Origin: Thermanaeromonas toyohensis ToBE
GTDB taxonomy: Bacteria; Bacillota; DSM-521; Neomoorellales; Neomoorellaceae
Direction of reading: 5' to 3'
DNA length: 64,000 nt
Assembly: GCF_900176005.1 (NCBI RefSeq)
Contig: NZ_LT838272.1
Span: 1,321,587-1,385,586 of the forward strand
This document shows, piece after piece, positions 1-64,000 of the stretch. Within the stretch, counting starts at the first letter, position 1; each line of letters starts with the position of its first letter. The notes under the pieces were generated by a model. The model had not been told where the DNA came from, did not search any database, and worked only from the letters and a program-made list of their open reading frames with translations. The translations under genes and the position numbers were made by a program.

Positions 1-1
1 G

Positions 2-724
2 CATCGTCAGGTAGAGATTATGCCAGGGGATACGGTGATCATTTCTGCCCTCCCCATTCCCGGTAATGAAAAGCTAGTGGCGCGGATAGTAGACCAGCTC
101 TTTAAACAAGGAGCTGATGTTTATCATGAAGCAGTAGATGGAGTCCATGTTTCTGGACATGCTAGCCAGGAAGAGCTAAAGCTTATGATAAGCTTAGTGA
201 AACCTAAATTTTTCGTACCCATCCATGGCGAGTATAGGATGCTCATTAAGCACGCTAACCTGGCCCAGGAACTCGGTATCCCTCCAGAAAATATTTTTGT
301 TATCGAGAACGGGCAGGTGTTGGAGTTTACGCGGGAAAGGGGCTATATTGCTGGACGCGTACCGGCTGGCCGGGTATTGGTGGATGGCCTAGGTGTAGGG
401 GATGTAGGTAACATTGTCCTTAGGGACCGAAAACAGCTGGCCCAGGATGGCATTTTAATCGTTGTTCTTACCTTAAATAAAGACACAGGTGCCATTATGG
501 CGGGTCCGGATATTGTTTCCCGTGGTTTTGTCTACGTCCGGGAGGCGGAGGAGCTTATAGAGGAAGCTAAAGCTAAAGTCCGGCAGGCTTTGGATAAGTG
601 CGAGGAGAGGAAAATTACTGATTGGTCTACGATAAAGGCTAATGTGCGGGATACTTTGAGCAAATTCCTTTATGAGAAAACCCGCAGGCGGCCTATGATT
701 TTACCGATAATAATGGAGGTGTAA
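2..724 (+). CDS. rnj: Ribonuclease J, C-terminal part (5' end outside window)
   Basis: The reading frame is open from base 2 and carries the end of the beta-CASP domain and the C-terminal domain of RNase J, the 5'-3' exo/endoribonuclease of Firmicutes RNA turnover. Family signatures include HRQVEIMPGDTVIISA, the PIHGEYRML segment with its metal-binding His, and the RGFVYVREAEELIEEA segment of the C-terminal domain. About 240 residues remain of a protein that is normally near 550, so the metallo-beta-lactamase core lies upstream of the window. In Firmicutes this gene is usually followed closely by tepA and spoIIIE. Here tepA lies more than 10 kb away, so foreign or rearranged DNA has come between them. 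Confidence 0.93.
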   Translation, partial: HRQVEIMPGDTVIISALPIPGNEKLVARIVDQLFKQGADVYHEAVDGVHVSGHASQEELKLMISLVKPKFFVPIHGEYRMLIKHANLAQELGIPPENIFVIENGQVLEFTRERGYIAGRVPAGRVLVDGLGVGDVGNIVLRDRKQLAQDGILIVVLTLNKDTGAIMAGPDIVSRGFVYVREAEELIEEAKAKVRQALDKCEERKITDWSTIKANVRDTLSKFLYEKTRRRPMILPIIMEV

Positions 725-785
725 GAAGTTTTTACTTTAAGGAGGAGGGTTATGAGCAACTAGGCCCTATGGAGGGGGGAAACTT

Positions 786-1418
786 ATGGAGATAGAGAGT
801 CTTTGGACCGCCTCTTCTACGTGGATGGAGTTTCCAGTCCGGCAACGGGCCAGCAAGGGGTGCAGTAGGCTGCTATTTAATCTGCTTTTTTTACGGGTAT
901 TAGCTAGGCTAATATCTTCCCAGGGTAAGGGCCAATCTGTTTCACTCCTACCTGAGGGGAACCCCTCTCTTTCACCTTTTCACTCTAAAAGAGGAGCCTC
1001 AACTTCTTCCATGAGGACTGAGGTACCCGGAGAGCTCCGTAAACTCCTTGAGGAGGTGGCCCGCCAATACCAGCTACCCTTAAACCTGTTGCAAGGTGTA
1101 GTTAAGGCCGAGTCTAATTTTAATCCACAGGCCGTATCACCCAGCGGGGCCTTAGGCTTAATGCAGCTTATGCCGGAAACTGCTCGTGCTTTGGGAGTTA
1201 AAAACCCCTTTGATCCCCGGGAAAACCTGGAGGCCGGAGCACGTTATCTAAGGCAAATGTTAGATCTTTTCCAGGGAAATATAGACCTGGCCTTGGCCGC
1301 TTATAACGCAGGTCCGGGCACAGTCCAGCGTTACGGAGGTATCCCACCCTACCGGGAGACGCAAGAATATATTAAAAAAGTTAAGGGAATAGCCCAGGGG
1401 TTTGAGACCTGGAGCTAA
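786..1418 (+). CDS. Lytic transglycosylase (SLT domain)
   Basis: A 210-residue protein whose C-terminal half (about residues 85-205) is a soluble-lytic-transglycosylase domain that cleaves peptidoglycan glycan strands. The catalytic Glu is E109 in VVKAESNFNPQA. It is followed by the GLMQLMPETA block and the AYNAGPGTV block typical of the family. The N-terminal 75 residues are poorly conserved and contain a weak hydrophobic stretch (about 30-45), possibly an uncleaved anchor. A GGAGGGGGG stretch just upstream supports the ATG at 786. It lies 60 bp behind rnj and may be cotranscribed. A role in cell-wall remodelling or sporulation is inferred, not shown. Confidence 0.85.
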   Translation: MEIESLWTASSTWMEFPVRQRASKGCSRLLFNLLFLRVLARLISSQGKGQSVSLLPEGNPSLSPFHSKRGASTSSMRTEVPGELRKLLEEVARQYQLPLNLLQGVVKAESNFNPQAVSPSGALGLMQLMPETARALGVKNPFDPRENLEAGARYLRQMLDLFQGNIDLALAAYNAGPGTVQRYGGIPPYRETQEYIKKVKGIAQGFETWS

Positions 1419-1487
1419 AATTCTAGCCCCCACAAAGTTGTTCCCGGATTTACTAAACCGATGGAATAGCTTGGCTGTAATTGGACG

Positions 1488-2525
1488 CTAAAACAGAGTA
1501 AGTTGCTCAACTTTATCCCCGTTCGCACTTTCCACTCCCGTGTTACAGGATTCCCAGGGTAAGTCGGGATTTTTGCAACCACAGATATGACAGGCGAGCC
1601 CGTAGCGGGCGGATATTTCCTTTATCATCTGGTAGCGGACTATACGTGCTGAAGCTGGAAGCAGCTTGGTCCTAGCCGAGGTGATAACTTTTTGCCAAGG
1701 CTGGCCTTGGTAATACTTTAAGATGCTCCTGGACAAGGAAAGAGGGAGCTCTTCAGCGAGTTGCATGGCCACGGAAGGCCTTAGGATTAGTGCACTTATA
1801 GACAACTCTTTAACCTTTAATACCTTGAGACGTTTGACTAGGCTTTCTATCTCTCCCTCTGAATCAGCTACCCCTGGGATGAGGGGGTCCATCCTAACGC
1901 TAACTTTGACCCCGGCGGCTGTCAGGTTGCGGATGTTAGCTAGCCTTAGGAAGGGAGGTGCGGCAAAAGGTTCGAAAAGCTTTTGATACTCATCATTCAG
2001 GGAAACCAAGCCCACCCGTGCCCGGACCAGCTCACAGTGTCTGGCAAAGAGCTCCACGAAATCGGGGGGTATCACTCCCTTGGTGAGAAAGGAGATGCCG
2101 ATGCCCCGCCTTAGGAGGAATTCCATTACTTGGTAGCTTACCTTTAGTACTTCGTCAATGGGCGGGAAAGGATCGGAGGCTGTACTAAAGGAGACCCACC
2201 GGGGTAATCTCTTCCTCCTCCCAAGTTCCTTCTCCAGGAGTTCAGGAAGGTTCACATACAGGTGTATTTCCCCCCGGAGCGGCGCTTCGGGGAATCCTCG
2301 GGCATAGCAGTACACGCAGGAATGGGGGCATCCCCTTGTTACGTTTATGACCGGGATTCCTTTAAGGCACCCGAAGGATGGCGCCTTAAGTACAGGCGTC
2401 TTGCGCTGTTGTCTAATTAAGCGGAGTACCATGGAGAAGCCCTCGCTTGTTGTTTTTGGTTGATTTCGACCAAGCAGCTTAAACCTCCTGCTTGCCCAGC
2501 TACCATGTCTCGGATGGTCCTGCAC
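1488..2525 (-). CDS. Radical SAM protein, spore photoproduct lyase-like
   Basis: A 345-residue protein carrying the radical SAM cluster motif CPHSCVYC (Cx3Cx2C) in VTRGCPHSCVYCYARGFPE, which ligates the 4Fe-4S cluster used to cleave S-adenosylmethionine. The layout (motif near residue 70, then SFSTASDPFPPID and LTKG segments) matches the SplB-like branch. Substrate cannot be assigned from sequence, and true spore photoproduct lyases differ in several regions. A second Cys cluster near the C terminus (CHICGCKNPD) may bind another cluster or a metal. A GTG at 2525 opens the longest frame; the ATG at 2432 (start of MVLRLIRQQRKT) with a GAGGG upstream is an equally good start. It converges on the transglycosylase gene and is probably a single-gene unit. 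Confidence 0.75.
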   Translation of the reverse strand: MQDHPRHGSWASRRFKLLGRNQPKTTSEGFSMVLRLIRQQRKTPVLKAPSFGCLKGIPVINVTRGCPHSCVYCYARGFPEAPLRGEIHLYVNLPELLEKELGRRKRLPRWVSFSTASDPFPPIDEVLKVSYQVMEFLLRRGIGISFLTKGVIPPDFVELFARHCELVRARVGLVSLNDEYQKLFEPFAAPPFLRLANIRNLTAAGVKVSVRMDPLIPGVADSEGEIESLVKRLKVLKVKELSISALILRPSVAMQLAEELPLSLSRSILKYYQGQPWQKVITSARTKLLPASARIVRYQMIKEISARYGLACHICGCKNPDLPWESCNTGVESANGDKVEQLTLF

Positions 2526-2566
2526 ACTCCACTTTTTTTCTTCTAACTGGTCCCCCTTTTGATAAT

Positions 2567-4123
2567 TTATACGTGCCTCAAATCCCCCGCCGCCTTAATC
2601 CTTATGCGCGTCGCGTTACCGGGAAGGTAAGCTAGCGGCACATCCTCTACTTCCACAATTTGCACTGTAGAGGGCTCGGCCCCGGCCTTTACCGCTTCTT
2701 CATAGGCCATGGCTTTGGCTTGTTTTAGAGCCTCTTCGCGGCTTATTTCACTTAAGGCAAATATCCGCTCCACCTGACCGCTCACCTGGGCGATGGCCGC
2801 TCCCAGGGCATTGGCTACCTCGTAGTGGGCGGGACGAATTATCTCCGATACTCCCTCTACTTCATCTGTAACCAGGATGCTCCCGCCCCCAACAAGTATG
2901 AGGGGTAAGGGCTCGGCTGAAAGTTTCATTTTATCGATTGCCTCATTGACAAGCTGCATCATCTTGTGCAGGCAACGCCGGGCAAAGTTTTTGTCTATAT
3001 GGCTTACCAGGGAAGGGTCGCCAATCTCTGCCAGGCCCAATCTCACGGCGATGTCCGTAGCTGTCAGTACGTTACCACCAAAAACGAGGGCTTCCTCCGT
3101 TAACCGGTAACCCACGCTCTGGGGACCGACCTGTATCTCTCCATTTACTTCTTGTATAATCGTTCCCCCGCCTAGCCCAATGGAAATCAAATCAGGCATG
3201 CGGAAGTTGGTGCGCACACCTCCTATCTCTACGGCTACTGAGGATTCCCTGGGGAAACCGTTGACGATTACCCCAATATCGCTGGTGGTGCCTCCCACGT
3301 CTAAAACAATGGCTGTCTTTTGCCCGCTCAAAAAGGAGGCTCCACGGATGCTGTTGGTAGGCCCGCAGGCAATAGTAAGAATGGGGTAACGCATAGCGTA
3401 GTCGATGGACATGAGCGTGCCGTCATTTTGACACAGGTAAACGCGAGCGTTTTTAACTCCCTCCTGCTCCAGAGCGGTCTTAAAACCGCGGGCTGTAGTC
3501 CGGGCCACCTCCGCTAGCGCTGCATTCAGAATTGTGGCGTTTTCCCTTTCGAGAAGCCCAATGGAACCTATTTCATGGGACAAAGAAATAGGTATGTCGC
3601 CCAGTTCGTTCCTTATAATCTCGGCTGCCCGTTTTTCATGGTCGGCGGATATGGGGGAAAAGACCGAGGTTATGGCTACAGCATCAACCTTACCCTTGAA
3701 GGCGCGGGCCGCGGATCTTACTTCCTCCGGGTCAAAGGCCGCGATTTCGCGGCCATCAAACTCATGGCCGCCGCTTACCAGGTAATACTCTTCGCCAATA
3801 GCTTTAACTAAATCAGGTGGCCAGGCAGCCATGGGAGCTATAGCCCTAGTAGCTGGTTTCCCAATGCGCAAGATTCCCACGCGGCAGAGGCGTTTGCGCT
3901 CGACTATCGCATTGGTGCAGTGGGTTGTTCCCAGCATGGCGTAAGCGATTTCATCTTTATTGATACCTGCTTCGCTTAAAACTCTGCTCAATGCTGTATA
4001 AATTCCTGTAGTTACGTCTTTAGTGGTGGGGGTTTTAACTTTGGCTATGAGGTTAAGCTTCTCATCGATAATTACCGCGTCCGTGTTGGTACCGCCTACG
4101 TCTATACCAAGCCGGTAACTCAT
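2567..4123 (-). CDS. hyuA: Hydantoinase/oxoprolinase family protein (HyuA)
   Basis: A 518-residue ASKHA-fold ATPase of the hydantoinase A/N-methylhydantoinase group, which couples ATP hydrolysis to opening of hydantoin or 5-oxoproline rings. Phosphate 1 is GIDVGGTNTDAVIID at the N terminus. Phosphate 2 is VLDVGGTTSDIG near residue 275, and the adenosine motif LVGGGS lies near residue 410. It is shorter than the roughly 700-residue full HyuA, as in the compact hydantoinase subfamily that pairs with DUF917 proteins. Its start overlaps the stop of the DUF917 gene by four bases (ATGA), indicating translational coupling. It is the last gene of the sigma-54 operon. The substrate is unknown; a hydantoin or thiohydantoin is inferred from the partners. 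Confidence 0.85.
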   Translation of the reverse strand: MSYRLGIDVGGTNTDAVIIDEKLNLIAKVKTPTTKDVTTGIYTALSRVLSEAGINKDEIAYAMLGTTHCTNAIVERKRLCRVGILRIGKPATRAIAPMAAWPPDLVKAIGEEYYLVSGGHEFDGREIAAFDPEEVRSAARAFKGKVDAVAITSVFSPISADHEKRAAEIIRNELGDIPISLSHEIGSIGLLERENATILNAALAEVARTTARGFKTALEQEGVKNARVYLCQNDGTLMSIDYAMRYPILTIACGPTNSIRGASFLSGQKTAIVLDVGGTTSDIGVIVNGFPRESSVAVEIGGVRTNFRMPDLISIGLGGGTIIQEVNGEIQVGPQSVGYRLTEEALVFGGNVLTATDIAVRLGLAEIGDPSLVSHIDKNFARRCLHKMMQLVNEAIDKMKLSAEPLPLILVGGGSILVTDEVEGVSEIIRPAHYEVANALGAAIAQVSGQVERIFALSEISREEALKQAKAMAYEEAVKAGAEPSTVQIVEVEDVPLAYLPGNATRIRIKAAGDLRHV

Positions 4124-5214
4124 CGGTTTTCTCCTCCTTGCGCCAGCACTTCCACGGGCACATAATCTAGGTCATACCCGAAATAGCGGGGCCCTACTGT
4201 TTCCAGGCCTTTAGGTGTGCGCCATTTTTCATCGCAGGGTATGCCCAGGACAAAAACGCGATGGCCATATTTCAGCCCTTCCGTAGTGATGGGTATGGCC
4301 GTTTCCAGGTTGACAATACATATCAGGTCGGGCACGCTGGCCACAATCCTGTCTCCCCTTATGGCGACCAGGTTTTCATTTTGAAACTTTACCTTAAGCA
4401 CCTCGCCTTTATATTCCTCTAGTCCCTCTATTTTAGCTTCGCCCCGGACAAAGCCCCCTTCCGTGCGCCGCAAAACATCAACTACTTTACCTTTGAACAG
4501 CTCGAAACCGCCGGTGGCTTCAAGGAGGGCTTTAACAGGGCTTTCCCCGCGCTGGCGGGCCTCTCTAATCACCCTGCCTATTTTCGCAGAATAAGACACA
4601 ATGTTCTTTATGCCGGCCTCTTTAAGGATTTTTCCCGTCATGGGATAAATGCTTAACATTACCGAGCCGCCCATAACCACGGTGGCGTTCCTGGCCAGGC
4701 TTTCGGTCCAGAAATTGTTGATGGTTTCCAGAATAATGGTATTTCCTTTTTCGTCGGCCATTACCATGGGAGTAGCCGGTACCCCGTAGAGGTGAAAGGT
4801 AACCATCTGCAGTTCGGGGAAGGCACGTCCCATACCGTCGCAATCTACCAGGGGTATTCCCAAACGGGCGGCCACAGCAATAGGGATCATGGAATTTACC
4901 CCGCCTGCTTCGATGGGCATGGTGGCAAAAATATCTTTGCCCAGGTAGCTTTTCAGCCCATTAAAGGCCCGGATAATCTCTTCACCGTTGGGTATTTTTT
5001 CAATCAAAACAGTAGGGGCCCCCATCATAGCGGTGGGCACTACTACTGTCTCATCCGGCACCTCGTCGGGGCTTATAAGGCTCACCGGGCCGCATTCCTT
5101 TACGGCCTGCAGGGCCATAAGTTTTCCCAGGTAGGGGTCGCCGCCCCCACCCGTCCCCAGGAGGGCGGCGCCTATGGCGATGTCTTCAATGGTCTGGGCG
5201 TCGATCTTAGTCAT
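4120..5214 (-). CDS. DUF917 / S-methyl thiohydantoin desulfurase-like protein
   Basis: A 364-residue protein of the DUF917 family (Pfam PF06032), whose N-terminal domain is now described as S-methyl thiohydantoin desulfurase-like. Family hallmarks are the glycine-rich GTGGGGDPYLGKL near the N terminus and the VDCDGMGRAFPELQM block near residue 130. The C-terminal segment CIVNLETAIPITTEGLKYG resembles a hydantoinase-type beta domain. The gene lies between the permease (13 bp gap) and hyuA (4 bp overlap), so transport and two ring-modifying enzymes are probably made together. A second paralogue is encoded at 8486-9586. Enzymatic activity is inferred from the family name only. Confidence 0.8.
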   Translation of the reverse strand: MTKIDAQTIEDIAIGAALLGTGGGGDPYLGKLMALQAVKECGPVSLISPDEVPDETVVVPTAMMGAPTVLIEKIPNGEEIIRAFNGLKSYLGKDIFATMPIEAGGVNSMIPIAVAARLGIPLVDCDGMGRAFPELQMVTFHLYGVPATPMVMADEKGNTIILETINNFWTESLARNATVVMGGSVMLSIYPMTGKILKEAGIKNIVSYSAKIGRVIREARQRGESPVKALLEATGGFELFKGKVVDVLRRTEGGFVRGEAKIEGLEEYKGEVLKVKFQNENLVAIRGDRIVASVPDLICIVNLETAIPITTEGLKYGHRVFVLGIPCDEKWRTPKGLETVGPRYFGYDLDYVPVEVLAQGGENR

Positions 5215-5227
5215 TTGGAGCTCCCCC

Positions 5228-6544
5228 TTACGCTTTCGAATCTATGAAACGAACAGTTTCCCGGCCGCTGAACGCAGCATATAATTTCATCCCTATCCAG
5301 TACACTATTCCAGCACCGATTAAGGAATTTAGAGACGGAATACCGCTTTTTATGAAATAGCCTACCAAGAAGCCTATCAGCCAGGCCAGTAACGCTACAG
5401 GATTCAAACGTTCGGAAACTGCTGGCAAACTGTTTTCCAGGCGGCTTTCCTCCAATTCTTTCCTGAATCGCTTAAGAATAAAATAGTCCACTACCATAAT
5501 TCCCCCCACGGGGGGCACGGCCACTCCTAATAAAACCAGAAAGCTCATAAACCTGTCTAGAATTCCTAAGATAGAAAGGACTGTGCCTAAAGCTCCGATC
5601 ACCAGAGTTGCTGTTCCGCGGTTGACTTTTAAACCGAAGGCGGCATCGAGGAAGTTAGTTATCCCAAGGGAGGCGGCATAAAGGTTAAGGTCGTTGATTT
5701 TAATCGTGGAAAAAATGACCAGAATGGCGGCCAGCCATCCCCCTAGATCATACATGATAGTAACTATATCGCTGCTTTTTACCGCGTGGGACATGGCGGC
5801 GCCTAAGAAGTTTATTAAAACTTCACCTAATAGCAGGCTGAGTAAAGTCATCCAGAAAACATCTTTGGTGTTCCGGTTATACCTGCTGAGATCGGGTGTT
5901 ACTATCGCACCGACCATGAAGCCGCCCGCTACTATGGTGGCCGCGACGCCTATGCTTAAAGGCGGTCCCGGCGGGCTGGAAGACAGAATTTCTGCCATGT
6001 TAAAATTCCCTATCATTTTATAAGTAGCGTACAATAGGGCCAGCAAAAAGGCCGGGACAGCGATGTTGGCAGTGTAGCTAAGCATACGGTAGCCATAAAC
6101 TACAATAATAGTAATGCCCAGGCCGGTTATGAGCGCCATTAGCTGGAAATTGATTTTACTGCCCAGGGCTGCAATGAGTCCCTTGGCGAAGATGGAATTT
6201 TGAATACCAAACCATCCTATACAAGAAATGGCGATAATAAAGCCGATGAGGCTGGATCCAAGCTGCCCAAAGCCTGTCCACCTCGCAAGAAAGCTAGTGG
6301 ACATTCCCTCCAGGGCCCCGGCTACACCCACTAGGAAACTTACAATTTCCAATATTACAACACCTAGTATGGTGGCCAGAATGGCGTCCCTTACCGTCAT
6401 GCCGTAACCCAGAACGGCTCCGGTCATGAGGAGGGGTAAGCAGACCACTCCGCCGAAACGAATCATAAAAACTTCCCACATGGGGCGCCGCGCAGTTAAA
6501 GGTATGCGGCTTAAAGCGAAATCGTCAGTACTTTGTTTGAGCAC
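5228..6544 (-). CDS. NCS1 family permease (cytosine/hydantoin-type transporter)
   Basis: A 438-residue integral membrane protein with about twelve hydrophobic segments, similar to the CodB/cytosine-allantoin-hydantoin branch of the NCS1 sodium- or proton-coupled symporters. Visible landmarks are the long N-terminal SRIPLTARRPMWEVFMIRFG segment before helix 1, the IGWFGIQNSIFAKGL segment in helix 3 where NCS1 carriers bind ring substrates, and VGGIMVVDYFILK in the late helices. It is the first gene of the minus-strand operon, 35 bp downstream of the sigma-54 promoter. It probably imports the ring compound handled by the DUF917 and HyuA proteins. The exact substrate (cytosine, hydantoin, thiohydantoin) cannot be read from sequence. 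Confidence 0.85.
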   Translation of the reverse strand: MLKQSTDDFALSRIPLTARRPMWEVFMIRFGGVVCLPLLMTGAVLGYGMTVRDAILATILGVVILEIVSFLVGVAGALEGMSTSFLARWTGFGQLGSSLIGFIIAISCIGWFGIQNSIFAKGLIAALGSKINFQLMALITGLGITIIVVYGYRMLSYTANIAVPAFLLALLYATYKMIGNFNMAEILSSSPPGPPLSIGVAATIVAGGFMVGAIVTPDLSRYNRNTKDVFWMTLLSLLLGEVLINFLGAAMSHAVKSSDIVTIMYDLGGWLAAILVIFSTIKINDLNLYAASLGITNFLDAAFGLKVNRGTATLVIGALGTVLSILGILDRFMSFLVLLGVAVPPVGGIMVVDYFILKRFRKELEESRLENSLPAVSERLNPVALLAWLIGFLVGYFIKSGIPSLNSLIGAGIVYWIGMKLYAAFSGRETVRFIDSKA

Positions 6545-6590
6545 TTCCGTCCTACCTCCCTAAAAAGAATCTAGACACCGTAAATATCGT

Positions 6591-6606
6591 AGCAAGAATC
6601 GTGCCA
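6591..6606 (-). promoter_or_regulatory. Sigma-54 (-24/-12) promoter for the permease operon
   Basis: Read on the minus strand the sequence is TGGCACGATTCTTGCT, which fits the sigma-54 consensus TGGCACG-N4-TTGCW at every defined position, with the invariant GG and GC dinucleotides correctly spaced. It lies about 47-62 bp before the ATG of the permease gene. The divergent neighbour encodes a sigma-54-dependent activator, which is the expected partner. Confidence 0.88.
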
Positions 6607-6692
6607 GACTATTTTATCTACGGAAAAGGAGGTGGATAACGGATTCCGGGCGACAGGTTGAGTTGAGAATAAGAAATTTAGAGGTTAAAAAT

Positions 6693-6706
6693 GCGATATA
6701 TTTCGC
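6693..6706. promoter_or_regulatory. Possible enhancer (UAS) dyad for the sigma-54 activator
   Basis: GCGATATATTTCGC is an imperfect palindrome with GCGA/TCGC arms, lying about 90 bp upstream of the -24/-12 element. That is a usual distance for an upstream activator site. There is only one clear copy, and no binding specificity is known for this activator, so the call is tentative. Confidence 0.3.
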
Positions 6707-6746
6707 TATACCTAGGAAGTTTATCACTAATTTCTCACTTATTATC

Positions 6747-6775
6747 TTGCTTTATCAACATTACACAGATAGAAT
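6747..6775 (+). promoter_or_regulatory. Possible sigma-A promoter for the activator gene
   Basis: TTGCTT (6747-6752) and TAGAAT (6770-6775) are separated by 17 bp. The -10 matches five of six consensus bases; the -35 is weaker. A start site near 6782 would give a 30-base leader before the TTG at 6812. Confidence 0.4.
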
Positions 6776-6811
6776 AGTAATACGAAATACTGCGAACCAT
6801 GGTGTTGAACG

Positions 6812-8473
6812 TTGGAAGGGAGATTTAAATTAGACTTTTTCTTGCACAACATTGCCTCGTTATTCAATTGCCAGGTGGTCTGGTGGGACGCGAAAGAAAT
6901 TCGCGGGGTTTTCACGCCCTTAAATGTCCCAGTTCCTTCTCTGGACCACCTTAAGAGACTCCTTCCTTTTTCTCATCCTGTAGCCATTACCAGGGGCCGG
7001 CACTCCCTTTGTACTGGCTGTCCTGACGAGCGGCTTTGTACCTGGCATTGTGAATTCTTTGTCCCCTTTCGACTTTGGAATGAGGAAATGGGTATTGGGT
7101 GGCAATTTGCGGCACCCACACCCTTTGTTGATAATCCTTCCTGGCTTAAGTTCGCGGTGGATATAACCAGCCTACTGATTTCTGCCTTGGAACAGGAAAA
7201 GAGCTGGTCCTGGGGAGAGCTTTTCCGTCAAACGGTGGAGTTATGTGGCCAAATGCTGGGGGAAGGGCTCATACTTTTTGATGAGCGGTGGGAAGTGGTT
7301 TATCAGAATGAAATTGCTAATGAACTAAATCTTTACAGGCAGTTCAGGGAAGGGACCGGCATAAACAAACTGTTCCAGAATAAGAAAGAAACGGAGCTGG
7401 TTTTGAATAATTCTTTACCTCTCCGCTTTCGGCCGTTTTATTATGGTCGCGATTACCTCGGGGGAGCGGTATTTACCCGGCGGGAAAAGCGGGAGTTTAA
7501 AAGCGGCGTTTTCCAGTCACGCGAGCCCATCGGATTGCCGAAGATAATTGGTAAGAACCCCAAACTCGTCAAGGCTATATCTATCGCCCAGCAGGTGGCA
7601 CTTACTGACTCCACCATTCTGCTGCGGGGAGAAAGTGGCACGGGGAAAGAGATGTTTGCCCGGGCTATTCACGAGAACAGTCCGAGGAAAAAGGGCCCCT
7701 TTATAGCTATTAACTGTGCGGCCATTCCTGAGAACCTGTTAGAAAGCGAGCTTTTCGGTTATGAAGAGGGCTCCTTTACTGGCGCGCGCCGGGGAGGCAA
7801 GCCGGGCAAGATAGAGCTGGCGCACAAGGGTACACTCTTTTTGGACGAGATTGGCGACATGCCACCAGCCCTCCAGGCTAAACTGTTGAGGGTCCTTCAG
7901 GAGAAAAAGATTGAAAGGGTAGGAGGAACGAGGCCTGTTCCCATTGATGTCCGGATTATTGCTGCCACCCATCGCAATTTAGAGGAAATGATTGCCACCG
8001 GACAGTTCCGGGAGGACCTGTACTACCGGTTAAGCGTTATTCCCATATATATTCCCCCGCTGCGGGAAAGACCGGAGGATATCGAGCTATTGCTTTACTA
8101 TTATGTAAAAAAATATTGCGTCCTTCTTAACAAAGAGTTTAAAACCTTCACCTACGATGCCCTTCAGCTTTTGAAGGCTTACCCCTGGCCGGGGAATATA
8201 AGGGAATTAGAAAACACCGTGGAATATATTGTAACAGTAGAGGATAAAGAAGAAATTGGAGTGGAAAGTTTGCCCTTGGCCATCCGGAGGTTTTACCAGC
8301 CTCAATCTTCGCCTGAAAGGAAAGATATACGTACTGGCAGGGTCAAACGCGAGGAGTTGGCCGAGCTTTTGGAACGCTTCGGGTATTCTGTAGAAGGAAA
8401 GAAAGAGTTGGCCAGGCATTTGGGTATTAGCCTGGCGACCCTTTACCGGTGGCTAAAAAAATACAAGCTGTAA
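6812..8473 (+). CDS. Sigma-54-dependent transcriptional activator (AAA+)
   Basis: A 553-residue bacterial enhancer-binding protein. The N-terminal 230 residues form a sensory part with a cysteine cluster (CTGCPDERLCTWHC, about residues 68-81) that could bind a metal or cluster, followed by a PAS-like stretch. The AAA+ domain (about 240-475) has Walker A GESGTGKE, the sigma-54-contacting loop ESELFGYEEGSFTGA (GSFTGA for the usual GAFTGA), Walker B TLFLDEIGDM and the arginine-finger region FREDLYYRLSVIPI. The C terminus (about 510-553) is a Fis-type helix-turn-helix. The start is TTG with a weak ribosome site. It is divergent from the sigma-54 operon it presumably controls and three bases from the second DUF917 gene, so it probably also sets expression of that pair. 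Confidence 0.9.
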   Translation: MEGRFKLDFFLHNIASLFNCQVVWWDAKEIRGVFTPLNVPVPSLDHLKRLLPFSHPVAITRGRHSLCTGCPDERLCTWHCEFFVPFRLWNEEMGIGWQFAAPTPFVDNPSWLKFAVDITSLLISALEQEKSWSWGELFRQTVELCGQMLGEGLILFDERWEVVYQNEIANELNLYRQFREGTGINKLFQNKKETELVLNNSLPLRFRPFYYGRDYLGGAVFTRREKREFKSGVFQSREPIGLPKIIGKNPKLVKAISIAQQVALTDSTILLRGESGTGKEMFARAIHENSPRKKGPFIAINCAAIPENLLESELFGYEEGSFTGARRGGKPGKIELAHKGTLFLDEIGDMPPALQAKLLRVLQEKKIERVGGTRPVPIDVRIIAATHRNLEEMIATGQFREDLYYRLSVIPIYIPPLRERPEDIELLLYYYVKKYCVLLNKEFKTFTYDALQLLKAYPWPGNIRELENTVEYIVTVEDKEEIGVESLPLAIRRFYQPQSSPERKDIRTGRVKREELAELLERFGYSVEGKKELARHLGISLATLYRWLKKYKL

Positions 8474-8485
8474 GAGGTGCCCAGA

Positions 8486-9586
8486 ATGGAAACCATAGAC
8501 GAAAAATGGATACAACCCCTTCTGTATGGAGGTATTTTTCTTGGATCCGGCGGAGGGGGAAGAACTAAGGTTATGGCTCTTCTTTTGCAGGAGCTATTAG
8601 CTGCCAAAGGCGCAGTGAGGCTAATTCAGCTCGAAGACTTGGAACCGGAAGGTATGTACGCTGCTGTGGCTATAATGGGCTCGCCAGAACTGGCAGAAGA
8701 GAACCTTCCTACCGGGCACGAAGGCGTTAGGGCTTTAGACCAGCTTAAAAGCTTAACAGGAGAAGAATTTTTGGCCCTGGTAACGGTGGAAGGGGCAGGT
8801 GTGAACATCTTGTACCCCCTTTTGGTTGCCAGGCGCACGGGGCTACCCCTGGTGGATGCCGATGCCATGGGCCGGGCCTTTCCTGAATTGCAAATGACGA
8901 CTTTTCACTTTGCCCAGCTTACGGGTACCCCGCTGGTCCTTATTGATAGTCGCGGTCAAGATCATATTTTTTCTGAAGAAGACAATTTCTTGTTGGAGTT
9001 GAACACGCGCCAGGTGGTAGGAGAGGGAGGCGGGGTTGGTTTTTTCGCTGGCTTCCCGACCAAAGGTAGCGTACTCAGGCGGATTCTCATTCCTGGGACT
9101 ATCTCCTTTGCTGCTGAACTGGGCCGGGTCTTTATTAGTCCCGGTTCTTATTCTCAGCTATTGGAAAATCTGATTTTAGTTACCAAAAACTCCCTTTACG
9201 GTAGCGCAATTGAGCTTTTTATTGGATTTGTTCAAGATATAGGCAAAATAGAAACTCTCAAGTGGCGTACCATCACCTTAAGGGGGAGCGGTACTTATGC
9301 TGACGAGGAGTTTAAAATCTTAATCCAGAACGAAAACCTTATTGCTTACCGCAACAACCGGGTGGCGGCGATGGTACCGGATTTGATTTCACTTATAGAC
9401 ATGGAGACTCTAAAGCCCATAAATAATAACGATGTAACTCTGGGTATGGAAGTAGCGGTAATTGGTATGCCGGCGCCTGTGCATCTTAAAACCAAAAAAG
9501 CCCTTAATGTAGTGGGTCCCCAGTGTTTTGGCTATAAATCTGGATACGAGCCGTTAGAAAAGCTGTATTTCTCGTATTACTATTAA
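8486..9586 (+). CDS. DUF917 family protein, second paralogue
   Basis: A 366-residue DUF917 protein. It aligns by eye with the 4120-5214 product through GGIFLGSGGGGRTKVMALL, VDADAMGRAFPELQMTTFHF and the C-terminal DLISLIDMETLKPINNN segment, and differs elsewhere. ATG at 8486 is preferred because AAGAGG lies eight bases upstream; a GTG nine bases earlier would be the alternative. It sits directly behind the activator gene and before a hydantoinase-like gene, repeating the DUF917-HyuA order of the divergent operon. It may be a subunit or a divergent enzyme for a related substrate. Confidence 0.78.
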   Translation: METIDEKWIQPLLYGGIFLGSGGGGRTKVMALLLQELLAAKGAVRLIQLEDLEPEGMYAAVAIMGSPELAEENLPTGHEGVRALDQLKSLTGEEFLALVTVEGAGVNILYPLLVARRTGLPLVDADAMGRAFPELQMTTFHFAQLTGTPLVLIDSRGQDHIFSEEDNFLLELNTRQVVGEGGGVGFFAGFPTKGSVLRRILIPGTISFAAELGRVFISPGSYSQLLENLILVTKNSLYGSAIELFIGFVQDIGKIETLKWRTITLRGSGTYADEEFKILIQNENLIAYRNNRVAAMVPDLISLIDMETLKPINNNDVTLGMEVAVIGMPAPVHLKTKKALNVVGPQCFGYKSGYEPLEKLYFSYYY

Positions 9587-9617
9587 TCTACTCCTAGACC
9601 AGGCGTGGTGTTAAATA

Positions 9618-10898
9618 GTGCAAGGAAATCTTGTCCTGATTTTTGAAGAGAAAGAATCAACCCTGCTTTTTGGGCAGGAAGGGATTGTGCTGGCAGAAGA
9701 AAAATGTCCCAGTGCGGTCTATCCCCAAAACCTTAAGAATTTCCTCTGCCATAACGGGATAATTCCTGCGGATGTCAAAAGGGTGCTTGTTGCAGCCGAC
9801 CTGACGAGTTTGCTCTTCAAGACAGAAAACGCTTTAGGGTATTTCCGGCTAACTTCTGCTCCCCTCGAACTGGTGCCAGTAAGTGAGTTGCTCAAGAGAA
9901 AAAATTTAAAACTCTACACCTTTCAGTTGCCTTTACCTGGCCAGCCTGGATATCGCTCTCAGCTGGAAAGAGCCCTGGCGTATCTAGCGGAGCTACCGGT
10001 TAAAAGCATTGCTGTGAACTCCGCTTTTTCTCCCATAGACCCCAGCCCCGAGCAGGAACTAATAGAGGCAGCGGAAAAACTTTTTCCGGGCAGGTTTTCC
10101 TTTTATCCTTCCTACCTTTACAATGCTTTAAACTTTCTCTTGAGGGAAAATGCGCTCTTGATTAATACCTTTCTTTTGGAAAGTGTAAAATCTTTCTGGT
10201 CCTGGCTACAAAATTTGCTCGCTTCTTCTGGCATATCAGCTCCTGTTTATTTTTTAAAAGGCGATGGTACTTTAACTAGCTGTCGCGTGGCAACTACTTA
10301 TCCCTTACTGACCTGGCAGGCTGTCCTTTCATCTTACTTGCTGGGGAGCAGTTGGTGGCTCCGCCAGGGGGAAACCTTTGTTGTCCTTCCCGGTACAAAG
10401 GGGATAAGATTGAGTATTACAGAACGTTATTTACCCAAATTAGCGACGGGCCTTACCAGTTTTTACGGAGTAGAACTTGCCGGTAGCTATCCTTACGTAA
10501 TTTATTGTAAAGAAAACCTGAGCCCCTACAAATGGGAAGAAACCCTTGACGCTCTGAATCCCTTCCCAGGTCCCCTTCCTATAGTGTGCTTTGCACCGCC
10601 TAACGAGATCCCCCGGGTATTCCGGTACCCAGTTTTGCTGCCACCTGCAGGCCCTGCTTTACAGGGAGCGGGGGTGCTTGTTGCTCTTTACGGAGCGGAA
10701 ATAGAGAAGGTTTGCTTTTTTTCCGATTACCGTCAAATCCAGGTGGAAAAGCAAGAGCTTTGGGATATGGCCTTTTGCCAACTGAGGCAGGATGGCGTGG
10801 AACTTAAGGAAATCAGCCATCAATTTGAAGAAATACCTCTTAGGTACCTACCACAAAATGCTTGCAGGCTAAGGCTAAAAGTTTGGGGGAAGTTTTAA
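9618..10898 (+). CDS. Degenerate hydantoinase A-like protein
   Basis: A 426-residue protein recognisable as a HyuA relative by two blocks. FLKGDGTLTSCRVATTYPLL corresponds to CQNDGTLMSIDYAMRYPILT of the 2567-4123 product, and the C-terminal LRYLPQNACRLRLKVWGKF corresponds to its LAYLPGNATRIRIKAAGDL. Both ATP-binding signatures of an active enzyme are missing: there is no DVGGTNTD-like phosphate 1 at the N terminus (VLIFEEKESTLLFGQ instead) and no DVGGTTSDIG block after the TYPLL segment. It is about 90 residues shorter than its paralogue. The frame is intact, so it is not an ordinary pseudogene; a non-catalytic partner of the adjacent DUF917 protein is an inference. The start is GTG at 9618. 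Confidence 0.65.
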   Translation: MQGNLVLIFEEKESTLLFGQEGIVLAEEKCPSAVYPQNLKNFLCHNGIIPADVKRVLVAADLTSLLFKTENALGYFRLTSAPLELVPVSELLKRKNLKLYTFQLPLPGQPGYRSQLERALAYLAELPVKSIAVNSAFSPIDPSPEQELIEAAEKLFPGRFSFYPSYLYNALNFLLRENALLINTFLLESVKSFWSWLQNLLASSGISAPVYFLKGDGTLTSCRVATTYPLLTWQAVLSSYLLGSSWWLRQGETFVVLPGTKGIRLSITERYLPKLATGLTSFYGVELAGSYPYVIYCKENLSPYKWEETLDALNPFPGPLPIVCFAPPNEIPRVFRYPVLLPPAGPALQGAGVLVALYGAEIEKVCFFSDYRQIQVEKQELWDMAFCQLRQDGVELKEISHQFEEIPLRYLPQNACRLRLKVWGKF

Positions 10899-11298
10899 GT
10901 TTAAAAAGTCCTAAAAAATAGGTGGCAGGGGTATTCCGGTTGGCCAAGCTCAAAATCTTTAAAGCTTAAGCGCGGCCTGAGTTTTCTTTTACTTGAGGCT
11001 AAACTGGTAGCCCCAGTCTTACCCTTACTTAGTTAAATTTAACTTTATATTACAATTGTTCAAAAACCGGAGTAAAAGCGGCGATGGAGCGGAGTAGCTC
11101 TGGGTCCTTTTTGTTAAACATAATTTCGCGGTTAACCTTTTGGGATAACGGCTAAGTTTTTCACAGCCGCTATGACAGGGCTAGCTGGAGTTTCCCACTT
11201 GGAGTTGACACTAACCGTGAACTTGTACATGTTCCCTTGCCCTTTGTCCCCATACTAATAAAAGTAAAGGAAACCTGGGAAAATAGGAGGGCGCAGCG
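10899..11298. other. Intergenic region with no recognised gene
   Basis: About 400 bp between the hydantoinase-like gene and the tepA fragment. It is AT-rich in its first half. A TTGACA at about 11212 and an AGGAGG-like ribosome site just before the tepA ATG are the only signals noticed. No open frame of note was seen. Confidence 0.4.
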
Positions 11299-11730
11299 AT
11301 GGATAATGGGTATTTTAAATCCGGACACGGTGACCCCCAAGCGGCTTCTGGAGAACCTGTTCCTGCAAGGCGCCAAGTCATGGCCAAGTCGGCCGGGAAG
11401 CGACTAGAGAATATTAAAGAGCTGGGGCAGATGAGCGTACCGGAAACCAAAAGCGAGATACACTGCCTGCCTATCGTAGGCCAAATTGAGGGACATTTGG
11501 TTTTACCACCGCAAAATAAAACTACTAAATATGAACACATTATTCCCCAGTTGGTGGCCGTAGAGCAAGATAAAGATATAAAGGGGTTGTTGGTGGTGCT
11601 AAATACGGTGGGCGGGGATGTAGAGGCAGGCCTGGCCATTGCTGAAATGCTCGTAAGCATGTCTAAGCCTGTAGTCTCGTTAGTTTTGGGCGGGGGCCAT
11701 TCCATAGGGGTGCCGATTGCACCCAAGTAG
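11299..11730 (+). pseudogene. tepA: Truncated tepA (ClpP-class translocation-enhancing protease)
   Basis: The first 141 residues match TepA, a ClpP-like serine protease family found next to spoIIIE in sporulating Firmicutes: [50 protein letters not shown] and [15 protein letters not shown]. The catalytic Ser of GGHSIG is present. The similarity stops right after GVPIA and the frame ends with PK and a TAG. The downstream half, with the catalytic His region, is absent from the window. This marks a DNA junction at about 11720. The AGGAGGG ribosome site and ATG at 11299 are intact. The missing half would be expected beyond the right end of the inserted DNA. Confidence 0.8.
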
Positions 11731-11812
11731 CAACTAACATTATTTTGTACTGCCCGATACTGGCTCCAAGCTTATTTTATCACAACATAGCTCACACTGA
11801 GCGAGCCATCGA

Positions 11813-11840
11813 AGCGCGGTCTTACCTGCGCTTTTTTATT
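11813..11840 (+). terminator. Probable rho-independent terminator
   Basis: AGCGCGGT...ACCTGCGCT forms a short, slightly bulged stem followed by TTTTTTATTTTA. It lies just before the first pilin gene. Confidence 0.5.
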
Positions 11841-11876
11841 TTAGGGCGTGCCAGGGAAGGAGGTAGGTGGTGCAAC

Positions 11877-12077
11877 ATGGGTTTTATAAGAAAGCTGGTG
11901 AACTTTTTACGCGACCAGCGGGGTTCAGCTTTTATTGAGAACGGGTTGTGGATTATAGTCGTGGTACTGCTCGTAGCTGGTGCAGGCTATGCCCTGGCCA
12001 GCCAGGGCGTAAAGCCCAAATTAGAAGCTATCCAGAATGCCATTTCCTCGGTAGTAGTTCCCAATATAGGGCAGTAA
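11877..12077 (+). CDS. Flp-type pilin
   Basis: A 66-residue pilin precursor. After a short basic leader (MGFIRKLVNFLRDQRG) comes the class III cleavage site, with S+1 and Glu at +5 in SAFIENGLWII, then a 20-residue hydrophobic helix and a short polar tail. This fits Flp/Tad pilins cut by a TadV/CpaA peptidase, which is encoded at 21141. ATG at 11877 is chosen over the upstream open frame because GAAGGAGGT precedes it. It is the first gene of the Tad locus and probably the main pilus subunit. Confidence 0.75.
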   Translation: MGFIRKLVNFLRDQRGSAFIENGLWIIVVVLLVAGAGYALASQGVKPKLEAIQNAISSVVVPNIGQ

Positions 12078-12090
12078 AGGCGTGAGGCTG

Positions 12091-12258
12091 ATGAAAAAAA
12101 TCTTACGTGACCAGCGCGGCTCCACTTTCATTGAGAATGCCTTGTGGATCATACTTTTTGTCCTCGCCATCTCGCCTTTTCTCGTCACCCTGGCTACGGC
12201 CATAGGTACCAAATTCACTGAGATGGCATCCCGGATAAATTCTATCGGCACGCCCTGA
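12091..12258 (+). CDS. Second Flp-like pilin (55 residues)
   Basis: A short gene opening 13 bp after the first pilin. The product begins MKKILRDQRGSTFIENALWI, sharing the RDQRGSxFIENxLWI signal and cleavage block with the first pilin, followed by a hydrophobic helix with a Ser-Pro kink and a short tail. It is likely a tandem-duplicated minor pilin or pseudopilin. It is shorter than 60 residues and easily missed. The shared processing motif and operon position support it as real. Confidence 0.7.
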   Translation: MKKILRDQRGSTFIENALWIILFVLAISPFLVTLATAIGTKFTEMASRINSIGTP

Positions 12259-12313
12259 TTCTAGGAGGTCGCTGGGAGATACCCTGGCGGCCTTATCTTT
12301 TGAGGTGGTGCTA

Positions 12314-12793
12314 GTGGTTTTGCGGTTTCTTAAAGACGAGCGCGGGAACAGCCTTATAGAAGCCCTCCTGGTGCTGCCACTTTTCTTAATACTGTTTTTC
12401 CTCCTTATCGAGATGGGCTTTGTGGTGTACGACTGGGCGGTGGTGAACTATGCTACTGCTTCCGCTGCAGCGAAGGCCTCCTCTGAGGGGAGGTTTTCGG
12501 AAACCATCAGGCAGGAGACGGCAGCTTATCTTAAGCAGTGGACGGTAAACGGCAAGGACCTGGGTGTAGATTTCCTGGCCGGGGCACCCTACTATTCCAG
12601 TGATACCATGGTGATCTGGGGGACACCGGCCGGTATGAACGTGCAGCGGGGGCAGGAAATAGTCGTAGGCGTGGTATATCCTGTGAGGTTTAAGACTTTC
12701 CTAGTGGGAGCCCTGGGGCAATGGCTTATCCAGGAGGAGCAACTTACCCTTAAGACCAGGGCGGTGACCACTAGCGAGGCGTTTTTTGAATAA
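12314..12793 (+). CDS. tadE: TadE-like pseudopilin
   Basis: A 159-residue TadE-family protein: short basic leader, processing site ERGNSLIEALLVLPLFL with Glu at +5, one transmembrane helix, then an exported domain of about 110 residues. GTG at 12314 is preferred because GAGGTGG lies five bases upstream, although GTG at 12305 is also possible. It follows the two pilins and is separated from the TadG-like gene at 14743 by a foreign two-gene cassette. Confidence 0.75.
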   Translation: MVLRFLKDERGNSLIEALLVLPLFLILFFLLIEMGFVVYDWAVVNYATASAAAKASSEGRFSETIRQETAAYLKQWTVNGKDLGVDFLAGAPYYSSDTMVIWGTPAGMNVQRGQEIVVGVVYPVRFKTFLVGALGQWLIQEEQLTLKTRAVTTSEAFFE

Positions 12794-12811
12794 GTGAATT
12801 CTCTTTCTTGC

Positions 12812-12857
12812 ACTTAGCAGTTTCCTGATTTTAAACTTAACAGTTTCCTGATTTTAA
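12812..12857. repeat. 23-bp tandem duplication at the left edge of the sce7726 cassette
   Basis: Two adjacent 23-bp copies (12812-12834 and 12835-12857), each containing CAGTTTCCTGATTTTAA and differing at one base. They lie between tadE and the cassette, where base composition turns AT-rich. Confidence 0.7.
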
Positions 12858-12896
12858 TATGACAGCAAATTTAATGTAATCTTTGAGGGGGTACTC

Positions 12897-12905
12897 TGGT
12901 ATAAT
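12897..12905 (+). promoter_or_regulatory. Extended -10 promoter of the sce7726 gene
   Basis: TGGTATAAT is an exact extended -10 (TGnTATAAT) about 55 bp before the ATG at 12961. No good -35 is visible, which extended -10 promoters can do without. Confidence 0.45.
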
Positions 12906-12960
12906 AATGAGTTATAATATAAACGGCAAGCAGCATTTTACCGGAACGGAGAAGGCCGTT

Positions 12961-13548
12961 ATGGCAACTAGCGACAGAGAAATCAGGCGAGAGATTTGTA
13001 ATAGTCTCATAAAGAAATATGGTAAAGACCCAGGCACGTTGATCGTACACGAGCTGAAGGTTTGCCAAGGTGAAGCTCGAATTGATATTGCTTTAGTTAA
13101 TGGTGCTTTGCATGGCTATGAGATAAAGAGCGACCGAGACACCCTGGAGAGACTACCAGGACAAATTAAAATATATAACCGGGTATTTGATACTATTACT
13201 ATCGTTACTGGCGCCAGTCATTTAAAGGAAGTTGCTACCTTAATACCCCCTTGGTGGGGAATTAAGGTAGCAACCCGGATGAATTCAGGTGAGATTGCTA
13301 TAACAGATATGCGTCAACCTGAAAGCAATACCAATGTTGATGCCTTTTCCTTGGCCCAGTTTCTCTGGCGAGATGAGCTCCTGGATTTGCTTATGCGCCA
13401 CAATGTGGGTAAAGAAATAAAGAGACTAACACGTTCTAAGCTTTGGGCCTATGTGGCAGAAAATATTTCTCTGGAAGAACTCAAAGCCCATGTTAGAGAT
13501 TGCCTTAAGAAGAGACAAGCATGGAGACCTGATGTGTTACGTACGTGA
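12961..13548 (+). CDS. sce7726 family protein (probable PD-(D/E)xK fold)
   Basis: A 195-residue protein of the sce7726 family. The segment GEARIDIALVNGALHGYEIKSD has the spacing of a PD-(D/E)xK nuclease core (D42, then E54-x-K56), suggesting a nuclease or nuclease-derived fold. ATG at 12961 is chosen over two upstream starts because GGAGAAGG lies five bases before it and the family begins there. It converges with and overlaps by 44 bp a beta family (sce7725-type) gene, its usual partner. The pair interrupts the Tad pilus operon. A defence role is suspected from the family's patchy distribution but is not established here. Confidence 0.75.
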   Translation: MATSDREIRREICNSLIKKYGKDPGTLIVHELKVCQGEARIDIALVNGALHGYEIKSDRDTLERLPGQIKIYNRVFDTITIVTGASHLKEVATLIPPWWGIKVATRMNSGEIAITDMRQPESNTNVDAFSLAQFLWRDELLDLLMRHNVGKEIKRLTRSKLWAYVAENISLEELKAHVRDCLKKRQAWRPDVLRT

Positions 13549-14542
13549 GGTGATGGTTGGTATTAATCGGTACCCAGCTTCTCATATTCCCATGGTTACA
13601 ATTGCTGGAGCCAGTACATACCCGGTTAGCACATTCATAAATCTTCATGTCGCCCCAACTAAAATCTTTACCACAGAAGATCTCGGTCATTTTAATTAGT
13701 GTTTGTGATAGGCCGTGAAATTGTGTATAGTCATAGGGGTTTCTGGGATCTCGAATGCCTCGGACAATATGCCAGGAATCTCCATAAGTGTATCTAATAG
13801 TTGGTATTATAGTAATGCCGTGTTCGTATTCCTGATCCTCGGGGTCGTCGGGCCCATAATCCCCGAAGATAGCATATGAATGTTTGTCATAAACCTCTTT
13901 CCATAGTATCCATTCTTTTCTTGGCAGTATTGACACTTTGTTTTGGGGGACATTTAAGCTTTCGGGGAAAGAAGCCCCCGCCACTATTACATTTCTAAAT
14001 TCAGAGGCCCTTACTTGTGTAAGTACGAAGCATATAAAGGCAGCCAGCGATTTAATAACCTCTTGAGGTAATCGTACTATTCCTCCTAAATCCACAATTA
14101 AATCTATAGACTGTTTATCCATCCCTGCCTCTTTACATAACCCTTCCTCAAAAGCATGTGTGTTCTCGAGGTCCTGAATACCTACCCTTAAAGCAATTCC
14201 ATTGTTAAATACATGGGTGTTTTCACGGATTAATTGAAAATACTCTGGTGGTTTGCTTGCGGATATAACAGGTATTATAGCTAGCTTTGAGCTTTCAGGT
14301 TCGGCTAATACTGCTTCTATAAAATCATTCAACTCGCCTGGAAATGTCGGATGAAAATCAAGGTAAAACTCCCGTCCTTCGCCCCAGTTTTTTATAACCT
14401 CACTGGCGAAACTATTTGGTTTAGTATCTTTCATAACATTTATTACAGGACATATATTATTTTTAACCTCTTCTGACAACCAACGCAACGCCACCTGTTC
14501 TCCTTCTTTCCACTTAAGAATGGGAACATAAAGTTTTGACAT
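13505..14542 (-). CDS. Beta family protein (sce7725-type, T4 beta-protein-like)
   Basis: A 345-residue protein of the beta family (Pfam Beta_protein), recognised from its N-terminal YVPILKWKEGEQVALRWLS and PVINVMKD segments, the internal VDLGGIVR strand and the conserved TYGDSWHIVRGIRDPRNPYD region. C-terminal cysteines (CANRVCTGSSNC, then a His) could bind metal. Its 3' end overlaps that of the sce7726 gene in convergent orientation. Family members resemble phage T4 beta protein, but their biochemical role is not settled. Codon use is AT-richer than the surrounding Tad genes, consistent with separate acquisition. Confidence 0.75.
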   Translation of the reverse strand: MSKLYVPILKWKEGEQVALRWLSEEVKNNICPVINVMKDTKPNSFASEVIKNWGEGREFYLDFHPTFPGELNDFIEAVLAEPESSKLAIIPVISASKPPEYFQLIRENTHVFNNGIALRVGIQDLENTHAFEEGLCKEAGMDKQSIDLIVDLGGIVRLPQEVIKSLAAFICFVLTQVRASEFRNVIVAGASFPESLNVPQNKVSILPRKEWILWKEVYDKHSYAIFGDYGPDDPEDQEYEHGITIIPTIRYTYGDSWHIVRGIRDPRNPYDYTQFHGLSQTLIKMTEIFCGKDFSWGDMKIYECANRVCTGSSNCNHGNMRSWVPINTNHHLTYVTHQVSMLVSS

Positions 14543-14742
14543 AGAATGTACCCCCCTGCTTGTCTTATTTTACCAAAATGTCTATACACTAAAGCCACCA
14601 TTCCCCGGGGCTTTAGGCCACTTTAGGAAAGATACGCTTAACGAGCTTAATGTTTCCGTTATGGACGGGATACACCGGAACCCAAGAGCATTGCTAACTC
14701 AAGAATAGTATAACTCCAGAGAAACGCGAAAGGAGTCGAAGG

Positions 14743-15315
14743 ATGTTGTTCGCTTTACAGGAACGAGGTAAGAATAGACTTTACCAGGCGATAAAAGATA
14801 GCAGGGGTTCGGCGGGCATATTTACACTCTTCTTTACTCTGGTAGCCCTGGCACTTACAGCTTTAGTTTTGGATATAGGCTACCTTTTCGCCGTGAAGAT
14901 CAATGCCAGGCACGCCTTGAATCTTGCCCTTAAGGCCGCAGCCGCCCAGGTGGATATGGCCGCCCTTTCCAATGCCGAAAACCCCAGGGTGGTTATTTTG
15001 ACCCAGGAAGCGGGAGAGGTGTTTTACTCCTGCTTGAGGGAAAATTTGCGGCTGGATGCCTGGAATAATCCCCTGCCTGGTTCCATTGCCGACGGTCCGG
15101 TGAGAGTAGAGTATTTCCGTGTGGTCAACGAGGTACCTTTTAGTTACCAGTACGGCGATTTCAGGGAGACAATTGTGAGGCCCTCAGTTACAGCCATCAT
15201 CAGTTTCCCGGTAAAAATAGGGCCGTGGATAAGGATGGTGCGGCCGGATTACGGGGAGGTGGTGACCATATATGTCCATTCTACGGTAGCGCCGAGGATA
15301 ATTCCCCAAAGGTGA
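14743..15315 (+). CDS. TadG-like pilus assembly protein
   Basis: A 190-residue protein with a basic leader, one N-terminal transmembrane helix (GIFTLFFTLVALALTALVLDIGYLF, about residues 27-51) followed by an ARHALNLALKAAAAQVDMAAL stretch. This is the classic start of TadG/TadE-related proteins that line the assembled Tad machine. The C-terminal 120 residues form a beta-rich exported domain without recognised motifs; the Glu at +5 of true TadE proteins is absent. An AAGGAG ribosome site precedes the ATG. It continues the Tad operon after the sce7726/beta cassette. Confidence 0.65.
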   Translation: MLFALQERGKNRLYQAIKDSRGSAGIFTLFFTLVALALTALVLDIGYLFAVKINARHALNLALKAAAAQVDMAALSNAENPRVVILTQEAGEVFYSCLRENLRLDAWNNPLPGSIADGPVRVEYFRVVNEVPFSYQYGDFRETIVRPSVTAIISFPVKIGPWIRMVRPDYGEVVTIYVHSTVAPRIIPQR

Positions 15316-15423
15316 TAACAACCTCAGAGATTGATTGTATGGAAAACGCTGGCTAAAATGGTAAGAAGGATGATTAACAAATCGATCATCCGCGATAGTT
15401 TTAAGTAGAAGGAGGGTATTACT

Positions 15424-16326
15424 ATGCAGCGCAAGCTATCTATTCCAGCCTTTTGGTTTGCCGTCTTTTTTCTTATTTTTGCCGGGGCAACTACAGCCCG
15501 GGCCGCCGAGACCAAATGCGCCGCCTTCATGGTGGGCAAGGCAGAGTACATGATTGATAACGTAATGCCCGTGAAAACCGATGCGGCACCATTCACCGAG
15601 CAGGGCCGGGCGTTTATACCCGTGCGCTACCTGGCCAGGGCCTTGGGCGTGCCGGACGATAAAGTATCCTGGAGCCCTTCAGCCAATACCGTCACCCTGA
15701 TCACCGATAAAGCAACTATCACCCTGGCTGTTGGCGGTACGGTCATGTACGTGGGCGAGCAACCCCGGGAAATGGATGTTACCCCGGTACTAAGAGACGG
15801 CCGAGTCTACCTGCCCGCCCGCTACGTGGCGGAGGCCCTGGGTTATGAAGTGGGCTGGGATGACGGGAACCAGGTAATTTATCTCTGGCCAAAAGGTGAC
15901 CCCAAGCCCGACGTGGGTAAGGCGGTGGAACTGTTTAAGGATTGGGTGTGGATTGATAGGGGATATAAGATACCGGACCCAGATGGGAGACTGGCTTATA
16001 GGGATTCTGTGATGCCGAAGTATTTGTTTAAGACACATGCTGGAATAAGTATAGTTCCGCGCTATGGTGGCAAGCTCGAATTAGAAATTCGTATATTGCC
16101 GTTAAACGACGGCGGCACCGAGGAAGGGTACAAGCAGGCGGAGACAATCTTGGCCAGTAAGTTTGGAAAGGATTTTGCCAGGCAGGTAGCGGAGTATTTC
16201 GAGCAGAAGAAAAATAGAAATTATGACCTGGAGGGTAAGGACTTCTATACCACAGAGAATTATTATCGTGTATATGTAGATGGTGCGCCATACGATCGGA
16301 TAAACATAATTATCTCCCAAAGATAA
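15424..16326 (+). CDS. Secreted protein with copper amine oxidase N-terminal-like (stalk) domain
   Basis: A 300-residue exported protein with a clear signal peptide (residues 1-27, ending TTARAAE). Residues about 30-155 form the duplicated copper-amine-oxidase N-terminal domain, with RAFIPVRYLARALGVPD and GRVYLPARYVAEALGYEVGWD as the two repeats. This domain is common in Gram-positive surface proteins and does not itself imply oxidase activity. The C-terminal 130 residues are unassigned. It has an AAGGAGGG ribosome site and is followed by a terminator. The location suggests a surface component tied to the Tad pilus, by inference only. Confidence 0.75.
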   Translation: MQRKLSIPAFWFAVFFLIFAGATTARAAETKCAAFMVGKAEYMIDNVMPVKTDAAPFTEQGRAFIPVRYLARALGVPDDKVSWSPSANTVTLITDKATITLAVGGTVMYVGEQPREMDVTPVLRDGRVYLPARYVAEALGYEVGWDDGNQVIYLWPKGDPKPDVGKAVELFKDWVWIDRGYKIPDPDGRLAYRDSVMPKYLFKTHAGISIVPRYGGKLELEIRILPLNDGGTEEGYKQAETILASKFGKDFARQVAEYFEQKKNRNYDLEGKDFYTTENYYRVYVDGAPYDRINIIISQR

Positions 16327-16342
16327 AGGGAGAACTTTGTAG

Positions 16343-16371
16343 CCCCGGCCGTGCCGGGGTTTTTCTTTTTT
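16343..16371 (+). terminator. Rho-independent terminator
   Basis: CCCCGGC-CGT-GCCGGGG followed by TTTTTCTTTTTT, directly after the stalk-domain gene. Confidence 0.9.
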
Positions 16372-16428
16372 GGAGGTGATGTTTTATAGATTAATGGTCC
16401 AGATCAACTCTTGAAAGGAGGGCCTGTT

Positions 16429-19400
16429 GTGAAAAGAAAACATTTCTCGCGTGGCTGGGTGTTTCTTCTGCTGCTGTTTACAGTTATCACTGTATCCCTT
16501 GCCAGGCCAGGTCCGGCTCTGGCCCTTGTGCCTGATGATAGGAGCGACCTCAACATCAATGAGGAAACCTATGTTCAGTTCTTTGACCCTGGCCCCTATC
16601 TGGCCCAGTTCTTGGGGTTTGATCCTAGCTTCAAGTTTTTCGTATACTGGCAATTGGCCACTATTAAAGACCCAACTGGCCGAATTTTGGGTCGGGGCAT
16701 GTACTTCGAGTATCTCCTTGGCCAGCCCCAGGGAGATTATATATTGCCCACCCAGAGGGGTGCCGTCATGGTCAAGACCGACCTTCTCGGGTCTTGGGCC
16801 AACGAGCTGGGCGGTAACCCTGATTTCGTCCAGGATCCGGCCAACTGGCAGCTTTTCAAGGCCAGGATTGAAGGATGGGGTGCTAACCAGGGCTGGAGCA
16901 CTACCAGGGTGCACATCCGGGGTGTGGCCGATATGTGCGGTACGGATGATGTTTCCTGGGATGAAACTAGTAAGACGGTGACCATACGGCCTACGCCCAA
17001 ACCCTTTGCTTATATCGGCGCCCCTACCCAGGCTACCCAGGGCCAGACGGTGACGATCAATATAAGCGGTACTTCTTTCGTTTCCTCCAGGGTTCCTGTG
17101 TGGAAGAATAAGATTTACTACAACCTCTATGCCGACGGCCAGTGGATAGCTGGCGGGGAAGAAAACAAGCAGCAGTTTGTGAGAAGTGTACAGTACACGG
17201 TAAATAAAAACCCTGGCGAGAAGGTAAAGCTCGAAATCAGGGTGAGCGATGGGGTCTTGAGGCGTACAGTGGTGGAGAAATATATTGAGGTGCCAGCTTC
17301 GGGCATGGGGCCGCTACCTCCGGGACCGCCTACACCCCCGCCTCCACCTCCTGCAGAACCTCCGCCGCCTCCACCCCCACTGCTACCGCCGCCCGATATG
17401 AGCCCGGTGGCTGATTTTACGGTGTCCAATCCCAACCCGGCGGAAAACGAAATCGTGACCCTAAGTGACACTTCGACTCATCCTGGCAGCCAGTACGGGG
17501 AGAGGATAGTGTCGTGGACCTGGGACATCCAGGGGGTTGGCACCAGAACCGGCAGGACGGTGAGCATGAGCTGGCCGGTGGCAGGGACGTATAAGATCAC
17601 TCTTGCGGTAACGGATCAGGATGGGGATAGCAGCAGCAAGACCAAATCGGTGGTGGTAGCTGCGGCTCCCCCGGTGGCAAACATATCGGTCAGCCCCAAG
17701 CGCATCCTGGCAGGCCGGGAGGTTATTATCAGCGGTGACGGCAGCATTACTGGTGGTGGGAGGACGGTGCTGCTGGACCAGAATGAGTGGCAGATCTACC
17801 GGCCCGATGGCGGCTTAAAGTGGTCGGGAGTACAGAGGTACCCGAAGAACGACCCGCCGCCCAACCAGATGTTCAACTCGCCGGGCACGTGGAAGGTGAG
17901 GCTCCGGGTGACGGACTCCGGCGGCAACAAGTCGGAATGGGCCGAGGAGACGGTAGAGGTGCTGCCGGATAAACCTCCGGTGGCGGATTTCTGGGTGGCT
18001 AATACTGCTGCGAGAAATGTAGTTGGCGGGTATTCCTTAACCGTACAGGACAGGAGCTCCGTTCCGCAGCCGGACGCCTCTATGGGTAATGAAATATTTA
18101 AGCGTGAGTGGACGCTGTATTACGATAAGAACAACAACGGGGTTTACGGCGATGCTGGTGATGAGGTGATACGGCCTGGAGATACGGGAAAAAGCGCAAG
18201 GATAATCCAGGCCTCGGATAATGACCCGCAGCCCAGGCTGGAGTTCTACCAGACGGGGCGGTATAAGTTGGAGCTCAGGGTTACCGAGAGATGGTACGGC
18301 TGGGGGACTTGGTGGAGCGGGTTGAGCGGGGATACGGCTTCTAAGCCACTTAATGAAAAGATAATAACGGTTGTAAATTTAGCCCCGGCAGGGAGCTTTT
18401 CTTCCAACCCGAAACCGGCAACACCTTTTGCCTTGCCGCCTGAGCTCAGCGGCTGGCGGTATGCAAAAGAGATAGTAGTAACTAACAGCAGCTCCCGGAA
18501 CCTGACCGATTTTCAGGTCCGGGTTATTGTGGATACTGCGGCGGAGATCTCGGCCGGGCGGATGCGCCCTGACTGCGGCGATGTCAGGTTCGTGGTGGTT
18601 GATGATGCGGGCCGGGTGTCTGCTATACCTTATTTTATGGACGGCGGGGCTAATACTGCAACCACGCCTTTCTGGGTTAAAGTACCGTCGGTACCTCCTA
18701 ACAGTTCGGTAAAAGTATACATGCTTTATGGTAAACCTGATGCTCCCCCTGCAAGCAATGGCCTGGCTACCTTCGAGGCCTTCCGCTATGGGGATCTCGA
18801 TACCTACATTACTTCCGTTTACTACCCGTACCAAAACTTCGCTAATGGCTCATACTTGTACGTCGGAGGTTGGGCGGATTACTACTACTCTCTCCTTAAG
18901 ATACCCAGCGAGATGGTTCCTGGGTATGTGAACGCAGGGAACCTGGAGCAAGTGGAGCTTAGAATGATCTGGTGGGGTATGAATCCCTCTGGTTATACAC
19001 AGACCCAGAGAGCACGCCTCCACAGGGTTACGAGCCCCTGGGAACCGTCTACAGTTACATGGAACAGCCGCCCGGGCTTCGACAGTACCGATCTGGTCGT
19101 GTTTTCTCAGACAATCCCTTCACCAGGCTGGATGGTCTGGACGCCAGCCACACCCTTAAGCTGGGTTTCCTTCGATATTACAAATTGGGTTAGGGGATGG
19201 CTTTCTGGTACCTATCAGAACTATGGGCTGGTGTGGGTACCAGATAATACGGGTGGAGTATGGATCAACTTCGCTTCGGAAAACAACGGCGTGTTTATTG
19301 ATTACCACAGCCATGGCTCTGTCGTAATCGGTCTCCAGCCGTGGTACGTAGTACTCCGGTATGGCGGAGGCAATGAACTCATGCTAGAACGGAGCATGTC

Positions 19401-21075
19401 GTTGCCCCTGGCGTGGTGGACGAGGAAGAATATTTCACCTTATCCCACCGTGGCCGTCATGCCTGGATACGTAAGTTTAGAAGTGGAAACCAACTCGTTG
19501 CCAAACGTCCTTCTCATATACCAGCAGGCAGACTTTCCTACTTTGTATGTCGATCCTGAATCCGACCCCAAAATCACCGAACAGTGGTACTACGAGCATG
19601 ACCCCAACCACCTCATGGGCTACGACCTCAGCAACTCCTGGGGCCTCAACACCGATGTGCACCAGAAGACGTTCACTCAGCCGGTTACTTCCTTTTCCAA
19701 GCCCGGCACCTACACGGTAAAATACCGGGTTCAGGACCAGCCGCCGAACTCGCCTTACTGGAACGACCCCGATGCCGGGCGCAAGTGGTCCCAGTGGGCG
19801 GAGATGAAAGTGCATGTTCACAGGAGGCCTGTGGCGGGATTTACTGTTACGCCGTCTAACCCTTTACCCGGCCAGCAGGTGGCGTACCAGGATCTTTCCT
19901 ACGACCCCGATCTGCAGTTTACAGACCCTGAGGGTAAGAAGGGTATCCGGTCCTGGCAGTGGCAGTACCGGGTGGACGGCGGGGAGTGGATAACTTCTTC
20001 GGAACCCCCGGCGTATTTTACCCAGCCTGGCAGCGTGGAGGTGCGGCTCAGGGTCCAGGACTTCCTGGGTGCCTGGAGCGACTGGGCTTATGGGAGCATC
20101 ACTGTTCAGAACAGGAAGCCCGTGGCCTACTTCCAGGCCTGGCCCAACCCGGCGGGCAGGACGGAAGAGGTAAAGCTGCTGGATGCTAGCTATGACCCGG
20201 ACGGGGACGCCATCATAGCCTGGGAGTGGACGGTACAGGGTATAGGGACGCGTACCTCCCAGAATGTGACGGGGATTTCCTGGGCTAACCCAGGTATTTA
20301 CCCTGTCACCTTGCGGGTGATGGACCAGCACGGGCTGTGGTCCGACCCGTATACAGGCTACGTGACCGTGGAGGACTGCTGGCCCAACCGGCCGCCGGTG
20401 GCTGCCATAAGCTTTAACCCTAACCCCGGGTATACGGGTGAACCCCTCACTGCCTTGGGCACTGGTTCTTACGATCCCGACCCGGGAGACTATATTAAAG
20501 CCTGCCTCTGGCGGTACAGGCCGCCCGGCGGAGACTGGATAGGTCCTATCAGCCAGTACCGGGGCGAGGCGGGGTTCTTGCGGCTAGGGGTGGTGCCGGC
20601 GGATGACCAGGCGGGCACCTGGACCTTTGAGCTTACGGTAATCGACAGCCACGATGCCATGGTCACCACCACGGCTACGGTGAGGGTGGAGCCGGGCTTT
20701 GCGGTCCGGGTGGAAGGTGTCATACCCCAGCCCGCAGAGCGCGGCCGGAACATGATCGTCCGCGCCAGCGCCTGCCGGCCTAGTGACGGGCAGCTGGTGG
20801 CCATCGACGCCATGAAGGTGATCATACCCACCGGCAATTTACCTTCCGGCTGGCAGCCCTTTGAAGCATGGATGACCTATAACCCTTCCCGCGGCATGTG
20901 GGAATACACGTACCTCATCCCCAACCGGGTGCAGGAGGGCCGCTGGCCGGATGACGGCTGGTATACGGTTAAGGTTATCGGCTACCGGAATGGGGTGGCC
21001 AAGGAGGCGTATTACAATTTCGAGGTGCGCGGGCACATCTTGAAGAGGCTGATAATACAGACCGAAAGCTGGTAA
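16429..21075 (+). CDS. Large surface protein with PKD, DUF2341 and DNRLRE-like domains
   Basis: A 1548-residue exported protein. GTG at 16429 is chosen because AAAGGAGGG lies six bases upstream. Order: signal peptide (1-32, ending GPALA), an N-terminal domain of about 260 residues, a proline-rich linker (about 295-325), and at least two PKD-type beta-sandwich repeats. Next come a DUF2341 domain (WRYAKEIVVTNSSSRNLTDF onward) and a DNRLRE-like region (WNSRPGF and FDITNWVRGWL). Four or five more PKD-like repeats follow, each with a VTLRVMDQHG or VRLRVQDFLG strand. No LPxTG or C-terminal anchor is visible. Its place in the Tad locus suggests a pilus-linked adhesin or tip protein. It is flanked by terminators, so it is probably its own transcript. 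Confidence 0.8.
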   Translation: MKRKHFSRGWVFLLLLFTVITVSLARPGPALALVPDDRSDLNINEETYVQFFDPGPYLAQFLGFDPSFKFFVYWQLATIKDPTGRILGRGMYFEYLLGQPQGDYILPTQRGAVMVKTDLLGSWANELGGNPDFVQDPANWQLFKARIEGWGANQGWSTTRVHIRGVADMCGTDDVSWDETSKTVTIRPTPKPFAYIGAPTQATQGQTVTINISGTSFVSSRVPVWKNKIYYNLYADGQWIAGGEENKQQFVRSVQYTVNKNPGEKVKLEIRVSDGVLRRTVVEKYIEVPASGMGPLPPGPPTPPPPPPAEPPPPPPPLLPPPDMSPVADFTVSNPNPAENEIVTLSDTSTHPGSQYGERIVSWTWDIQGVGTRTGRTVSMSWPVAGTYKITLAVTDQDGDSSSKTKSVVVAAAPPVANISVSPKRILAGREVIISGDGSITGGGRTVLLDQNEWQIYRPDGGLKWSGVQRYPKNDPPPNQMFNSPGTWKVRLRVTDSGGNKSEWAEETVEVLPDKPPVADFWVANTAARNVVGGYSLTVQDRSSVPQPDASMGNEIFKREWTLYYDKNNNGVYGDAGDEVIRPGDTGKSARIIQASDNDPQPRLEFYQTGRYKLELRVTERWYGWGTWWSGLSGDTASKPLNEKIITVVNLAPAGSFSSNPKPATPFALPPELSGWRYAKEIVVTNSSSRNLTDFQVRVIVDTAAEISAGRMRPDCGDVRFVVVDDAGRVSAIPYFMDGGANTATTPFWVKVPSVPPNSSVKVYMLYGKPDAPPASNGLATFEAFRYGDLDTYITSVYYPYQNFANGSYLYVGGWADYYYSLLKIPSEMVPGYVNAGNLEQVELRMIWWGMNPSGYTQTQRARLHRVTSPWEPSTVTWNSRPGFDSTDLVVFSQTIPSPGWMVWTPATPLSWVSFDITNWVRGWLSGTYQNYGLVWVPDNTGGVWINFASENNGVFIDYHSHGSVVIGLQPWYVVLRYGGGNELMLERSMSLPLAWWTRKNISPYPTVAVMPGYVSLEVETNSLPNVLLIYQQADFPTLYVDPESDPKITEQWYYEHDPNHLMGYDLSNSWGLNTDVHQKTFTQPVTSFSKPGTYTVKYRVQDQPPNSPYWNDPDAGRKWSQWAEMKVHVHRRPVAGFTVTPSNPLPGQQVAYQDLSYDPDLQFTDPEGKKGIRSWQWQYRVDGGEWITSSEPPAYFTQPGSVEVRLRVQDFLGAWSDWAYGSITVQNRKPVAYFQAWPNPAGRTEEVKLLDASYDPDGDAIIAWEWTVQGIGTRTSQNVTGISWANPGIYPVTLRVMDQHGLWSDPYTGYVTVEDCWPNRPPVAAISFNPNPGYTGEPLTALGTGSYDPDPGDYIKACLWRYRPPGGDWIGPISQYRGEAGFLRLGVVPADDQAGTWTFELTVIDSHDAMVTTTATVRVEPGFAVRVEGVIPQPAERGRNMIVRASACRPSDGQLVAIDAMKVIIPTGNLPSGWQPFEAWMTYNPSRGMWEYTYLIPNRVQEGRWPDDGWYTVKVIGYRNGVAKEAYYNFEVRGHILKRLIIQTESW

Positions 21076-21085
21076 CATCTTGCCT

Positions 21086-21121
21086 CCCGGGCTGGGTCTC
21101 CTGGCCCGGGATTCTTCTTTT
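21086..21121 (+). terminator. Rho-independent terminator
   Basis: CCCGGGC and GCCCGGG arms (21086-21092, 21104-21110) with an 11-base loop, followed by ATTCTTCTTTTC. It separates the large surface protein from the TadV gene. Confidence 0.8.
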
Positions 21122-21140
21122 CAGGAGGGGGTGACTAGCA

Positions 21141-21692
21141 ATGGACCCGCCAGCGATTTTTTATTTACTGGGGTTTATCGTCCCCGTAAATATAGCCGGT
21201 TTCTGTGACTGGTGCTGGAATCTCGTCCCCAATGCGATTACTCTCCCTCTTATGCTAGCGGGCATGGTTCATCAGACGATTTATGGCGGGCTGGAAGGTT
21301 TGCGAGAAGCCTTCCCCGGGGGTTTTGCCTTTTTTATCTTCGGGTGCTTCCTGTACCGGCTGGGTGGAATAGGAGGCGGGGATGATAAGCTGATGATTGC
21401 CATAGGCTGCTGGCTGGGAGCGGGGAAAGCAGCGGTGATAGTCTTGGCCGCGGCAATAATAGGGATAGTATGGGGGTTGTACAAGTATGCCCGGATGGGG
21501 ATCCTCCGGGAGCGCTTGCAGGCGTTCTTGGGCGCCTTGTATTTAAGGCTGGTGTACGGCACAAAGCCCGGCTGGAGCTGGCCCAGGCTCCCTGAGGATG
21601 TTAATGCTCCCGTACCCCGGGAGGCAGTGCCCTTCGGCACCTGCCTGGCCGTGGCCGCCACACTGCTGATTATAGTTTGGGGAGGTAGGTAA
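21141..21692 (+). CDS. tadV: Prepilin peptidase (TadV/CpaA, A24 family)
   Basis: A 183-residue polytopic membrane protein of the A24 aspartic prepilin peptidase family, which trims Flp, TadE and related pseudopilins at the inner side of the membrane. The two active-site Asp are seen in FCDWCWNLVPNAIT (helix 1 end) and GIGGGDDKLMIAIG. Length matches the minimal TadV type without an N-methylase domain. It starts the tadV-cpaB-cpaF-tadB-tadC operon, with gaps of only a few bases or overlaps. Confidence 0.88.
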   Translation: MDPPAIFYLLGFIVPVNIAGFCDWCWNLVPNAITLPLMLAGMVHQTIYGGLEGLREAFPGGFAFFIFGCFLYRLGGIGGGDDKLMIAIGCWLGAGKAAVIVLAAAIIGIVWGLYKYARMGILRERLQAFLGALYLRLVYGTKPGWSWPRLPEDVNAPVPREAVPFGTCLAVAATLLIIVWGGR

Positions 21693-21694
21693 TC

Positions 21695-22363
21695 ATGCTC
21701 AAATCTTCTTTTAAAAAGATACCAGGAGGATCCTTACTACTGACTGCCCTCTTGACGGGCATTCTGGCTGCTACCGGGGTTTATGCTGCTTTTGCTAGTG
21801 TATACCAGCCAGCCCAGGTGGTAGTGGCCGCAAGGAACGTGGAGCCGCTAAAAAAGATAGGGCCTGGGGATGTTAAGGTGATTACCATTTCCAGAAGGGA
21901 TCTCCATCCCCGCGCTTTGACACAGCTAGGCCAGGCTATAGGTGCTTATACCAGGATGCCTTTGGTGGAAGGGGAGATGCTTTTCCCGGAGAAGCTGGTA
22001 CGCGATCCCGGCCAGGCTGTTGAGGCCTACGGCACCATGAAGCCGGACGAGACCCTTATAACCCTTAAATCCAGCCAGGTAAACTGGCCGGATGTATTGC
22101 GTGATGGTGACTTCGTTTCCGCCCTGGCGGTGTATCCAGACAGGGTGGAGGAAGTAGCTACTCATGCCAGGGTAGTCCACAATAGCAAGCCCTTGCCCAT
22201 CCTGGGCGAGCTCCAGAGTGCCCGGGAGGCGGAGGCCAGGCCCACTTCGGAGATCACCCTTCTCTTAAATAGAGAGGAAGCCAAGAAGATCCTGATGGCT
22301 ACCATCTCTGCTAAACTTGTGTATCTCTTGCCTCAAAGTCCGGAGAAGGTTGCTGCCCGGTGA
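21695..22363 (+). CDS. cpaB: CpaB/RcpC-type pilus assembly protein (SAF domain)
   Basis: A 222-residue protein: one N-terminal transmembrane helix (about residues 12-32), then a SAF domain (QVVVAARNVEPLKKIGPGDVKVITI to GEMLFPEKLV), then an RcpC-like domain. In Tad systems CpaB lies outside the cytoplasmic membrane; in Gram-positives without a secretin it probably shapes the exit path through the envelope. It starts two bases after tadV and runs to just before cpaF. Confidence 0.82.
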   Translation: MLKSSFKKIPGGSLLLTALLTGILAATGVYAAFASVYQPAQVVVAARNVEPLKKIGPGDVKVITISRRDLHPRALTQLGQAIGAYTRMPLVEGEMLFPEKLVRDPGQAVEAYGTMKPDETLITLKSSQVNWPDVLRDGDFVSALAVYPDRVEEVATHARVVHNSKPLPILGELQSAREAEARPTSEITLLLNREEAKKILMATISAKLVYLLPQSPEKVAAR

Positions 22364-22412
22364 AGGCGGGCGGGTGCCTGCCGGGAGTAGGGTATTTATC
22401 TGCGAAAGGACG

Positions 22413-23633
22413 GTGAGAGAGTTGAATATCCAGAATCAGGAGTGGGATAAGGTCCTGGAGGCCACCAGGAGAGTCCTGGTGGAAAAGTACGGGGAATCCC
22501 TGCTTTCGGCCAACGGCAATATGGTGGAGCTGGTGAGGGAAGAGGCCAGGAAGGTGCTGGGCCGGGAGGATAAGGAAGTCGAGGATTACGTGGTGAGCTG
22601 GATCGCAGGCCTTGGCCCTGTGGACCAGCTTTTAAAGGATCCGCTGGTGAGCGAGATAATGATTAATGGCCCGCATGATATCTTTATAGAAAGGGAGGGC
22701 CGCATTGAAAGAACGGAGTTAAGTTACCGGGATAACGAGGAAGTGATGAACGTCCTGTACCGCCTGGTGCAGAGGTGCGGGCGGAGGATTAACTTCTCCT
22801 CGCCATTAGTGGATGCCAGGCTCCCCGACGGTTCCCGGGTGAACGCCGTGGTACCGCCTGCGGCTCCTTACCCGTGCGTTACCATCCGGCGTTTTGTAAA
22901 GCGCTCCTTCTCCACCGCAGAACTCCTGGATATGGGGTTTTTATCTCCGGAGATGGTTACTTTTTTGCAGGCTGCTGTAGAAGGGAAGGCCAATATCGTG
23001 GTGGCCGGGGCCACCGGGTCAGGCAAGACTACCCTGATCCGGTGGCTCTGTAGCTTCATCCCGCCCGGGGAAAGGGTTGTTACTATCGAGGATACCCTGG
23101 AGCTGGGGCTGGAGCGGGAGCACGTGGTGCCTTTAGAGGCTTCGGATAAGGCGGGGATTTATGAGCTAATGATTAACGCCTTGAGGATGCGGCCGGACAG
23201 GATTATCTTGGGCGAGATCAGGGGCAAGGAAGCCTTTGAGCTTTTGCAGGCTATGGGTACCGGCCATGATGGTTCCATAACTTCTGTGCACACCAACTAC
23301 AACAAGCGGGCGGCTATACAGCGCATAGTGCGGGCGGCCTTGAGGGCTGGCGGGGTGACGGCCTCAGAACTGGAGGAGATGATTGTGGAGGTCATCGACC
23401 TCCTTATTTTTGTGGAGCGCTTGCGGGACGGCTCCCGCAAGGTGGTGAGCATAAGCCAGGTGATTCCAGGGGAGGGCAAGCCAGCCTTCAGGGATATTTA
23501 CCGCTATCGCTACAGCCAGGGGATCCACGAGTGCGTGGGCGAGGTAACGGAGGAGTTGAAAGAGAAGCTCAAGAAGAACCTGGCCGGGTGCCTGCCTCCT
23601 ATCCGGCCCTTTGGGGGTGGGGGATGTGACTGA
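22413..23633 (+). CDS. cpaF: Tad pilus assembly ATPase CpaF/TadA
   Basis: A secretion ATPase of the GspE/VirB11 superfamily that powers Flp pilus assembly. Walker A is GATGSGKTTLIRW, the Asp box is in VVTIEDTLELGLE, Walker B is DRIILGEIRGKEAFELLQAM and the His box is GSITSVHTNY. GTG at 22413, with AAGGA just upstream, gives 406 residues; the open frame extends back into cpaB to 22317, but that part shows no family similarity. It is followed by tadB with an overlap. Confidence 0.9.
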   Translation: MRELNIQNQEWDKVLEATRRVLVEKYGESLLSANGNMVELVREEARKVLGREDKEVEDYVVSWIAGLGPVDQLLKDPLVSEIMINGPHDIFIEREGRIERTELSYRDNEEVMNVLYRLVQRCGRRINFSSPLVDARLPDGSRVNAVVPPAAPYPCVTIRRFVKRSFSTAELLDMGFLSPEMVTFLQAAVEGKANIVVAGATGSGKTTLIRWLCSFIPPGERVVTIEDTLELGLEREHVVPLEASDKAGIYELMINALRMRPDRIILGEIRGKEAFELLQAMGTGHDGSITSVHTNYNKRAAIQRIVRAALRAGGVTASELEEMIVEVIDLLIFVERLRDGSRKVVSISQVIPGEGKPAFRDIYRYRYSQGIHECVGEVTEELKEKLKKNLAGCLPPIRPFGGGGCD

Positions 23634-24492
23634 CGTAAAGCTTATTTCTTTTCTGGTCTTCCTTTTTGCGGCCAGTACCTGCTTCTACTTGGGGCGGGGG
23701 AGGGTTGTGAGCCTGCTGGAAGCTTACAGGCGGCAGCAGCTCTTTTCTTCACCCCCGCCCCGGGGCTCGACCCGGTACTTATTAGACCGGATGGGGCGCT
23801 CAAGACAGGGGTTTATTCTCCTTACAGCAGTCCTGGCCGCCGCTGGGATTGTGGTCGGGCTCTTGCTTGACAACCTGGCCGCCAGCGTCCTTTCAGCGGT
23901 TTTTGCGGTCATTTTTAGCTTTAAGAAGCTAGAAGTGGATTACCGCCAGTACAAGGCCCGGGTAGATGAGCAGGCGCAGGCGGCCCTTCAGATGATAGCT
24001 TCCCTGTACGATACCACCGGCGACCTGGTCCGGGCCATCGAGGGGGCAGCAAGCTGCACGGCATCGCCTATGCGGGACGAGCTGGTGAAGACCCTGGTGG
24101 AATACAAGACCGGAGCTTCTCTGGCGGAGGCACTGCAGTCTTTTGCGGAGAGGGCTGACAACCGGGATATAGACATATTCGTGAAAGCCGTCGTCTTATC
24201 CGAAAAGTACGGGACGGATACGGCCGAGGTGGTGGCGGAGATCGCCCGGGTGATCCGGGACCGGATAATGTTGCGCGAGGAGTTGAGAAGCGAGGTGCGC
24301 GGGCAAAAGCTTACGGTTAATCTTTTCTTGCTCTTCCTGCCTTTGACCGCCTTGCTCCTTTATTTCTCCAGCGAGGCCCGGTACATTATCACCGGCACTT
24401 TCTTCGGCAAGGCAGTAATATGCTTTATTATCCTGGTGGAGTTCGGGGCCTGGTATTTCAGCCGCCATGCGGGGGTGGTGGAGGAGCTATGA
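23626..24492 (+). CDS. tadB: Tad pilus platform protein TadB
   Basis: A polytopic platform protein of the T2SSF family. Two N-terminal hydrophobic helices are followed by a cytoplasmic helical domain (ALQMIASLYDTTGDLVRAIE to FVKAVVLSEKYGTDTAEVVAEIA), then two C-terminal membrane helices. GTG at 23626, preceded by a G-rich ribosome site and overlapping the cpaF stop, gives 288 residues; a TTG at 23611 is the other option. TadB and TadC form the membrane base that couples CpaF to pilin extraction. Confidence 0.85.
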   Translation: MTDVKLISFLVFLFAASTCFYLGRGRVVSLLEAYRRQQLFSSPPPRGSTRYLLDRMGRSRQGFILLTAVLAAAGIVVGLLLDNLAASVLSAVFAVIFSFKKLEVDYRQYKARVDEQAQAALQMIASLYDTTGDLVRAIEGAASCTASPMRDELVKTLVEYKTGASLAEALQSFAERADNRDIDIFVKAVVLSEKYGTDTAEVVAEIARVIRDRIMLREELRSEVRGQKLTVNLFLLFLPLTALLLYFSSEARYIITGTFFGKAVICFIILVEFGAWYFSRHAGVVEEL

Positions 24493-25310
24493 TTTCCACG
24501 GTGTTACCGGTATGCATCCTGGTAGCGGCCGCGGTTTTCCTGTTAATTGTAGCCTGGAAAGCACCTCCTGACCTGGTCAGGCGCGCGGGCAGGAGGTTTT
24601 CTTCTGCCGCCACCAGGGAGAGGTACAGGCTTTATCTGTGGCGCTTGGGCCGGGAACAGGAGGTGGACCCGGAGGTTATCTTAGGTTTCCGGGCCATAGC
24701 CGGTGCCGCTGCGGTCCTGGCAGGCGTTATGGCCTGGCCCGCAAGCTTACCCCTGGCCGTATTGTTCCTGGGCGCTGGGGCCTTGCTCTATATATTCCCG
24801 GAAAAGTACCTGGAAAGAAAAGAGAAGCTTCAAAGTTTGCGCCGGGAATTTCCCCTGATGGTGACTCTTCTTAAAGTGTTTGCGCGGGCGAGCGATCTCT
24901 ACCAGGCCATGCGGGTGGTGAGGGGGGCTGTAAGGGGTGAACTTAAGAGGCAGCTCGATATCCTGGCTGCGGAGCTCGAGGTCTTCCCCTTGCCCGAAGC
25001 CCTGGACAACCTGGCCAAAAGGGCCGGGTACGGGCCCCTGGCAAGTCTAATAGGCGTGGTCATGATGGCCATCCAGACGGGAGCCAACGTGGAGGAGGTG
25101 CTGGACACCTTCGCCCGGCACGCCTATGAAGAGAGGGTAAACGACATAAGGCGGAAGATCAAGGTACAGCCCATTTTAATGGCCGTGATACCGGCGGTCA
25201 TGTTTTTATCCCTTTTACTGCTTTTTGTTTTCCCCATGTACGCCAGTATAATCGATAAAACTCCGGGTTTATTAGTTCAGGAGGGAGAAAAATATGCTCG
25301 TTGCTATTGA
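24489..25310 (+). CDS. tadC: Tad pilus platform protein TadC
   Basis: A 273-residue second T2SSF-domain platform protein. Its ATG overlaps the tadB stop (ATGA) and is preceded by GGAGG, so it is preferred over the upstream open frame. It contains the family core RREFPLMVTLLKVFARASDLYQAM and SLIGVVMMAIQTGANVEEVLDTFA, followed by two C-terminal membrane helices. The last codons overlap the ParM-like gene, so tad and par functions share a transcript. Confidence 0.85.
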   Translation: MISTVLPVCILVAAAVFLLIVAWKAPPDLVRRAGRRFSSAATRERYRLYLWRLGREQEVDPEVILGFRAIAGAAAVLAGVMAWPASLPLAVLFLGAGALLYIFPEKYLERKEKLQSLRREFPLMVTLLKVFARASDLYQAMRVVRGAVRGELKRQLDILAAELEVFPLPEALDNLAKRAGYGPLASLIGVVMMAIQTGANVEEVLDTFARHAYEERVNDIRRKIKVQPILMAVIPAVMFLSLLLLFVFPMYASIIDKTPGLLVQEGEKYARCY

Positions 25311-26298
25311 CCAGGGTTACGGCTATACCAAAGCCGTGGCAGGGGAAAAGAAGGCCGTTTTCCCCTCGGTGGTCTCGCCTGCCAGTGAAACTGATCTGGG
25401 GTTAGGCCGGGTTTCCTGGGGACACTGCGTTACGGTAAGACCCCAGGGTTCTATGGTTAAGCGCCAGTATTTTGCTGGCGAACTGGCGGTGAGGTGCGGG
25501 CTTGCCGCCCATCTGACCCTGGCGCGGGACAAGCTTTCAAGGGACATTTCTGTCCTTCTCATGCTGACTGCGGCCTACCTGGCAGGTACCGAGGGCCAGG
25601 TGACCCTGGCTTATGGCCTGCCGATAGCTTATTTTCGCCACCAGCGAGACGAAGCCCGGCGGTCCCTCCAGGGAACGGCTGCTTATGTGAGCGTTGACAA
25701 TGGGCCGGAAAAGTATATTAGCTTCAACCATGTTGCGGTGTTCCCGCAGGGGGTTGGCGCGCTGTTCAGTGTGGACAGGCTACCGCAGGAAGGACTGGTG
25801 GGATTGCTCGACATAGGCTTTTATACCACGGACTACCTGCTGGTAGATGTAAGGAAAGATAGGGTAGAGCCCCTGCCGAACTATTTCGGCTCTATGGAGA
25901 TAGGTGTGAGTTCGGCCATGAAGGCCTTTGGGGACCGGTTCCTGCGGTTAACCGGCAGGCCTTTGAGCCTGGTGGAGACCCAAGAGCTCTGGGGTAAGTC
26001 CCGCCTGACCTTTGAGGGACAGAAACTAGATCTGGAACCGCTCCAGGAAGAAAGCCGCGTTGTGGTGGCGCAGGCAATAGTTGAGGGCATAACTGCTGCC
26101 TGGGCCCAGAAACTTAGCTATGTTGATGTAATATATCTGGCCGGTGGTGGCGGCCTGGAGTTTTTATCTACACTAAGGCAGTCCCTGCGCAGGGATGTAG
26201 TTCTGGTACCCGAACCGCAATACGCTAATGCCCTGGGCTTTTACCGCATGGCCTTAAAGCATCTGGGCGCCGGGAGTAAAAGCGCCGGGTCTATGTAG
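25294..26298 (+). CDS. parM: ParM/StbA-like actin ATPase (DNA segregation)
   Basis: A 334-residue actin-fold protein of the ParM/StbA group, which forms filaments that push replicated DNA apart. Phosphate 1 is AIDQGYGYTKAVAGEKK at the N terminus, phosphate 2 is GLLDIGFYTTDYLLVD (about residues 170-185) and the adenosine motif is IYLAGGGGLEF. The AGGAGGGA ribosome site lies inside the end of tadC, and the frames overlap by 17 bases. Downstream is an array of four identical dyads and then a small basic protein, which together look like a type II partition locus. Its presence suggests the element can exist as, or derives from, a replicating plasmid. Confidence 0.8.
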   Translation: MLVAIDQGYGYTKAVAGEKKAVFPSVVSPASETDLGLGRVSWGHCVTVRPQGSMVKRQYFAGELAVRCGLAAHLTLARDKLSRDISVLLMLTAAYLAGTEGQVTLAYGLPIAYFRHQRDEARRSLQGTAAYVSVDNGPEKYISFNHVAVFPQGVGALFSVDRLPQEGLVGLLDIGFYTTDYLLVDVRKDRVEPLPNYFGSMEIGVSSAMKAFGDRFLRLTGRPLSLVETQELWGKSRLTFEGQKLDLEPLQEESRVVVAQAIVEGITAAWAQKLSYVDVIYLAGGGGLEFLSTLRQSLRRDVVLVPEPQYANALGFYRMALKHLGAGSKSAGSM

Positions 26299-26304
26299 AA
26301 GTGC

Positions 26305-26464
26305 GGGTGAACACACCCGGGACGCTTTGAGCATCAAGGGTGGAGCGATATTTTTAAAGGCCGGGTGAACACACCCTTCCCGGGTCACTGGCGGGTGTGT
26401 TCACCTGGTTTATTTTTGAGGCCTTTATGCCTTAAAAGACAAAGGCTTCAGGGTGAACACACCC
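26305..26464. repeat. Four-copy dyad array, candidate parC centromere/operator
   Basis: The 14-mer GGGTGAACACACCC occurs at 26305-26318, 26363-26376 and 26451-26464. An inverted 13-base copy lies at 26393-26405. Each unit is a GGGTG/CACCC dyad around an AACA centre. First-to-second and third-to-fourth spacings are both 58 bp. The array fills the gap between the ParM gene and a small ParR-like gene, where a type II partition centromere or its autoregulatory operator would be expected. Confidence 0.75.
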
Positions 26465-26486
26465 CTTTAAAATGGAGTGATACTGG

Positions 26487-26759
26487 GTGGCCAGCCATAA
26501 ACGGAAGGGGAATCCGCAATTACAGGTGCGCTTGCCGCGCGGGCACTGGATCTGGGAGATAGACCCTAAAATGAGGTCCTTGGAGGTGCAGAAGGCCCTT
26601 GACTTTTACCGGAGGTACCATGACGCATGGGAAGAAGTGCGGGCGAACTTAGAAGAGATCAAGCAGCTCATCGCTTGCGGCGCAGTAGGAAGCATTAAGG
26701 AGAAAGATGAGACTGACAATAGGCTTTTTGAGACCCTGGATAAATTTTTGAACTTTTAG
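26487..26759 (+). CDS. Small ParR-like DNA-binding protein (putative)
   Basis: A 90-residue protein starting with a basic stretch (MASHKRKGNPQLQVRLPRGH) in which LQVRLPRGHW has the look of a ribbon-helix-helix beta strand. A helical acidic tail (ALDFYRRYHDAWEEVRANLEEIKQL) follows. Size, layout and position next to the ParM gene and the dyad array fit a ParR adaptor that binds repeats and caps ParM filaments. Family membership could not be confirmed by eye. The start is GTG at 26487, with GGAGTGAT upstream. Confidence 0.5.
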   Translation: MASHKRKGNPQLQVRLPRGHWIWEIDPKMRSLEVQKALDFYRRYHDAWEEVRANLEEIKQLIACGAVGSIKEKDETDNRLFETLDKFLNF

Positions 26760-26796
26760 GGGGAGATAAGATGGATGACCAAAAGGTGGTGCGGCC

Positions 26797-27124
26797 ATGA
26801 GGGAACCCTGGCAAAGGCTGGCCCAGGCCATAATCGTTAGGGCAGTTCTTGATTTTTACGGTTCCCTTTACGCAGCAGGCCGAAAGGGAAGAGGCGCGCC
26901 GCGATGATGGTGAATTTTTGCTGGCTGCGGCCAGCGGTGAAGCATACGCGGCTGGTATTTTCGAGCTGGCAGGTGTCAACCCGGCAATGGCCAGACTGCT
27001 TCTGGAGTGGAAATGTTTCGTACACCTCTCAAGGCATGTACGGACGGCGTCATCCCCCGCCAGCAAGAGACTGAGCATTCTCAAGATACCACAGATAAAC
27101 CCAGATATGTTCCTCGAGCTTTAG
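26797..27124 (+). pseudogene. Probable frameshifted small gene
   Basis: ATG at 26797 opens a coding-like frame (MREPWQRLAQAIIVRAVLDF...) that stops at TGA near 26907. A second frame, open from 26849 to 27124, continues with protein-like sequence (REEARRDDGEFLLAAASGEA, then FELAGVNPAMARLLLEWKCF). The two pieces read as one helical protein of about 108 residues split by a single-base shift near 26880. No family recognised. An independent TTG-started gene at 26849 is the alternative. Confidence 0.4.
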
Positions 27125-27133
27125 AAAGGTGGT

Positions 27134-27466
27134 GTGGAGGTGGGTGAGAAAAACCCTTTTGTACCAATTCGTGTCAAGTGCGAGCTTCCCCCGCTCATTC
27201 CAGAAGGCGAGATAAGGATAATTCATTACCCGGGGCAGCCCCCGGTTATTGCTTACCGTGTTAGCCAGGCCCAGATAGAAGCGCTGTTAGAATGGTACGA
27301 GGCAAGGCGAAAGGTTTATAGCCCGTGGGCCAGGAAACGCCGGGAAAGGGGTTTTGATGCGCTTGAAGAGGAAGGATATAGAGGCGATTATAAGAAACCC
27401 TACGAGGATACAGGTCTATTACCAGCCCATAGTAGATCTTCTGTCCGGGCGGCTGTGGGGGTATGA
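27134..27466 (+). CDS. Hypothetical protein (110 residues)
   Basis: A small soluble protein with a conserved-looking central part (GEIRIIHYPGQPPVIAYRVS followed by an amphipathic helix QAQIEALLEWYEARRKVY) and a basic tail. The last 110 bp overlap the start of the EAL gene in another frame, so the real C terminus may be shorter or the overlap may reflect translational coupling. GTG at 27134, with GGTGGTGTGGAGG around it. Not recognised. Confidence 0.5.
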   Translation: MEVGEKNPFVPIRVKCELPPLIPEGEIRIIHYPGQPPVIAYRVSQAQIEALLEWYEARRKVYSPWARKRRERGFDALEEEGYRGDYKKPYEDTGLLPAHSRSSVRAAVGV

Positions 27467-28058
27467 GGCCCTGGTCAGAGGGAAAGGCGTACTCTCCAAC
27501 CCGGGCAGGCTTTTCCGTGCTGCATATGCAGTAGATTTATTGAAGGAGCTAGATATAGCCTGCTTTAAGTTAATCCTGGCCAAGGGGTTACCACCAGATA
27601 GCAAGCTTTGCGTCAATGTTACAGGTGAGGGGCTGGCAGGGCTGGATATCTCTTTTGCTGGCCCGCGCCTTGTGCTGGAGTTAACGGAGTATGGCACATA
27701 CGACCTTAGACAGTTGCTGCCCATACTGGATAAATGGCGCGAGAAGGGAACGTCATTGGCTATCGATGATGTGGGGGGCGAGGTTACACAGATCCGGGCC
27801 TCCCTGTACTTCCAGCCTGATCTAATCAAGATTAATCGCTCCCTGGTCAGCTACTGTGATATACAGGGGAGCAAAAGGCTTTTTCTCGAGCAAATTCTCG
27901 AGGTATGCCGCTATGTAGGCGCGGAAACCGTGGCTGAAGGTATTGAACGGGTGGAGGAACTGGAAGTGCTGCGGGGTTTGGGAATAAAGTACGGGCAGGG
28001 CTACTTGTTAGGTAAACCGCAGCCTTGCTGGGCATCGTACCGGGCTGTGGTGCGCTGA
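27357..28058 (+). CDS. EAL-domain protein (c-di-GMP phosphodiesterase-like)
   Basis: A 233-residue stand-alone EAL domain. The signature is YEALVRG, with metal and catalytic positions visible in LCVNVTGE (Asn), LVLELTE (Glu), LAIDDVGG (Asp-Asp), DLIKINRSLV (Lys), VAEGIE (Glu) and KYGQGYLLGKP (Gln). The usual IKIDRS reads IKINRS and DDFGTG reads DDVGGE, so activity is probable but not certain. No sensor domain is attached. Placed behind the tad-par transcript, it could lower c-di-GMP and so influence piliation or biofilm state. ATG at 27357. Confidence 0.85.
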   Translation: MRLKRKDIEAIIRNPTRIQVYYQPIVDLLSGRLWGYEALVRGKGVLSNPGRLFRAAYAVDLLKELDIACFKLILAKGLPPDSKLCVNVTGEGLAGLDISFAGPRLVLELTEYGTYDLRQLLPILDKWREKGTSLAIDDVGGEVTQIRASLYFQPDLIKINRSLVSYCDIQGSKRLFLEQILEVCRYVGAETVAEGIERVEELEVLRGLGIKYGQGYLLGKPQPCWASYRAVVR

Positions 28059-28082
28059 AAAGATGATTTTTAGGGAAGCCTG

Positions 28083-28220
28083 GCCGCCGCCACGCTTTGG
28101 CCTTTACAGGCCAGCGTCGCGGCGGCCTTTTAATGCAGCGGTAAGCAGCAGGAATGCTTTCGCCCTCCTGCTGCTTTGATTCAGGGAGGCTTCGGCCTTC
28201 TGGCTGCCTCGTTATTTTAC
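28083..28220. repeat. Hairpin repeat, copy A
   Basis: First copy of a repeated noncoding module. It holds a GC-rich hairpin (GCCGCCGCC arm pairing with GGCGGC at 28120-28126), then GGTAAGCAGCAGGA with its partner TCCTGCTGCTTT, then a third hairpin ending in TATTTTAC. It closes the plus-strand EAL gene and the minus-strand gene at 28217, so it can act as a two-way terminator. The leader-like right part seen in copies B and C is missing here. Confidence 0.7.
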
Positions 28221-28864
28221 GTTTCAGGGCTGATGGGTCTACTCTTATGGGTTTTAGGTGGATCATTTTTATGTTCTTCTATTATTTTCCGGAGCACTTC
28301 TAGATTAAAAGAATCCATCGTATTACTTGCTTGACCATCAGAAATAGTGAATTTTCCTTGGAACATGCCCCTGGTAATATAGTAATTCCGTACGCGAGAT
28401 TTGTTGTAAGGCGAATCGTCATATGTTAAAAACAATAGTACTCTTTCATGTAAAGAAAACTTAGGTTCCCCTTCTGATTGACGAGCCTTTATCGTTTTAC
28501 CATCAGGTACGTTGCCTTCATATACTCGTACCCGTAATGGTTTTTCAGTCAGTGAACCTTTCAGTATTTCATTAACGTCAATTAGAACATCATGATATAT
28601 AATGTCTCCTTCACTAATTGTATTTGGTTCCTTACCATCTGAGGTATTCCATTGTGCTGGTAAAATCGAGGATACAGTACCTTCTATAATAAGAGGTGAG
28701 CTTGCTGCTAATTCTTCTGGGGTTATTCTAGCTATTGCTCCGCTTACACGTATAGCGTCCGGTCTAACTTTAGCTACAGTAAACCTCCAAAAACCAAAGC
28801 CCATACCAAATCCTAAAATGGCTACGATAAGAAAACCCCATATCGTTCGATTCTTAATAAACAC
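28217..28864 (-). CDS. Membrane-anchored hypothetical protein
   Basis: A 215-residue protein with an N-terminal membrane helix (IWGFLIVAILGFGMGFGFW, about residues 8-26) and an outside domain. It contains ELAASSPLIIEGTVSSILPA, YHDVLIDVNEILKG and ERVLLFLTYDD, a pattern seen in small extracytoplasmic beta-barrel proteins. No catalytic motif noticed. The gene is AT-richer than its surroundings and lies 39 bp downstream of a matrixin protease in the same orientation, so the two probably form an imported operon. Confidence 0.6.
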   Translation of the reverse strand: MFIKNRTIWGFLIVAILGFGMGFGFWRFTVAKVRPDAIRVSGAIARITPEELAASSPLIIEGTVSSILPAQWNTSDGKEPNTISEGDIIYHDVLIDVNEILKGSLTEKPLRVRVYEGNVPDGKTIKARQSEGEPKFSLHERVLLFLTYDDSPYNKSRVRNYYITRGMFQGKFTISDGQASNTMDSFNLEVLRKIIEEHKNDPPKTHKSRPISPET

Positions 28865-28903
28865 GTTATTTACCCCCTAACATTTAGACGATAGCCAAAT
28901 TAA

Positions 28904-29491
28904 TTACCACGGAATAGCATTATAACCATTTATATCATCTTGATCGAGAGTATACCTGACTTCTTGGTCAGCAAAAGTGGGATACATTACAGCGCTTCGA
29001 ACATCGCTATGACCTAATCCAACTACATGCCCCATTTCATGTGTCATAACTGATTTTACATCATAAAATCCAGGCGGAGGTACGGGATCATTTGACCAAG
29101 AATAATCCATATTTAAAACAATATCGGCCTCTGATTCGAGTCCTGTTAAAGTATTGTACCATGACGTTGTTTGGGCCAAATAGCTATTTGATCCGCGATT
29201 AGCTTTAAAAATTTCGTTTATGCCATCCCTGGTTTCCGTAGTAATATTATTTGTTGTTCCGCTGTTTGCTAAATATACTTGTCGATTACTTATGTTATTC
29301 CATTGGTTGTCGGCTACGGTAATAGAGTAGACCCCATCTGAGGTAAAATTGCTACCAACAGAATACCACCATGTGGTACCTTTAGGCCAATGATACGGTT
29401 CTAAGCTATAGGCTAAAACAAATCCTGAAATGGCAGAAGTTATAAATACAATTAAGATTATTGCTGCCCATTTTAGCTTTCGAATAAACAT
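28904..29491 (-). CDS. Matrixin-type zinc metalloprotease (M10A)
   Basis: A 195-residue exported protease. The zinc site is HEMGHVVGLGHSD (HExxHxxGxxH) near residue 150, followed by a Met-turn SAVMYPTF, as in matrixins. The N terminus is a signal peptide or anchor (IILIVFITSAISGFVLAYS). Residues 30-140 carry the beta-sheet of the catalytic domain; there is no propeptide cysteine switch and no hemopexin domain, so this is a minimal bacterial form. It precedes the anchored hypothetical protein, which could be a partner or inhibitor (inferred). AT-rich composition suggests acquisition separate from the element. Confidence 0.85.
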   Translation of the reverse strand: MFIRKLKWAAIILIVFITSAISGFVLAYSLEPYHWPKGTTWWYSVGSNFTSDGVYSITVADNQWNNISNRQVYLANSGTTNNITTETRDGINEIFKANRGSNSYLAQTTSWYNTLTGLESEADIVLNMDYSWSNDPVPPPGFYDVKSVMTHEMGHVVGLGHSDVRSAVMYPTFADQEVRYTLDQDDINGYNAIPW

Positions 29492-29916
29492 AAGACATTC
29501 CTTCCTCTCCTTAGAAGTAAAAGGTACATTCTCGTTATGTCCTTTAAACCAATCAGAGGTGTGACTTTCCCGCGACTAGTTTTTACAGCATCGTGTTAAA
29601 AATCAAGCTTGCATAGAATATAGCATCAAATCGCCCCCTTTACTTTTCTGGTTCTATTTTACAACCTCTGCTTCTATTTTACAACCATTTTCTGTAAGGG
29701 GAGAGTTAAAATATTGTACTTGTACCAACTTTCTTTAGTCCACTTATACCATGACAATATCACAGTCCAGTGACACTTCATTGGGAATGAGAAAATGTCA
29801 GCCCAAAAGGGTAAAAATTAGGTTTCAGTGTAAAGTTTCTGCAGCTCAATTTGCAGTTCTTCATCCTTTTCAGAGCTGTAGTGGCTCAAAGGGGGATTGT
29901 GGTAAATCCTGGGTCA
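29492..29916. other. AT-rich intergenic region
   Basis: About 425 bp upstream of the matrixin gene. It contains a tandem TTCTATTTTACAACC (around 29650 and 29672) and presumably the promoter of the minus-strand pair. No gene or transposase remnant could be recognised. Confidence 0.4.
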
Positions 29917-30008
29917 CCGCCATGCTTAAGGCCCTTCGGCCTAGCGTCGCGGCGGGCTTAGCAAGGTGGTAAGCAGCAGGAAGGCTTTCGCCCTCCTGCT
30001 GCTTTTAT
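29917..30008. repeat. Hairpin repeat, copy B (left part, ahead of the group II intron)
   Basis: CCGCC...GGCGGG hairpin followed by GGTAAGCAGCAGGA and TCCTGCTGCTTTTAT, matching copies A and C. The repeat is cut at 30008/30009 by the intron and resumes at 31898. Confidence 0.75.
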
Positions 30009-31897
30009 GTGCGCCCGGCATGGGCGTTAACTTGGTGGTGAGAGTCCACTGCAGGCGAGGCAGCACGAGCCTGCTAGCCGAAGGCAAGGGTGTCCATCGT
30101 GAGGTGGAATCCGAAGGAAGCCGGAGGCAAAGCCACGGCCCGATGAACAAGAACCCCATAAGAGGCTAAGCCGTCCGGATGAGCTGGCATAACACAGCGA
30201 AATCCCAGGCAGACATAAGGACGGCGGAGTATATGGGGCGGGCGCGGGGTAGGCCTGTGCTCTTACCCGGGGAGGCCTGCCGGATAAGCCAGGTAGAGCT
30301 GGTAACCCGTGCCGGAAGGCACGGCTGAACTGGCAGGAGGAAGCTTTGGGCATAGTACCCTGGGGGTCATGAACTCCAGGGGAAGGCCCGAACATCAAGT
30401 CAGAGGTGGGACTGGTGCGTTCGCGAGAAGGGCGAAGAAAGCAGAAAACCCCGGAAGGGGCCTGCCCACAGGAGGAAGTGGTGAAGCCACGGGGGACTGG
30501 GGGAGGGCCGAGTTCTTCTCCGGCACAAGGCGGGACGTCACCTCGCGGAGGCCAAGGTAGCGGCCTGATGGAGCAGGTGGTGGAAAGAAGCAACATGCTG
30601 GCCGCTTTGAGGCGGGTAGAGCGGAACGGAGGCGCGCCCGGCGTAGATGGCATCCCGACCGAACGGCTTCGGGACCAAATTCGTGCCGGATGGCCGTGCA
30701 TCCGGGAGGAATTGCTTGCAGGTACCTATAGGCCTAAGCCCGTGCGCCGGGTCGAAATCCCGAAACCCGGGGGAGGCAAGCGGCTATTAGGGATACCTAC
30801 CGCAATGGACCGCCTGATCCAGCAGGCTCTCCTGCAAGTATTGACGCCCATTTTCGACCCGCAGTTTTCGGAGGCCAGTTACGGGTTTCGGCCTGGGAGG
30901 AGAGCCCATGATGCGGTAAGGAGAGCGCGTCAATACGTGGAAGAAGGATACGAATGGGTCGTGGACCTGGACATAGAGAAATTCTTTGACCGGGTCAACC
31001 ACGACATACTCATGGCCCGAGTGGCCCGAAAAGTGACAGATAAGAGAGTGCTTACCCTTATCCGTCGCTATCTCCAGGCAGGTGTCATGGTAAACGGGGT
31101 GGTCGTAGAGACGGTGGAAGGGACGCCGCAGGGCGGGCCTTTAAGTCCACTTTTGGCCAACATACTCCTGGACGACCTGGACAAAGAACTGGAGAAGAGG
31201 GGCCACAAGTTTGTCCGCTATGCTGATGACTGCAACATTTACGTCAAGAGCAAGCGGGCGGGGGAGAGGGTCATGGCAAGTATCCGTAAGTTCCTGCAGG
31301 AACGGTTGAAGCTCAAAATTAACGAGCAGAAAAGTGCGGTAGACCGGCCGTGGAAACTGAAATTCCTGGGGTTTAGCATGCACAAGCGCAAGACAGGAGA
31401 AATTCTTATCCGCCTGGCGCCTCAGACCATCGAGCGGGTGAAAGGGAAAATTCGGGAGATAACTGCCCGGAATAAACCCGTGAGTATGGCCGAACGCATA
31501 GAGCGTCTCAACGCCTATTTGGGCGGGTGGATAGGATACTTTGCCCTGGCCGAAACGCCCAGCGTCTTTGAGGAGATAGAAGGCTGGATGCGGAGGAGGC
31601 TGCGCATGTGCCTCTGGAAGCAGTGGAAGCGAGTACGGACCAGATATCGGGAGCTACGCGCATTGGGACTGCCGGAATGGGTGGTACATCAATTTGCTAA
31701 TGCTCGCAAAGGGCCATGGCGGATGGCCCACAGGCCAATGAATAGAGCCCTGGGCAATGCCTATTGGCAGTCCCAGGGCCTCATGAGCTTAACCGAACGC
31801 TATTCTTGTCTTCGTCAAGCTTGGTGAACCGCCGGATGCGGACCCGCATGTCCGGTGGTGTGAGAGGACGGGGGCTAGCCGTCCCCTCCTACTCGAT
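30009..31897 (+). mobile_element. Group II intron, class C-like
   Basis: The 5' end is GTGCGCCCGGCATGGGCG, a typical bacterial group II start. Domain V is visible right after the maturase stop (31828-31859: ACCGCCGGA, TGCG, CGCA, TCCGGTGGT). Domain VI ends in CCTCCTACTCGAT. The boundaries are set by comparing flanks with repeat copy C, which has no intron. The insertion lies immediately 3' of a terminator hairpin (GCAGCAGGA/TCCTGCTGC then TTTTAT), the known target preference of class C introns. The whole unit is 1889 bp and appears complete. Confidence 0.88.
30568..31827 (+). CDS. ltrA: Group II intron reverse transcriptase/maturase
   Basis: A 419-residue intron-encoded protein when started at ATG 30568 ([20 protein letters not shown]). 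The open frame reaches back to 30406, but that part lies in structured intron RNA. The reverse transcriptase domain shows [45 protein letters not shown] and the catalytic RYADD of [12 protein letters not shown] (about residue 217). A maturase X domain follows ([13 protein letters not shown]). There is no HNH endonuclease domain, as expected for class C. It stops at the base of domain V. Confidence 0.93.
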
Positions 31898-32128
31898 AAT
31901 CACTTTAAGCCTCCTGGCCTTCCGGCTGCCTTTCTATTTTACTGCCGCCCAGGGCCGGGGCCGGCAAGGGTAAGGGCCTGCGGCATATGCTCCCGGGCTA
32001 GCGCCCGGTCCGCTATTCCTCGGCCCGGCCCTGCGGGCCGCCCTTGCCGCCCGGCCGGGCGGCTGTATTTTGCCCTCAAGGCCGGAAGGCCAAAGGGCGA
32101 AGGCCCAAAAAAGAAGGAGGCGGTCGTG
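31898..32128 (+). repeat. Hairpin repeat copy B, right part: conserved structured leader
   Basis: From ACTTTAAGCCTCCTGGCC to the ribosome site AGAAGGAGGCGGT this 230-base stretch matches 35845-36081 almost throughout. Differences are concentrated in the loops. It has several GC-rich stems (GGCCTTCCGGC, GGGCCGGGGCCGGCAAGGG, GCCCGGCCGGGC) and ends just before an ATG, as a 5' leader would. Both copies precede unrelated genes, so it is a candidate structured RNA that travels with cassettes. Confidence 0.65.
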
Positions 32129-32692
32129 ATGCTTAAGAGGAACATCCAAAAGGGTTACAAGATGCGCGTAGGGGTGGATATAGACAATACGGTGGCCAAC
32201 CTGAATGAGGAGCTGGTGAAGAGATATAATGTGTCCCTGGAGGTCTATCCTTCTCCTGATCTGCCGGGCGGCTTTTTCAGCACCGAGGAAGGGTTGGAGC
32301 TCCTGGCCCAGGCGAAACCTCTTCCGGGGGCGGCAGAAGTGTTAAGAGCTCTTTCAAGGGCTGGGCATGAAGTTCTGTACATAACAAGCAGGCCGGTATT
32401 AGCTATCAACTTCACCCGGGAGTGGCTTAAAGCTTGGGGCTTTCCTCGCGGCGGTATTGTTTTCGTGCCCAGAGGGTTTAAGAAAGTGTTCGCGGCCTGC
32501 TATGGGAGTGATATATTTTTCGAAGATGATCCCGGAGAGGCTCTAGGGCTTCAGGAAGTAGGCACATGGGTATATATGCTGGAGTGGCCTTATAATTCAA
32601 ATGTGGAAGGTGTCCGTATTCAGAGATTTAGTTCTTGGGAAGAGATTGAGGAGTCCTTAGATTGTTTTTCCCAATACCGTATGGTACTATAA
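32129..32692 (+). CDS. HAD-superfamily 5'-nucleotidase-like protein
   Basis: A 187-residue HAD phosphatase of the deoxyribonucleotidase (5' nucleotidase, C-type) kind. The catalytic motif is DIDNTVANLNEE near the N terminus (nucleophile and general acid Asp), motif II is LYITSRP, and the acidic motif is DIFFEDDPGEAL. It could trim deoxynucleotides, a function seen in phage-related and defence settings, but substrate is inferred. The ribosome site is GAAGGAGG at the end of the repeated leader; ATG at 32129, or an internal ATG at 32162 which begins the conserved part. Confidence 0.75.
   Translation: MLKRNIQKGYKMRVGVDIDNTVANLNEELVKRYNVSLEVYPSPDLPGGFFSTEEGLELLAQAKPLPGAAEVLRALSRAGHEVLYITSRPVLAINFTREWLKAWGFPRGGIVFVPRGFKKVFAACYGSDIFFEDDPGEALGLQEVGTWVYMLEWPYNSNVEGVRIQRFSSWEEIEESLDCFSQYRMVL
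32662..32690 (+). promoter_or_regulatory. Promoter of the first HEPN/MNT module
   Basis: TTGTTT (32662-32667) and TACTAT (32685-32690) with a 17-bp spacer containing the dyad TACCGTATGGTA, which reaches into the -10 and could be a toxin-antitoxin operator. The layout and the following AGGTGGAAAA/TGCTGTATG start region resemble those of the module at 37094. Confidence 0.45.
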
Positions 32693-32717
32693 ACATAGAA
32701 GAGGTGGAAAATGCTGT

Positions 32718-33407
32718 ATGTCCCTTTCTACCCCCGAAGCCTGGTTGGAAATCGCATACGAAGACCTGGACACCGCTAAATATATGCTTGAGGGCAAACG
32801 GTATTTATAGACTGTGTTCCTGTGCCAGCAGGCTTTGGAAAAGGCTTTCAAGGCGGTATATCTCAAGAAATTCGGGAGGGTTCCACCGCGCAAGCACGAT
32901 CTTGTAGTATTAGCCAAGCTTACTGGTCTTCTTGAGGAACTTGACGAAACGGAGCGTGACTTTCTCCGGAGGCTGACGGTGTATTACATTGAGTGCCGTT
33001 ACCCTGAAGATAAGGCAAAACTAGCTGCAAAGTGCACGGAAAAGTATACCAGGCAAATTGTTGAAGAAACCGAAAGGGTGGTTCCGATGGCTGGCAGACA
33101 AGTTGAGATGACTGTACGTGAGTATATAAATCTATTGCGGAAGAACAATATCCGAGTATACCGAGCTATTCTTTTTGGTTCCCATGCTACAGGTCATGCC
33201 CGTGAGGATAGCGACATTGATGTGGCCATTATAAGTCTGGACCTGGGCAAAGACCGTATTGAGGAGGCAGTGCTGCTGAAGAAGATAGCTGAGGAGGTAG
33301 ATTTCGATATCTCCCCGAGGCCATATTCGGTGGAGCAATATCTTAATGCTCACAATGGCGAGTTCTTGCATGATGAAATAATTGAAAAAGGCAAGGTCAT
33401 TTTATAA
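32718..33407 (+). pseudogene. HEPN-MNT fusion gene interrupted by an amber codon
   Basis: ATG at 32718 starts a HEPN domain (MSLSTPEAWLEIAYEDLDTA...) that meets TAG at 32808-32810 in GKRYL*TVFLCQQALEKAF. The intact relative at 37148 reads GRYLYTVFMCHLAVEKGL, so a Tyr codon has become a stop. The same frame then runs on through the rest of HEPN (VPPRKHDLVVLAK) and, without any stop, into an MNT nucleotidyltransferase domain with FGSHATGHAREDSDIDVAI. The full frame would encode a 229-residue HEPN-MNT fusion; elsewhere in the window the two are separate genes. GTG at 32814 or the ATG of MAGRQVEMTVREY (33088) could still give a free MNT antitoxin. Confidence 0.75.
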
Positions 33408-33421
33408 GCATTGTGGCTTCC

Positions 33422-33454
33422 CGGCCGGTAGTGAGGGTAACACCGGCCGTTTTC
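33422..33454 (+). terminator. Rho-independent terminator
   Basis: CGGCCGGT and ACCGGCCG arms with a 12-base loop, followed by TTTTC, after the first HEPN/MNT module. Confidence 0.75.
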
Positions 33455-33493
33455 TAAAGTGCTGTTCGAGATAGGGAGAAAGGAGCGATTTCC

Positions 33494-33865
33494 TTGGCTA
33501 TAGATTTAGGCGGGGGTAATAGGCAATATCTCAAAGAAGAGCTAAAACGGATAAGTGGTATTATTATTGAAAACTGCCGCCCGGAGAAAATTATTCTTTT
33601 CGGTTCTCTCGCAGGAGGCAGGGCGCAGGAACATAGTGATCTTGACCTTCTGGTAGTCATGAAAACAGACATGCGATTTATAGACAGGCTATTGTTTTTG
33701 GCCACACTAACCAAGCCGCAGGTAGGAGTAGATTTTCTCGTATATACGCCAGAGGAGTTCAGACAGATGATGGAAGACGAGAATCTGTTCTTGAAGGAAG
33801 AGGTGGTAAAAAAGGGGGTTGTGCTTTATGATAGCGGGGGAGCAAGAATACATGGCCTGGGTTAG
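33494..33865 (+). CDS. MNT-type nucleotidyltransferase (antitoxin of HEPN/MNT pair)
   Basis: A 123-residue minimal nucleotidyltransferase with the GSx10DxD signature in LFGSLAGGRAQEHSDLDLLVV. MntA-like antitoxins of this type inactivate HEPN RNase toxins by adenylylating them. TTG at 33494 opens the frame. Its 3' end overlaps the start of the following HEPN gene by 38 bases, so synthesis is coupled. Confidence 0.8.
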   Translation: MAIDLGGGNRQYLKEELKRISGIIIENCRPEKIILFGSLAGGRAQEHSDLDLLVVMKTDMRFIDRLLFLATLTKPQVGVDFLVYTPEEFRQMMEDENLFLKEEVVKKGVVLYDSGGARIHGLG

Positions 33866-34235
33866 GTATGCTGATGATGATCTGAAGGCCGCTGAAGAAC
33901 TCATCAAAGCAGGGTTATATAATTTAGCCTGTTTTCACTCTCACCAGGCTGCCGAAAAGTACCTGAAAGCATTCCTCGTAAAACATAGAATAAATCCACC
34001 CAGGATACATAAGCTACCTGTCCTCGTAGGTCTATGCCAGCAGGCAGGCGCTGAAATTGAAGAACTAAAAGAGGATGCTCTGATACTGGATATGTATTAC
34101 ATTCCGACTCGGTACCCAACCGCCCCTGTGGGAAGCCTGCCTGAAGGCCTACCTAATGAAGACGATGCAAAGAAAGCCTTGGATATTGCTAAACGGGTGA
34201 GAGACTTTGTTAAAGTAAGGGAAAGAAGCGACTAA
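33828..34235 (+). CDS. HEPN domain protein (toxin of HEPN/MNT pair)
   Basis: A 135-residue HEPN protein (ADDDLKAAEELIKAGLYNLA, FHSHQAAEKYLKAFLV, NPPRIHKLPVLVGLC, YYIPTRYP). HEPN toxins are RNases that work as dimers. ATG at 33828 lies inside the MNT gene in another frame. Gene order (MNT first) is opposite to the 37148 module. A terminator follows directly, so this pair is a self-contained cassette. Confidence 0.8.
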   Translation: MIAGEQEYMAWVRYADDDLKAAEELIKAGLYNLACFHSHQAAEKYLKAFLVKHRINPPRIHKLPVLVGLCQQAGAEIEELKEDALILDMYYIPTRYPTAPVGSLPEGLPNEDDAKKALDIAKRVRDFVKVRERSD

Positions 34236-34243
34236 GCAATTAT

Positions 34244-34277
34244 GGCCGGTGGTGCTTTCGCCACCGGCTTTTTTATT
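34244..34277 (+). terminator. Rho-independent terminator
   Basis: GCCGGTGG-TGCTTTCG-CCACCGGC followed by TTTTTTATTT. Nearly the same stem recurs at 34545 on the far side of the PC4 gene. Confidence 0.88.
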
Positions 34278-34304
34278 TAAAAGCACAGCAAAGGGGGTTC
34301 AACC

Positions 34305-34523
34305 TTGATAACCATTAACAAGAGCGGGAATGAACAGCTGAGGATCCAGTCCGGCACCTACAAAGGTATCGAGTATATCGATATCCGGGTGTACTACTAC
34401 AACGCTGCCCAGCAGGAGTGGAAACCCTCGCGGAAAGGTGTGGCCTTTAAACGGGAGCTCCTGCTGGAAGTGGTAAGAGCCCTGGAACAAGTGGCCGGGG
34501 AACACAAACAGCAAGCTTCTTAA
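34305..34523 (+). CDS. PC4/p15-like single-strand DNA binding protein
   Basis: A 72-residue protein with the PC4 fold signature (YKGIEYIDIRVYYYN followed by EWKPSRKGVAFKRELLLEV). Bacterial PC4-like proteins bind single-stranded DNA and are common in phages and plasmids, where they can aid replication or recombination. It is enclosed by two near-identical terminator stems and lies just upstream of the replication initiator, which fits a replication helper. The ATG initiator alternative is not available; TTG at 34305 with AAGGGGG upstream is used. Confidence 0.72.
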   Translation: MITINKSGNEQLRIQSGTYKGIEYIDIRVYYYNAAQQEWKPSRKGVAFKRELLLEVVRALEQVAGEHKQQAS

Positions 34524-34544
34524 AGTTCTTCTTCCGGGCCTAGC

Positions 34545-34576
34545 CGGTGGTAATAGCGCCACCGGCTATTTTTTTG
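34545..34576 (+). terminator. Rho-independent terminator
   Basis: AGCCGGTGG-TAATAGCG-CCACCGGCT followed by ATTTTTTTG, directly after the PC4-like gene. Confidence 0.88.
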
Positions 34577-34604
34577 ACAGTCCCAATACCCGGAGGCGAT
34601 CTTT

Positions 34605-35723
34605 ATGCTAGTATCCGATACCCCAATTATCTTGCAGGATGGCAGGAGGAAGAACTGGTTCTGGGAGAGCAATTCTATCTTCGACTGTAACCTTTCCTGT
34701 TATGCCCTGGTGGTAAGGTTATATCTTGCAAGATGTGCAGGGGAAAACCGGGTAGCTTTCCCCTCTATTTCCAATATTGCTGCACATTGTGGCATTAGTC
34801 GCGCCACTGTGAAAAGGGCACTGGCTGAACTGGAAGAAAAAGGTCTACTACTAAAAGAGATTCGTCAAAATGAAAGTGGTGAATATACCAGCAACGTTTA
34901 CATATTACTCGACCCTAAGGTTCCTGCTTCAGAGGGAAGCGAGATACCTACCCAGGGTAGTAGGTTCTCACAGAACCTACCCTGTCGCTACATGACAGGG
35001 GTAGGTTCTACAGGAACCTACTACCCCCCGGGGGTAGTAGGTTCTGACAGAACCGACCTAGGTTCTGACAGAGCCACTGAAGAAGACTCACTTAAGAATA
35101 ATAATGTTGTTGTTGTAAATAAGGCCCCCATCGCTGAGACTCCGAAAATTCCCTTGACCGGAACTAGTTGTAAGGTCGAGGCCATCCCTGAAACTCTCAA
35201 TTCGGTAGGTACCAATCCGGATCCGCATGATTTGCAAGAGAACTTAATGCCGGGCTCACAGACTAATGCGATTTCTAGTCTAGGTGCTAGTGTACAAGAT
35301 GAAACTTTAGTTAATCACCAGCCTAACTGGACCAACGGGGGAATTTATTTGGGAGAAAAATCGTCCCGGATTAGCTTTAATGATAACACTCATGAAATAA
35401 TCCAAGACCATATCTCCGCTGGCCCAGCCCGCGAAATCCAGGAAGCGTTCATAAAAGCAACGGGCCAACCTCTAACAGGTAGAGCCTTGGAGGAGTTAAT
35501 GAACTACTCCTTGGAGTATGTGCTGACAAAGATCGCAATGGTAGAGGTGGGTAAAGAGAAAATTAACGCACCAGGATGGTTACTCGAGGCCTGCCGGGAG
35601 GATTATCAGCACTTGCCAGTGAAGGCGAGAAAGAGGCGAACGAACCCCAAAAGCCCTCCGGCTCTAAAGCTCCCAGACGCCAGCAAGGACGATAAGTATA
35701 GAGACCTATACCGGCTGGTCTAG
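34605..35723 (+). CDS. Helix-turn-helix replication initiator-like protein with internal iterons
   Basis: A 372-residue protein. The N-terminal 110 residues are a winged helix-turn-helix (FPSISNIAAHCGISRATVKRALAELEEKGLL), as in plasmid initiators. The middle (about 115-260) is low-complexity and poorly conserved. The C-terminal part (about 265-330, ISAGPAREIQEAFIKATGQP, then NYSLEYVLTKIAMVE) resembles the DnaD-like tail found in such proteins. The low-complexity part is encoded by an array of inverted repeats at 34960-35075, the arrangement known from RepA_N-type plasmids where the origin sits inside the rep gene. A ribosome site (CGGAGG) precedes ATG 34605. Role in replication is inferred from architecture and the ParM/PC4 neighbours. 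Confidence 0.65.
   Translation: MLVSDTPIILQDGRRKNWFWESNSIFDCNLSCYALVVRLYLARCAGENRVAFPSISNIAAHCGISRATVKRALAELEEKGLLLKEIRQNESGEYTSNVYILLDPKVPASEGSEIPTQGSRFSQNLPCRYMTGVGSTGTYYPPGVVGSDRTDLGSDRATEEDSLKNNNVVVVNKAPIAETPKIPLTGTSCKVEAIPETLNSVGTNPDPHDLQENLMPGSQTNAISSLGASVQDETLVNHQPNWTNGGIYLGEKSSRISFNDNTHEIIQDHISAGPAREIQEAFIKATGQPLTGRALEELMNYSLEYVLTKIAMVEVGKEKINAPGWLLEACREDYQHLPVKARKRRTNPKSPPALKLPDASKDDKYRDLYRLV
34960..35075. repeat. Iteron/dyad cluster inside the rep gene, candidate replication origin
   Basis: Four GTAGGTTCT-type units (34960, 35001, 35037, 35058), three of them completed by AGAACC- or GAACC-type inverse arms with 2-4 base centres. Between the first two lies CCTGTC...GACAGG (34981-34999); before the third lies CCCCCCGGGGG. 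The frame stays open through the array, encoding the Ser/Gly/Thr-rich linker of the protein. Confidence 0.75.
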
Positions 35724-35737
35724 CCGACAAGCCTTGT

Positions 35738-36081
35738 GCCGCCGCCACGCCTGTCCCTTCGGTCCGGCGTCGCGGCGGGCTGTATCAAAGCGGTAAGCAG
35801 CAGGAAGACTTTCGCCCTCCTGCTGCTTTTATCATCATAATTACTTTAAGCCTCCTGGCCTTCCGGCTGCCTTTCTATTTTACTGCCGCCCTGGGCCGGG
35901 GCCGGCAAGGGCAAGGGCCTGCGGCATAAACAGCCTCCTCCCCGCCCTTCGGGCGGGTCCCCTCCATTTATTCCTCGGCCTCGCCTCCGGCGACCCTTGC
36001 CGCCCGGCCGGGCGGCTGTGTTTTGCTCTCAAGGCCGGAAGGCCAAAGGCCGAAGGCCGAAAAAAGAAGGAGGCGGTGGGG
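35738..36081 (+). repeat. Hairpin repeat, copy C (complete) with structured leader
   Basis: Intact unit: GC-rich hairpin (GCCGCCGCCACGCC...GGCGTCGCGGCGGGC), terminator-like GCAGCAGGA...TCCTGCTGCTTTTAT, then the 230-base leader ending in AGAAGGAGGCGGT right before the ATG at 36082. It allows the intron boundaries in copy B to be read. The left half ends the rep gene and the right half opens the primase gene, so the unit behaves as a terminator plus leader between cassettes. Confidence 0.75.
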
Positions 36082-37093
36082 ATGCCGGTGGCCAGGCGGG
36101 ATTACGAGCGGTTCATAAAGGCTTCAAGACATCACCCGTGCCCTGTTTGCGGCAAGCCTGATTGGTGCGGTTTCAACAGCTATATTTGCAGCTGCATGAG
36201 AATTAGCGAAGGAGCGTTTAAGCATGTTATCTTGAGCAATGGCCAGGTAGCCCACCTCCACTGGCTAGAGCCTGGCAGGGTTACTTTTGAGAGAAATCGG
36301 GAAGAGATAATACCCGTAGCAAGCGCAAAGCTGGCTCCCATAGAGGTACGGGACCGGGTATACCGGAGTTTCTTGCGGCTTTTATACCTTTATCCCCGCC
36401 ACCAAGAGGATCTGCACAGGCGAGGCCTAGACGATAAAGAGATTAAGAGAAACGGCTACAAATCGGTACCGGAAAATGAACCTCCCTGGGTAATATGTAG
36501 GAGGCTTATAAATAATGGCCATAACTTGGAAGGAATCCCTGGGTTCTACCTGGCTAAGAGTCAACATGGCGGGTATTACTGGACCTTTGACCCTTCTCCA
36601 GGATATTTCATCCCCATCCGGGACCGCCAGGGCCGGATCCAGGCCCTGCAACGGAGGATGGACGATACTTCTAACGGTCAAATACAAGCTTTTCAGTGGC
36701 CACGTAAACAAGGGCGGTTGTTCTTGTAGTACTCCTGCCCATGTGGCCAGGCCGGAAGAGATAAAGGACCCACGGGTATGGATCACTGAAGGTCCCCTTA
36801 AGGCCGATATTGCCGCGGCCTATCTAGGCGCTCTGGTCATAGGTGTCGCGGGTGCCACTTCCTGGAAACCGGCGGTTCAGGTGGTCCAGGAGCTGTCGGC
36901 GAAGGAGGTGGTAATAGCCTATGATATGGACCAGAAGACGAACAGGACGGTAGCTACCGCCAAGAGAATGCTGGCAGCAGAATTGAGCAAAATGGGCATA
37001 ACAGTCCGGGAGGCAGTTTGGGAAGCCAGGTGCAAAAACGAAAAAGGGATAGACGATACCTTGGTAGCTGGGTTGGAGATAAGCCTCCTTTGA
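36082..37093 (+). pseudogene. Primase-like zinc-finger/TOPRIM protein, frameshifted
   Basis: The first frame (36082-36729) has a zinc finger CPVCGKPDWCGFNSYICSC (residues 20-38) and a domain ending FIPIRDRQGRIQALQRRMDD. The second frame (to 37093) continues with KYKLFSGHVNKGGCSCSTPA, then VWITEGPLKADIAAAYLGAL and ELSAKEVVIAYDMDQKTNR, a TOPRIM core with its Glu and DxD-like acids. The junction is one extra base in AACGGTCAAATAC near 36678, where N-G then K-Y-K would be the restored reading. The combined protein of about 336 residues resembles plasmid/phage DNA primases with DUF3854-type TOPRIM domains. Mutation is more likely than programmed shifting, since no slippery site is seen. Confidence 0.7.
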
Positions 37094-37122
37094 TTGATCT
37101 TGCTTATCCCATATGATACGAT
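37094..37122 (+). promoter_or_regulatory. Promoter of the HEPN/MNT module at 37148
   Basis: TTGATC and TACGAT with a 17-bp spacer. The -10 lies about 25 bp before the HEPN ATG, and AAAGGTGG provides the ribosome site. Confidence 0.45.
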
Positions 37123-37147
37123 AAATTTGAAAGGTGGAAAAAGCTGT

Positions 37148-37531
37148 ATGCGCCCGGAAGCGGGAGAATGGCTGAAACAGGCTGAATATGACCTGGAAAC
37201 TGCGGAAGCCATGTGGAAAGCCGGCAGGTATCTCTATACTGTATTCATGTGCCACCTGGCAGTAGAGAAAGGCCTTAAAGCAATTATTGCGGAGCGTACA
37301 GGAACAGTCCCACCCAAAATTCACAATCTTGTAAGGCTAGCCAAATTTGCCCAGGTTAACCTGGACGACGATAAAAAAGAATTCATTTCAATTTTGAATA
37401 CGGCTGCGATTGGGGCCAGGTATCCAGAATTCCTGGACCAGGCCATAAAAAAGTATTCCAAGAAAGTTGCCCAAGAATACTTGAACAAATCCAGGGAAGT
37501 GGTGCAATGCCTCAAGAAAGAATTGCAGTAG
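37148..37531 (+). CDS. HEPN domain protein
   Basis: A 127-residue HEPN protein (MRPEAGEWLKQAEYDLETAE, RYLYTVFMCHLAVEKGLKAI, VPPKIHNLVRLAKFA, AAIGARYPEF). It is the intact paralogue that shows what the amber-broken HEPN at 32718 looked like. ATG at 37148 is chosen over the longer open frame because AAAGGTGG precedes it and the family starts there. The end overlaps the MNT gene by 25 bases. Expected to act as an RNase toxin held by the downstream MNT protein. Confidence 0.82.
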   Translation: MRPEAGEWLKQAEYDLETAEAMWKAGRYLYTVFMCHLAVEKGLKAIIAERTGTVPPKIHNLVRLAKFAQVNLDDDKKEFISILNTAAIGARYPEFLDQAIKKYSKKVAQEYLNKSREVVQCLKKELQ

Positions 37532-37848
37532 AAAAAATAATACGGGACTTCCTGGAGGCTATGAAAGAGCAAGGCGTTAAGGTAGACAAGGTGTTTCTTT
37601 ATGGATCTCATGCAAGGGGCGAAGCGAACGAGAACAGCGACATAGACCTTGTAGTAATCTCCAGGGACTTTTCTAAAATGCCGGCCTGGCGCAGGTGGGA
37701 GGTCCTTGGTAAGGCTATTTCCCGTATCATGGAGCCGGTAGAACCATTAGCCTATACTCCTGAAGAGATTGAAGCCTTAATGAAGCGAGAAGGAAGCTTC
37801 CTCCGGCATATCTTGACCCAACCGGAAACAAAAGAGTACCAGTTTTGA
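37507..37848 (+). CDS. MNT-type nucleotidyltransferase
   Basis: A 113-residue minimal nucleotidyltransferase with FLYGSHARGEANENSDIDLVV, carrying the GS and DxD residues, and the usual C-terminal RHILTQP tail. Partner of the HEPN gene that it overlaps. Order here is HEPN then MNT. Confidence 0.82.
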   Translation: MPQERIAVEKIIRDFLEAMKEQGVKVDKVFLYGSHARGEANENSDIDLVVISRDFSKMPAWRRWEVLGKAISRIMEPVEPLAYTPEEIEALMKREGSFLRHILTQPETKEYQF

Positions 37849-37960
37849 TTGTTTTTATCCTTTGACAGGGGTTGAACGTCCCTCAGAGGATCGTTAAACA
37901 GTAAACAATGCCTTTCCTGACCGCAATTTTAGAATCGACAAAGACTAGAGGGCTGAGAAT

Positions 37961-38212
37961 ATGAAATTCCACTACTATGCCGATACTGACAGCCTGTATA
38001 TAGACCTTGTGGCAAAAGAAAGCGCCGACTCGGTTGAAGTAGCTCCCGGCGTTGTCCTGGATTTTGACGCCGAAGGAAACCTTGTCGGCCTAGATATTGA
38101 CCAAGCGAGCAAGCGAATAGATTTATCGCGTCTAGAGGCCGATGGCTTGCCCCTCGGTCGCATTATGGTTACCGGCCCAGGCTATAACCTAAGAACACCC
38201 CAAACAGGCTGA
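37961..38212 (+). CDS. DUF2283 family protein
   Basis: An 83-residue protein matching the DUF2283 pattern: MKFHYYADTDSLYIDLV, VEVAPGVVLDFDAEGNLVGL and DIDQASKRIDLSRLE. These small proteins are often found beside toxin-antitoxin genes and their function is unknown. It is followed nine bases later by the MNT gene of the fourth module, so the three may be co-expressed. Confidence 0.8.
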   Translation: MKFHYYADTDSLYIDLVAKESADSVEVAPGVVLDFDAEGNLVGLDIDQASKRIDLSRLEADGLPLGRIMVTGPGYNLRTPQTG

Positions 38213-38221
38213 GGTGATCCT

Positions 38222-38551
38222 ATGTCACCTAATCAGAAGGCGATAAACATAGCTAGATTGTACGTAGAAACCTTGAGGAAGAAAAACCTCCCCATTAAGT
38301 CGGTAATTCTCTTCGGGTCCCAGGCAAGGGGAGACTACGAGCCGGATTCCGACATTGATGTTCTTGTGGTTACTGAGAGGCTTGATACGGAAATACGCGA
38401 GGCTATCTTAGACGAAGCCTTTGAGATTAGTCTTAGTGAGGATGTAATGCTAATACCTCTTATATACGACCTTGAGAAGTTTGAGTCTCCTCTATTTCGG
38501 TCTGGGCCCCTTTATCAGAGTATAACCCAGGAAGGGATTATTATCCAATGA
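38222..38551 (+). CDS. MNT-type nucleotidyltransferase
   Basis: A 109-residue minimal nucleotidyltransferase with VILFGSQARGDYEPDSDIDVLVV. It belongs to a different subgroup from the other three MNT proteins in the window, judged by its tail (LYQSITQEGIIIQ). Overlaps the HEPN gene by four bases (ATGA). Confidence 0.83.
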   Translation: MSPNQKAINIARLYVETLRKKNLPIKSVILFGSQARGDYEPDSDIDVLVVTERLDTEIREAILDEAFEISLSEDVMLIPLIYDLEKFESPLFRSGPLYQSITQEGIIIQ

Positions 38552-38958
38552 GCGACACCGAGTTTAAGAACCTGTTCGCCCGGGCCAAGATAGAGAAGGC
38601 ATGGCAAACCTGGGATGAGGCCGAATGGGCCTTCCAGGGAGGGAAATACCCTAGCACTATCAACAGGATGTATTATGCCTTCTACAGGGCATGTTTGGCT
38701 CTACTCGCTTTCCAGCCGAAAATCCCGACCAAGCACTCGGCGGTCATAGGTGAAGTTAATCGGATTTTTGTGAAAGGAGGCCTGCTCCCAAGAGAAGTCG
38801 GGAGGTTCCTTCATGCCTTGCAGACGGCTAGGACAGAGGCAGACTACGACGATAAAGATTTTTCCCGTGAAGAGGTCCAAAAGTATTTAGAACAAGGAAG
38901 GACATACTTACGGCAGCTTGCCGATTTAGCTGCGAGATTAATAGAGCAGCAAGAGTAG
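38548..38958 (+). CDS. HEPN domain protein (longer subgroup)
   Basis: A 136-residue HEPN protein with NRMYYAFYRACLALLAF and PTKHSAVIGEVNRIFVKGG segments, the subgroup in which an R-x4-H type motif is often replaced by KHS. Pairs with the MNT protein of the preceding gene through an ATGA overlap. The gene ends in a GCCCGGG/CCCGGGC hairpin (38957-38979). Confidence 0.8.
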   Translation: MSDTEFKNLFARAKIEKAWQTWDEAEWAFQGGKYPSTINRMYYAFYRACLALLAFQPKIPTKHSAVIGEVNRIFVKGGLLPREVGRFLHALQTARTEADYDDKDFSREEVQKYLEQGRTYLRQLADLAARLIEQQE

Positions 38959-38959
38959 C

Positions 38960-39312
38960 CCGGGAAAACCCACCCGGGCGCTTTGTTTATGCGGGGATCA
39001 CTTTGGAAGGCCTGCCTATGCAGGCCTTCCTGATTCCAGGGACCAGGCAAACTGGACGGGAGGAGCGCCACGCTATGGCTGATGTCGGCGTGCTTCTTTC
39101 TGAAGGCAGGTTAAGGGAGCTATCGCTCCCGCTTACACACGCCTGGCAGAGCCAGGCGGTAACTACATTTTAAGCGATAGCTTTTTGTTATACAACTTAA
39201 TGTTTTGTATAGTTTTACGTATTACATTTTCCAGTTTTACCTTGGCATTGCTATGCCAATTTGTATACCACTTTGCATATCATTATCAACTTGTATCGCG
39301 GGAGGCAATACC
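38960..39312. other. Candidate origin of transfer (oriT) region
   Basis: About 350 noncoding bases just upstream of the RHH and relaxase genes, rich in inverted repeats. These are GGAAGGCCTGC-CTAT-GCAGGCCTTCC (39005-39030), GGGAGC-TATC-GCTCCC (39115-39130), GCCTGGC-AGA-GCCAGGC (39141-39157), and AGCTATCGCT at 39118 paired with AGCGATAGCT at 39173. Position and density of dyads fit an oriT. No nick site can be named. Confidence 0.45.
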
Positions 39313-39483
39313 ATGGGAAATTCGAGCCGTCTTTCCAAACGCCTCGATCTCAGGGTAGATGAAAAGCTATATAACATGCTACAGGCCGAAGCCAAACGAC
39401 GGTGCTGTCCTTCGGTGGCTGCTCTGGCCAGAAAAATTCTCGAGCAGTATTTTGCACAGCAAGAAGAGGAAGCTGAGAACTAG
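39313..39483 (+). CDS. Ribbon-helix-helix protein, possibly amber-truncated
   Basis: A 56-residue Arc-type RHH protein (KRLDLRVDEKLYNMLQAEAK, then PSVAALARKILEQYFAQQ). ATG at 39313 has GGGAGGC upstream. After the TAG at 39481 the same frame stays open to 39611 and reads like a helical acidic protein tail (ARFEALIEEAIAEDEE, then ILQDFLKELENRKG), so the ancestral gene was probably about 99 codons long. It could be a relaxosome accessory or an antitoxin. Confidence 0.65.
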   Translation: MGNSSRLSKRLDLRVDEKLYNMLQAEAKRRCCPSVAALARKILEQYFAQQEEEAEN

Positions 39484-39595
39484 GCCCGTTTTGAAGCCTT
39501 GATCGAAGAAGCTATCGCAGAGGATGAAGAATGGGACAAAGAAATTTTACAAGACTTTCTCAAAGAGCTTGAAAACAGAAAGGGGATGGCTACAG

Positions 39596-39985
39596 GTGGC
39601 AAAGAACAGTAAGTTTAATAGACAGCTTTTAGTACGTTTAACGGAAGAGTTAGAAAGGCGGCTCCGGGCCGAAGCGGCCAGGCGGGGCCTTTCGGTAGCG
39701 AATCTGGTCCGGGACATGCTGGAACAGGCGCTGAGCGAGGAAGCCGCCGGGCTGGCAGCCAGGGAAGGCAAGGAGGCCCTGGAAAAGGTTATCAAGAAGG
39801 CAATAAAACCCGAGATGGACCGCTTGGCAAAGCTCATATATAGGGCTGGCCATGCCGCCGCGGCAGCCATGTACCTCAACACCCAGGCCATAGCCGACAT
39901 GGGCAAGCACGATGCCGTAGAGATGTACCACATGGCCCGGAAGAAAGCGGCAACCTACTTCAGGGTAGATGACCAGGATGAGTAA
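39596..39985 (+). CDS. MobC-like RHH relaxosome accessory protein
   Basis: A 129-residue protein with an N-terminal ribbon-helix-helix (NRQLLVRLTEELERRLRAEA, then LSVANLVRDMLEQAL) and a long helical C-terminal region. GTG at 39596 is chosen because AAAGGGGATGG lies upstream and the family begins there. It overlaps the relaxase start. Such proteins bind oriT and help the relaxase to nick. Confidence 0.7.
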   Translation: MAKNSKFNRQLLVRLTEELERRLRAEAARRGLSVANLVRDMLEQALSEEAAGLAAREGKEALEKVIKKAIKPEMDRLAKLIYRAGHAAAAAMYLNTQAIADMGKHDAVEMYHMARKKAATYFRVDDQDE

Positions 39986-41246
39986 GAGCGTGGTAATCGT
40001 CAACATAGCCTATTACCAGCCCGGCACCAGAAAAATGTCCCACAACTACAACCACATACGCTACATTGCCACCAAGCCCGAGGCCGACCGGGGAGATCCA
40101 GAGTCCTACCGGGTAGGCGACCATGATTATCCCATAGCTATGGACACCGCCGCCGGCCACGTCAAATACGCAGCCGAGAGGCCTGGCAGCTCCGGCCTCT
40201 TCGGGCCCCAGGAAGAGCCGGTCCCCCAGTGGCAAGAAGTGGGCAAGAAATTGGCTAAACACAACCTCCCCGTGTGGAGGGTGATAGTGTCCTTGCGGCA
40301 GGACGATGCTGAGCAACTGGGCCTGGTGGACAGGGAGAAGTGGCAGGCCGTCATTGAGAACGGGGTAAACAGGGCCATAAAGGCCATGCACCTGGACCCG
40401 GACCATGCCAGGTGGGTGGCCGCCTTCCACCGTAAGGAGGGCCACCCCCACTGCCACGTAGTCATCTGGGAAGAAGAGCACGGCGCAGCGAGGAGACAGG
40501 GCCGCTTGGAGCAGGGGGAAAGGAAAGGCGTCTTCCGCGCCTTTGCCCGTGAGGTCTTCAGGGATGAGAGAGACCGCCTTGCAGCCGAGAAGACCATTAT
40601 CAGGGACATGATCAGGGAGGTTGCCCGCGATAACATAGCCAGGGCGGCGGGGCTTATGCGGGAGATAGAAATGGCTGGGCTGGAAGCTAGAACTCTAACC
40701 GGGGACAGGCCCCGTATGCTGCCTGTACTCCAGCCAGAACAGGAGGATATATTAGCGAAGAAGCTACAGGAGCTGGCGGAAATAATGCCCGGCCACGGCA
40801 GGATAGCCCTGGCTTACATGCACCAGGAAGTAAAAGCCCAGGCTAGAGAGATAGCCGACTGGATACTCTGGCAGCCGGGCTTCAACCAGTCCACGGAACG
40901 TTACAAGGAACTGGCTAAACAGATCGCCAGCCACTACACTATGAAGCCGGAGGCCCTGGAAGAAGCAGCACGGAAGGCCTACGAAGACGTCCGGGACCGG
41001 GTGGCCCAGGAGGTACTTAAAGGCGCAGCAGCCATAAACCGCTTTCAGCACGACGAGGCTTCCAGGGAGGGAGGAAATGTTATCCGTACGGAAGCCAGCC
41101 GTATAGCCCACAGCGTATGGAAGGCCGCCTGGAGGGCTCTGGAAAGAGAGCGCACCCGTGCCGAGGCCCAGGCCCTGCTCCTGGCGCAAAAGGAAATGGA
41201 GAGGCGCAAGAAGAGAGAAAGAGAGGAGGCCAGGGAGAGGGCATGA
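39969..41246 (+). CDS. Conjugative relaxase (MOBP-like)
   Basis: A 425-residue relaxase. The His triad of the HUH fold is seen in KEGHPHCHVVIWEEE (about residue 158-170). An N-terminal active-site Tyr is likely within NIAYYQPGTRKMSHNYNHIR or nearby. Residues 200-425 are a long charged helical region. It would nick oriT and pilot the strand through the VirD4/T4SS. It overlaps the RHH gene at its start and virD4 at its end (ATGA), forming a mob operon. MobP3-type relaxases of Firmicutes are the closest match by eye. Confidence 0.8.
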   Translation: MTRMSKSVVIVNIAYYQPGTRKMSHNYNHIRYIATKPEADRGDPESYRVGDHDYPIAMDTAAGHVKYAAERPGSSGLFGPQEEPVPQWQEVGKKLAKHNLPVWRVIVSLRQDDAEQLGLVDREKWQAVIENGVNRAIKAMHLDPDHARWVAAFHRKEGHPHCHVVIWEEEHGAARRQGRLEQGERKGVFRAFAREVFRDERDRLAAEKTIIRDMIREVARDNIARAAGLMREIEMAGLEARTLTGDRPRMLPVLQPEQEDILAKKLQELAEIMPGHGRIALAYMHQEVKAQAREIADWILWQPGFNQSTERYKELAKQIASHYTMKPEALEEAARKAYEDVRDRVAQEVLKGAAAINRFQHDEASREGGNVIRTEASRIAHSVWKAAWRALERERTRAEAQALLLAQKEMERRKKREREEARERA

Positions 41247-43072
41247 AGATAAGACCCCGCCATGTAATGCTGTTTCTCCTGCTGCTCTTAGACCTGTTCC
41301 TCATACCCAGGCTTTTAACCTTACCCCCTAGTCTAAAGGCCTACGGCTTTAAGCCCGGCATGGAGGTCTGGAAAAAGGAGCTCCTGGCCCACCCCCTAAC
41401 GGGTCCGGCAATACTTATGCGGGACACAAGGGCCCGCATAGCCTGGCTCTGGCTGCAATCGGCAATAGGAGCTGCCGTTCTTGCTATCCTGTGGCCTCCC
41501 GGGCGGCTAAGGGGTAAAGCAAAGGATCTGGGAGGCCCCGAGGCCGCAGGCCGCGGGCAGTTCGGCACGGCCAGGTGGAGGACCAGTAAAGAGATAGTTA
41601 AGACCTTGACTGAATGGCGCTGTCCAGAGAGGCCCCCTATTGGGGGCTTTGTTGTTGGCGCAGGAAATGATAGATACTTTGCTGCCTGGCTCGATGCCTC
41701 TGAGACACATTGCTTAGTTATCGGGGCCACCCGCAGCGGCAAGTCCAGGCGCATAATCTTACCCACCATTTGGGTCCTGGCTCAAACAGGAGAGAGTATG
41801 ATAATCACCGCCCCCAAGGGTGAACTCTACCACATGACCAGCGGATATTTGAAGCGCCAGGGCTACGAGGTAGTACTTATAGACCTCCGCCAGCCCTTGA
41901 GGGGAAATAGATGGAACCCACTCTTGCCCGTAGTGGAGGCCTTCAAACGTAACGACATGGTAGAAGCCAGCCAGGCTGCCTGGGACATAGCGCACATAAT
42001 AACCCACCAGTACCCGCACTATGGAGACCCTATCTGGCCGCAGGCACAGGAGAGCCTTACCGCAGCTTTGACCCTGGCAGTGGCAGACCAAGCACCTGAA
42101 AAAGCCAGGCATTTGGCGAGCGCCTACAGGATGCTGGCCGAGCTCGGAGCAGGCGGGGGCGAGGAACTGGACGGGTACTTCAGAAGGCTCCCTCAGGACC
42201 ACCCTGCACGCTCTGCCTACGGTGTGGCGGCCCTATCCGAAGACAGGTTGAGGAGCAGCATATTTACAGGGACGGCAGCGCAGCTAAGGCTCTGGGCGGA
42301 CCCGGAGGTAATTTGCCTCACCGCGGCCCAGGACCACGATATGGCCCTGGCAGGGAAAACAAAAGCTGCAGTGTTCATCGTCATCCCGGACGAAAGGCAG
42401 ACCAGGGACGTGCTGGCTACCCTCTACATCTCCCAGGCCTACCAGGCTTTGACCGATGAGGCCAAAAAAGCCGACAAGCTCCCGGTAAGGGTGAACTTCC
42501 TCCTGGACGAGTTCGGCAACCTCCCGGCCATTCCGGCCTTCGACAAGAAGCTCACCGTAGCGGCCGGCCGGGGTATGCGGTTCCTTCTGGCCGTGCAGGA
42601 TTTAGCCCAGATTAAGGCCAGGTACAGGGAGGCCTCCCAGACCATCACTGCCAACTGCGCCACCTGGGTTTATCTTGCTACGTCGGATATAGAGACGGCA
42701 AAGGTTATAAGCGCCAAGACCGGACAGTACACGGTAGCCACCGAAAGTTACTCTTCCCAGGTTAGGTACACGGACCACAGCCAGGGAACAACCGAAGCAT
42801 TGACTGGCAGGCCCCTGCTCCTGCCGGATGAGGTCTTAAGGTGGCCCAGGGGAGAAGCCCTAATACTGCAAATAGGCCAGAACCCGGCTAGGCTGCCCCT
42901 GGTGGACCTTTCCGAGTGGTCGGTAGCAGGGGAGCTAAAACCTTCACCTGACATAGACCAGGATAAAGAGGGGGTGAGAGAGATCCCGCCGGTATGGGTG
43001 CCCGGGAAGGCGGGCGGCGAGGGAGACGCCGGGGAGCCCGGACAAGCATCAACTATTCTACTCGATCTCTAA
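41243..43072 (+). CDS. virD4: VirD4/TraG type IV coupling protein
   Basis: A 609-residue coupling ATPase: two N-terminal membrane helices (about 7-27 and 70-90), Walker A GATRSGKSRR (about 160), APKGELYHMT, and Walker B FLLDEFGNLP (about 420), then an AVQDLAQIKARY motif. ATG 41243 overlaps the relaxase stop and is preferred over the upstream frame, which has no family similarity. It links the relaxosome to the secretion channel. The gene appears intact, unlike virB4. Confidence 0.9.
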   Translation: MKIRPRHVMLFLLLLLDLFLIPRLLTLPPSLKAYGFKPGMEVWKKELLAHPLTGPAILMRDTRARIAWLWLQSAIGAAVLAILWPPGRLRGKAKDLGGPEAAGRGQFGTARWRTSKEIVKTLTEWRCPERPPIGGFVVGAGNDRYFAAWLDASETHCLVIGATRSGKSRRIILPTIWVLAQTGESMIITAPKGELYHMTSGYLKRQGYEVVLIDLRQPLRGNRWNPLLPVVEAFKRNDMVEASQAAWDIAHIITHQYPHYGDPIWPQAQESLTAALTLAVADQAPEKARHLASAYRMLAELGAGGGEELDGYFRRLPQDHPARSAYGVAALSEDRLRSSIFTGTAAQLRLWADPEVICLTAAQDHDMALAGKTKAAVFIVIPDERQTRDVLATLYISQAYQALTDEAKKADKLPVRVNFLLDEFGNLPAIPAFDKKLTVAAGRGMRFLLAVQDLAQIKARYREASQTITANCATWVYLATSDIETAKVISAKTGQYTVATESYSSQVRYTDHSQGTTEALTGRPLLLPDEVLRWPRGEALILQIGQNPARLPLVDLSEWSVAGELKPSPDIDQDKEGVREIPPVWVPGKAGGEGDAGEPGQASTILLDL

Positions 43073-43103
43073 CATCTAAATCTTGTAAGGGGGAAGGAAA
43101 ATT

Positions 43104-43445
43104 ATGTTTAAAAGGATTACTGCTCTTTTTAAGAAAGCCATGCCTTATGTACCTTTTATTGTGCTTACCTTCACCAGGGTAGCACTGGCCGCGCCTGGTG
43201 GGCAGCCCGAATTCGTATCGGGCGCTATAAACCTTCTCAACGATGCTACTACCTGGCTTTTGGGCATTATCCCCGCGGCTTCCGGTGCGGCTATCGGGTA
43301 CCACGCTCTTATGAAGCAGATGAGCGACGGTGACCCGGCCACGGCTGCCGCCCACAACCGGGCTATGCGGAATGTCTTGATCGGCGGAGCAATTGGTGAG
43401 AGCGCTGTAGGCATCACTAAGGCCTTCCTGGCCTATTTTCAATAA
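43104..43445 (+). CDS. VirB2/TrbC-like pilin
   Basis: A 113-residue protein with a signal peptide (MPYVPFIVLTFTRVALAAPG) and two hydrophobic segments (TWLLGIIPAASGAAIGYHAL and AMRNVLIGGAIGESAVGITK), the layout of VirB2/TrbC pilin precursors in Gram-positive T4SSs. A GGGGGAAGGAAA ribosome site precedes the ATG. It is followed by a terminator-like hairpin that may limit read-through, giving high pilin expression. Confidence 0.7.
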   Translation: MFKRITALFKKAMPYVPFIVLTFTRVALAAPGGQPEFVSGAINLLNDATTWLLGIIPAASGAAIGYHALMKQMSDGDPATAAAHNRAMRNVLIGGAIGESAVGITKAFLAYFQ

Positions 43446-43469
43446 TCCTCGGGGAATATCCTTTTTACG

Positions 43470-43500
43470 GCAGGCCCGGGCTTTTACGGGCCTGCTCTTC
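43470..43500 (+). terminator. Terminator/attenuator hairpin
   Basis: GCAGGCCCG and CGGGCCTGC arms with an 8-base loop, followed by TCTTCT. The weak T tract suggests partial read-through into virB6. Confidence 0.6.
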
Positions 43501-43515
43501 TAAGGAGGAAAAGAT

Positions 43516-44373
43516 ATGGAGGTCCTGTTTAACCTCATCATCGGTGCCATCAACAAATTCCTGGCTACTATCTTTGAAAATGCCCTTACCACCTTTGCCC
43601 AGTTCGCCGGGAACGAGATGGCCCTGGCCACACAGATCCTCGATTCGGTTTACGTGCAGAACGCTATAAGGCTCGCCCAGACTTTGGCGGGGAGCCTTTT
43701 AGCTCTGAAAGTGGGTGTAGAGGCCACACGCTCCTACGTGCTCTATCTTGGCGGCGACCCGGGAGCTGACCCCGGAGGCCTCCTTAAGCGTACCGCCTTT
43801 GCCGTGGGGGCCATAGCAGCCGGGCCCTGGATGGTGAAAAATGTTTATCTCTGGGGTTCTGCCTTGGCCGACAGTGTAGCCCATCTGGGGTCTGTGGGCC
43901 AGCCCCTATTTCCCCTGGACACCATCATAACTTTTACTGCGACAGCACCTTTCTTGATAATAATTACCTCTTTGATAGCCATTGTTATCTGGGCCTTAAT
44001 CCTTATCCAGATGGGTATACGTAGCGTGGAGGTGGCCCTCTTGGCGGCTGTCGGACCGGTCATGGCCGTGGGCTTGACCCGGGCGGATGAAGGAGTGGCC
44101 GCAGTGTGGTGGAGGGAACTCGTGGTGCTCTCAGCCTCCCAGGCCGTACAGGTCTTTCTCATTAAGGGGTTCCTAGCTACGGTGATGACCATAACCTTCG
44201 GTGCAGATATCCTGAAGCTTTTTCTCCTTATCGGCTGGCTGTGGGTGGCCTTTAAGACTCCTGCGGTTTTGCGGCAGTTCGCCTATCATTCCGGCCTTGG
44301 TGCTGCTATTGGGCATACGGCCCAGACCGCGGGCACCTGGTACATCATGCGGAGGATGTTCACAAGGGTTTAG
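43516..44373 (+). CDS. VirB6/TrbL-like T4SS membrane protein
   Basis: A 285-residue polytopic membrane protein with about six hydrophobic segments, including ATAPFLIIITSLIAIVIWAL and EVALLAAVGPVMAVGLTRAD, and the family's amphipathic middle (QAVQVFLIKGFLATVM). These are features of VirB6/TrbL channel components. AGGAGG precedes the ATG. It is the third gene of the T4SS block. Confidence 0.75.
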   Translation: MEVLFNLIIGAINKFLATIFENALTTFAQFAGNEMALATQILDSVYVQNAIRLAQTLAGSLLALKVGVEATRSYVLYLGGDPGADPGGLLKRTAFAVGAIAAGPWMVKNVYLWGSALADSVAHLGSVGQPLFPLDTIITFTATAPFLIIITSLIAIVIWALILIQMGIRSVEVALLAAVGPVMAVGLTRADEGVAAVWWRELVVLSASQAVQVFLIKGFLATVMTITFGADILKLFLLIGWLWVAFKTPAVLRQFAYHSGLGAAIGHTAQTAGTWYIMRRMFTRV

Positions 44374-44386
44374 GAGGCGATAAGGA

Positions 44387-44680
44387 GTGTATCTCATACC
44401 CAGGAACGTTAAAGCCAGGTTTGAGTTTTTCCCCGGCTTTGGCTGGTTCGAGCTTATGAGCGTGGTGGCAGGGGCTATAACAGGGCTTTTGCTCTATTTC
44501 GCAGCAGGCTTATTCACTCATTCCTTTTTCCGGGCTGTCCTCTTCATTATTCCCCCCGGCCTGGTCTACTTCGTCACCAGGCCGGGACCTGACGGCCAGA
44601 GCCTTTACACCCTCATCAGGCTCTGGCGCGGCTGGATTAAGAGCCAGAAGCGATACCTCTACATCACCAAGGGAGGGTGA
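44387..44680 (+). CDS. PrgI/VirB3-like T4SS membrane protein
   Basis: A 97-residue protein with two adjacent membrane helices (about 25-70) followed by TRPGPDGQSLYTLIRLWRGW, resembling PrgI-family/VirB3 proteins that precede VirB4 in Gram-positive conjugative elements. Start GTG 44387, with AGGAGGCGATAAGGA upstream. Confidence 0.65.
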   Translation: MYLIPRNVKARFEFFPGFGWFELMSVVAGAITGLLLYFAAGLFTHSFFRAVLFIIPPGLVYFVTRPGPDGQSLYTLIRLWRGWIKSQKRYLYITKGG

Positions 44681-44684
44681 TACT

Positions 44685-45314
44685 GTGCTGCTCAAATTTC
44701 CAGGTAAAAAGGAGGCCTCCAAGAAGAAGCAGGCAAGCCAGGAAGAGGCCAGGAAGGCCGTCCAGGACTGGCTGCCTTTTAAAGATATTACCGCAGGAGT
44801 CCTGGTAAGGAAGGATGGTCAGGTGGCAGCAGTTCTAAAAGTGGAGCCCTTTAACCTTTCTCTGAAGAGCGAGACGGAGAAGAAGCGCATCATCACCGCG
44901 GTGTTTGAGGCCTTAAACGGGTTGAAGGAGCCTTTTCAGATATTCTCCCTGGGCAGGCCGGTGGACCTGGACGCTTACTTAAGGGAGCTCCAGGAGAAAG
45001 CGAGGGAGGCGGTCAGTCCCGCCAGGAAAAAGCTCCTCCAGGAGTACATCAGGTACGTGGGTACTCTAGTATCCAGCGGGGAGGCCATGGAGAGAAGGTA
45101 CTATATCCTCCTTCCCGGCAAGGAGCGGGAAGAAATCGTGCAGAAGGCCCACGAGCTGGCCTCCAACCTGGAGCGCTCGGGGCTAAAGGTGAAGATATGC
45201 GAGGACCAGGAGATCATCGACTTGCTTTTTGTTTTCCTCCACCCGGCCCAGGCCGCCTTCGAGAGGCCTCCTTTATTCGCAGGGCCCTACCTGCCGCCGG
45301 TGGTCAATGGGTGA
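44685..45314 (+). CDS. Conjugation protein (TraC/TrsD-like, N-terminal VirB4-related)
   Basis: A 209-residue soluble protein (DWLPFKDITAGVLVRKDGQV, then AAVLKVEPFNLSLKSETEKK, FQIFSLGRPVDLDAYLREL and MERRYYILLPG). The pattern resembles small TraC-like proteins encoded ahead of virB4 in Firmicute ICEs. The GTG start at 44685 has GGAGGGTGAT upstream. Its end abuts the converging VapC gene (11-base overlap), so the VapBC insertion either replaced or preserved its last codons. Function in the channel is inferred from position. Confidence 0.6.
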   Translation: MLLKFPGKKEASKKKQASQEEARKAVQDWLPFKDITAGVLVRKDGQVAAVLKVEPFNLSLKSETEKKRIITAVFEALNGLKEPFQIFSLGRPVDLDAYLRELQEKAREAVSPARKKLLQEYIRYVGTLVSSGEAMERRYYILLPGKEREEIVQKAHELASNLERSGLKVKICEDQEIIDLLFVFLHPAQAAFERPPLFAGPYLPPVVNG

Positions 45315-45702
45315 GGACAACCAGCTCTTCCATTGGGTAATGCCTTTCATTGGCCGTCACCAGGACCAAGTTGTTACGGACGGCTACGGCTGCTATGAGG
45401 GAATCCGTGAGGCTAAGAGTAATGCCTTTCCGGGCGTAGGTATAGCGCCAGCGGCCAGCCAGGCGGGAGGCCTCGTAATCTATGGGATAAAACTTCAGGC
45501 TCGATAAAAACTGCTCTATTGCGGGCAGCTCCTTTTCCCTGGCTCCGGAAAATACCTCGGCCACAGTTATAGGACAGGCAGCCAGAGGAGCTTTCTCCTT
45601 GAGCACTTCTAACAGCGCTATGACGTGCTTGTTCCCGCGGAAAAAGTCAATTAAGGCCGTGGTGTCCAAGAGAAAGCCTTTGACCGGAGCTTTATCCTTC
45701 AT
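45304..45702 (-). CDS. vapC: VapC-like PIN domain RNase toxin
   Basis: A 132-residue PIN protein with the four acidic positions visible: LLDTTALIDFF, ITVAEVFSGARE, LSLTDSLIAAVA and LVTANERHYP (Asn-Glu at the last site). It overlaps the antitoxin stop by 11 bases. The pair is on the opposite strand in the middle of the T4SS operon, so it arrived as a separate module. Confidence 0.85.
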   Translation of the reverse strand: MKDKAPVKGFLLDTTALIDFFRGNKHVIALLEVLKEKAPLAACPITVAEVFSGAREKELPAIEQFLSSLKFYPIDYEASRLAGRWRYTYARKGITLSLTDSLIAAVAVRNNLVLVTANERHYPMEELVVLTH

Positions 45703-45976
45703 TCCTGGACCACCTGGCCAGCCTCTCCTCTGCTTCCCGGCGCAAATTTCTTACCCAGGCTTCTATGCTCTCCCGGTCCTTAAATTCCGGGTATTCGTCA
45801 GGGGAGAATATTCCCGCGCATTCTTTGAGGGCTTTTGCCTGCTTGAGCCGCAGGAGAGCTTCTTCCGTAGCCCTAATGATAAAGTCGCTCTGTTTGCCTC
45901 TCCGTACATGCTTGTTCAACTCGCGGATGAGGTGCTCGGGAAATCTTATGGCTTTGAGGCGTGTCTTCTCTGCCAT
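45692..45976 (-). CDS. vapB: VapB-like antitoxin
   Basis: A 94-residue protein with an N-terminal RHH (MAEKTRLKAIRFPEHLIREL, then GKQSDFIIRATEEALLRL) and a C-terminal acidic/aromatic toxin-binding tail (FSPDEYPEFKDRESIEAWV). The start codon at 45976 is chosen because GGGAGGTCCTGAT precedes it; the open frame further upstream has no similarity. It lies 60 bp from, and divergent to, virB4, so its operator may also affect virB4. Confidence 0.75.
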   Translation of the reverse strand: MAEKTRLKAIRFPEHLIRELNKHVRRGKQSDFIIRATEEALLRLKQAKALKECAGIFSPDEYPEFKDRESIEAWVRNLRREAEERLARWSRNEG

Positions 45977-46903
45977 ATCAGGACCTCCCAGAGATTTGCT
46001 ATACATTAAGTATAACACGAGGGAGTGAGCTAGTAAATGAGCAAACCCAAGGTGCAGCCCCAACAAGTACACCCCCTTTCCGGCCTGCTCGATATTTTAT
46101 CCCCCCAGGCCTTGGACTTTGGAGCAAGGCAGATCACCTTCGGCGACCAGCTTGCAAGAGTATTGGTAGTGACGAACTATCCTCCCAGGGTGGGTCCAGC
46201 CTGGCTGGCCAGGGCGGCTGCCATACCCGGCGTGGTGTGTTCCGTGCATGTAACACCCACTGATCCTACCGAGTTACTCTTGAGTATAAACAAGGCTATA
46301 GGGAGTACACGGCCAGGTTGGAATTAGGCGGCAACGCCCTGGTCATGCAAAGGACGGAGCAGGCTTTAAAGGACGCCCAGGAGCTTTTAAGGAAAATAGA
46401 TCAGGAGCAGCAGCAGGTGTTCTACGTTACGGTAGTGCTCCTGGTGCTGGCCCCTGACCAGGAGACCCTGGAACGCAGGACCCGGCAGGTAGAGGCCACT
46501 CTGGCCGCAGCAGGAATGCGAGCCAGGACCGCCACCTTCCGCCAGGAGCAGGGCCTTAAGACCGCAGGGCCCTGGGCCGTACTCCTAAAGGATACCGAGG
46601 AGGCTGGAGCCAGAAACATGCCTGCGGAGACGGTAGCTGCCTCCTTCCCCTTCACGGCCAGCGGCATAAATGACGGCAGCGGTGTGGTGCTAGGGAGAGA
46701 CAGGGACGGAGGCCTGGTCCTGGTGGACATATGGAAGAGGGGAGGCGACCGCACGAACTCTAACTGGACCGTCCTGGCCAAGCCCGGTGCAGGCAAGTCC
46801 TTCGCTGTAAAGCTCTTAGCCCTTCGCAACCTGGCCCAGGGCTCCAAGGTGATAATAATCGACCCCGAGCGCGAGTACCGGGAGATGTGCCGCCTCCTTG
46901 TAG

Positions 46904-47139
46904 TATAGAGGTAGCAGGATATTACAGTTAATAACCGAAATTTCATCCCGTTGGTGGGGTCAAATCGACCCGCCCCCTTGGGCAGAAAAGCCCGGCCTTC
47001 AGATTGAGGCCCCACCTCTACGGGATGATCACGATTAAGTAGGTTGGGACAAGCCATGCTTGTAACCCGTCTAACCCACAAGGCTGTGACCCGTAGAGGT
47101 CGTGGGATCCCCACCACGAACCCATTGGGAGGTGATCCC
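46904..47139 (+). ncRNA. Candidate IS110 bridge RNA region
   Basis: IS110 elements of the IS621 type express a bridge RNA from the noncoding end ahead of the transposase. This stretch is the right size and has several inverted repeats (for example CCCGTAGAGG versus CCTCTACGGG). Its CTTCAGATTG contains TTCAGA, complementary to TCTGAA of the right target flank (GGTCTGAATGG). A six-base match can be chance, so this is only suggestive. Confidence 0.4.
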
Positions 47140-48192
47140 GTGTCCGTTATCTACGTGGGTATCGACGTGGGCAAACGCAAGCATGAAGCCTCCATCCTTG
47201 ATGAAACTGGTAAACAGATAGGTGGTTCGCTGGTCTTTAACAATTCGCATCAGGGCGTAGAAAAATTGTTGCACTGGGTTGCTTCCTTGGGAGCGAGTGA
47301 AGTTATTTACGGCCTTGAGGCCACCGGCCATTATTGGCTACCCTTGTACACTTTCTTGACAGCGGCTAGCTGTACAGTCAAGGTTATTAACCCCATCCAG
47401 TCCGATAGCTTGCGCAACCTTTATATCCGCGTGACTAAGAACGACCGCAAAGACTCGTTCCTGGTCGCCGAGGTATTGCGTTTCGGACGCTTTACAGAAA
47501 CCAAAATTCCCGATGAGCCTCTGGTGCAGTTGCGCGAACTCTCCCGCCTGCGGGTTGAGTTCATGCAAACCGTAGGCGATATTAAACGCCGCATCCTGGG
47601 TATCCTCGACCGCATTTTCCCCGAGTTCCCGGGTTGCTTTGGTAACGCATTCGGGCAGGCGGCCCTCCAGGTCCTCAAGACTTACCCTGACCCGGAACAA
47701 CTGGCCAATGCTGACCTGAGTGAGCTTGCCGCATTGCTGAAGAAATACAGCAACGGGCGTCTCTCCCTAGATAAAGCCCAGCAACTTAAGGAGCGAGCCG
47801 CCAATTCCTTCGGTGTCCGCTACGGCTTCGACGCCTTCACCCTGGAGCTACGGCTTCTCCTGGAGCAACTAGAGTTCATTACAGGCCAGGTCAAGCAGCT
47901 GGATGAAGCCATTATCAACCTAATGCAAGAGCACCAATTGATTCTCTCCGTTCCAGGCGTTGGTCCGGTTCTCGGGGCGGCTATCCTTGGCGAAATTGGT
48001 GACATCAGCCGGTTTGAGAACGCTAAAAAGCTCCGGGCATATGCCGGGTTGGATGCTACCGTCTATCAGAGCGGAACCTTTGAGGGCTCGCGTGCCCATC
48101 TGTCCAAGCGGGGCTCGCCCTACCTGCGGCGGGCGTTGTGGATTGCCGCAGGCACAGCCCGCCTGCGCGACCCGGCGCTAAAGGCTTACTAG
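47140..48192 (+). pseudogene. IS110 transposase with premature amber codon
   Basis: RuvC-like DEDD domain (YVGIDVGKRKHEASI, YGLEATGHYWLPLY, KNDRKDSFLVAEVLR) followed by the C-terminal transposase domain with the catalytic Ser region VYQSGTFEGSRAHLSKRGSP and SVPGVGPVLGAAILGEIGD. GTG at 47140 with GGAGGTGAT upstream. TAG at 48190-48192 falls in ALKAY*ERLIARGKHPKQA. The same frame continues as typical IS110 C terminus to TGA at 48337-48339, giving the usual length of about 400 residues. Both catalytic domains are complete before the stop, so partial activity cannot be ruled out. Confidence 0.85.
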
Positions 48193-49292
48193 GAGAGGTT
48201 AATCGCCAGAGGAAAGCACCCCAAGCAGGCTCAGGCCGCTGTAGCCTCCAAGCTTTGCAGCATCATCTTTGCCGTGTTGTCAAAGAACCAACCCTATAAC
48301 CCTGAATACTTAAATAAAAACCCAAAACATACCCCTTGACATCTGTTAGTAGGTCTGAATGGTGCCTGGATAAACTGCGCCGGAGGCAAGGGAAGGATCA
48401 ACCCCCTCCAGGTAAGGCCCGTGCCCGTCGATGAGGAGGAACAAGGCGGCGAAAGGTCCGGCCAGGGGCCTTTGGCTTTGCACCTCCAGACTCTCCGGAC
48501 CTTCTTCTCCCTTTATAGCCGGGACCTTACCGACCTGGAGAAGGCCGCCCTGGAAGACGCCCTAGTAGAAGTCTACCGGCAGGCGGGCATAACCTGGAAT
48601 ACGGACCCCGGGTCTATACCCGCAGAAAAGTGGCCCACCGTGAGGGAGCTACACGCCTATATAGCCGGCCAAGCGGAAAAGCAGCCTGAGACCTATTCCA
48701 GGCTGGCGGTGCTACTTAAACGGGCGGCCCTGGGCGCGGACGCCTCCTTATGGGCCGGGCCCACCACCGCCAGTGCCGATAATGATTTAATCGTGCTCGA
48801 TGTGCACGACTTACAAAATGCCGACGACGCAGTGAGGAGGGCGCAATATTTCAACGTCCTCTCCTTTGCCTGGGACCTGATAGAGAGGGACCGGCAGGAG
48901 AGGACCCTGCTGGTAGTGGATGAAGCTTGGCTCTTGGTGGACCCCCAGACGCCCCAGGCCCTGGCTTTCTTGAGAGATACCAGCAAGAGGATCCGCAAAT
49001 ACATGGGGGGCCTGGTGGTCATAACCCAGAACGTGATAGACTTCCTGGCCCCGGAAGTACAGCGTCACGGCCAGGCCCTCCTTGATAATCCGACCTACAA
49101 GCTCCTTTTGGCCCAGGGTGAGAAGGACCTGGAGGCAATTTCGTACTTAATGAACCTCTCGGAAGCCGAGAGGGACCTGCTGGCTACTGCGAAACGTGGG
49201 GAAGGGTTGCTGGTGGCCGGGACACAACGGGTACACGTGAAGATTGAGGCTGCGCCCTACGAGATGCCATATTTAACCGGAGGTGGCCATTA

Positions 49293-50234
49293 GTGGCCAC
49301 TCCAATAACTAAAATAACTTGGGCCCTTCTACCTGAGCCGGAGAAAGTGCTCCTCTGGGCCGTGATAATACTCATTCTCCCTGTTGCTCTTCTGACCCTG
49401 CTATTTGCAGGGCCGATTGTCATCTGGGAGCGAGTCCCTATAGTTACCCCTTCTCAGGCTCAGATCTACGTAGACGCAGCCAAAGAGGTGAGCGAAAGCA
49501 CGAAATCACCCTGCGACCCGGGTGTTACCGTGGACTGGCAGCCTTTACTTGCTATTGAGGCGGTAAGGCTGGAACAGGACTTCCGGAAGGCCACCCCGGA
49601 CAGGGCCAGGGAGCTAGCCGGGATGTTCATAGAGAGAAAGGGCACCTGCACCCACTGCATCGGTGACGACCCGCCCACCTGAGAGAGTTACCCGGTCTAC
49701 CGGCTCAGGGACCTCGGTGAGGTCCTTAATGACTTAGGATTTACCGAAGCGCAGAAGGAAAAAGTGAGGAACATCCTCACCGTGGACCTGTCCTTCCTCC
49801 TGGATGTGGGCCCTGGAGTGCCGCCAGATTGGATACCAGTGGAGAAGACCCTGAAGTGGCCGGTGCCGGGTGTCTACACCGTAACATCCGGCTTCGGTCC
49901 CCGTATTGACCCCGTAGAGGGTATTGACGGTTTCCATACGGGAATAGACATTGGCGCTCCTCAGGGTACACCGGTGGTGGCCGTTGCTCCCGGTATTGTG
50001 GCTCACGCTGGCCGGGCGGGGAACTACGGCCTGGCCATATTCATCCAGCACGGGGGAGGGATGGAGACCATCTATGCTCACCTGTCGGGCGTTGCAGTCA
50101 AAAGAGGCCAGGTGATCCAGGCCGGTGAGGTTATCGGGTATGTGGGCTCCACAGGGAAATCTACCGGGCCGCACTTGCATTTCGAGGTGAGGTTTCACCA
50201 CCAGCCGGTAAACCCGATTGATTACTTCAAATAA
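49293..50234 (+). pseudogene. M23 peptidase of the T4SS with an in-frame TGA
   Basis: Piece 1 (49293-49679): a membrane-anchored N-terminal domain (VLLWAVIILILPVALLTLLF helix; CTHCIGDDPPT at the end). TGA at 49680-49682, then the same frame continues (ESYPVYRLRDLGEVLNDLGF) into an M23 metallopeptidase. Its zinc and catalytic residues lie in FHTGIDIGAPQGTP and GPHLHFEV. Together 313 codons, the layout of the VirB1-like wall hydrolases of Gram-positive conjugation systems. GTG start overlaps the virB4 stop by one base. The ATG at 49764 could still give a free peptidase domain, but without the anchor. Confidence 0.75.
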
Positions 50235-50250
50235 AGAGGAGGAACCCCTA

Positions 50251-50601
50251 ATGGTAGAAGTAAAACATTATGACCAAGCCATTGAGCTTTATGCCGCCCA
50301 CCTGCAAGCGGCGGAAATCGCCAGGGAAAATGCCAGGGCTGCCAGGGAAGCCCTGGCCCTGGCCGATCCAGGTAACCCGGCCTTGAAGATGTCCATGAGG
50401 GAGTATGCCATGCTGAAGTCGCACCCCATCTTACTTCTTGTAGAAATACTCTTCGGTGGAAGCCGTAATGAGGGCCGCCAGCCGGTCTCTCTCCAGCTTG
50501 CTTTACTGCTAGGCTCGGTGGCGCTAGGGCAGGGTTATAGCCTGGAGAGGGTAATGGTGGTCCTGAGAAGGTTGCTGGAGAAGGGAAGAAGAGAGTTGTA
50601 G
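50251..50601 (+). CDS. Hypothetical protein of the conjugation operon
   Basis: A 116-residue helical protein (AIELYAAHLQAAEIARENAR, then QPVSLQLALLLGSVALGQGY, then LERVMVVLRRLLEKGRREL). There is no signal peptide; the middle hydrophobic stretch may be a buried helix. GAGGAGGAACC precedes the ATG. It closes the T4SS operon after the M23 gene. Not recognised. Confidence 0.6.
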   Translation: MVEVKHYDQAIELYAAHLQAAEIARENARAAREALALADPGNPALKMSMREYAMLKSHPILLLVEILFGGSRNEGRQPVSLQLALLLGSVALGQGYSLERVMVVLRRLLEKGRREL

Positions 50602-50674
50602 GAAAACATACATGAATTATGGCGATTATGGTAACATATAAACTATAAACCAAGAAGCTCTAAGGAGGAAAAAG

Positions 50675-51241
50675 ATGCGCAAGTCGTATTTGGTGTTGCT
50701 TTCTGTTTTACTGGCAATTTTTCTCTTTGGATGTACTCGCGACAGGATCTCGGAACTAGAAAAACAAGTTGCCGAACTACAGAGCCAGCTCGCAGCCGCC
50801 CAGCAAAAGCTCCAAGCTACAGCTGAGAGGACTGTCGCCCTTTATTTTATTAAGGAAACTCCTAACGACTTCTACCTTGCTCCAGAGTTACGCCGCCTAG
50901 ACGCTACCCAGTGTACCCCGGAAAGGGTTTTACAAGAATTGATAGCCGGTCCTAAGGATCCCTCCCTTAAGCCTGTACTCCCCCAGAATGTAAGGGTGTT
51001 GGGGGTTAAAGTGGAAAAAGGTTTAGCTACGGTAGATTTTAGCCAGGAGATCACTCGCCTTAGTGTAGGATCTCGAGGAGAAGTCCTGGTTCTGGCGGCT
51101 ATTGCCAACACCCTTACTAAGCTCCCGGAAATTGAGAGAGTCCAGATTCTGGTGGAAGGTAGGAAGGTAGAGTCTCTGGCAGGTCATGTGGATACTACTC
51201 AGCCGTTAGGGAGAAACGAAGAAGTTTTGAAGTTGGACTGA
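50675..51241 (+). CDS. GerMN-domain lipoprotein
   Basis: A 188-residue lipoprotein: signal peptide with lipobox LFGC (Cys20), a short coiled coil (ISELEKQVAELQSQLAAAQQ, about residues 24-46), then a GerMN domain (TVALYFIKETPNDFYLAPEL, LATVDFSQEITRL, VLAAIANTLTKLPEIERVQI, LVEGRK). GerMN domains occur in sporulation and germination proteins and in peptidoglycan-associated factors. AAGGAGG precedes the ATG. It lies between the T4SS operon and the TadZ-like gene with its own AT-rich upstream region, so it may be independent of both. Confidence 0.85.
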   Translation: MRKSYLVLLSVLLAIFLFGCTRDRISELEKQVAELQSQLAAAQQKLQATAERTVALYFIKETPNDFYLAPELRRLDATQCTPERVLQELIAGPKDPSLKPVLPQNVRVLGVKVEKGLATVDFSQEITRLSVGSRGEVLVLAAIANTLTKLPEIERVQILVEGRKVESLAGHVDTTQPLGRNEEVLKLD

Positions 51242-51409
51242 GAAAAAAGAGATAAGGGGGGGTGGCGCATTCTTTACCAGATCCGGCCGAGGGGCGACGG
51301 TTATAAGCTCTAAACCTGCAGTAGTGTACAAAGCGAATGGATATGTTAAATCCACGGACTTCCAGGGGGTTTCCTGGGTTTTTTTATTTTGGGAAAGGAG
51401 CGGTCTTAC

Positions 51410-52539
51410 ATGATGTTTGTTTTGATACTTACCCCTGTACGGGCTGATAGAGTAAGGGAGGTCATCCAACCATACGGCAACATCGTATTCGACCATGCTG
51501 GATTGATAGATTCCCTGGGTATCCGAGATGTCCTGCAGTCTGCCGCCAGGGTGGCAGCAGATGCTCTAATTCTCGACTTGGACGTTGCCCCGGGACCGGA
51601 CCTGCTACACGCCGTTCAGGGCTACCGCATAGCCAGGCCCCATACCAGAATAATTGTTCTAGCTCCAGGAAGAGAGCCAGGTGACCCTACGGTGGCCGGG
51701 CTGGTAGGCCTGGGTATTTATGATATATTATCCGCATCTCCTGATACCGATTGGGGAGCTCTAGTTGGCCAGGCCCTCGCTGGTCCCCCGGCAACTTACG
51801 CTCAGGCCGCCAGGTGGCATGTTATTCCCGGATTAGCTGGAGGTGAGCAGGTAAAAGAGAAGGTCGTAATCCAGGAACGTCCAGCAGGAGCAGTTACTAT
51901 TGCGGTAATCGGAGCTGCCCCCGGCCTGGGTTGTACTCATACGGCCCTGGCTATAAGTGCTTTCCTGGCCAGGCAAGGCCACAAAGTGGCCCTGGTGGAA
52001 GATAGCCAGAGGTATGCGTTTGACCAGTATTTGCGTACTGTTAAGGCTGCTGAGGGGAATATAAAAGGGTCCAAAGAGTTAACGGGATTGATATTTTTGC
52101 TTATTTTTTGACCCAGGACGGTTTCTTTAGCGAGTTCATTGACCCTAAACCTACGGGTCTCTTGTTCGACCGTGTCCTACCAGATTTGAGGCTTGGGCAA
52201 TATGACTATATCATCCGCGACCTCGGCTATTGGGAGAAAGATAGGGACAGGGAAGCATTGAGGGCCACTCTCCCCATACTTGTGGCCAGCGCCGCCAGGT
52301 GGAGGATAAGGGACTTTGAGATGGTGGAGTCTATCGACTCATACCGTATAGCCTTGATAGATCCGCCGGAAGAAATGCTCGGGTGGTTGAAGGGAGCGAT
52401 ACCGGCCACCTATAAGCTTCCCCACGCTCCTGATCCCTTCAAAATGCCCGATGAACCGTTAATTGCGCTTCTTGAACCAGTATTGCCGCGGGCTAAAGAT
52501 TTTCCTAAGAGAAGTTTGTGGCCCTGGAGGAGGAAATAA
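51410..52539 (+). pseudogene. tadZ: TadZ/CpaE-like P-loop ATPase, frameshifted
   Basis: Frame 1 (51410 to about 52065) has a receiver-like N-terminal domain and a variant Walker A (VIGAAPGLGCTHTALAISAF). Near ATATAAAAGGGTCC a base is missing; the other frame continues RVNGIDIFAYFLTQDGFFSE and runs to 52539 (YDYIIRDLGYWEKDRD, then LPILVASAARWRIRD). Frame 1 itself ends at 52111 with unrelated residues. TadZ/CpaE proteins localise the Tad pilus machine, so this gene belongs functionally with the Tad locus 26 kb upstream. Sequencing error in a homopolymer is an alternative explanation. Confidence 0.7.
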
Positions 52540-52574
52540 AAATGTTTAAAGGGTGGTACATCACCTCACATTGT

Positions 52575-52735
52575 AATGTCCTTCCGGATGCCGCTTTATT
52601 GTACTGTCACCCTGGGCCGGGGGTGACAAGGGTAAGGGTCTGCCGTAGATAGGTTCACGCTTTACCTAAGCTGTTATTTCACGGGCAGAATCTCCGGATT
52701 GCCTTTACCAGCTGGGCGGCTGGATTTTGCATATC
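52575..52735. repeat. Hairpin repeat, degenerate copy D
   Basis: CCTTCCGGATGCCGCTTTAT, CCCTGGGCCGGGGGTGAC and AAGGGTAAGGGTCTGCCGTA parallel the leader part of copies B and C, followed by GGGCGGCTGGATTTTGC. Many substitutions show it is an old copy. Confidence 0.55.
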
Positions 52736-53084
52736 TGCCGCACAAGGTAATGTGGGTTAAAAAAGGATTGGCATCCGAAGGCCTACTTATTATCAGTCTC
52801 CACTGAACTTTTAAAGAAGAATTAGACCCTGCTGCAGGATATTTTAAGGAAACCGTAGAACTGATTATGTAAAAACGCATAATAACTTGTACTTAGAAAC
52901 CTATCGCTGCAATATTACGGTTGAGCATGTACTGCCCAGGAACCCTGCCCCCAATAGTTGTGGGAGTGGAAAATTTTGTGTAAACCCCTCTGGATAAATG
53001 CTAAACTTAAGCCAGGGGGTAAGACCAATGGTACCTACCTTTACCAAAGAACAGCTACGAGCTTTTATCAGAGAGAACAACCTG

Positions 53085-53160
53085 GTAACCGCCCGGCAGC
53101 GGAGATACTGAACTATTTTGCACCTGAGGTAAGCGCCATGACTGTATGGCAAGCTCTTCT
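53085..53160 (+). pseudogene. Fragment of an ISLre2-type transposase
   Basis: The short stretch encoding NRPAAEILNYFAPEVSAMTV parallels GRAAEILGYLAPGVSAMKVW of the neighbouring full-length transposase. Flanking sequence does not continue the similarity. It is a remnant of a former insertion. Confidence 0.6.
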
Positions 53161-53229
53161 AAACGTACCTAGGCCGTGTAAAATTTCAGTAGGTAGCAGC
53201 AGGAGAATAGGGATGTAATAAAGAAAAAA

Positions 53230-54908
53230 GAGACCTCACCAGGGAAAAACACTGAAAGCAAAAGGAGCGTGAGGTCTCATGATAGATATTCGCCAAATAG
53301 TAGGGGGAGTCCTTCTATTTGCGAGTGGACTTGAGAAACTAATTGGGGAATGCAAGGATTTTTATGAGCTGGAGAAAGGGATACACGAACTAACGCAGAA
53401 GGTTTGTAGCCAGATGTTAACCTGGGCACTAGAACAGATAGATACACGGCTGATGAATGAACGTGACCGGAGCCTTTGGGAAGTGGTAGGATTTCGGGCC
53501 AAGACAGCTTTAAGCACCTTTGGGGAATTTATTTACAGGAGGCGCTTGTACAGGAACAAAGAGACTGGGGAGACCAAATTTTTCCTAGACGAAGTTTTAG
53601 GCTGGCCTTCTCGGGCGAAGGTTACTCCAAGGCTAAAGGAGCTATTTCTGAAACTGGGTAGTGAACTATCCTTTGGCCGGGCGGCGGAGATACTAGGGTA
53701 TTTAGCACCTGGGGTAAGCGCCATGAAAGTATGGCAAGCCCTTCAAGAAGTGGGGGAGGCTTTAAAGCAGGAAGGGGAAGAGAAGAGGGCAATAGTTTTT
53801 GAGAATGGTGAAGTACCTGGAGGGGAAGAAGTGGCGCCGGAGCTATACATAGAAGCCGACGGGGTGATAATACGCCTGCAGAGGGAAAAGGAGAAGCGAG
53901 GGGAAATCAAGCATATAGTAGCCTATGAAGGGAAGGAAGAAGTAAGACGGGGACGCTTTAGTTTAAAGAACAAGCTGGTGATAAGCAGCTTAAGGGATGG
54001 GGAAGGAGCCTGGGAAGAAAGCTATGCTTTAATAGGGGAAAAATGGGACTTAAGCCAGACCAAGAAGATTTACATAGGCGGAGACGGGGCGGAGTGGCCT
54101 AAACAGGGGGTAGAATACTTTCCGGGTGCTGAATATCGCTTAGACCCTTATCACCTAAGCAAGCATTTAACCGAGGCTCTCTGGCATGATGAAGAAACCT
54201 TTAGTAAAGTAGGTTTAGCGATATCCCAGGGCAACTGGGAGGAAACCCGAAGAGTACTTGAGGAAGCGGAGAAGAAGAGCCGGGGTGACAGGAAGAAAAG
54301 GATCACCAAGCTATTACAATACCTCAAAGAGAACTGGGCAGGGGTAATTAATTCACCTGGAGCGCAGCGACTAGGTGCTATAGAGGGGCAGATACAACAC
54401 AACATAGCCCGGCGGACGAAACGTCTGGGGGCCAGGTGGACGACCTCAGGTGCAGACCGCATGGCTCGTGTATTAGCCGCCAAGGCCAACGGAGAGCTAG
54501 AACAGTACATATGGCGCTGGCCAGTGGAACAACAGAAACTGAAAGAGATAGTAAAGGCTAAAGCGAAAGAAGTAGATAGGCCCAAGGTGGAGGATATAGA
54601 GAAATGGTTACGGGTATCCTTACCGGCTCTAAGGGGTCCATATGCCGACCGGATATGGGTAAAGCACGTTTTACGGGAACTTACCCGGCCAAGTCTTTGG
54701 GCTCTTGTGGGGTAGTCGGATGTTTTTGAGCTTTAGAGGGCGAAAAGGTAGAACTAAAGCTAGTATAGCCTTTCAGAGGGAAGGGCTAGGAGGGGTGTCT
54801 TATTACCTTCTCTTACAGCTTTGCCAAACCAATATCCAAGGTTTGCCATGGGTAAGATAGCCGCCATGACCTGTACGGCAAAGCTATATTATCGAACGGT
54901 GAGGTCTC
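53230..54908 (+). mobile_element. ISLre2-family insertion sequence
   Basis: Perfect 11-bp terminal inverted repeats GAGACCTCACC (53230-53240) and GGTGAGGTCTC (54898-54908) enclose one transposase gene; total about 1.68 kb. A third GTGAGGTCTC copy just before the ATG (53269-53278) pairs with the left end and could form a regulatory hairpin. Confidence 0.8.
53279..54715 (+). CDS. ISLre2-family (UPF0236) transposase
   Basis: A 478-residue transposase of the ISLre2/UPF0236 family, recognised by LYRNKETGETKFFLDEVLGW, LYIEADGVIIRLQREK, KIYIGGDGAEWPKQGVEYFP, YRLDPYHLSKHL and IEGQIQHNIARRTKRLGARW. The frame is full length and intact, so the element may still be active. AAAGGAGC precedes the ATG. Confidence 0.9.
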   Translation: MIDIRQIVGGVLLFASGLEKLIGECKDFYELEKGIHELTQKVCSQMLTWALEQIDTRLMNERDRSLWEVVGFRAKTALSTFGEFIYRRRLYRNKETGETKFFLDEVLGWPSRAKVTPRLKELFLKLGSELSFGRAAEILGYLAPGVSAMKVWQALQEVGEALKQEGEEKRAIVFENGEVPGGEEVAPELYIEADGVIIRLQREKEKRGEIKHIVAYEGKEEVRRGRFSLKNKLVISSLRDGEGAWEESYALIGEKWDLSQTKKIYIGGDGAEWPKQGVEYFPGAEYRLDPYHLSKHLTEALWHDEETFSKVGLAISQGNWEETRRVLEEAEKKSRGDRKKRITKLLQYLKENWAGVINSPGAQRLGAIEGQIQHNIARRTKRLGARWTTSGADRMARVLAAKANGELEQYIWRWPVEQQKLKEIVKAKAKEVDRPKVEDIEKWLRVSLPALRGPYADRIWVKHVLRELTRPSLWALVG

Positions 54909-54997
54909 ATCCGGAGAAATTCTTTCTGAACGCACCTACTATATCTTGACACGGACACGTACCTATTAACCCTTGACACGGACCCGGGTGGTGGCAA

Positions 54998-55026
54998 GTG
55001 ACATGTCAGGGTTACAAGATTATAAT
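54998..55026 (+). promoter_or_regulatory. Promoter of the restriction operon with overlapping palindromes
   Basis: GTGACA (54998-55003) and TATAAT (55021-55026) are separated by exactly 17 bp. A perfect palindrome TGACATGTCA (54999-55008) covers the -35, and a perfect 14-bp palindrome AAGATTATAATCTT (55016-55029) covers the -10. A pair of direct repeats CTTGACACGGAC lies upstream (54945 and 54972). The transcript would begin near 55033, 25 bp before the methyltransferase start. This looks like a tightly regulated promoter. Confidence 0.75.
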
Positions 55027-55058
55027 CTTCTTAGAGAGAAAAAGAGAGGGGTGAGGGA

Positions 55059-56219
55059 GTGTTGGCTCAGGGTATGGTAGCAGGAAACCAGTCCCTGGCA
55101 CTAGGTCCTGCACCTGAGCTTGCAGTAGAAGTACCGTTGCTTTCTTTCTTCACAGGTGCTGGTTTTCTTGATCTTGGCTTTATGCAGGCGGGATTTAAAA
55201 TAATTTGGTGTAACGAGTATAATCGGTCTTTTGTAAAGGGTTATGAGTATGGTGTGGCTTCCTTGACGGGTCGCGAACCTTGCAAAGTAAATACAGAATC
55301 TATAGTTAACTTGGGTGCGAGGCAGATAGCAAAAGAAGCTTTCGGGAACACGCCACGCCCCGGGCTTTTCGGGATTATAGGTGGCCCCCCCTGCCCTGAC
55401 TTTTCCGTTGGCGGAAAAAACAGGGGAGAGAATGGCGAGCAAGGTCGGCTTTCTAAAGTGTTCGTTGATAAGATACTGGATTTGCAACCCGTGTTTTTCC
55501 TTTATGAAAATGTGCCGGGGCTAATCCGCACAGCAAAACACAGGGAGTTTCTCAGGAGGCTCCTCACACAACTCGAAACGCACTACACGTTGGATTACAA
55601 AGTCCTAAATGCCCTGGAATACGGTGTGCCGCAAGACAGGGAGCGCCTTTTTGTGGTTGGTTTCCATAAAAAGTGGTTAAAAAGGTATTTCGGGCAATTA
55701 CCTGTTTTGGGAGGCTGGTTTCCTTGGCCTGAGCCTTTATACCCGGATGCTAAGAACAAGTACCCGTGGCCTGATTTGTCACCGTTCGGTGGCGAGCCTG
55801 AAAAGCCGGAGGGCATTCCGGATGAGCTGGTTGTGGGGCCGCTGATTTGTAATACTGAGGAGATTGCCCGACTCCCTAACGGGTTAGAGGGTTTCAGGCC
55901 GTATAGTAGAAAATTCTTGACAATCCCGGAGGGTGACGTTTCCAGAAAAAGCTTTAAGCGCTTGCACAGGTGGCGGTATAGTCCCACGGCAGCTTACGGG
56001 AATAACGAAGTACACCTTCACCCGACTCTGCCCCGGAGGTTAACGGTGAGGGAAGCAATGCGGATACAAACAGTTCCTGACGGGTACGCCTTACCGCCCG
56101 ACTTGCCCCTTTCGGATAAGTTTAAAATGATAGGGAATGGTGTACCCGTCAGGCTGGCTTATGCCGTGGCGCTGTCATTTATAAAAGTTCTTAGGGGGGA
56201 GCTAAATGGATACGTTTGA
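55059..56219 (+). CDS. C5 cytosine DNA methyltransferase
   Basis: A 386-residue m5C methyltransferase. Motif I LSFFTGAGFLDLGFMQAGF binds S-adenosylmethionine; motif IV GGPPCPDFSVGG has the catalytic Cys112; motif VI FLYENVPGL; motif VIII PQDRERLFVVG; motif IX LTVREAMRIQTVPDGY; motif X MIGNGVPVRLAYAVA. The target-recognition region lies about 205-335. It modifies a cytosine in the recognition site of the restriction enzyme encoded at 61215, whose family cuts CCGG-centred sites. GTG at 55059 with a G-rich ribosome site. First gene of the operon; its end overlaps the GHKL gene by 14 bases. Confidence 0.93.
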   Translation: MLAQGMVAGNQSLALGPAPELAVEVPLLSFFTGAGFLDLGFMQAGFKIIWCNEYNRSFVKGYEYGVASLTGREPCKVNTESIVNLGARQIAKEAFGNTPRPGLFGIIGGPPCPDFSVGGKNRGENGEQGRLSKVFVDKILDLQPVFFLYENVPGLIRTAKHREFLRRLLTQLETHYTLDYKVLNALEYGVPQDRERLFVVGFHKKWLKRYFGQLPVLGGWFPWPEPLYPDAKNKYPWPDLSPFGGEPEKPEGIPDELVVGPLICNTEEIARLPNGLEGFRPYSRKFLTIPEGDVSRKSFKRLHRWRYSPTAAYGNNEVHLHPTLPRRLTVREAMRIQTVPDGYALPPDLPLSDKFKMIGNGVPVRLAYAVALSFIKVLRGELNGYV

Positions 56220-58728
56220 CCTGACTCCTGACCCGAAAGTGCTAATTGCTCTTACTCATACTCCTATGCAGCCACTTGATGCTCTGTGTGAGCTTATCGA
56301 TAACGCTATTGACTCGTTCCAGACCGCAAAATTGCAAGGAATTCCGGTCGAGCACCCCCTTGTTGTTATAGATTTACCGCGCCCTTCGGACATAAAGCAT
56401 GGTGGGGGAAGTATAAGGGTGCGCGATAACGGACCTGGCCTGACCCGCGACATGGCAGAAAAAGCTTTGCGGGCGGGTTTTTCTGGAAATAACCCGTTTG
56501 ATAGCCTGGGCCTGTTCGGAATGGGTTTTAATATATCAACCGGCAAGCTGGGGAGGGTGACCAGGTTTTTGACAGCGCGCAAGGAAGAGGACACTGCCAT
56601 AGAAGTGGTAATAGATTTGGAACAAATAAGGCAATCAGGGAGTTACAGGGTACCGTTTAGCCGCAAACAGAAAGAATTTGAGCACGGTACTCTAGTCGAA
56701 ATATCAGGCTGGTGGCCAGAGGGAAACCCTAATAGCGGGTTTGTACGGAAGCTGGTACAATACGGGATACCTAAAGTGCGGGAAGAAATCGGGAGGCGGT
56801 ACGCCACAATCTTGCGGGAGCGTGGGGTTCGCATAATTATTAACGGGGACCCTTGCGAGCCGTTCGAGCACTGCGTGTGGAGTGATTCGAGGTATGTTGA
56901 GCGGAAGGGTTACGGTAAAATCCCGGCTGTGTTCCGCTTTAATGAGGTTGTTGGCACCCAGATACGTTGTTGCTCTTGTACTGCTCTTGTTCCCGCGGGC
57001 CACAAGCAATGCCCCGCTTGTGGGTCCAGTAATCTGAGGACCATTGAGGAGAGGATTCGGGGCTGGGTAGGTATCCAGCGCTTTGACCACCCTACCGATT
57101 TCGGGATAGATTTGATCCGGAACGGTAGGGCTATCCGGATTGGCGAAAAAGCAGCTTTCTTTGAATATGTTGATGAGTTTAAGAGGACAATCAAAGATTA
57201 CCCGATAGACCAGCCTTACGGCCGGATAGTTGGTGAGGTGCACCTTGACCACGTACCAGTAGATTTCTTGAAACAAGATTTCCAGCGCACCAGCCCTGAA
57301 TGGCAGAGGGCAATGTCTTTTCTGAGAGGTGATAGCTCCCTCCAGCCAAACCAGCCGGGTGCCGACCAAAACAACAGCCCCCTGTTCAAGCTATACCAGG
57401 GTTACAGGCGTGTGAGAGTTCCCGGGAAAACAGATTTGTACATGGGGTACTGGGATCCGGAAAAGAAAAGACCTGTCCGTGTAAGCCGCGATGTTGAAAG
57501 GGAATTCTATGAAAGATTTAAGAGGAGAGAGCCAGGCTACTACGATGACACCGAATGGTGGAAGCTAGTCGAAGAAGCTGACAAGCCACCACTGGAGGAA
57601 CTTGTTGAGTGTCCGGAATGTGCGGCACAGAACCTCAAAACCAGCGAAGTATGCACTGTATGTGAAAGAGTTTTAATCGGGAAAACGTGTTTGAATCCAG
57701 AATGCAGGCAGTTTATCCCGAAGTCAGCGCCTTCGTGCCCGCACTGCGGGACCTTGCAGGAACCCCAAGTGCAAGAACCGTGGAAATGCCTTGTGTGCGG
57801 GAGGCGTAACAGCCCGGACGAAAAAACTTGCAGCAGCTGTGGCATGCAACGTGGCACTGAAAATACTTTATCTAAGGAGTACCTGCTGAAGCATTCGTAC
57901 AAGTCAGACGAACTTTCTATTCCGGGGTGCACGGTGCTGCTGGCGGATGGAAGCCGTAGCGCCCCGGTAGATGTAGATACTTACATAACGAAGGTCCCTA
58001 TATCGCCCCCGGACCAGCCGGACAAGCAGGTCCCCCTCATAGCGTTTAAGGGGGAGAAGATAGAGGTTTTTGTAGACAAAAACCACAGATTGTTCAAGAC
58101 GTTCCGGGTGCGCCCGGAACAAATGATTGCGGCGGAAGTGGCCCTTTTCTTGTATGACTATAACCGCAGGTTGTGTGCCCAGCAACAATACCAGGGCCTG
58201 CACACACTTTCTAACTTGCAGTGGGAAATTCTGGACATGAGGTGGTCCGATGCACTAGAGGATAGCGCCGAGCGGCTCCGGGAAGATATCCTGGCTTTCT
58301 TCGACGCTCTAAGGCAGCGGTTGCCCCACCTCCTTGGCGAAAGGGCGAAAGATATATTTAATGATTTGAGCGATGATCAAAAGAAGCACTTGGTTAATAA
58401 TTTGCTTGGCCGGAACATTGATATAAGCAATTTGGGTGACATGAAGCAATCGGGAGAATACCTGTACTACATAGACGAGCAGACAGTTGTTGACATATTC
58501 CATAAGTACCCGGAAGAGTTCTTTGATGGCAAGTTCTGGCAAGTTACTTATGCAGGGATTAGTGGGCTCCCTGATGTGGCGGTTGAGCAAGCCCGGAAAA
58601 GTATCGTAGCCACCTACCTCAACTGCCTGGAAGATGTTTCAAGTTTTTTGAGGTACAGGGCACCTGAAGCTATTATCACGCAGAGGGCACGGATGTCACT
58701 GGAATTTTTGCAACAAAAGGTGGTCTGA
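56206..58728 (+). CDS. MORC-like GHKL ATPase with zinc ribbons
   Basis: An 840-residue protein. The N-terminal 200 residues are a GHKL ATPase: N box CELIDNAIDSF (29-38, with E29/N33), G1 RDNGPGLT (73-80), G2 GLFGMGFN (102-109). This architecture is that of MORC/MutL-like ATPases reported in prokaryotic restriction-type operons. An inserted zinc ribbon CCSCTALVPAGHKQCPACG lies at about 250, and three to four further CxxC pairs (CPECAAQ, CTVCERV, CPHCGTL, CLVCGRRN, CSSCGMQ) lie at about 467-550. The C-terminal 280 residues are helical and unassigned. The ATPase probably clamps or loops DNA and cooperates with the helicase encoded next; the ribbons may bind DNA or the partner. All catalytic residues are present. 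Confidence 0.85.
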   Translation: MDTFDLTPDPKVLIALTHTPMQPLDALCELIDNAIDSFQTAKLQGIPVEHPLVVIDLPRPSDIKHGGGSIRVRDNGPGLTRDMAEKALRAGFSGNNPFDSLGLFGMGFNISTGKLGRVTRFLTARKEEDTAIEVVIDLEQIRQSGSYRVPFSRKQKEFEHGTLVEISGWWPEGNPNSGFVRKLVQYGIPKVREEIGRRYATILRERGVRIIINGDPCEPFEHCVWSDSRYVERKGYGKIPAVFRFNEVVGTQIRCCSCTALVPAGHKQCPACGSSNLRTIEERIRGWVGIQRFDHPTDFGIDLIRNGRAIRIGEKAAFFEYVDEFKRTIKDYPIDQPYGRIVGEVHLDHVPVDFLKQDFQRTSPEWQRAMSFLRGDSSLQPNQPGADQNNSPLFKLYQGYRRVRVPGKTDLYMGYWDPEKKRPVRVSRDVEREFYERFKRREPGYYDDTEWWKLVEEADKPPLEELVECPECAAQNLKTSEVCTVCERVLIGKTCLNPECRQFIPKSAPSCPHCGTLQEPQVQEPWKCLVCGRRNSPDEKTCSSCGMQRGTENTLSKEYLLKHSYKSDELSIPGCTVLLADGSRSAPVDVDTYITKVPISPPDQPDKQVPLIAFKGEKIEVFVDKNHRLFKTFRVRPEQMIAAEVALFLYDYNRRLCAQQQYQGLHTLSNLQWEILDMRWSDALEDSAERLREDILAFFDALRQRLPHLLGERAKDIFNDLSDDQKKHLVNNLLGRNIDISNLGDMKQSGEYLYYIDEQTVVDIFHKYPEEFFDGKFWQVTYAGISGLPDVAVEQARKSIVATYLNCLEDVSSFLRYRAPEAIITQRARMSLEFLQQKVV

Positions 58729-58733
58729 GCACC

Positions 58734-60467
58734 TTGTTTATCAGCGAAAAAACTCTCATGTCCTGTACGTGGCAGGGGTTCGTGCGTGCTGTGGCGAGGC
58801 TGCTGGTATATGAGGGGTTTACCGGTATTCGTGTTGTTGACCAGCCAGGCGACCGCGGTGCGGATCTGATAGCGCACCGCAATGGTAAGCGCTGGCTTTT
58901 CCAGATCAAGCACTGGCGTAAGAGAGCAGGGGTAGAGCTGGCCGATCAGGTGCTGAAGGCAATGACTGTTTACAGGGCCCAGGTCCCGGTAATAGTCGCG
59001 CTCAACGGGTTTGACAGGAACCTCCGCGAGCACCAGCAGGTTCTCCTCAGCCGGGGCGTGCCGCTGCAGCTGTGGGATTCCGGGGCGCTCGTGAGCCGGG
59101 CCCGGAGGCTTGCTGATGGCTGCCAGTTACCAGAGCCCCGCGAGTACCAGGAAGAAGCTATCAGGGCTATAGTGCGGGCTTACACAGAGGGGTACACGCG
59201 GAGGGCCATGATCGTGATGGCCACGGGCCTGGGTAAAACTTTTGTCGCGTGCGAGTCTATCAGGCGGCTGAACGCTTTGTCCCCTGTGAGGGTGCTTGCG
59301 ATTGCCCACACGAACGAGCTAGTTTACCAGCTTGAGCGGGCGTTCTGGCCATTTTTGAGGAAGGACCAAGAGACACTTGTTTGGAACCAGTACGAGCAAC
59401 CCGGGCCTGACGACCTTAAAAGGGCGCCTTTCGTGTTTGCCTGTTTGAACACGGTGGCTGCGTATGTTAAAAATGGGGGCGACCTGCCATATTTTGACAT
59501 TATCCTGGTTGACGAGTGCCACCACGTTGGCGCGGAAATGTACCGCACTATTCTGGACGGAACCCGCGCCGGGAAGCCCTCCGGACCGTTCCTTATCGGC
59601 TTGACGGCTACGCCGTGGCGCCCTGATGAGGTGGACCTGAGGGAGTACTTTGGCGAGCCGCTAGTATGTATTGATATAGTGACAGGGTTGAAAAAGGGAT
59701 TCCTTTCAAATGTGGATTACCGCATGTATACTGATAATATTAACTGGGATGCCCTGAGAAACCTCCACGGCTCAAAGTTTTCACCGAGGCAAATTAACCG
59801 GACGCTTTTTATAAATGAGTGGGATGACGCTGTTGTTCACGAGCTGAAGCGGGCGTGGGAAGAGCAGACGAACCCCAGGGCAATAATCTTTTGCGGTACG
59901 GTAGACCACGCTATTACTATGCGTGACAGGATAAACGCCCTGGGATTTTGCAATGCGGCAGCTATTTACTCTGCGACGGCTACGGGGAGGAGTATGCCAT
60001 CTTACGAGCGTAACCGGATCCTTTCCGACTTTCACGACGGGGTTATTGGTGCGGTATGTGCGGTTGATATATTTAATGAAGGGATTGACGTACCAGAGGT
60101 TAACATTATCGTGTTCCAGCGCGTGACGCACAGCAGGCGTATTTTCGTCCAGCAATTGGGGCGCGGCCTCCGTATCGCTCCGGGGAAGGAAAAAGTGATT
60201 GTGCTAGACTTCGTCTCTGACATCAGGAGGTTTGCTGCGGGGCTTGAATTGAAGGACAGCCTTAATGAGGGGTATGGTCCGTCCCCGGGGAACCCCGTGC
60301 GGATCAGCCTCCCGCACAAAGTGACATTCAGGCGGGTCGGTGGTGAGGATCCTGAGACAGAGTCCTTTTTGCGCCAGTGGCTGGAGGATATAGCGGCTGT
60401 AGAAAGCGCAGGAGAGGATGCAAGTATACTCAAGTTTCCGCCGGTGCTTCCGGGTGGTCGCAGGTGA
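58734..60467 (+). CDS. SF2 helicase with N-terminal Mrr-type nuclease domain
   Basis: A 577-residue protein. Residues 10-115 are an Mrr-like PD-(D/E)xK nuclease (VVDQPGDRGADLIAHRNG, then WLFQIKHW; D44 and Q57-x-K59). Residues 135-500 are a superfamily II helicase: Walker A MATGLGKT (162-169), DEAH-type box VDECHH (259-264), motif III LTATPW, and motif VI QQLGRGLRIAPGK. TTG at 58734 lies five bases after the GHKL stop; an ATG at 58758 would keep the nuclease domain nearly intact. The combination is that of a type I/III-like DNA translocase with its own nuclease. The last bases overlap the next gene by GTGA. Confidence 0.9.
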   Translation: MFISEKTLMSCTWQGFVRAVARLLVYEGFTGIRVVDQPGDRGADLIAHRNGKRWLFQIKHWRKRAGVELADQVLKAMTVYRAQVPVIVALNGFDRNLREHQQVLLSRGVPLQLWDSGALVSRARRLADGCQLPEPREYQEEAIRAIVRAYTEGYTRRAMIVMATGLGKTFVACESIRRLNALSPVRVLAIAHTNELVYQLERAFWPFLRKDQETLVWNQYEQPGPDDLKRAPFVFACLNTVAAYVKNGGDLPYFDIILVDECHHVGAEMYRTILDGTRAGKPSGPFLIGLTATPWRPDEVDLREYFGEPLVCIDIVTGLKKGFLSNVDYRMYTDNINWDALRNLHGSKFSPRQINRTLFINEWDDAVVHELKRAWEEQTNPRAIIFCGTVDHAITMRDRINALGFCNAAAIYSATATGRSMPSYERNRILSDFHDGVIGAVCAVDIFNEGIDVPEVNIIVFQRVTHSRRIFVQQLGRGLRIAPGKEKVIVLDFVSDIRRFAAGLELKDSLNEGYGPSPGNPVRISLPHKVTFRRVGGEDPETESFLRQWLEDIAAVESAGEDASILKFPPVLPGGRR

Positions 60468-61195
60468 AGTTCAGCCAGGTAATTGATGATATCAAGTGCC
60501 TTGTGGGCATGAAGCTTAACAGCATCAGGCCGGGTGCCGAAATAACTATCATTGAGGTTGATGAAGAACACGGCAGGATACTGGTACAGGCAAAATCTGG
60601 CGAAGTAAAGTCACGCCCGTTCCAAGAAATAAGGCGCATATGGGATGAGCTATGCAAGAAGCCAGCCGTACATGTTGAATCGGTCCTTTACGGTTCCGGC
60701 TCCAGCCGCAACCAGCCAGAGACAATCCTGGCAAACCTCCCGTATATCGAGTGGTTCAGGTACAACAAGAAAAAGCACATCGCCTTTGTGGGGCAGGCAA
60801 CACACCCTCCGGGTACGCTAAAAGAAATGGACCCTGTTCAAGCTGAAAAAATCAAAGCAAAATTGAGGGGAGCTGCGTCACCAGTGGTAACATCAGAGGT
60901 AGTGGTCGTGACCAGCGACGTGCGTGGTGTGTCGCAAGCGCTCGAGAGTGTTGCTGGCACACGCGCAGAGCCACTGGCCCCGGGGGTATACAAGCATGAG
61001 TGTGGTGGCACGCGGGTTTTCCTGGTGGCTGGCAGTTCCCTGCCGGGAGTAAAGGAGGGAACTTATGCTGTTATCAGAAGTCCCCACAAGCCGGAGGGGG
61101 GCGTAGTTGTCCAGCTAGGCGGGCGTACGTTCCATGTGGTTTGCGCCGGAGGCCTCTACCTGATGGTAGAGGCGGGTAAGATGAGACTGGAGTAA
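60464..61195 (+). CDS. Unknown protein of the restriction operon
   Basis: A 243-residue protein starting at GTG 60464, which overlaps the helicase stop; the longer open frame inside the helicase gene is not supported. Residues 1-75 form a small domain (FSQVIDDIKCLVGMKLNSIR, then EITIIEVDEEHGRILVQAKS, then SRPFQEIRRIWDELCKKPAV) resembling a DNA-binding or EVE/PUA-like beta domain. Next comes a helix-rich middle (ETILANLPYIEWFRYNKKKH). The C-terminal part, after LAPGVYKHECGGTRVFLVAG, has a second beta-rich repeat. No nuclease or ATPase motif seen. A specificity or modified-base recognition role is a guess from position. Confidence 0.6.
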   Translation: MKFSQVIDDIKCLVGMKLNSIRPGAEITIIEVDEEHGRILVQAKSGEVKSRPFQEIRRIWDELCKKPAVHVESVLYGSGSSRNQPETILANLPYIEWFRYNKKKHIAFVGQATHPPGTLKEMDPVQAEKIKAKLRGAASPVVTSEVVVVTSDVRGVSQALESVAGTRAEPLAPGVYKHECGGTRVFLVAGSSLPGVKEGTYAVIRSPHKPEGGVVVQLGGRTFHVVCAGGLYLMVEAGKMRLE

Positions 61196-61214
61196 TGGAA
61201 TAGGGGGGTAGGGG

Positions 61215-62198
61215 GTGAATTGTAAGAACTGCACTACTCCCAGGTGTCTAAGTGTTGAAAAAGGTAAAGATGGCAAGCAGAGAGTAAAATTGTCCAGTAT
61301 TGAGAGTTCAAAGTGCCTCTTGAAATACCTGTCACAAAAACCCCTTAGCGAATTGGTTGGTAAGGTGACCTCTGATTTATTGGACGAATTACAGAACGGG
61401 ATTAAAAAGGCTTCCCAAAAACACTACGGTATAGAGCCGAGAGACCAGTCCTTTAATAACGTCAGGGGTGCTTGGTTTGAGAAAGTTGTGAGTTTTTGGC
61501 TGTGGTCCAGGTGGTATGAATACTGCAAAAATATCGGGGGTATACCCTACTTTGTACTAAAGTTACCAGATGCCGCTAAGTTTAATTTTGTAAAGATTTT
61601 TTGCTCTGAAGAAGAAGAGAAGGTAATTGGAAGCCTGAAAAAACACTTAGATAATCACGGGGTTGCTCTGGAGACATCTAACCCTGACTTTGTCGTTGTT
61701 ACATTAAAAGCCGGAGAACATAAAAGCTGTCCGGTAAAGCATAAGGATTTTTCTCTTGAGAACCTTGGGCGCCTAGAGGACTTATATAGGAATTTTGAGT
61801 ACCTGGAGAATTTATACAGGGGCTTTAGAAACAAGTGCAAGTATACAGATGTAATATGCGCAATTGGTGTTAAAGATAGTTTGCGGCCGGACAGGCGGCT
61901 GCAGCTCGTTTACGAGGGTAATATCTTTAAAGCTGTAATGCTCCATTTCAAAACACGCTTCTGGGATTATAGCTATGAGATACCACCATTTTATGCTATT
62001 GTTAATGGCAAAAAAGCCCCTGGCAAGAAGGACGCAAGAGCCCTTATTACAGCAACAACCAGCACCCTGGTAGACATAAGGCTCAGGCCGGAGCGCGCGG
62101 TGGATGAGACATTTTACGCGGGCAGGCTTGGAGATATAGATCAGGTTTTCTCGAAGATTAAAGAAAGGCTAGAATCACTGCAAAAAAACAGGGTGTGA
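61215..62198 (+). CDS. Cfr10I/Bse634I-like type II restriction endonuclease
   Basis: A 327-residue protein. The decisive motif is SNPDFVVV (D158) followed 62 residues later by K220 in VKDSLRPDRRLQLVYEGN, with Glu at 234, giving the PD-Xn-K-X13-E active-site order of Cfr10I, Bse634I and relatives. The SLRPDRR block is a family hallmark that contacts the CCGG core. The spacing between PD and K is about 10 longer than the usual range. The N terminus has an odd CKNC-CTTPRC cysteine cluster. Family enzymes are tetramers cutting RCCGGY-type sites, which suits a C5 methyltransferase partner. GTG at 61215, 19 bp after the unknown protein. Confidence 0.75.
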   Translation: MNCKNCTTPRCLSVEKGKDGKQRVKLSSIESSKCLLKYLSQKPLSELVGKVTSDLLDELQNGIKKASQKHYGIEPRDQSFNNVRGAWFEKVVSFWLWSRWYEYCKNIGGIPYFVLKLPDAAKFNFVKIFCSEEEEKVIGSLKKHLDNHGVALETSNPDFVVVTLKAGEHKSCPVKHKDFSLENLGRLEDLYRNFEYLENLYRGFRNKCKYTDVICAIGVKDSLRPDRRLQLVYEGNIFKAVMLHFKTRFWDYSYEIPPFYAIVNGKKAPGKKDARALITATTSTLVDIRLRPERAVDETFYAGRLGDIDQVFSKIKERLESLQKNRV

Positions 62199-62202
62199 GA
62201 GC

Positions 62203-63111
62203 ATGACGGAAGTTGAATTTCAGTACCTAGTAATCCGGTGGTTCGAGTCAAACGGGCGAGCGTTCCCGTGGCGGCGAGGAGGCATTGAGCCAGCAGTTGG
62301 CCTGCTTACGGAGTTATTGCTACGGAAAACAACGGCTGAGCAAGTCAGTAAAGCCTATACTGAGATAATCGCTTATGTGAAGGAGTTTTTATCTTCAGGG
62401 CAGAACCGTGAAGAGCTTTACAGGGCACTAAAGCCCCTTGGCCTGCAGCACCAGCGGATGGTTGCTATAGATGAAATCGCAAAGTATTTGCGTACCAATT
62501 ATAGTGGCAAATTACCGCAGGACCTGGGCCAGCTGTTAGAAATCCCTCATATAGGGCCATACATAGCTAACGCGACGCGGTGTTTTTACCTTGGTCAGCC
62601 AGCACCTATTGTTGATGCTAATATAGCCAGGTTACTGGGCAGGTTTTTCGGAGTTCCAGGTAATACCTCAAACCCGGTGAGGACAAGGGCTTACTGGTTG
62701 ATAGCTTCTGCTTTGCTGCCAAAACAATGCGTGAAAGAGTACAACTGGGGCTTGCTGGATTTGGGGGCTCTTATGTGTACCCCGCAGCAACCGGATTGTG
62801 TTGCTTGCCCTCTAAATGCAGGCTGCTCTTATGCAGGTCACTCTTCCGTGTGGCAAGGCTTAAGTGCTATGCAGAGGTTGGAGCTGTGTAAATTACAGTG
62901 GGACTTGGCACAAGTCCCCTTACGGCTTGCTGAATTAGTAGGGTTAGGTAGCGTCCCCAAAGCCAAAAGTATTTTGGGGTTAATCGCGAAATATACCCGG
63001 GCCCCTATAACTAGTGGGGCTATTTCTGAGTTGGATATGAGGCGGTTTTCAGTACAACATTACTGTGGCGCTAGCTTGGAAGGCAAGATAGCCTGGGTGT
63101 ACGGAGATTGA
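62203..63111 (+). CDS. MIG-type T:G mismatch DNA glycosylase (HhH-GPD, 4Fe-4S)
   Basis: A 302-residue HhH-GPD glycosylase. The hairpin-helix-hairpin is LLEIPHIGPYIANATRCF (111-128), with Tyr120 where MutY has Ser and the MIG/TDG-like branch has Tyr. The catalytic Asp138 is in IVDANIARLL, the VDAN form typical of Mig.MthI rather than MutY's LDGN. The 4Fe-4S cluster is CTPQQPDCVACPLNAGC with Cx6Cx2Cx5C spacing (192, 199, 202, 208). Such enzymes remove T opposite G formed when 5-methylcytosine deaminates, a growing problem at high temperature. It is encoded four bases after the restriction enzyme, so repair is tied to the methyltransferase. The C-terminal 90 residues are unassigned. Confidence 0.82.
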   Translation: MTEVEFQYLVIRWFESNGRAFPWRRGGIEPAVGLLTELLLRKTTAEQVSKAYTEIIAYVKEFLSSGQNREELYRALKPLGLQHQRMVAIDEIAKYLRTNYSGKLPQDLGQLLEIPHIGPYIANATRCFYLGQPAPIVDANIARLLGRFFGVPGNTSNPVRTRAYWLIASALLPKQCVKEYNWGLLDLGALMCTPQQPDCVACPLNAGCSYAGHSSVWQGLSAMQRLELCKLQWDLAQVPLRLAELVGLGSVPKAKSILGLIAKYTRAPITSGAISELDMRRFSVQHYCGASLEGKIAWVYGD

Positions 63112-63940
63112 GCAGTAACTGGATTATACGCGGTTGTTTCATTAAAGGAATATCCTTTACCGTCGCACCTGCAGCCTGAAGCAAGGGTTGTTACCCTGCT
63201 CCTCCGAGAGGGTGCTAGTTTGCTGGAATAGCGCCCCAAGGCCCTCCTACCGCCTGGCTGGATAGGAGGTGAAGGAAGGCCCCTACCACTGCCCGGCGGC
63301 CTATAGGGAGTAGCGTGCGGGCATCATGGCTGCTACGTATTGCATGAGTGTGGCTCCGGGTATCTTGGCTTTACCGCGACCGCGTGTACCGCCCCGCTGC
63401 GGGGCCGGGCGTGCTGGTTGTGCTCCCGGCCGCCAGGGCGTGTTATTTTGTTAAGCCGTTACTGAACATGCTTCTTCCCATAAGGTAGTGAGCAATCTGG
63501 TGGCAAGACACCTTTAAACACACAGAAGACTTCCCAGAGAGAACCTTTTGCTCGCTTGAGCACGCCCGTCCCGAACCCCGGGATTTAGTACCAGCCAGGC
63601 TGAACCGGGCATTGCACGGTATGAACCCTATAGTCACCTTGCTGCCCTCCACGCTCTTGTAAAACGGCTCGGGAGCGAGAGCCCGGGGCTATCGTCCTCT
63701 TTATGCAGGATTACCTCATCACACCTGATATTATTATTGCCCGTGAACTGTGGCCGGACGAATAAGATCAATCAGCCCGGGATAATTGTTGGGGTGACCT
63801 CTACGCTATTTATACACCGTTCCGGAAACGGAAAAATAAGATCTCCCCCGGCCGCTCATCCTTCATGCTAGCGTGTCCAGCAAGTGGCCCCTCCGGAGCG
63901 ACCAGGTCCAGAATGCCCGTACTGAATCCCTTAAACTTGA
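63112..63940. other. Noncoding stretch with strong hairpins, unassigned
   Basis: About 830 bp without a convincing gene. It has GC-rich inverted repeats, for example CCTCCTA at 63244 with TAGGAGG at 63263, and CCCCGCTGCGGGG near 63391. A 69-codon minus-strand frame (63443-63652) has no recognisable features. It may include a terminator for the restriction operon and an unrecognised RNA. Confidence 0.4.
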
Positions 63941-64000
63941 TTAGAAGGAGCAGGTATAAGGATTAGCATGGACGGGAGAGGTCGGGCTACCGCCAATATC
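63941..64000 (+). pseudogene. IS3-family transposase fragment (runs past the window)
   Basis: The last bases encode LEGAGIRISMDGRGRATANI, matching the conserved rve-domain stretch (ISMDGRGRALDNIF) of IS3-group transposases. Immediately upstream the frame is closed and ESLKL appears in another frame, so the gene is degenerate on this side. The rest would lie beyond 64000. Confidence 0.6.

What the first reader, a model, noticed from the sequence alone, without database searches (positions are those of the whole stretch)
54998..63111. Six-gene restriction operon joining a type II core, a MORC/helicase module and a T:G repair enzyme
In one tight transcription unit the sequence shows a C5 methyltransferase, a MORC-like GHKL ATPase with five CxxC ribbons, an Mrr-nuclease/SF2 helicase, an unknown protein, a Cfr10I-like endonuclease and a MIG-type glycosylase. 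MORC/MutL-type ATPases with SF2 helicases have been described in prokaryotic restriction-like operons, and MIG beside a C5 methyltransferase is known from Methanothermobacter. I know of no described system that has all of them in one operon with a separate Cfr10I-type enzyme. It would have two independent ways to cut DNA: a simple type II enzyme and an ATP-driven nuclease-helicase-clamp. One idea is that the MORC/helicase arm acts on DNA the type II arm cannot cut, such as phage DNA carrying modified cytosine.
Basis: partly seen in the sequence, partly recalled or inferred. Interest (0 to 1): 0.87.

Follow-up and report, generated by a model that had tools for sequence, protein, structure and literature searches.

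The report
MORC-helicase restriction operon sharing one methylase
A six-gene bacterial defence operon pairs an ordinary DNA-cutting enzyme with a second, ATP-driven cutting machine containing a bacterial relative of the eukaryotic MORC proteins, and comparison with about 100 related loci suggests that both read the same DNA site and are held off by the same methyl mark.

Summary
The six genes are real, intact and tightly packed behind a good promoter. The 'chance stacking' reading fails. In 48 fully flanked relatives the MORC ATPase lies with the Mrr-helicase in 47, with a C5 methylase in 48 and with a T:G repair enzyme (Vsr or MIG) in 37. A viral-collection contig (L140) carries the same six gene families. 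Its sister L141 has a 93%-identical core, but its Cfr10I-type nuclease is replaced by another type II nuclease.

The accessory 'unknown' protein tracks the methylase's target type. U243 goes with methylases carrying the Cfr10I/BsrFI-type recognition region (11 of 12 loci; 0 of 59 in five other classes). Its N-domain is homologous to the N-domain of the nuclease that replaces Cfr10I.

Best reading: one methylase (predicted site RCCGGY) licenses host DNA against two arms reading the same site, a two-site type II enzyme and an ATP-dependent MORC/Mrr-helicase guided by U243. MIG repairs deaminated 5mC. Complex formation and ATP-dependent cutting are inferred, not shown.

MORC + helicase + cytosine methylase + Vsr operons were described by Iyer et al. 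2008, so this is a new variant of a known kind. The modified-cytosine (type IV-like) idea is disfavoured.

The parts
54998..55026 (+). predicted sigma-70-type promoter (GTGACA-17-TATAAT) of the operon
   Evidence: 11/12 consensus match, best of 13 in the region, which has a background of about 7 by shuffling
55059..56219 (+). C5-cytosine DNA methyltransferase; recognition region of the Cfr10I/BsrFI-associated type (predicted site RCCGGY)
   Evidence: PF00145 2e-49; 46% identical to the methylase beside BsrFI on pBsrF30 with shared signature AYGNNEVHLHP; only PF00145 match in the 3.33-Mb genome
56206..58728 (+). prokaryotic MORC: GHKL ATPase + S5 domain + zinc ribbons
   Evidence: HATPase_c_3 5e-8, zinc-ribbon hits; MORC motif GhXhhpXXRhl as GIDLIRNGRAI at aa 300-310, found in 86 of 89 homologues; the profile's only PDB hits are MORC3/MORC4
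58734..60467 (+). Mrr-type nuclease domain fused to SF2 helicase
   Evidence: Mrr_cat 2e-14, ResIII 9e-29, Helicase_C 6e-13; D44, Q57, K59 conserved 76-77/77
60464..61195 (+). U243: predicted site-reading subunit (barrel + winged-helix-like N-domain, unknown C-domain)
   Evidence: no Pfam hit; AF2 pLDDT 87; N-domain homologous to the N-domain of type II REase family R362/PDLC03534 (hhalign prob 96, E 3e-9; PADLOC 2.6e-7 for the L140 orthologue)
61215..62198 (+). Cfr10I/Bse634I-family type II restriction endonuclease
   Evidence: PF07832 2e-47; best PDB hit Bse634I 1KNV 4e-40 with active-site and recognition motif conserved
62203..63111 (+). MIG-type (MutY/EndoIII superfamily) T:G mismatch glycosylase with 4Fe-4S motif
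   Evidence: HhH-GPD 2e-7; best PDB hit is Mig.Mth 1KEA 6e-37, with the A50 and Y126 equivalents kept and MutY Q182 replaced by W

Best explanation
This is a restriction-modification island in which one C5 methylase (predicted target RCCGGY) protects host DNA from two nuclease arms that read the same unmethylated site. Arm 1 is a Cfr10I/Bse634I-type type II enzyme, a family known to need two sites in synapsis. Arm 2 is an ATP-dependent assembly: U243 recognises the site, the MORC ATPase closes on DNA as a clamp or loop-trap, and the Mrr-SF2 helicase translocates and cuts. The MIG glycosylase removes T from T:G mispairs made when 5mC at protected sites deaminates, a job Vsr does in most relatives. 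Shown by sequence: gene content, intact motifs, recurrence, matching of U243 with the methylase's recognition type, and exchange of the type II nuclease on a constant core. Inferred: the exact site, U243 as recognition subunit, assembly into one complex, ATP-driven cleavage, and anti-phage function.
For: MORC and helicase genes co-diverge (identity correlation 0.83; 0 of 300 permutations) and both correlate with the methylase. Of 48 fully flanked loci, the methylase is present in 48, the helicase in 47 and Vsr/MIG in 37. The Mrr active site is conserved in 76-77 of 77, so arm 2 is kept nuclease-competent although a type II enzyme is often next door. Accessory-protein classes have non-overlapping nuclease families: U243 with Cfr10I or R362; U195 with NaeI or NgoMIV; U175 with Eco29kI/GIY; no accessory protein with MspI or MvaI/BcnI. 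NaeI and NgoMIV, which lie on different branches of the REase fold (PMC4081073) but share a target, are interleaved on one methylase clade. The methylase recognition signature shared with BsrFI-type enzymes is in 11/12 U243 loci and 0/59 methylase-bearing loci of the other five classes, also where no Cfr10I gene is seen. L140 and L141 share a 93%-identical methylase-MORC-helicase-U243 core, while the nuclease differs completely. The U243 N-domain is homologous to the N-domain of that replacement nuclease family, and that N-domain is the part not shared with other REases carrying the same nuclease domain. The window methylase is the only C5 methylase in the genome. MIG.
Against: I found no biochemistry for any of these proteins. 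The R362 copy in L141 appears to have lost its ExE motif, so the swap does not by itself prove that both nucleases share a site. L017 has Cfr10I + U243 with a methylase lacking the signature. The window's own U243 matches the R362 profile only weakly (E 0.04); the link rests on family-level comparison. U175, the equivalent-slot protein in other classes, looks unlike U243 in fold, so slot 3 need not have one function. In 15 of 48 loci no type II nuclease was recognised.
Confidence: 0.5

Rival explanations
1. Booster model: the MORC/helicase/U243 set has no independent restriction role but assists the type II enzyme, looping DNA to bring two sites together (needed by Cfr10I, NgoMIV and Bse634I) and degrading the cut ends.
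For: A recognised type II enzyme is nearby in 31 of 48 loci. Cfr10I/Bse634I/NgoMIV need two sites (PMC4652773). MORCs compact or entrap DNA (PMC12216690; PMC8277788 abstract). Iyer et al. proposed looping between recognition and cleavage sites.
Against: Eco29kI cuts one site at a time and BcnI is a monomer (PMC4081073), yet both families accompany the module. The strictly conserved Mrr active site argues for a nuclease role of its own. In L011/L014 the methylase-MORC-helicase-U243 block has no recognised type II nuclease and sits next to Druantia genes.
Confidence: 0.25
2. Type IV-like model: the MORC arm attacks DNA that the type II arm cannot cut, such as phage DNA with modified cytosine.
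For: The helicase resembles PADLOC type IV models among others. Mrr nuclease domains are common in type IV enzymes (general knowledge).
Against: It is always beside a C5 methylase that would create 5mC in its own genome (48/48). No SRA/EVE/PUA-like hit was found for U243. The U243 N-domain resembles a type II REase N-domain. Accessory type follows the methylase target class.
Confidence: 0.08
3. Loose stacking: a mobile four-gene unit (methylase-MORC-helicase-U243) that happens to sit in defence islands with unrelated type II nucleases and repair genes.
For: The window's nearest methylase-clade relatives (L011, L012, L014-L016, L033, L034, L054) lack an adjacent Cfr10I gene. Transposase upstream and serine recombinase downstream.
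Against: Cfr10I-type genes occur in 4 of 12 U243 loci and none of the others. The exact six-family set recurs in L140. MIG also lies beside the closest MORC relative, L013. T:G repair genes occur in 37/48 loci.
Confidence: 0.1
4. Maintenance/repair model: the MORC-helicase pair works like MutL with a helicase in repairing deaminated 5mC sites together with MIG/Vsr, rather than in restriction.
For: MORC is a MutL relative. Vsr or MIG is present in 37/48 loci. Iyer et al. allow recruitment to repair for some relatives.
Against: 11 of 48 loci have no Vsr/MIG. The helicase has an Mrr nuclease domain, the slot-3 protein is target-matched, and the type II nuclease is exchanged on a constant core.
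Confidence: 0.07

Closest known systems
Prokaryotic MORC restriction-modification operons, type 1 of Iyer, Abhiman & Aravind 2008 (PMC2292703)
   Same: MORC GHKL-S5 ATPase, SF2 helicase fused to an N-terminal RE-fold nuclease, cytosine methylase, often Vsr-type endonuclease
   Different: Here a complete separate Cfr10I-type enzyme, a MIG glycosylase in place of Vsr, and the U243 accessory protein matched to the methylase target class; the paper text read here does not describe these
Cfr10I / Bse634I / BsrFI type IIF R-M systems
   Same: Type II nuclease with the same catalytic and recognition motifs, and a methylase with the same recognition-region signature
   Different: The three plasmid Cfr10I-family systems examined are plain nuclease + methylase pairs without MORC, helicase or T:G repair genes
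Mig.MthI of Methanothermobacter (1KEA)
   Same: Closest solved relative of the glycosylase; T:G repair enzyme linked to C5 methylation
   Different: Extra ~90-residue C-terminal part, and Trp where Mig has Leu187
CglI / NgoAVII ATP-dependent R-M (PMC4267653)
   Same: C5 methylase plus separate nuclease and SF2 helicase/ATPase, GC-rich site, ATP-dependent cleavage
   Different: PLD nuclease with B3 domain and Z1-helicase; no MORC, no Mrr domain, no second type II nuclease
Druantia type II / PbeABCD
   Same: The methylase resembles DruM2 and the helicase resembles PbeA; the MORC block lies beside Druantia genes in L011
   Different: No DruE/DruF in the window; PbeC is a CxC ABC ATPase, not a MORC

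Membership tests
MORC family (Iyer et al. definition) | GHKL ATP-binding motifs plus S5 domain with GhXhhpXXRhl | tested here: met
   ELIDNAID, DNGPG, GLFGMGF present; GIDLIRNGRAI at aa 300-310; motif in 86/89 homologues
MORC family (Iyer et al. definition) | closest solved relatives are eukaryotic MORCs | tested here: met
   only PDB profile hits are MORC3 and MORC4, E 6e-8 to 3e-7
MORC R-M operon type 1 | SF2 helicase fused to RE-fold nuclease, with cytosine methylase | tested here: met
   Mrr_cat + ResIII + Helicase_C in one protein; methylase overlaps the MORC gene
MORC R-M operon type 1 | helicase of the Rad25-like family | tested here: inconclusive
   best NCBIfam matches are EcoAI HsdR-like and RadD; rad25 weaker at 1e-9, all below cut-off
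Cfr10I/Bse634I endonucleases | family HMM and intact catalytic/recognition residues | tested here: met
   PF07832 2e-47; TSNPD and SLRPDRR aligned to 1KNV
Cfr10I/Bse634I endonucleases | cleavage of RCCGGY as a tetramer | not testable with these tools
   needs enzyme assay; methylase similarity to the BsrFI-linked methylase is supportive only
MIG T:G glycosylases | T:G-specific pocket: Ala50, Tyr126, Leu187 rather than MutY Val45/Ser120/Gln182 | tested here: inconclusive
   Ala and Tyr kept, Leu187 is Trp, Gln182 absent
Type IV (modified-base) restriction | modified-base reader domain (SRA, EVE/PUA or similar) | tested here: not met
   no Pfam hit; AF2 model with no such PDB fold among the listed hits
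CglI/NgoAVII class | PLD nuclease with B3 domain and Z1-helicase | tested here: not met
   Mrr nuclease and no Z1 domain in Pfam scan
Druantia | DruE helicase | tested here: not met
   no DruE among the six proteins
Anti-phage defence system | reduces phage or plasmid entry | not testable with these tools
   needs challenge experiment

The most novel reading that the evidence does not exclude
A class of restriction system in which a MORC clamp and an Mrr-helicase are steered to a specific unmethylated site by a stand-alone recognition subunit related to a type II nuclease's recognition domain. It shares one methylase with an exchangeable type II nuclease of the same site, so the system keeps its specificity while swapping cutters.
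Probability: 0.42. Interest if true: 0.8.

Novelty: new variant of a known kind. Interest (0 to 1): 0.62.

Why it matters
Prokaryotic MORCs are the proposed source of the eukaryotic MORC proteins, but I found no biochemical study of one, and how they read DNA is unknown. This operon and its relatives give a concrete, testable answer: a matched accessory protein reads the same site as the methylase. The exchange of type II nucleases of unrelated folds on a constant methylase-MORC-helicase core is also a natural experiment on how R-M systems keep specificity while changing their cutting enzyme. It offers a way to predict nuclease targets from the accessory protein.

Tried and rejected
Homology between slot-3 proteins U243, U195 and U175: no profile-profile match. 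AF2/Foldseek on U175 suggests only a weak PD-(D/E)xK-like resemblance, so one common fold for slot 3 was dropped.

PDB sequence search for U243: nothing significant. Foldseek for U243: only partial Tudor-like barrel and ArsR-type winged-helix matches, E > 0.01, not used as evidence of function.

Site avoidance: RCCGGY as a whole is not depleted; GCCGGC is (0.71 of expected against 0.95 and 1.00 in relatives), but other palindromes are lower, so this was not used.

PbeABCD and VcSduA/Shedu as relatives: rejected on domain content. My first regex for the Mrr active site failed (15/77); the alignment replaced it. U243 in 398 genomes of the same phylum: found only in this genome, so the system is rare.
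Full report
WHAT IS THERE. Six + strand genes fill 55059-63111. In order they are: a C5 methylase (PF00145, 2e-49); an 840-residue GHKL ATPase with zinc ribbons; an Mrr nuclease fused to an SF2 helicase (Mrr_cat 2e-14, ResIII 9e-29); a 243-residue protein without Pfam hit (U243); a Cfr10I/Bse634I-family nuclease (2e-47); and a MutY/EndoIII-superfamily glycosylase. The methylase and MORC genes overlap by 14 nt, helicase and U243 by 4 nt, and the other gaps are at most 19 nt. An 11/12 promoter match sits at 54998-55026. A UPF0236 transposase lies just upstream, and a large serine recombinase lies about 3.5 kb downstream of the last gene.

IDENTITIES. The ATPase is a MORC by the published criterion. 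It has the GHKL motifs and the S5 motif GhXhhpXXRhl (GIDLIRNGRAI, aa 300-310), which 86 of 89 homologues keep, and the profile's only PDB hits are MORC3 and MORC4. The Mrr active site (D44, Q57, K59) is conserved in 76-77 of 77 relatives. The nuclease aligns with Bse634I through its active site and SLRPDRR recognition motif. The glycosylase's best solved relative is Mig.Mth (1KEA, 6e-37). It keeps the equivalents of Ala50 and Tyr126 and lacks MutY's Gln182, although Leu187 is Trp.

IS IT A CHANCE STACK? A scan of 84,980 species genomes gave 289 relatives of the MORC, of which the best 80 loci were kept. Of 48 loci with at least 6 kb on both sides, 47 have the helicase, 48 a C5 methylase, 37 a Vsr or MIG gene, and 31 a recognised type II nuclease. 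MORC and helicase distances correlate at 0.83, and MORC and methylase at 0.24 (0.48 within the zinc-ribbon subfamily); 0 of 300 permutations reach these values, but the test is not corrected for phylogeny. A viral-collection contig, L140, encodes methylase-MORC-helicase-U243-MIG-Cfr10I, the same six families with the last two swapped. The closest MORC relative, L013, has MIG and a methylase divergently beside MORC and helicase. By contrast, three Cfr10I-type systems on plasmids are plain nuclease-methylase pairs.

THE NUCLEASES. Those beside the MORC module belong to several families: Cfr10I, NgoMIV, NaeI, MspI, Eco29kI/GIY-YIG, MvaI/BcnI and the REase model PDLC03534 ('R362'). The known prototypes all cut CC(N0-2)GG-type sites: RCCGGY, GCCGGC, CCGCGG, CCSGG, and GCCGGC for NaeI, CCGG for MspI and CCWGG for MvaI (own knowledge). 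No general survey of C5-type systems was made as a control, so this is a pattern, not a statistic. NaeI and NgoMIV belong to different branches of the nuclease fold but share a target; here they are interleaved on one methylase clade. Nuclease families do not overlap between accessory-protein classes.

WHAT U243 DOES. Window-type loci carry methylases with a recognition-region signature (AYGNNEVHLHP) shared with the methylases next to Cfr10I-type nucleases on plasmids, including the one beside BsrFI on pBsrF30 (46% identical to the window's). The signature is in 11 of 12 U243 loci and in none of the 59 methylase-bearing loci of the U175, U195, X375, MspI and MvaI/BcnI classes. It is present even where no Cfr10I gene is visible. 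So U243 tracks the target, not the cutter. L140 and L141 share 93% nucleotide identity over 6.7 kb spanning methylase, MORC, helicase and U243. Past U243, L140 has a Cfr10I-type nuclease and L141 an R362-type one. The first ~100 residues of U243 are homologous to the N-domain of R362 (hhalign probability 96%, E 3e-9; PADLOC 2.6e-7 for the L140 protein). R362's nuclease domain is shared with 169 plasmid records, but in the matches listed the N-domain is not. A predicted model of U243 (pLDDT 87) shows a small barrel and a winged-helix-like unit carrying the strongly conserved RNQPET segment; Foldseek gives no significant whole-protein match. The simplest reading is that U243 is a free-standing site reader for the MORC arm. 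Caveats: L141's R362 seems to have lost its ExE motif, L017 breaks the methylase rule, and the window's own U243 matches R362 only weakly (E 0.04).

HOW IT MOST LIKELY WORKS. The methylase is the only C5 methylase in the 3.33-Mb genome, so it presumably protects against the Cfr10I-type nuclease, most likely at RCCGGY. Unmethylated incoming DNA then faces a two-site type II enzyme and, by inference, a U243-guided MORC/Mrr-helicase that clamps, translocates and cuts using ATP. MORC clamp and compaction behaviour is known for eukaryotic relatives (PMC12216690). MIG repairs T:G pairs from deaminated 5mC. The booster model, with MORC looping DNA for two-site enzymes, is the main rival. It is weakened by the association with Eco29kI and BcnI families, which do not need two sites, and by L011/L014, where the block sits with Druantia genes and no recognised type II nuclease.

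AGAINST WHAT IS KNOWN. Iyer et al. 2008 described MORCs with SF2 helicases, nuclease domains, cytosine methylases and Vsr. In the paper library searched I found no experimental work on such an operon, but preprints and subscription journals are mostly not held. The additions here are the full type II enzyme plus MIG, the target-matched accessory protein with its link to a nuclease domain, and the exchange of nucleases on a constant core. That makes it a new variant of a known kind.

LIMITS. The locus sample was drawn by MORC similarity and capped at 80. Nuclease assignment is by homology and 15 of 48 loci had none. The viral-collection contigs may be host islands. No structure of a complex was predicted.

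Noticed in passing
L011:7505-22509, L014:7501-22510: In Paenibacillus the methylase-MORC-helicase-U243 block is nested between a second, BsrFI-like methylase and Druantia DruF/DruE genes; the window methylase's best PADLOC model is also DruM2.
   Followed up: partly
L018, L020, L022, L023, L035 (for example L018:14241-15374): A ~375-residue family (no Pfam or PADLOC hit for the L018 member) directly follows the helicase and precedes two C5 methylases; a candidate unrecognised type II nuclease.
   Followed up: no
L004, L005, L038-L039, L041, L043, L053, L055-L056, L058-L059, L063-L067 and others: A PIN_8-domain (PF18476) gene next to the MORC module in 19 of 48 fully flanked loci.
   Followed up: no
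L064:14010-14540 (U175 family): The alphaproteobacterial slot-3 protein folds with high confidence (pLDDT 92) and weakly resembles PD-(D/E)xK proteins, without an obvious catalytic motif.
   Followed up: partly
L034:8282-8677; L141:13725-14123 (minus strand): Free-standing copies of the U243/R362 N-domain (~131 aa), suggesting that it is a mobile module.
   Followed up: partly
window 52958-53218 and 53279-54715: An intact UPF0236-type transposase next to what looks like a remnant of a second copy, immediately upstream of the operon.
   Followed up: no
sampled 454 kb of the host genome: GCCGGC occurs at 0.71 of Markov expectation (12 against 34 in the window) but 0.95 and 1.00 in two family members.
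   Followed up: partly
L010:2649-3506, 5197-6897, 11829-13462, 13676-15190: Downstream mobile-looking region: ImmA/IrrE-like peptidases, a large serine recombinase and a TnpB-like protein (recognised by eye, not scanned).
   Followed up: no
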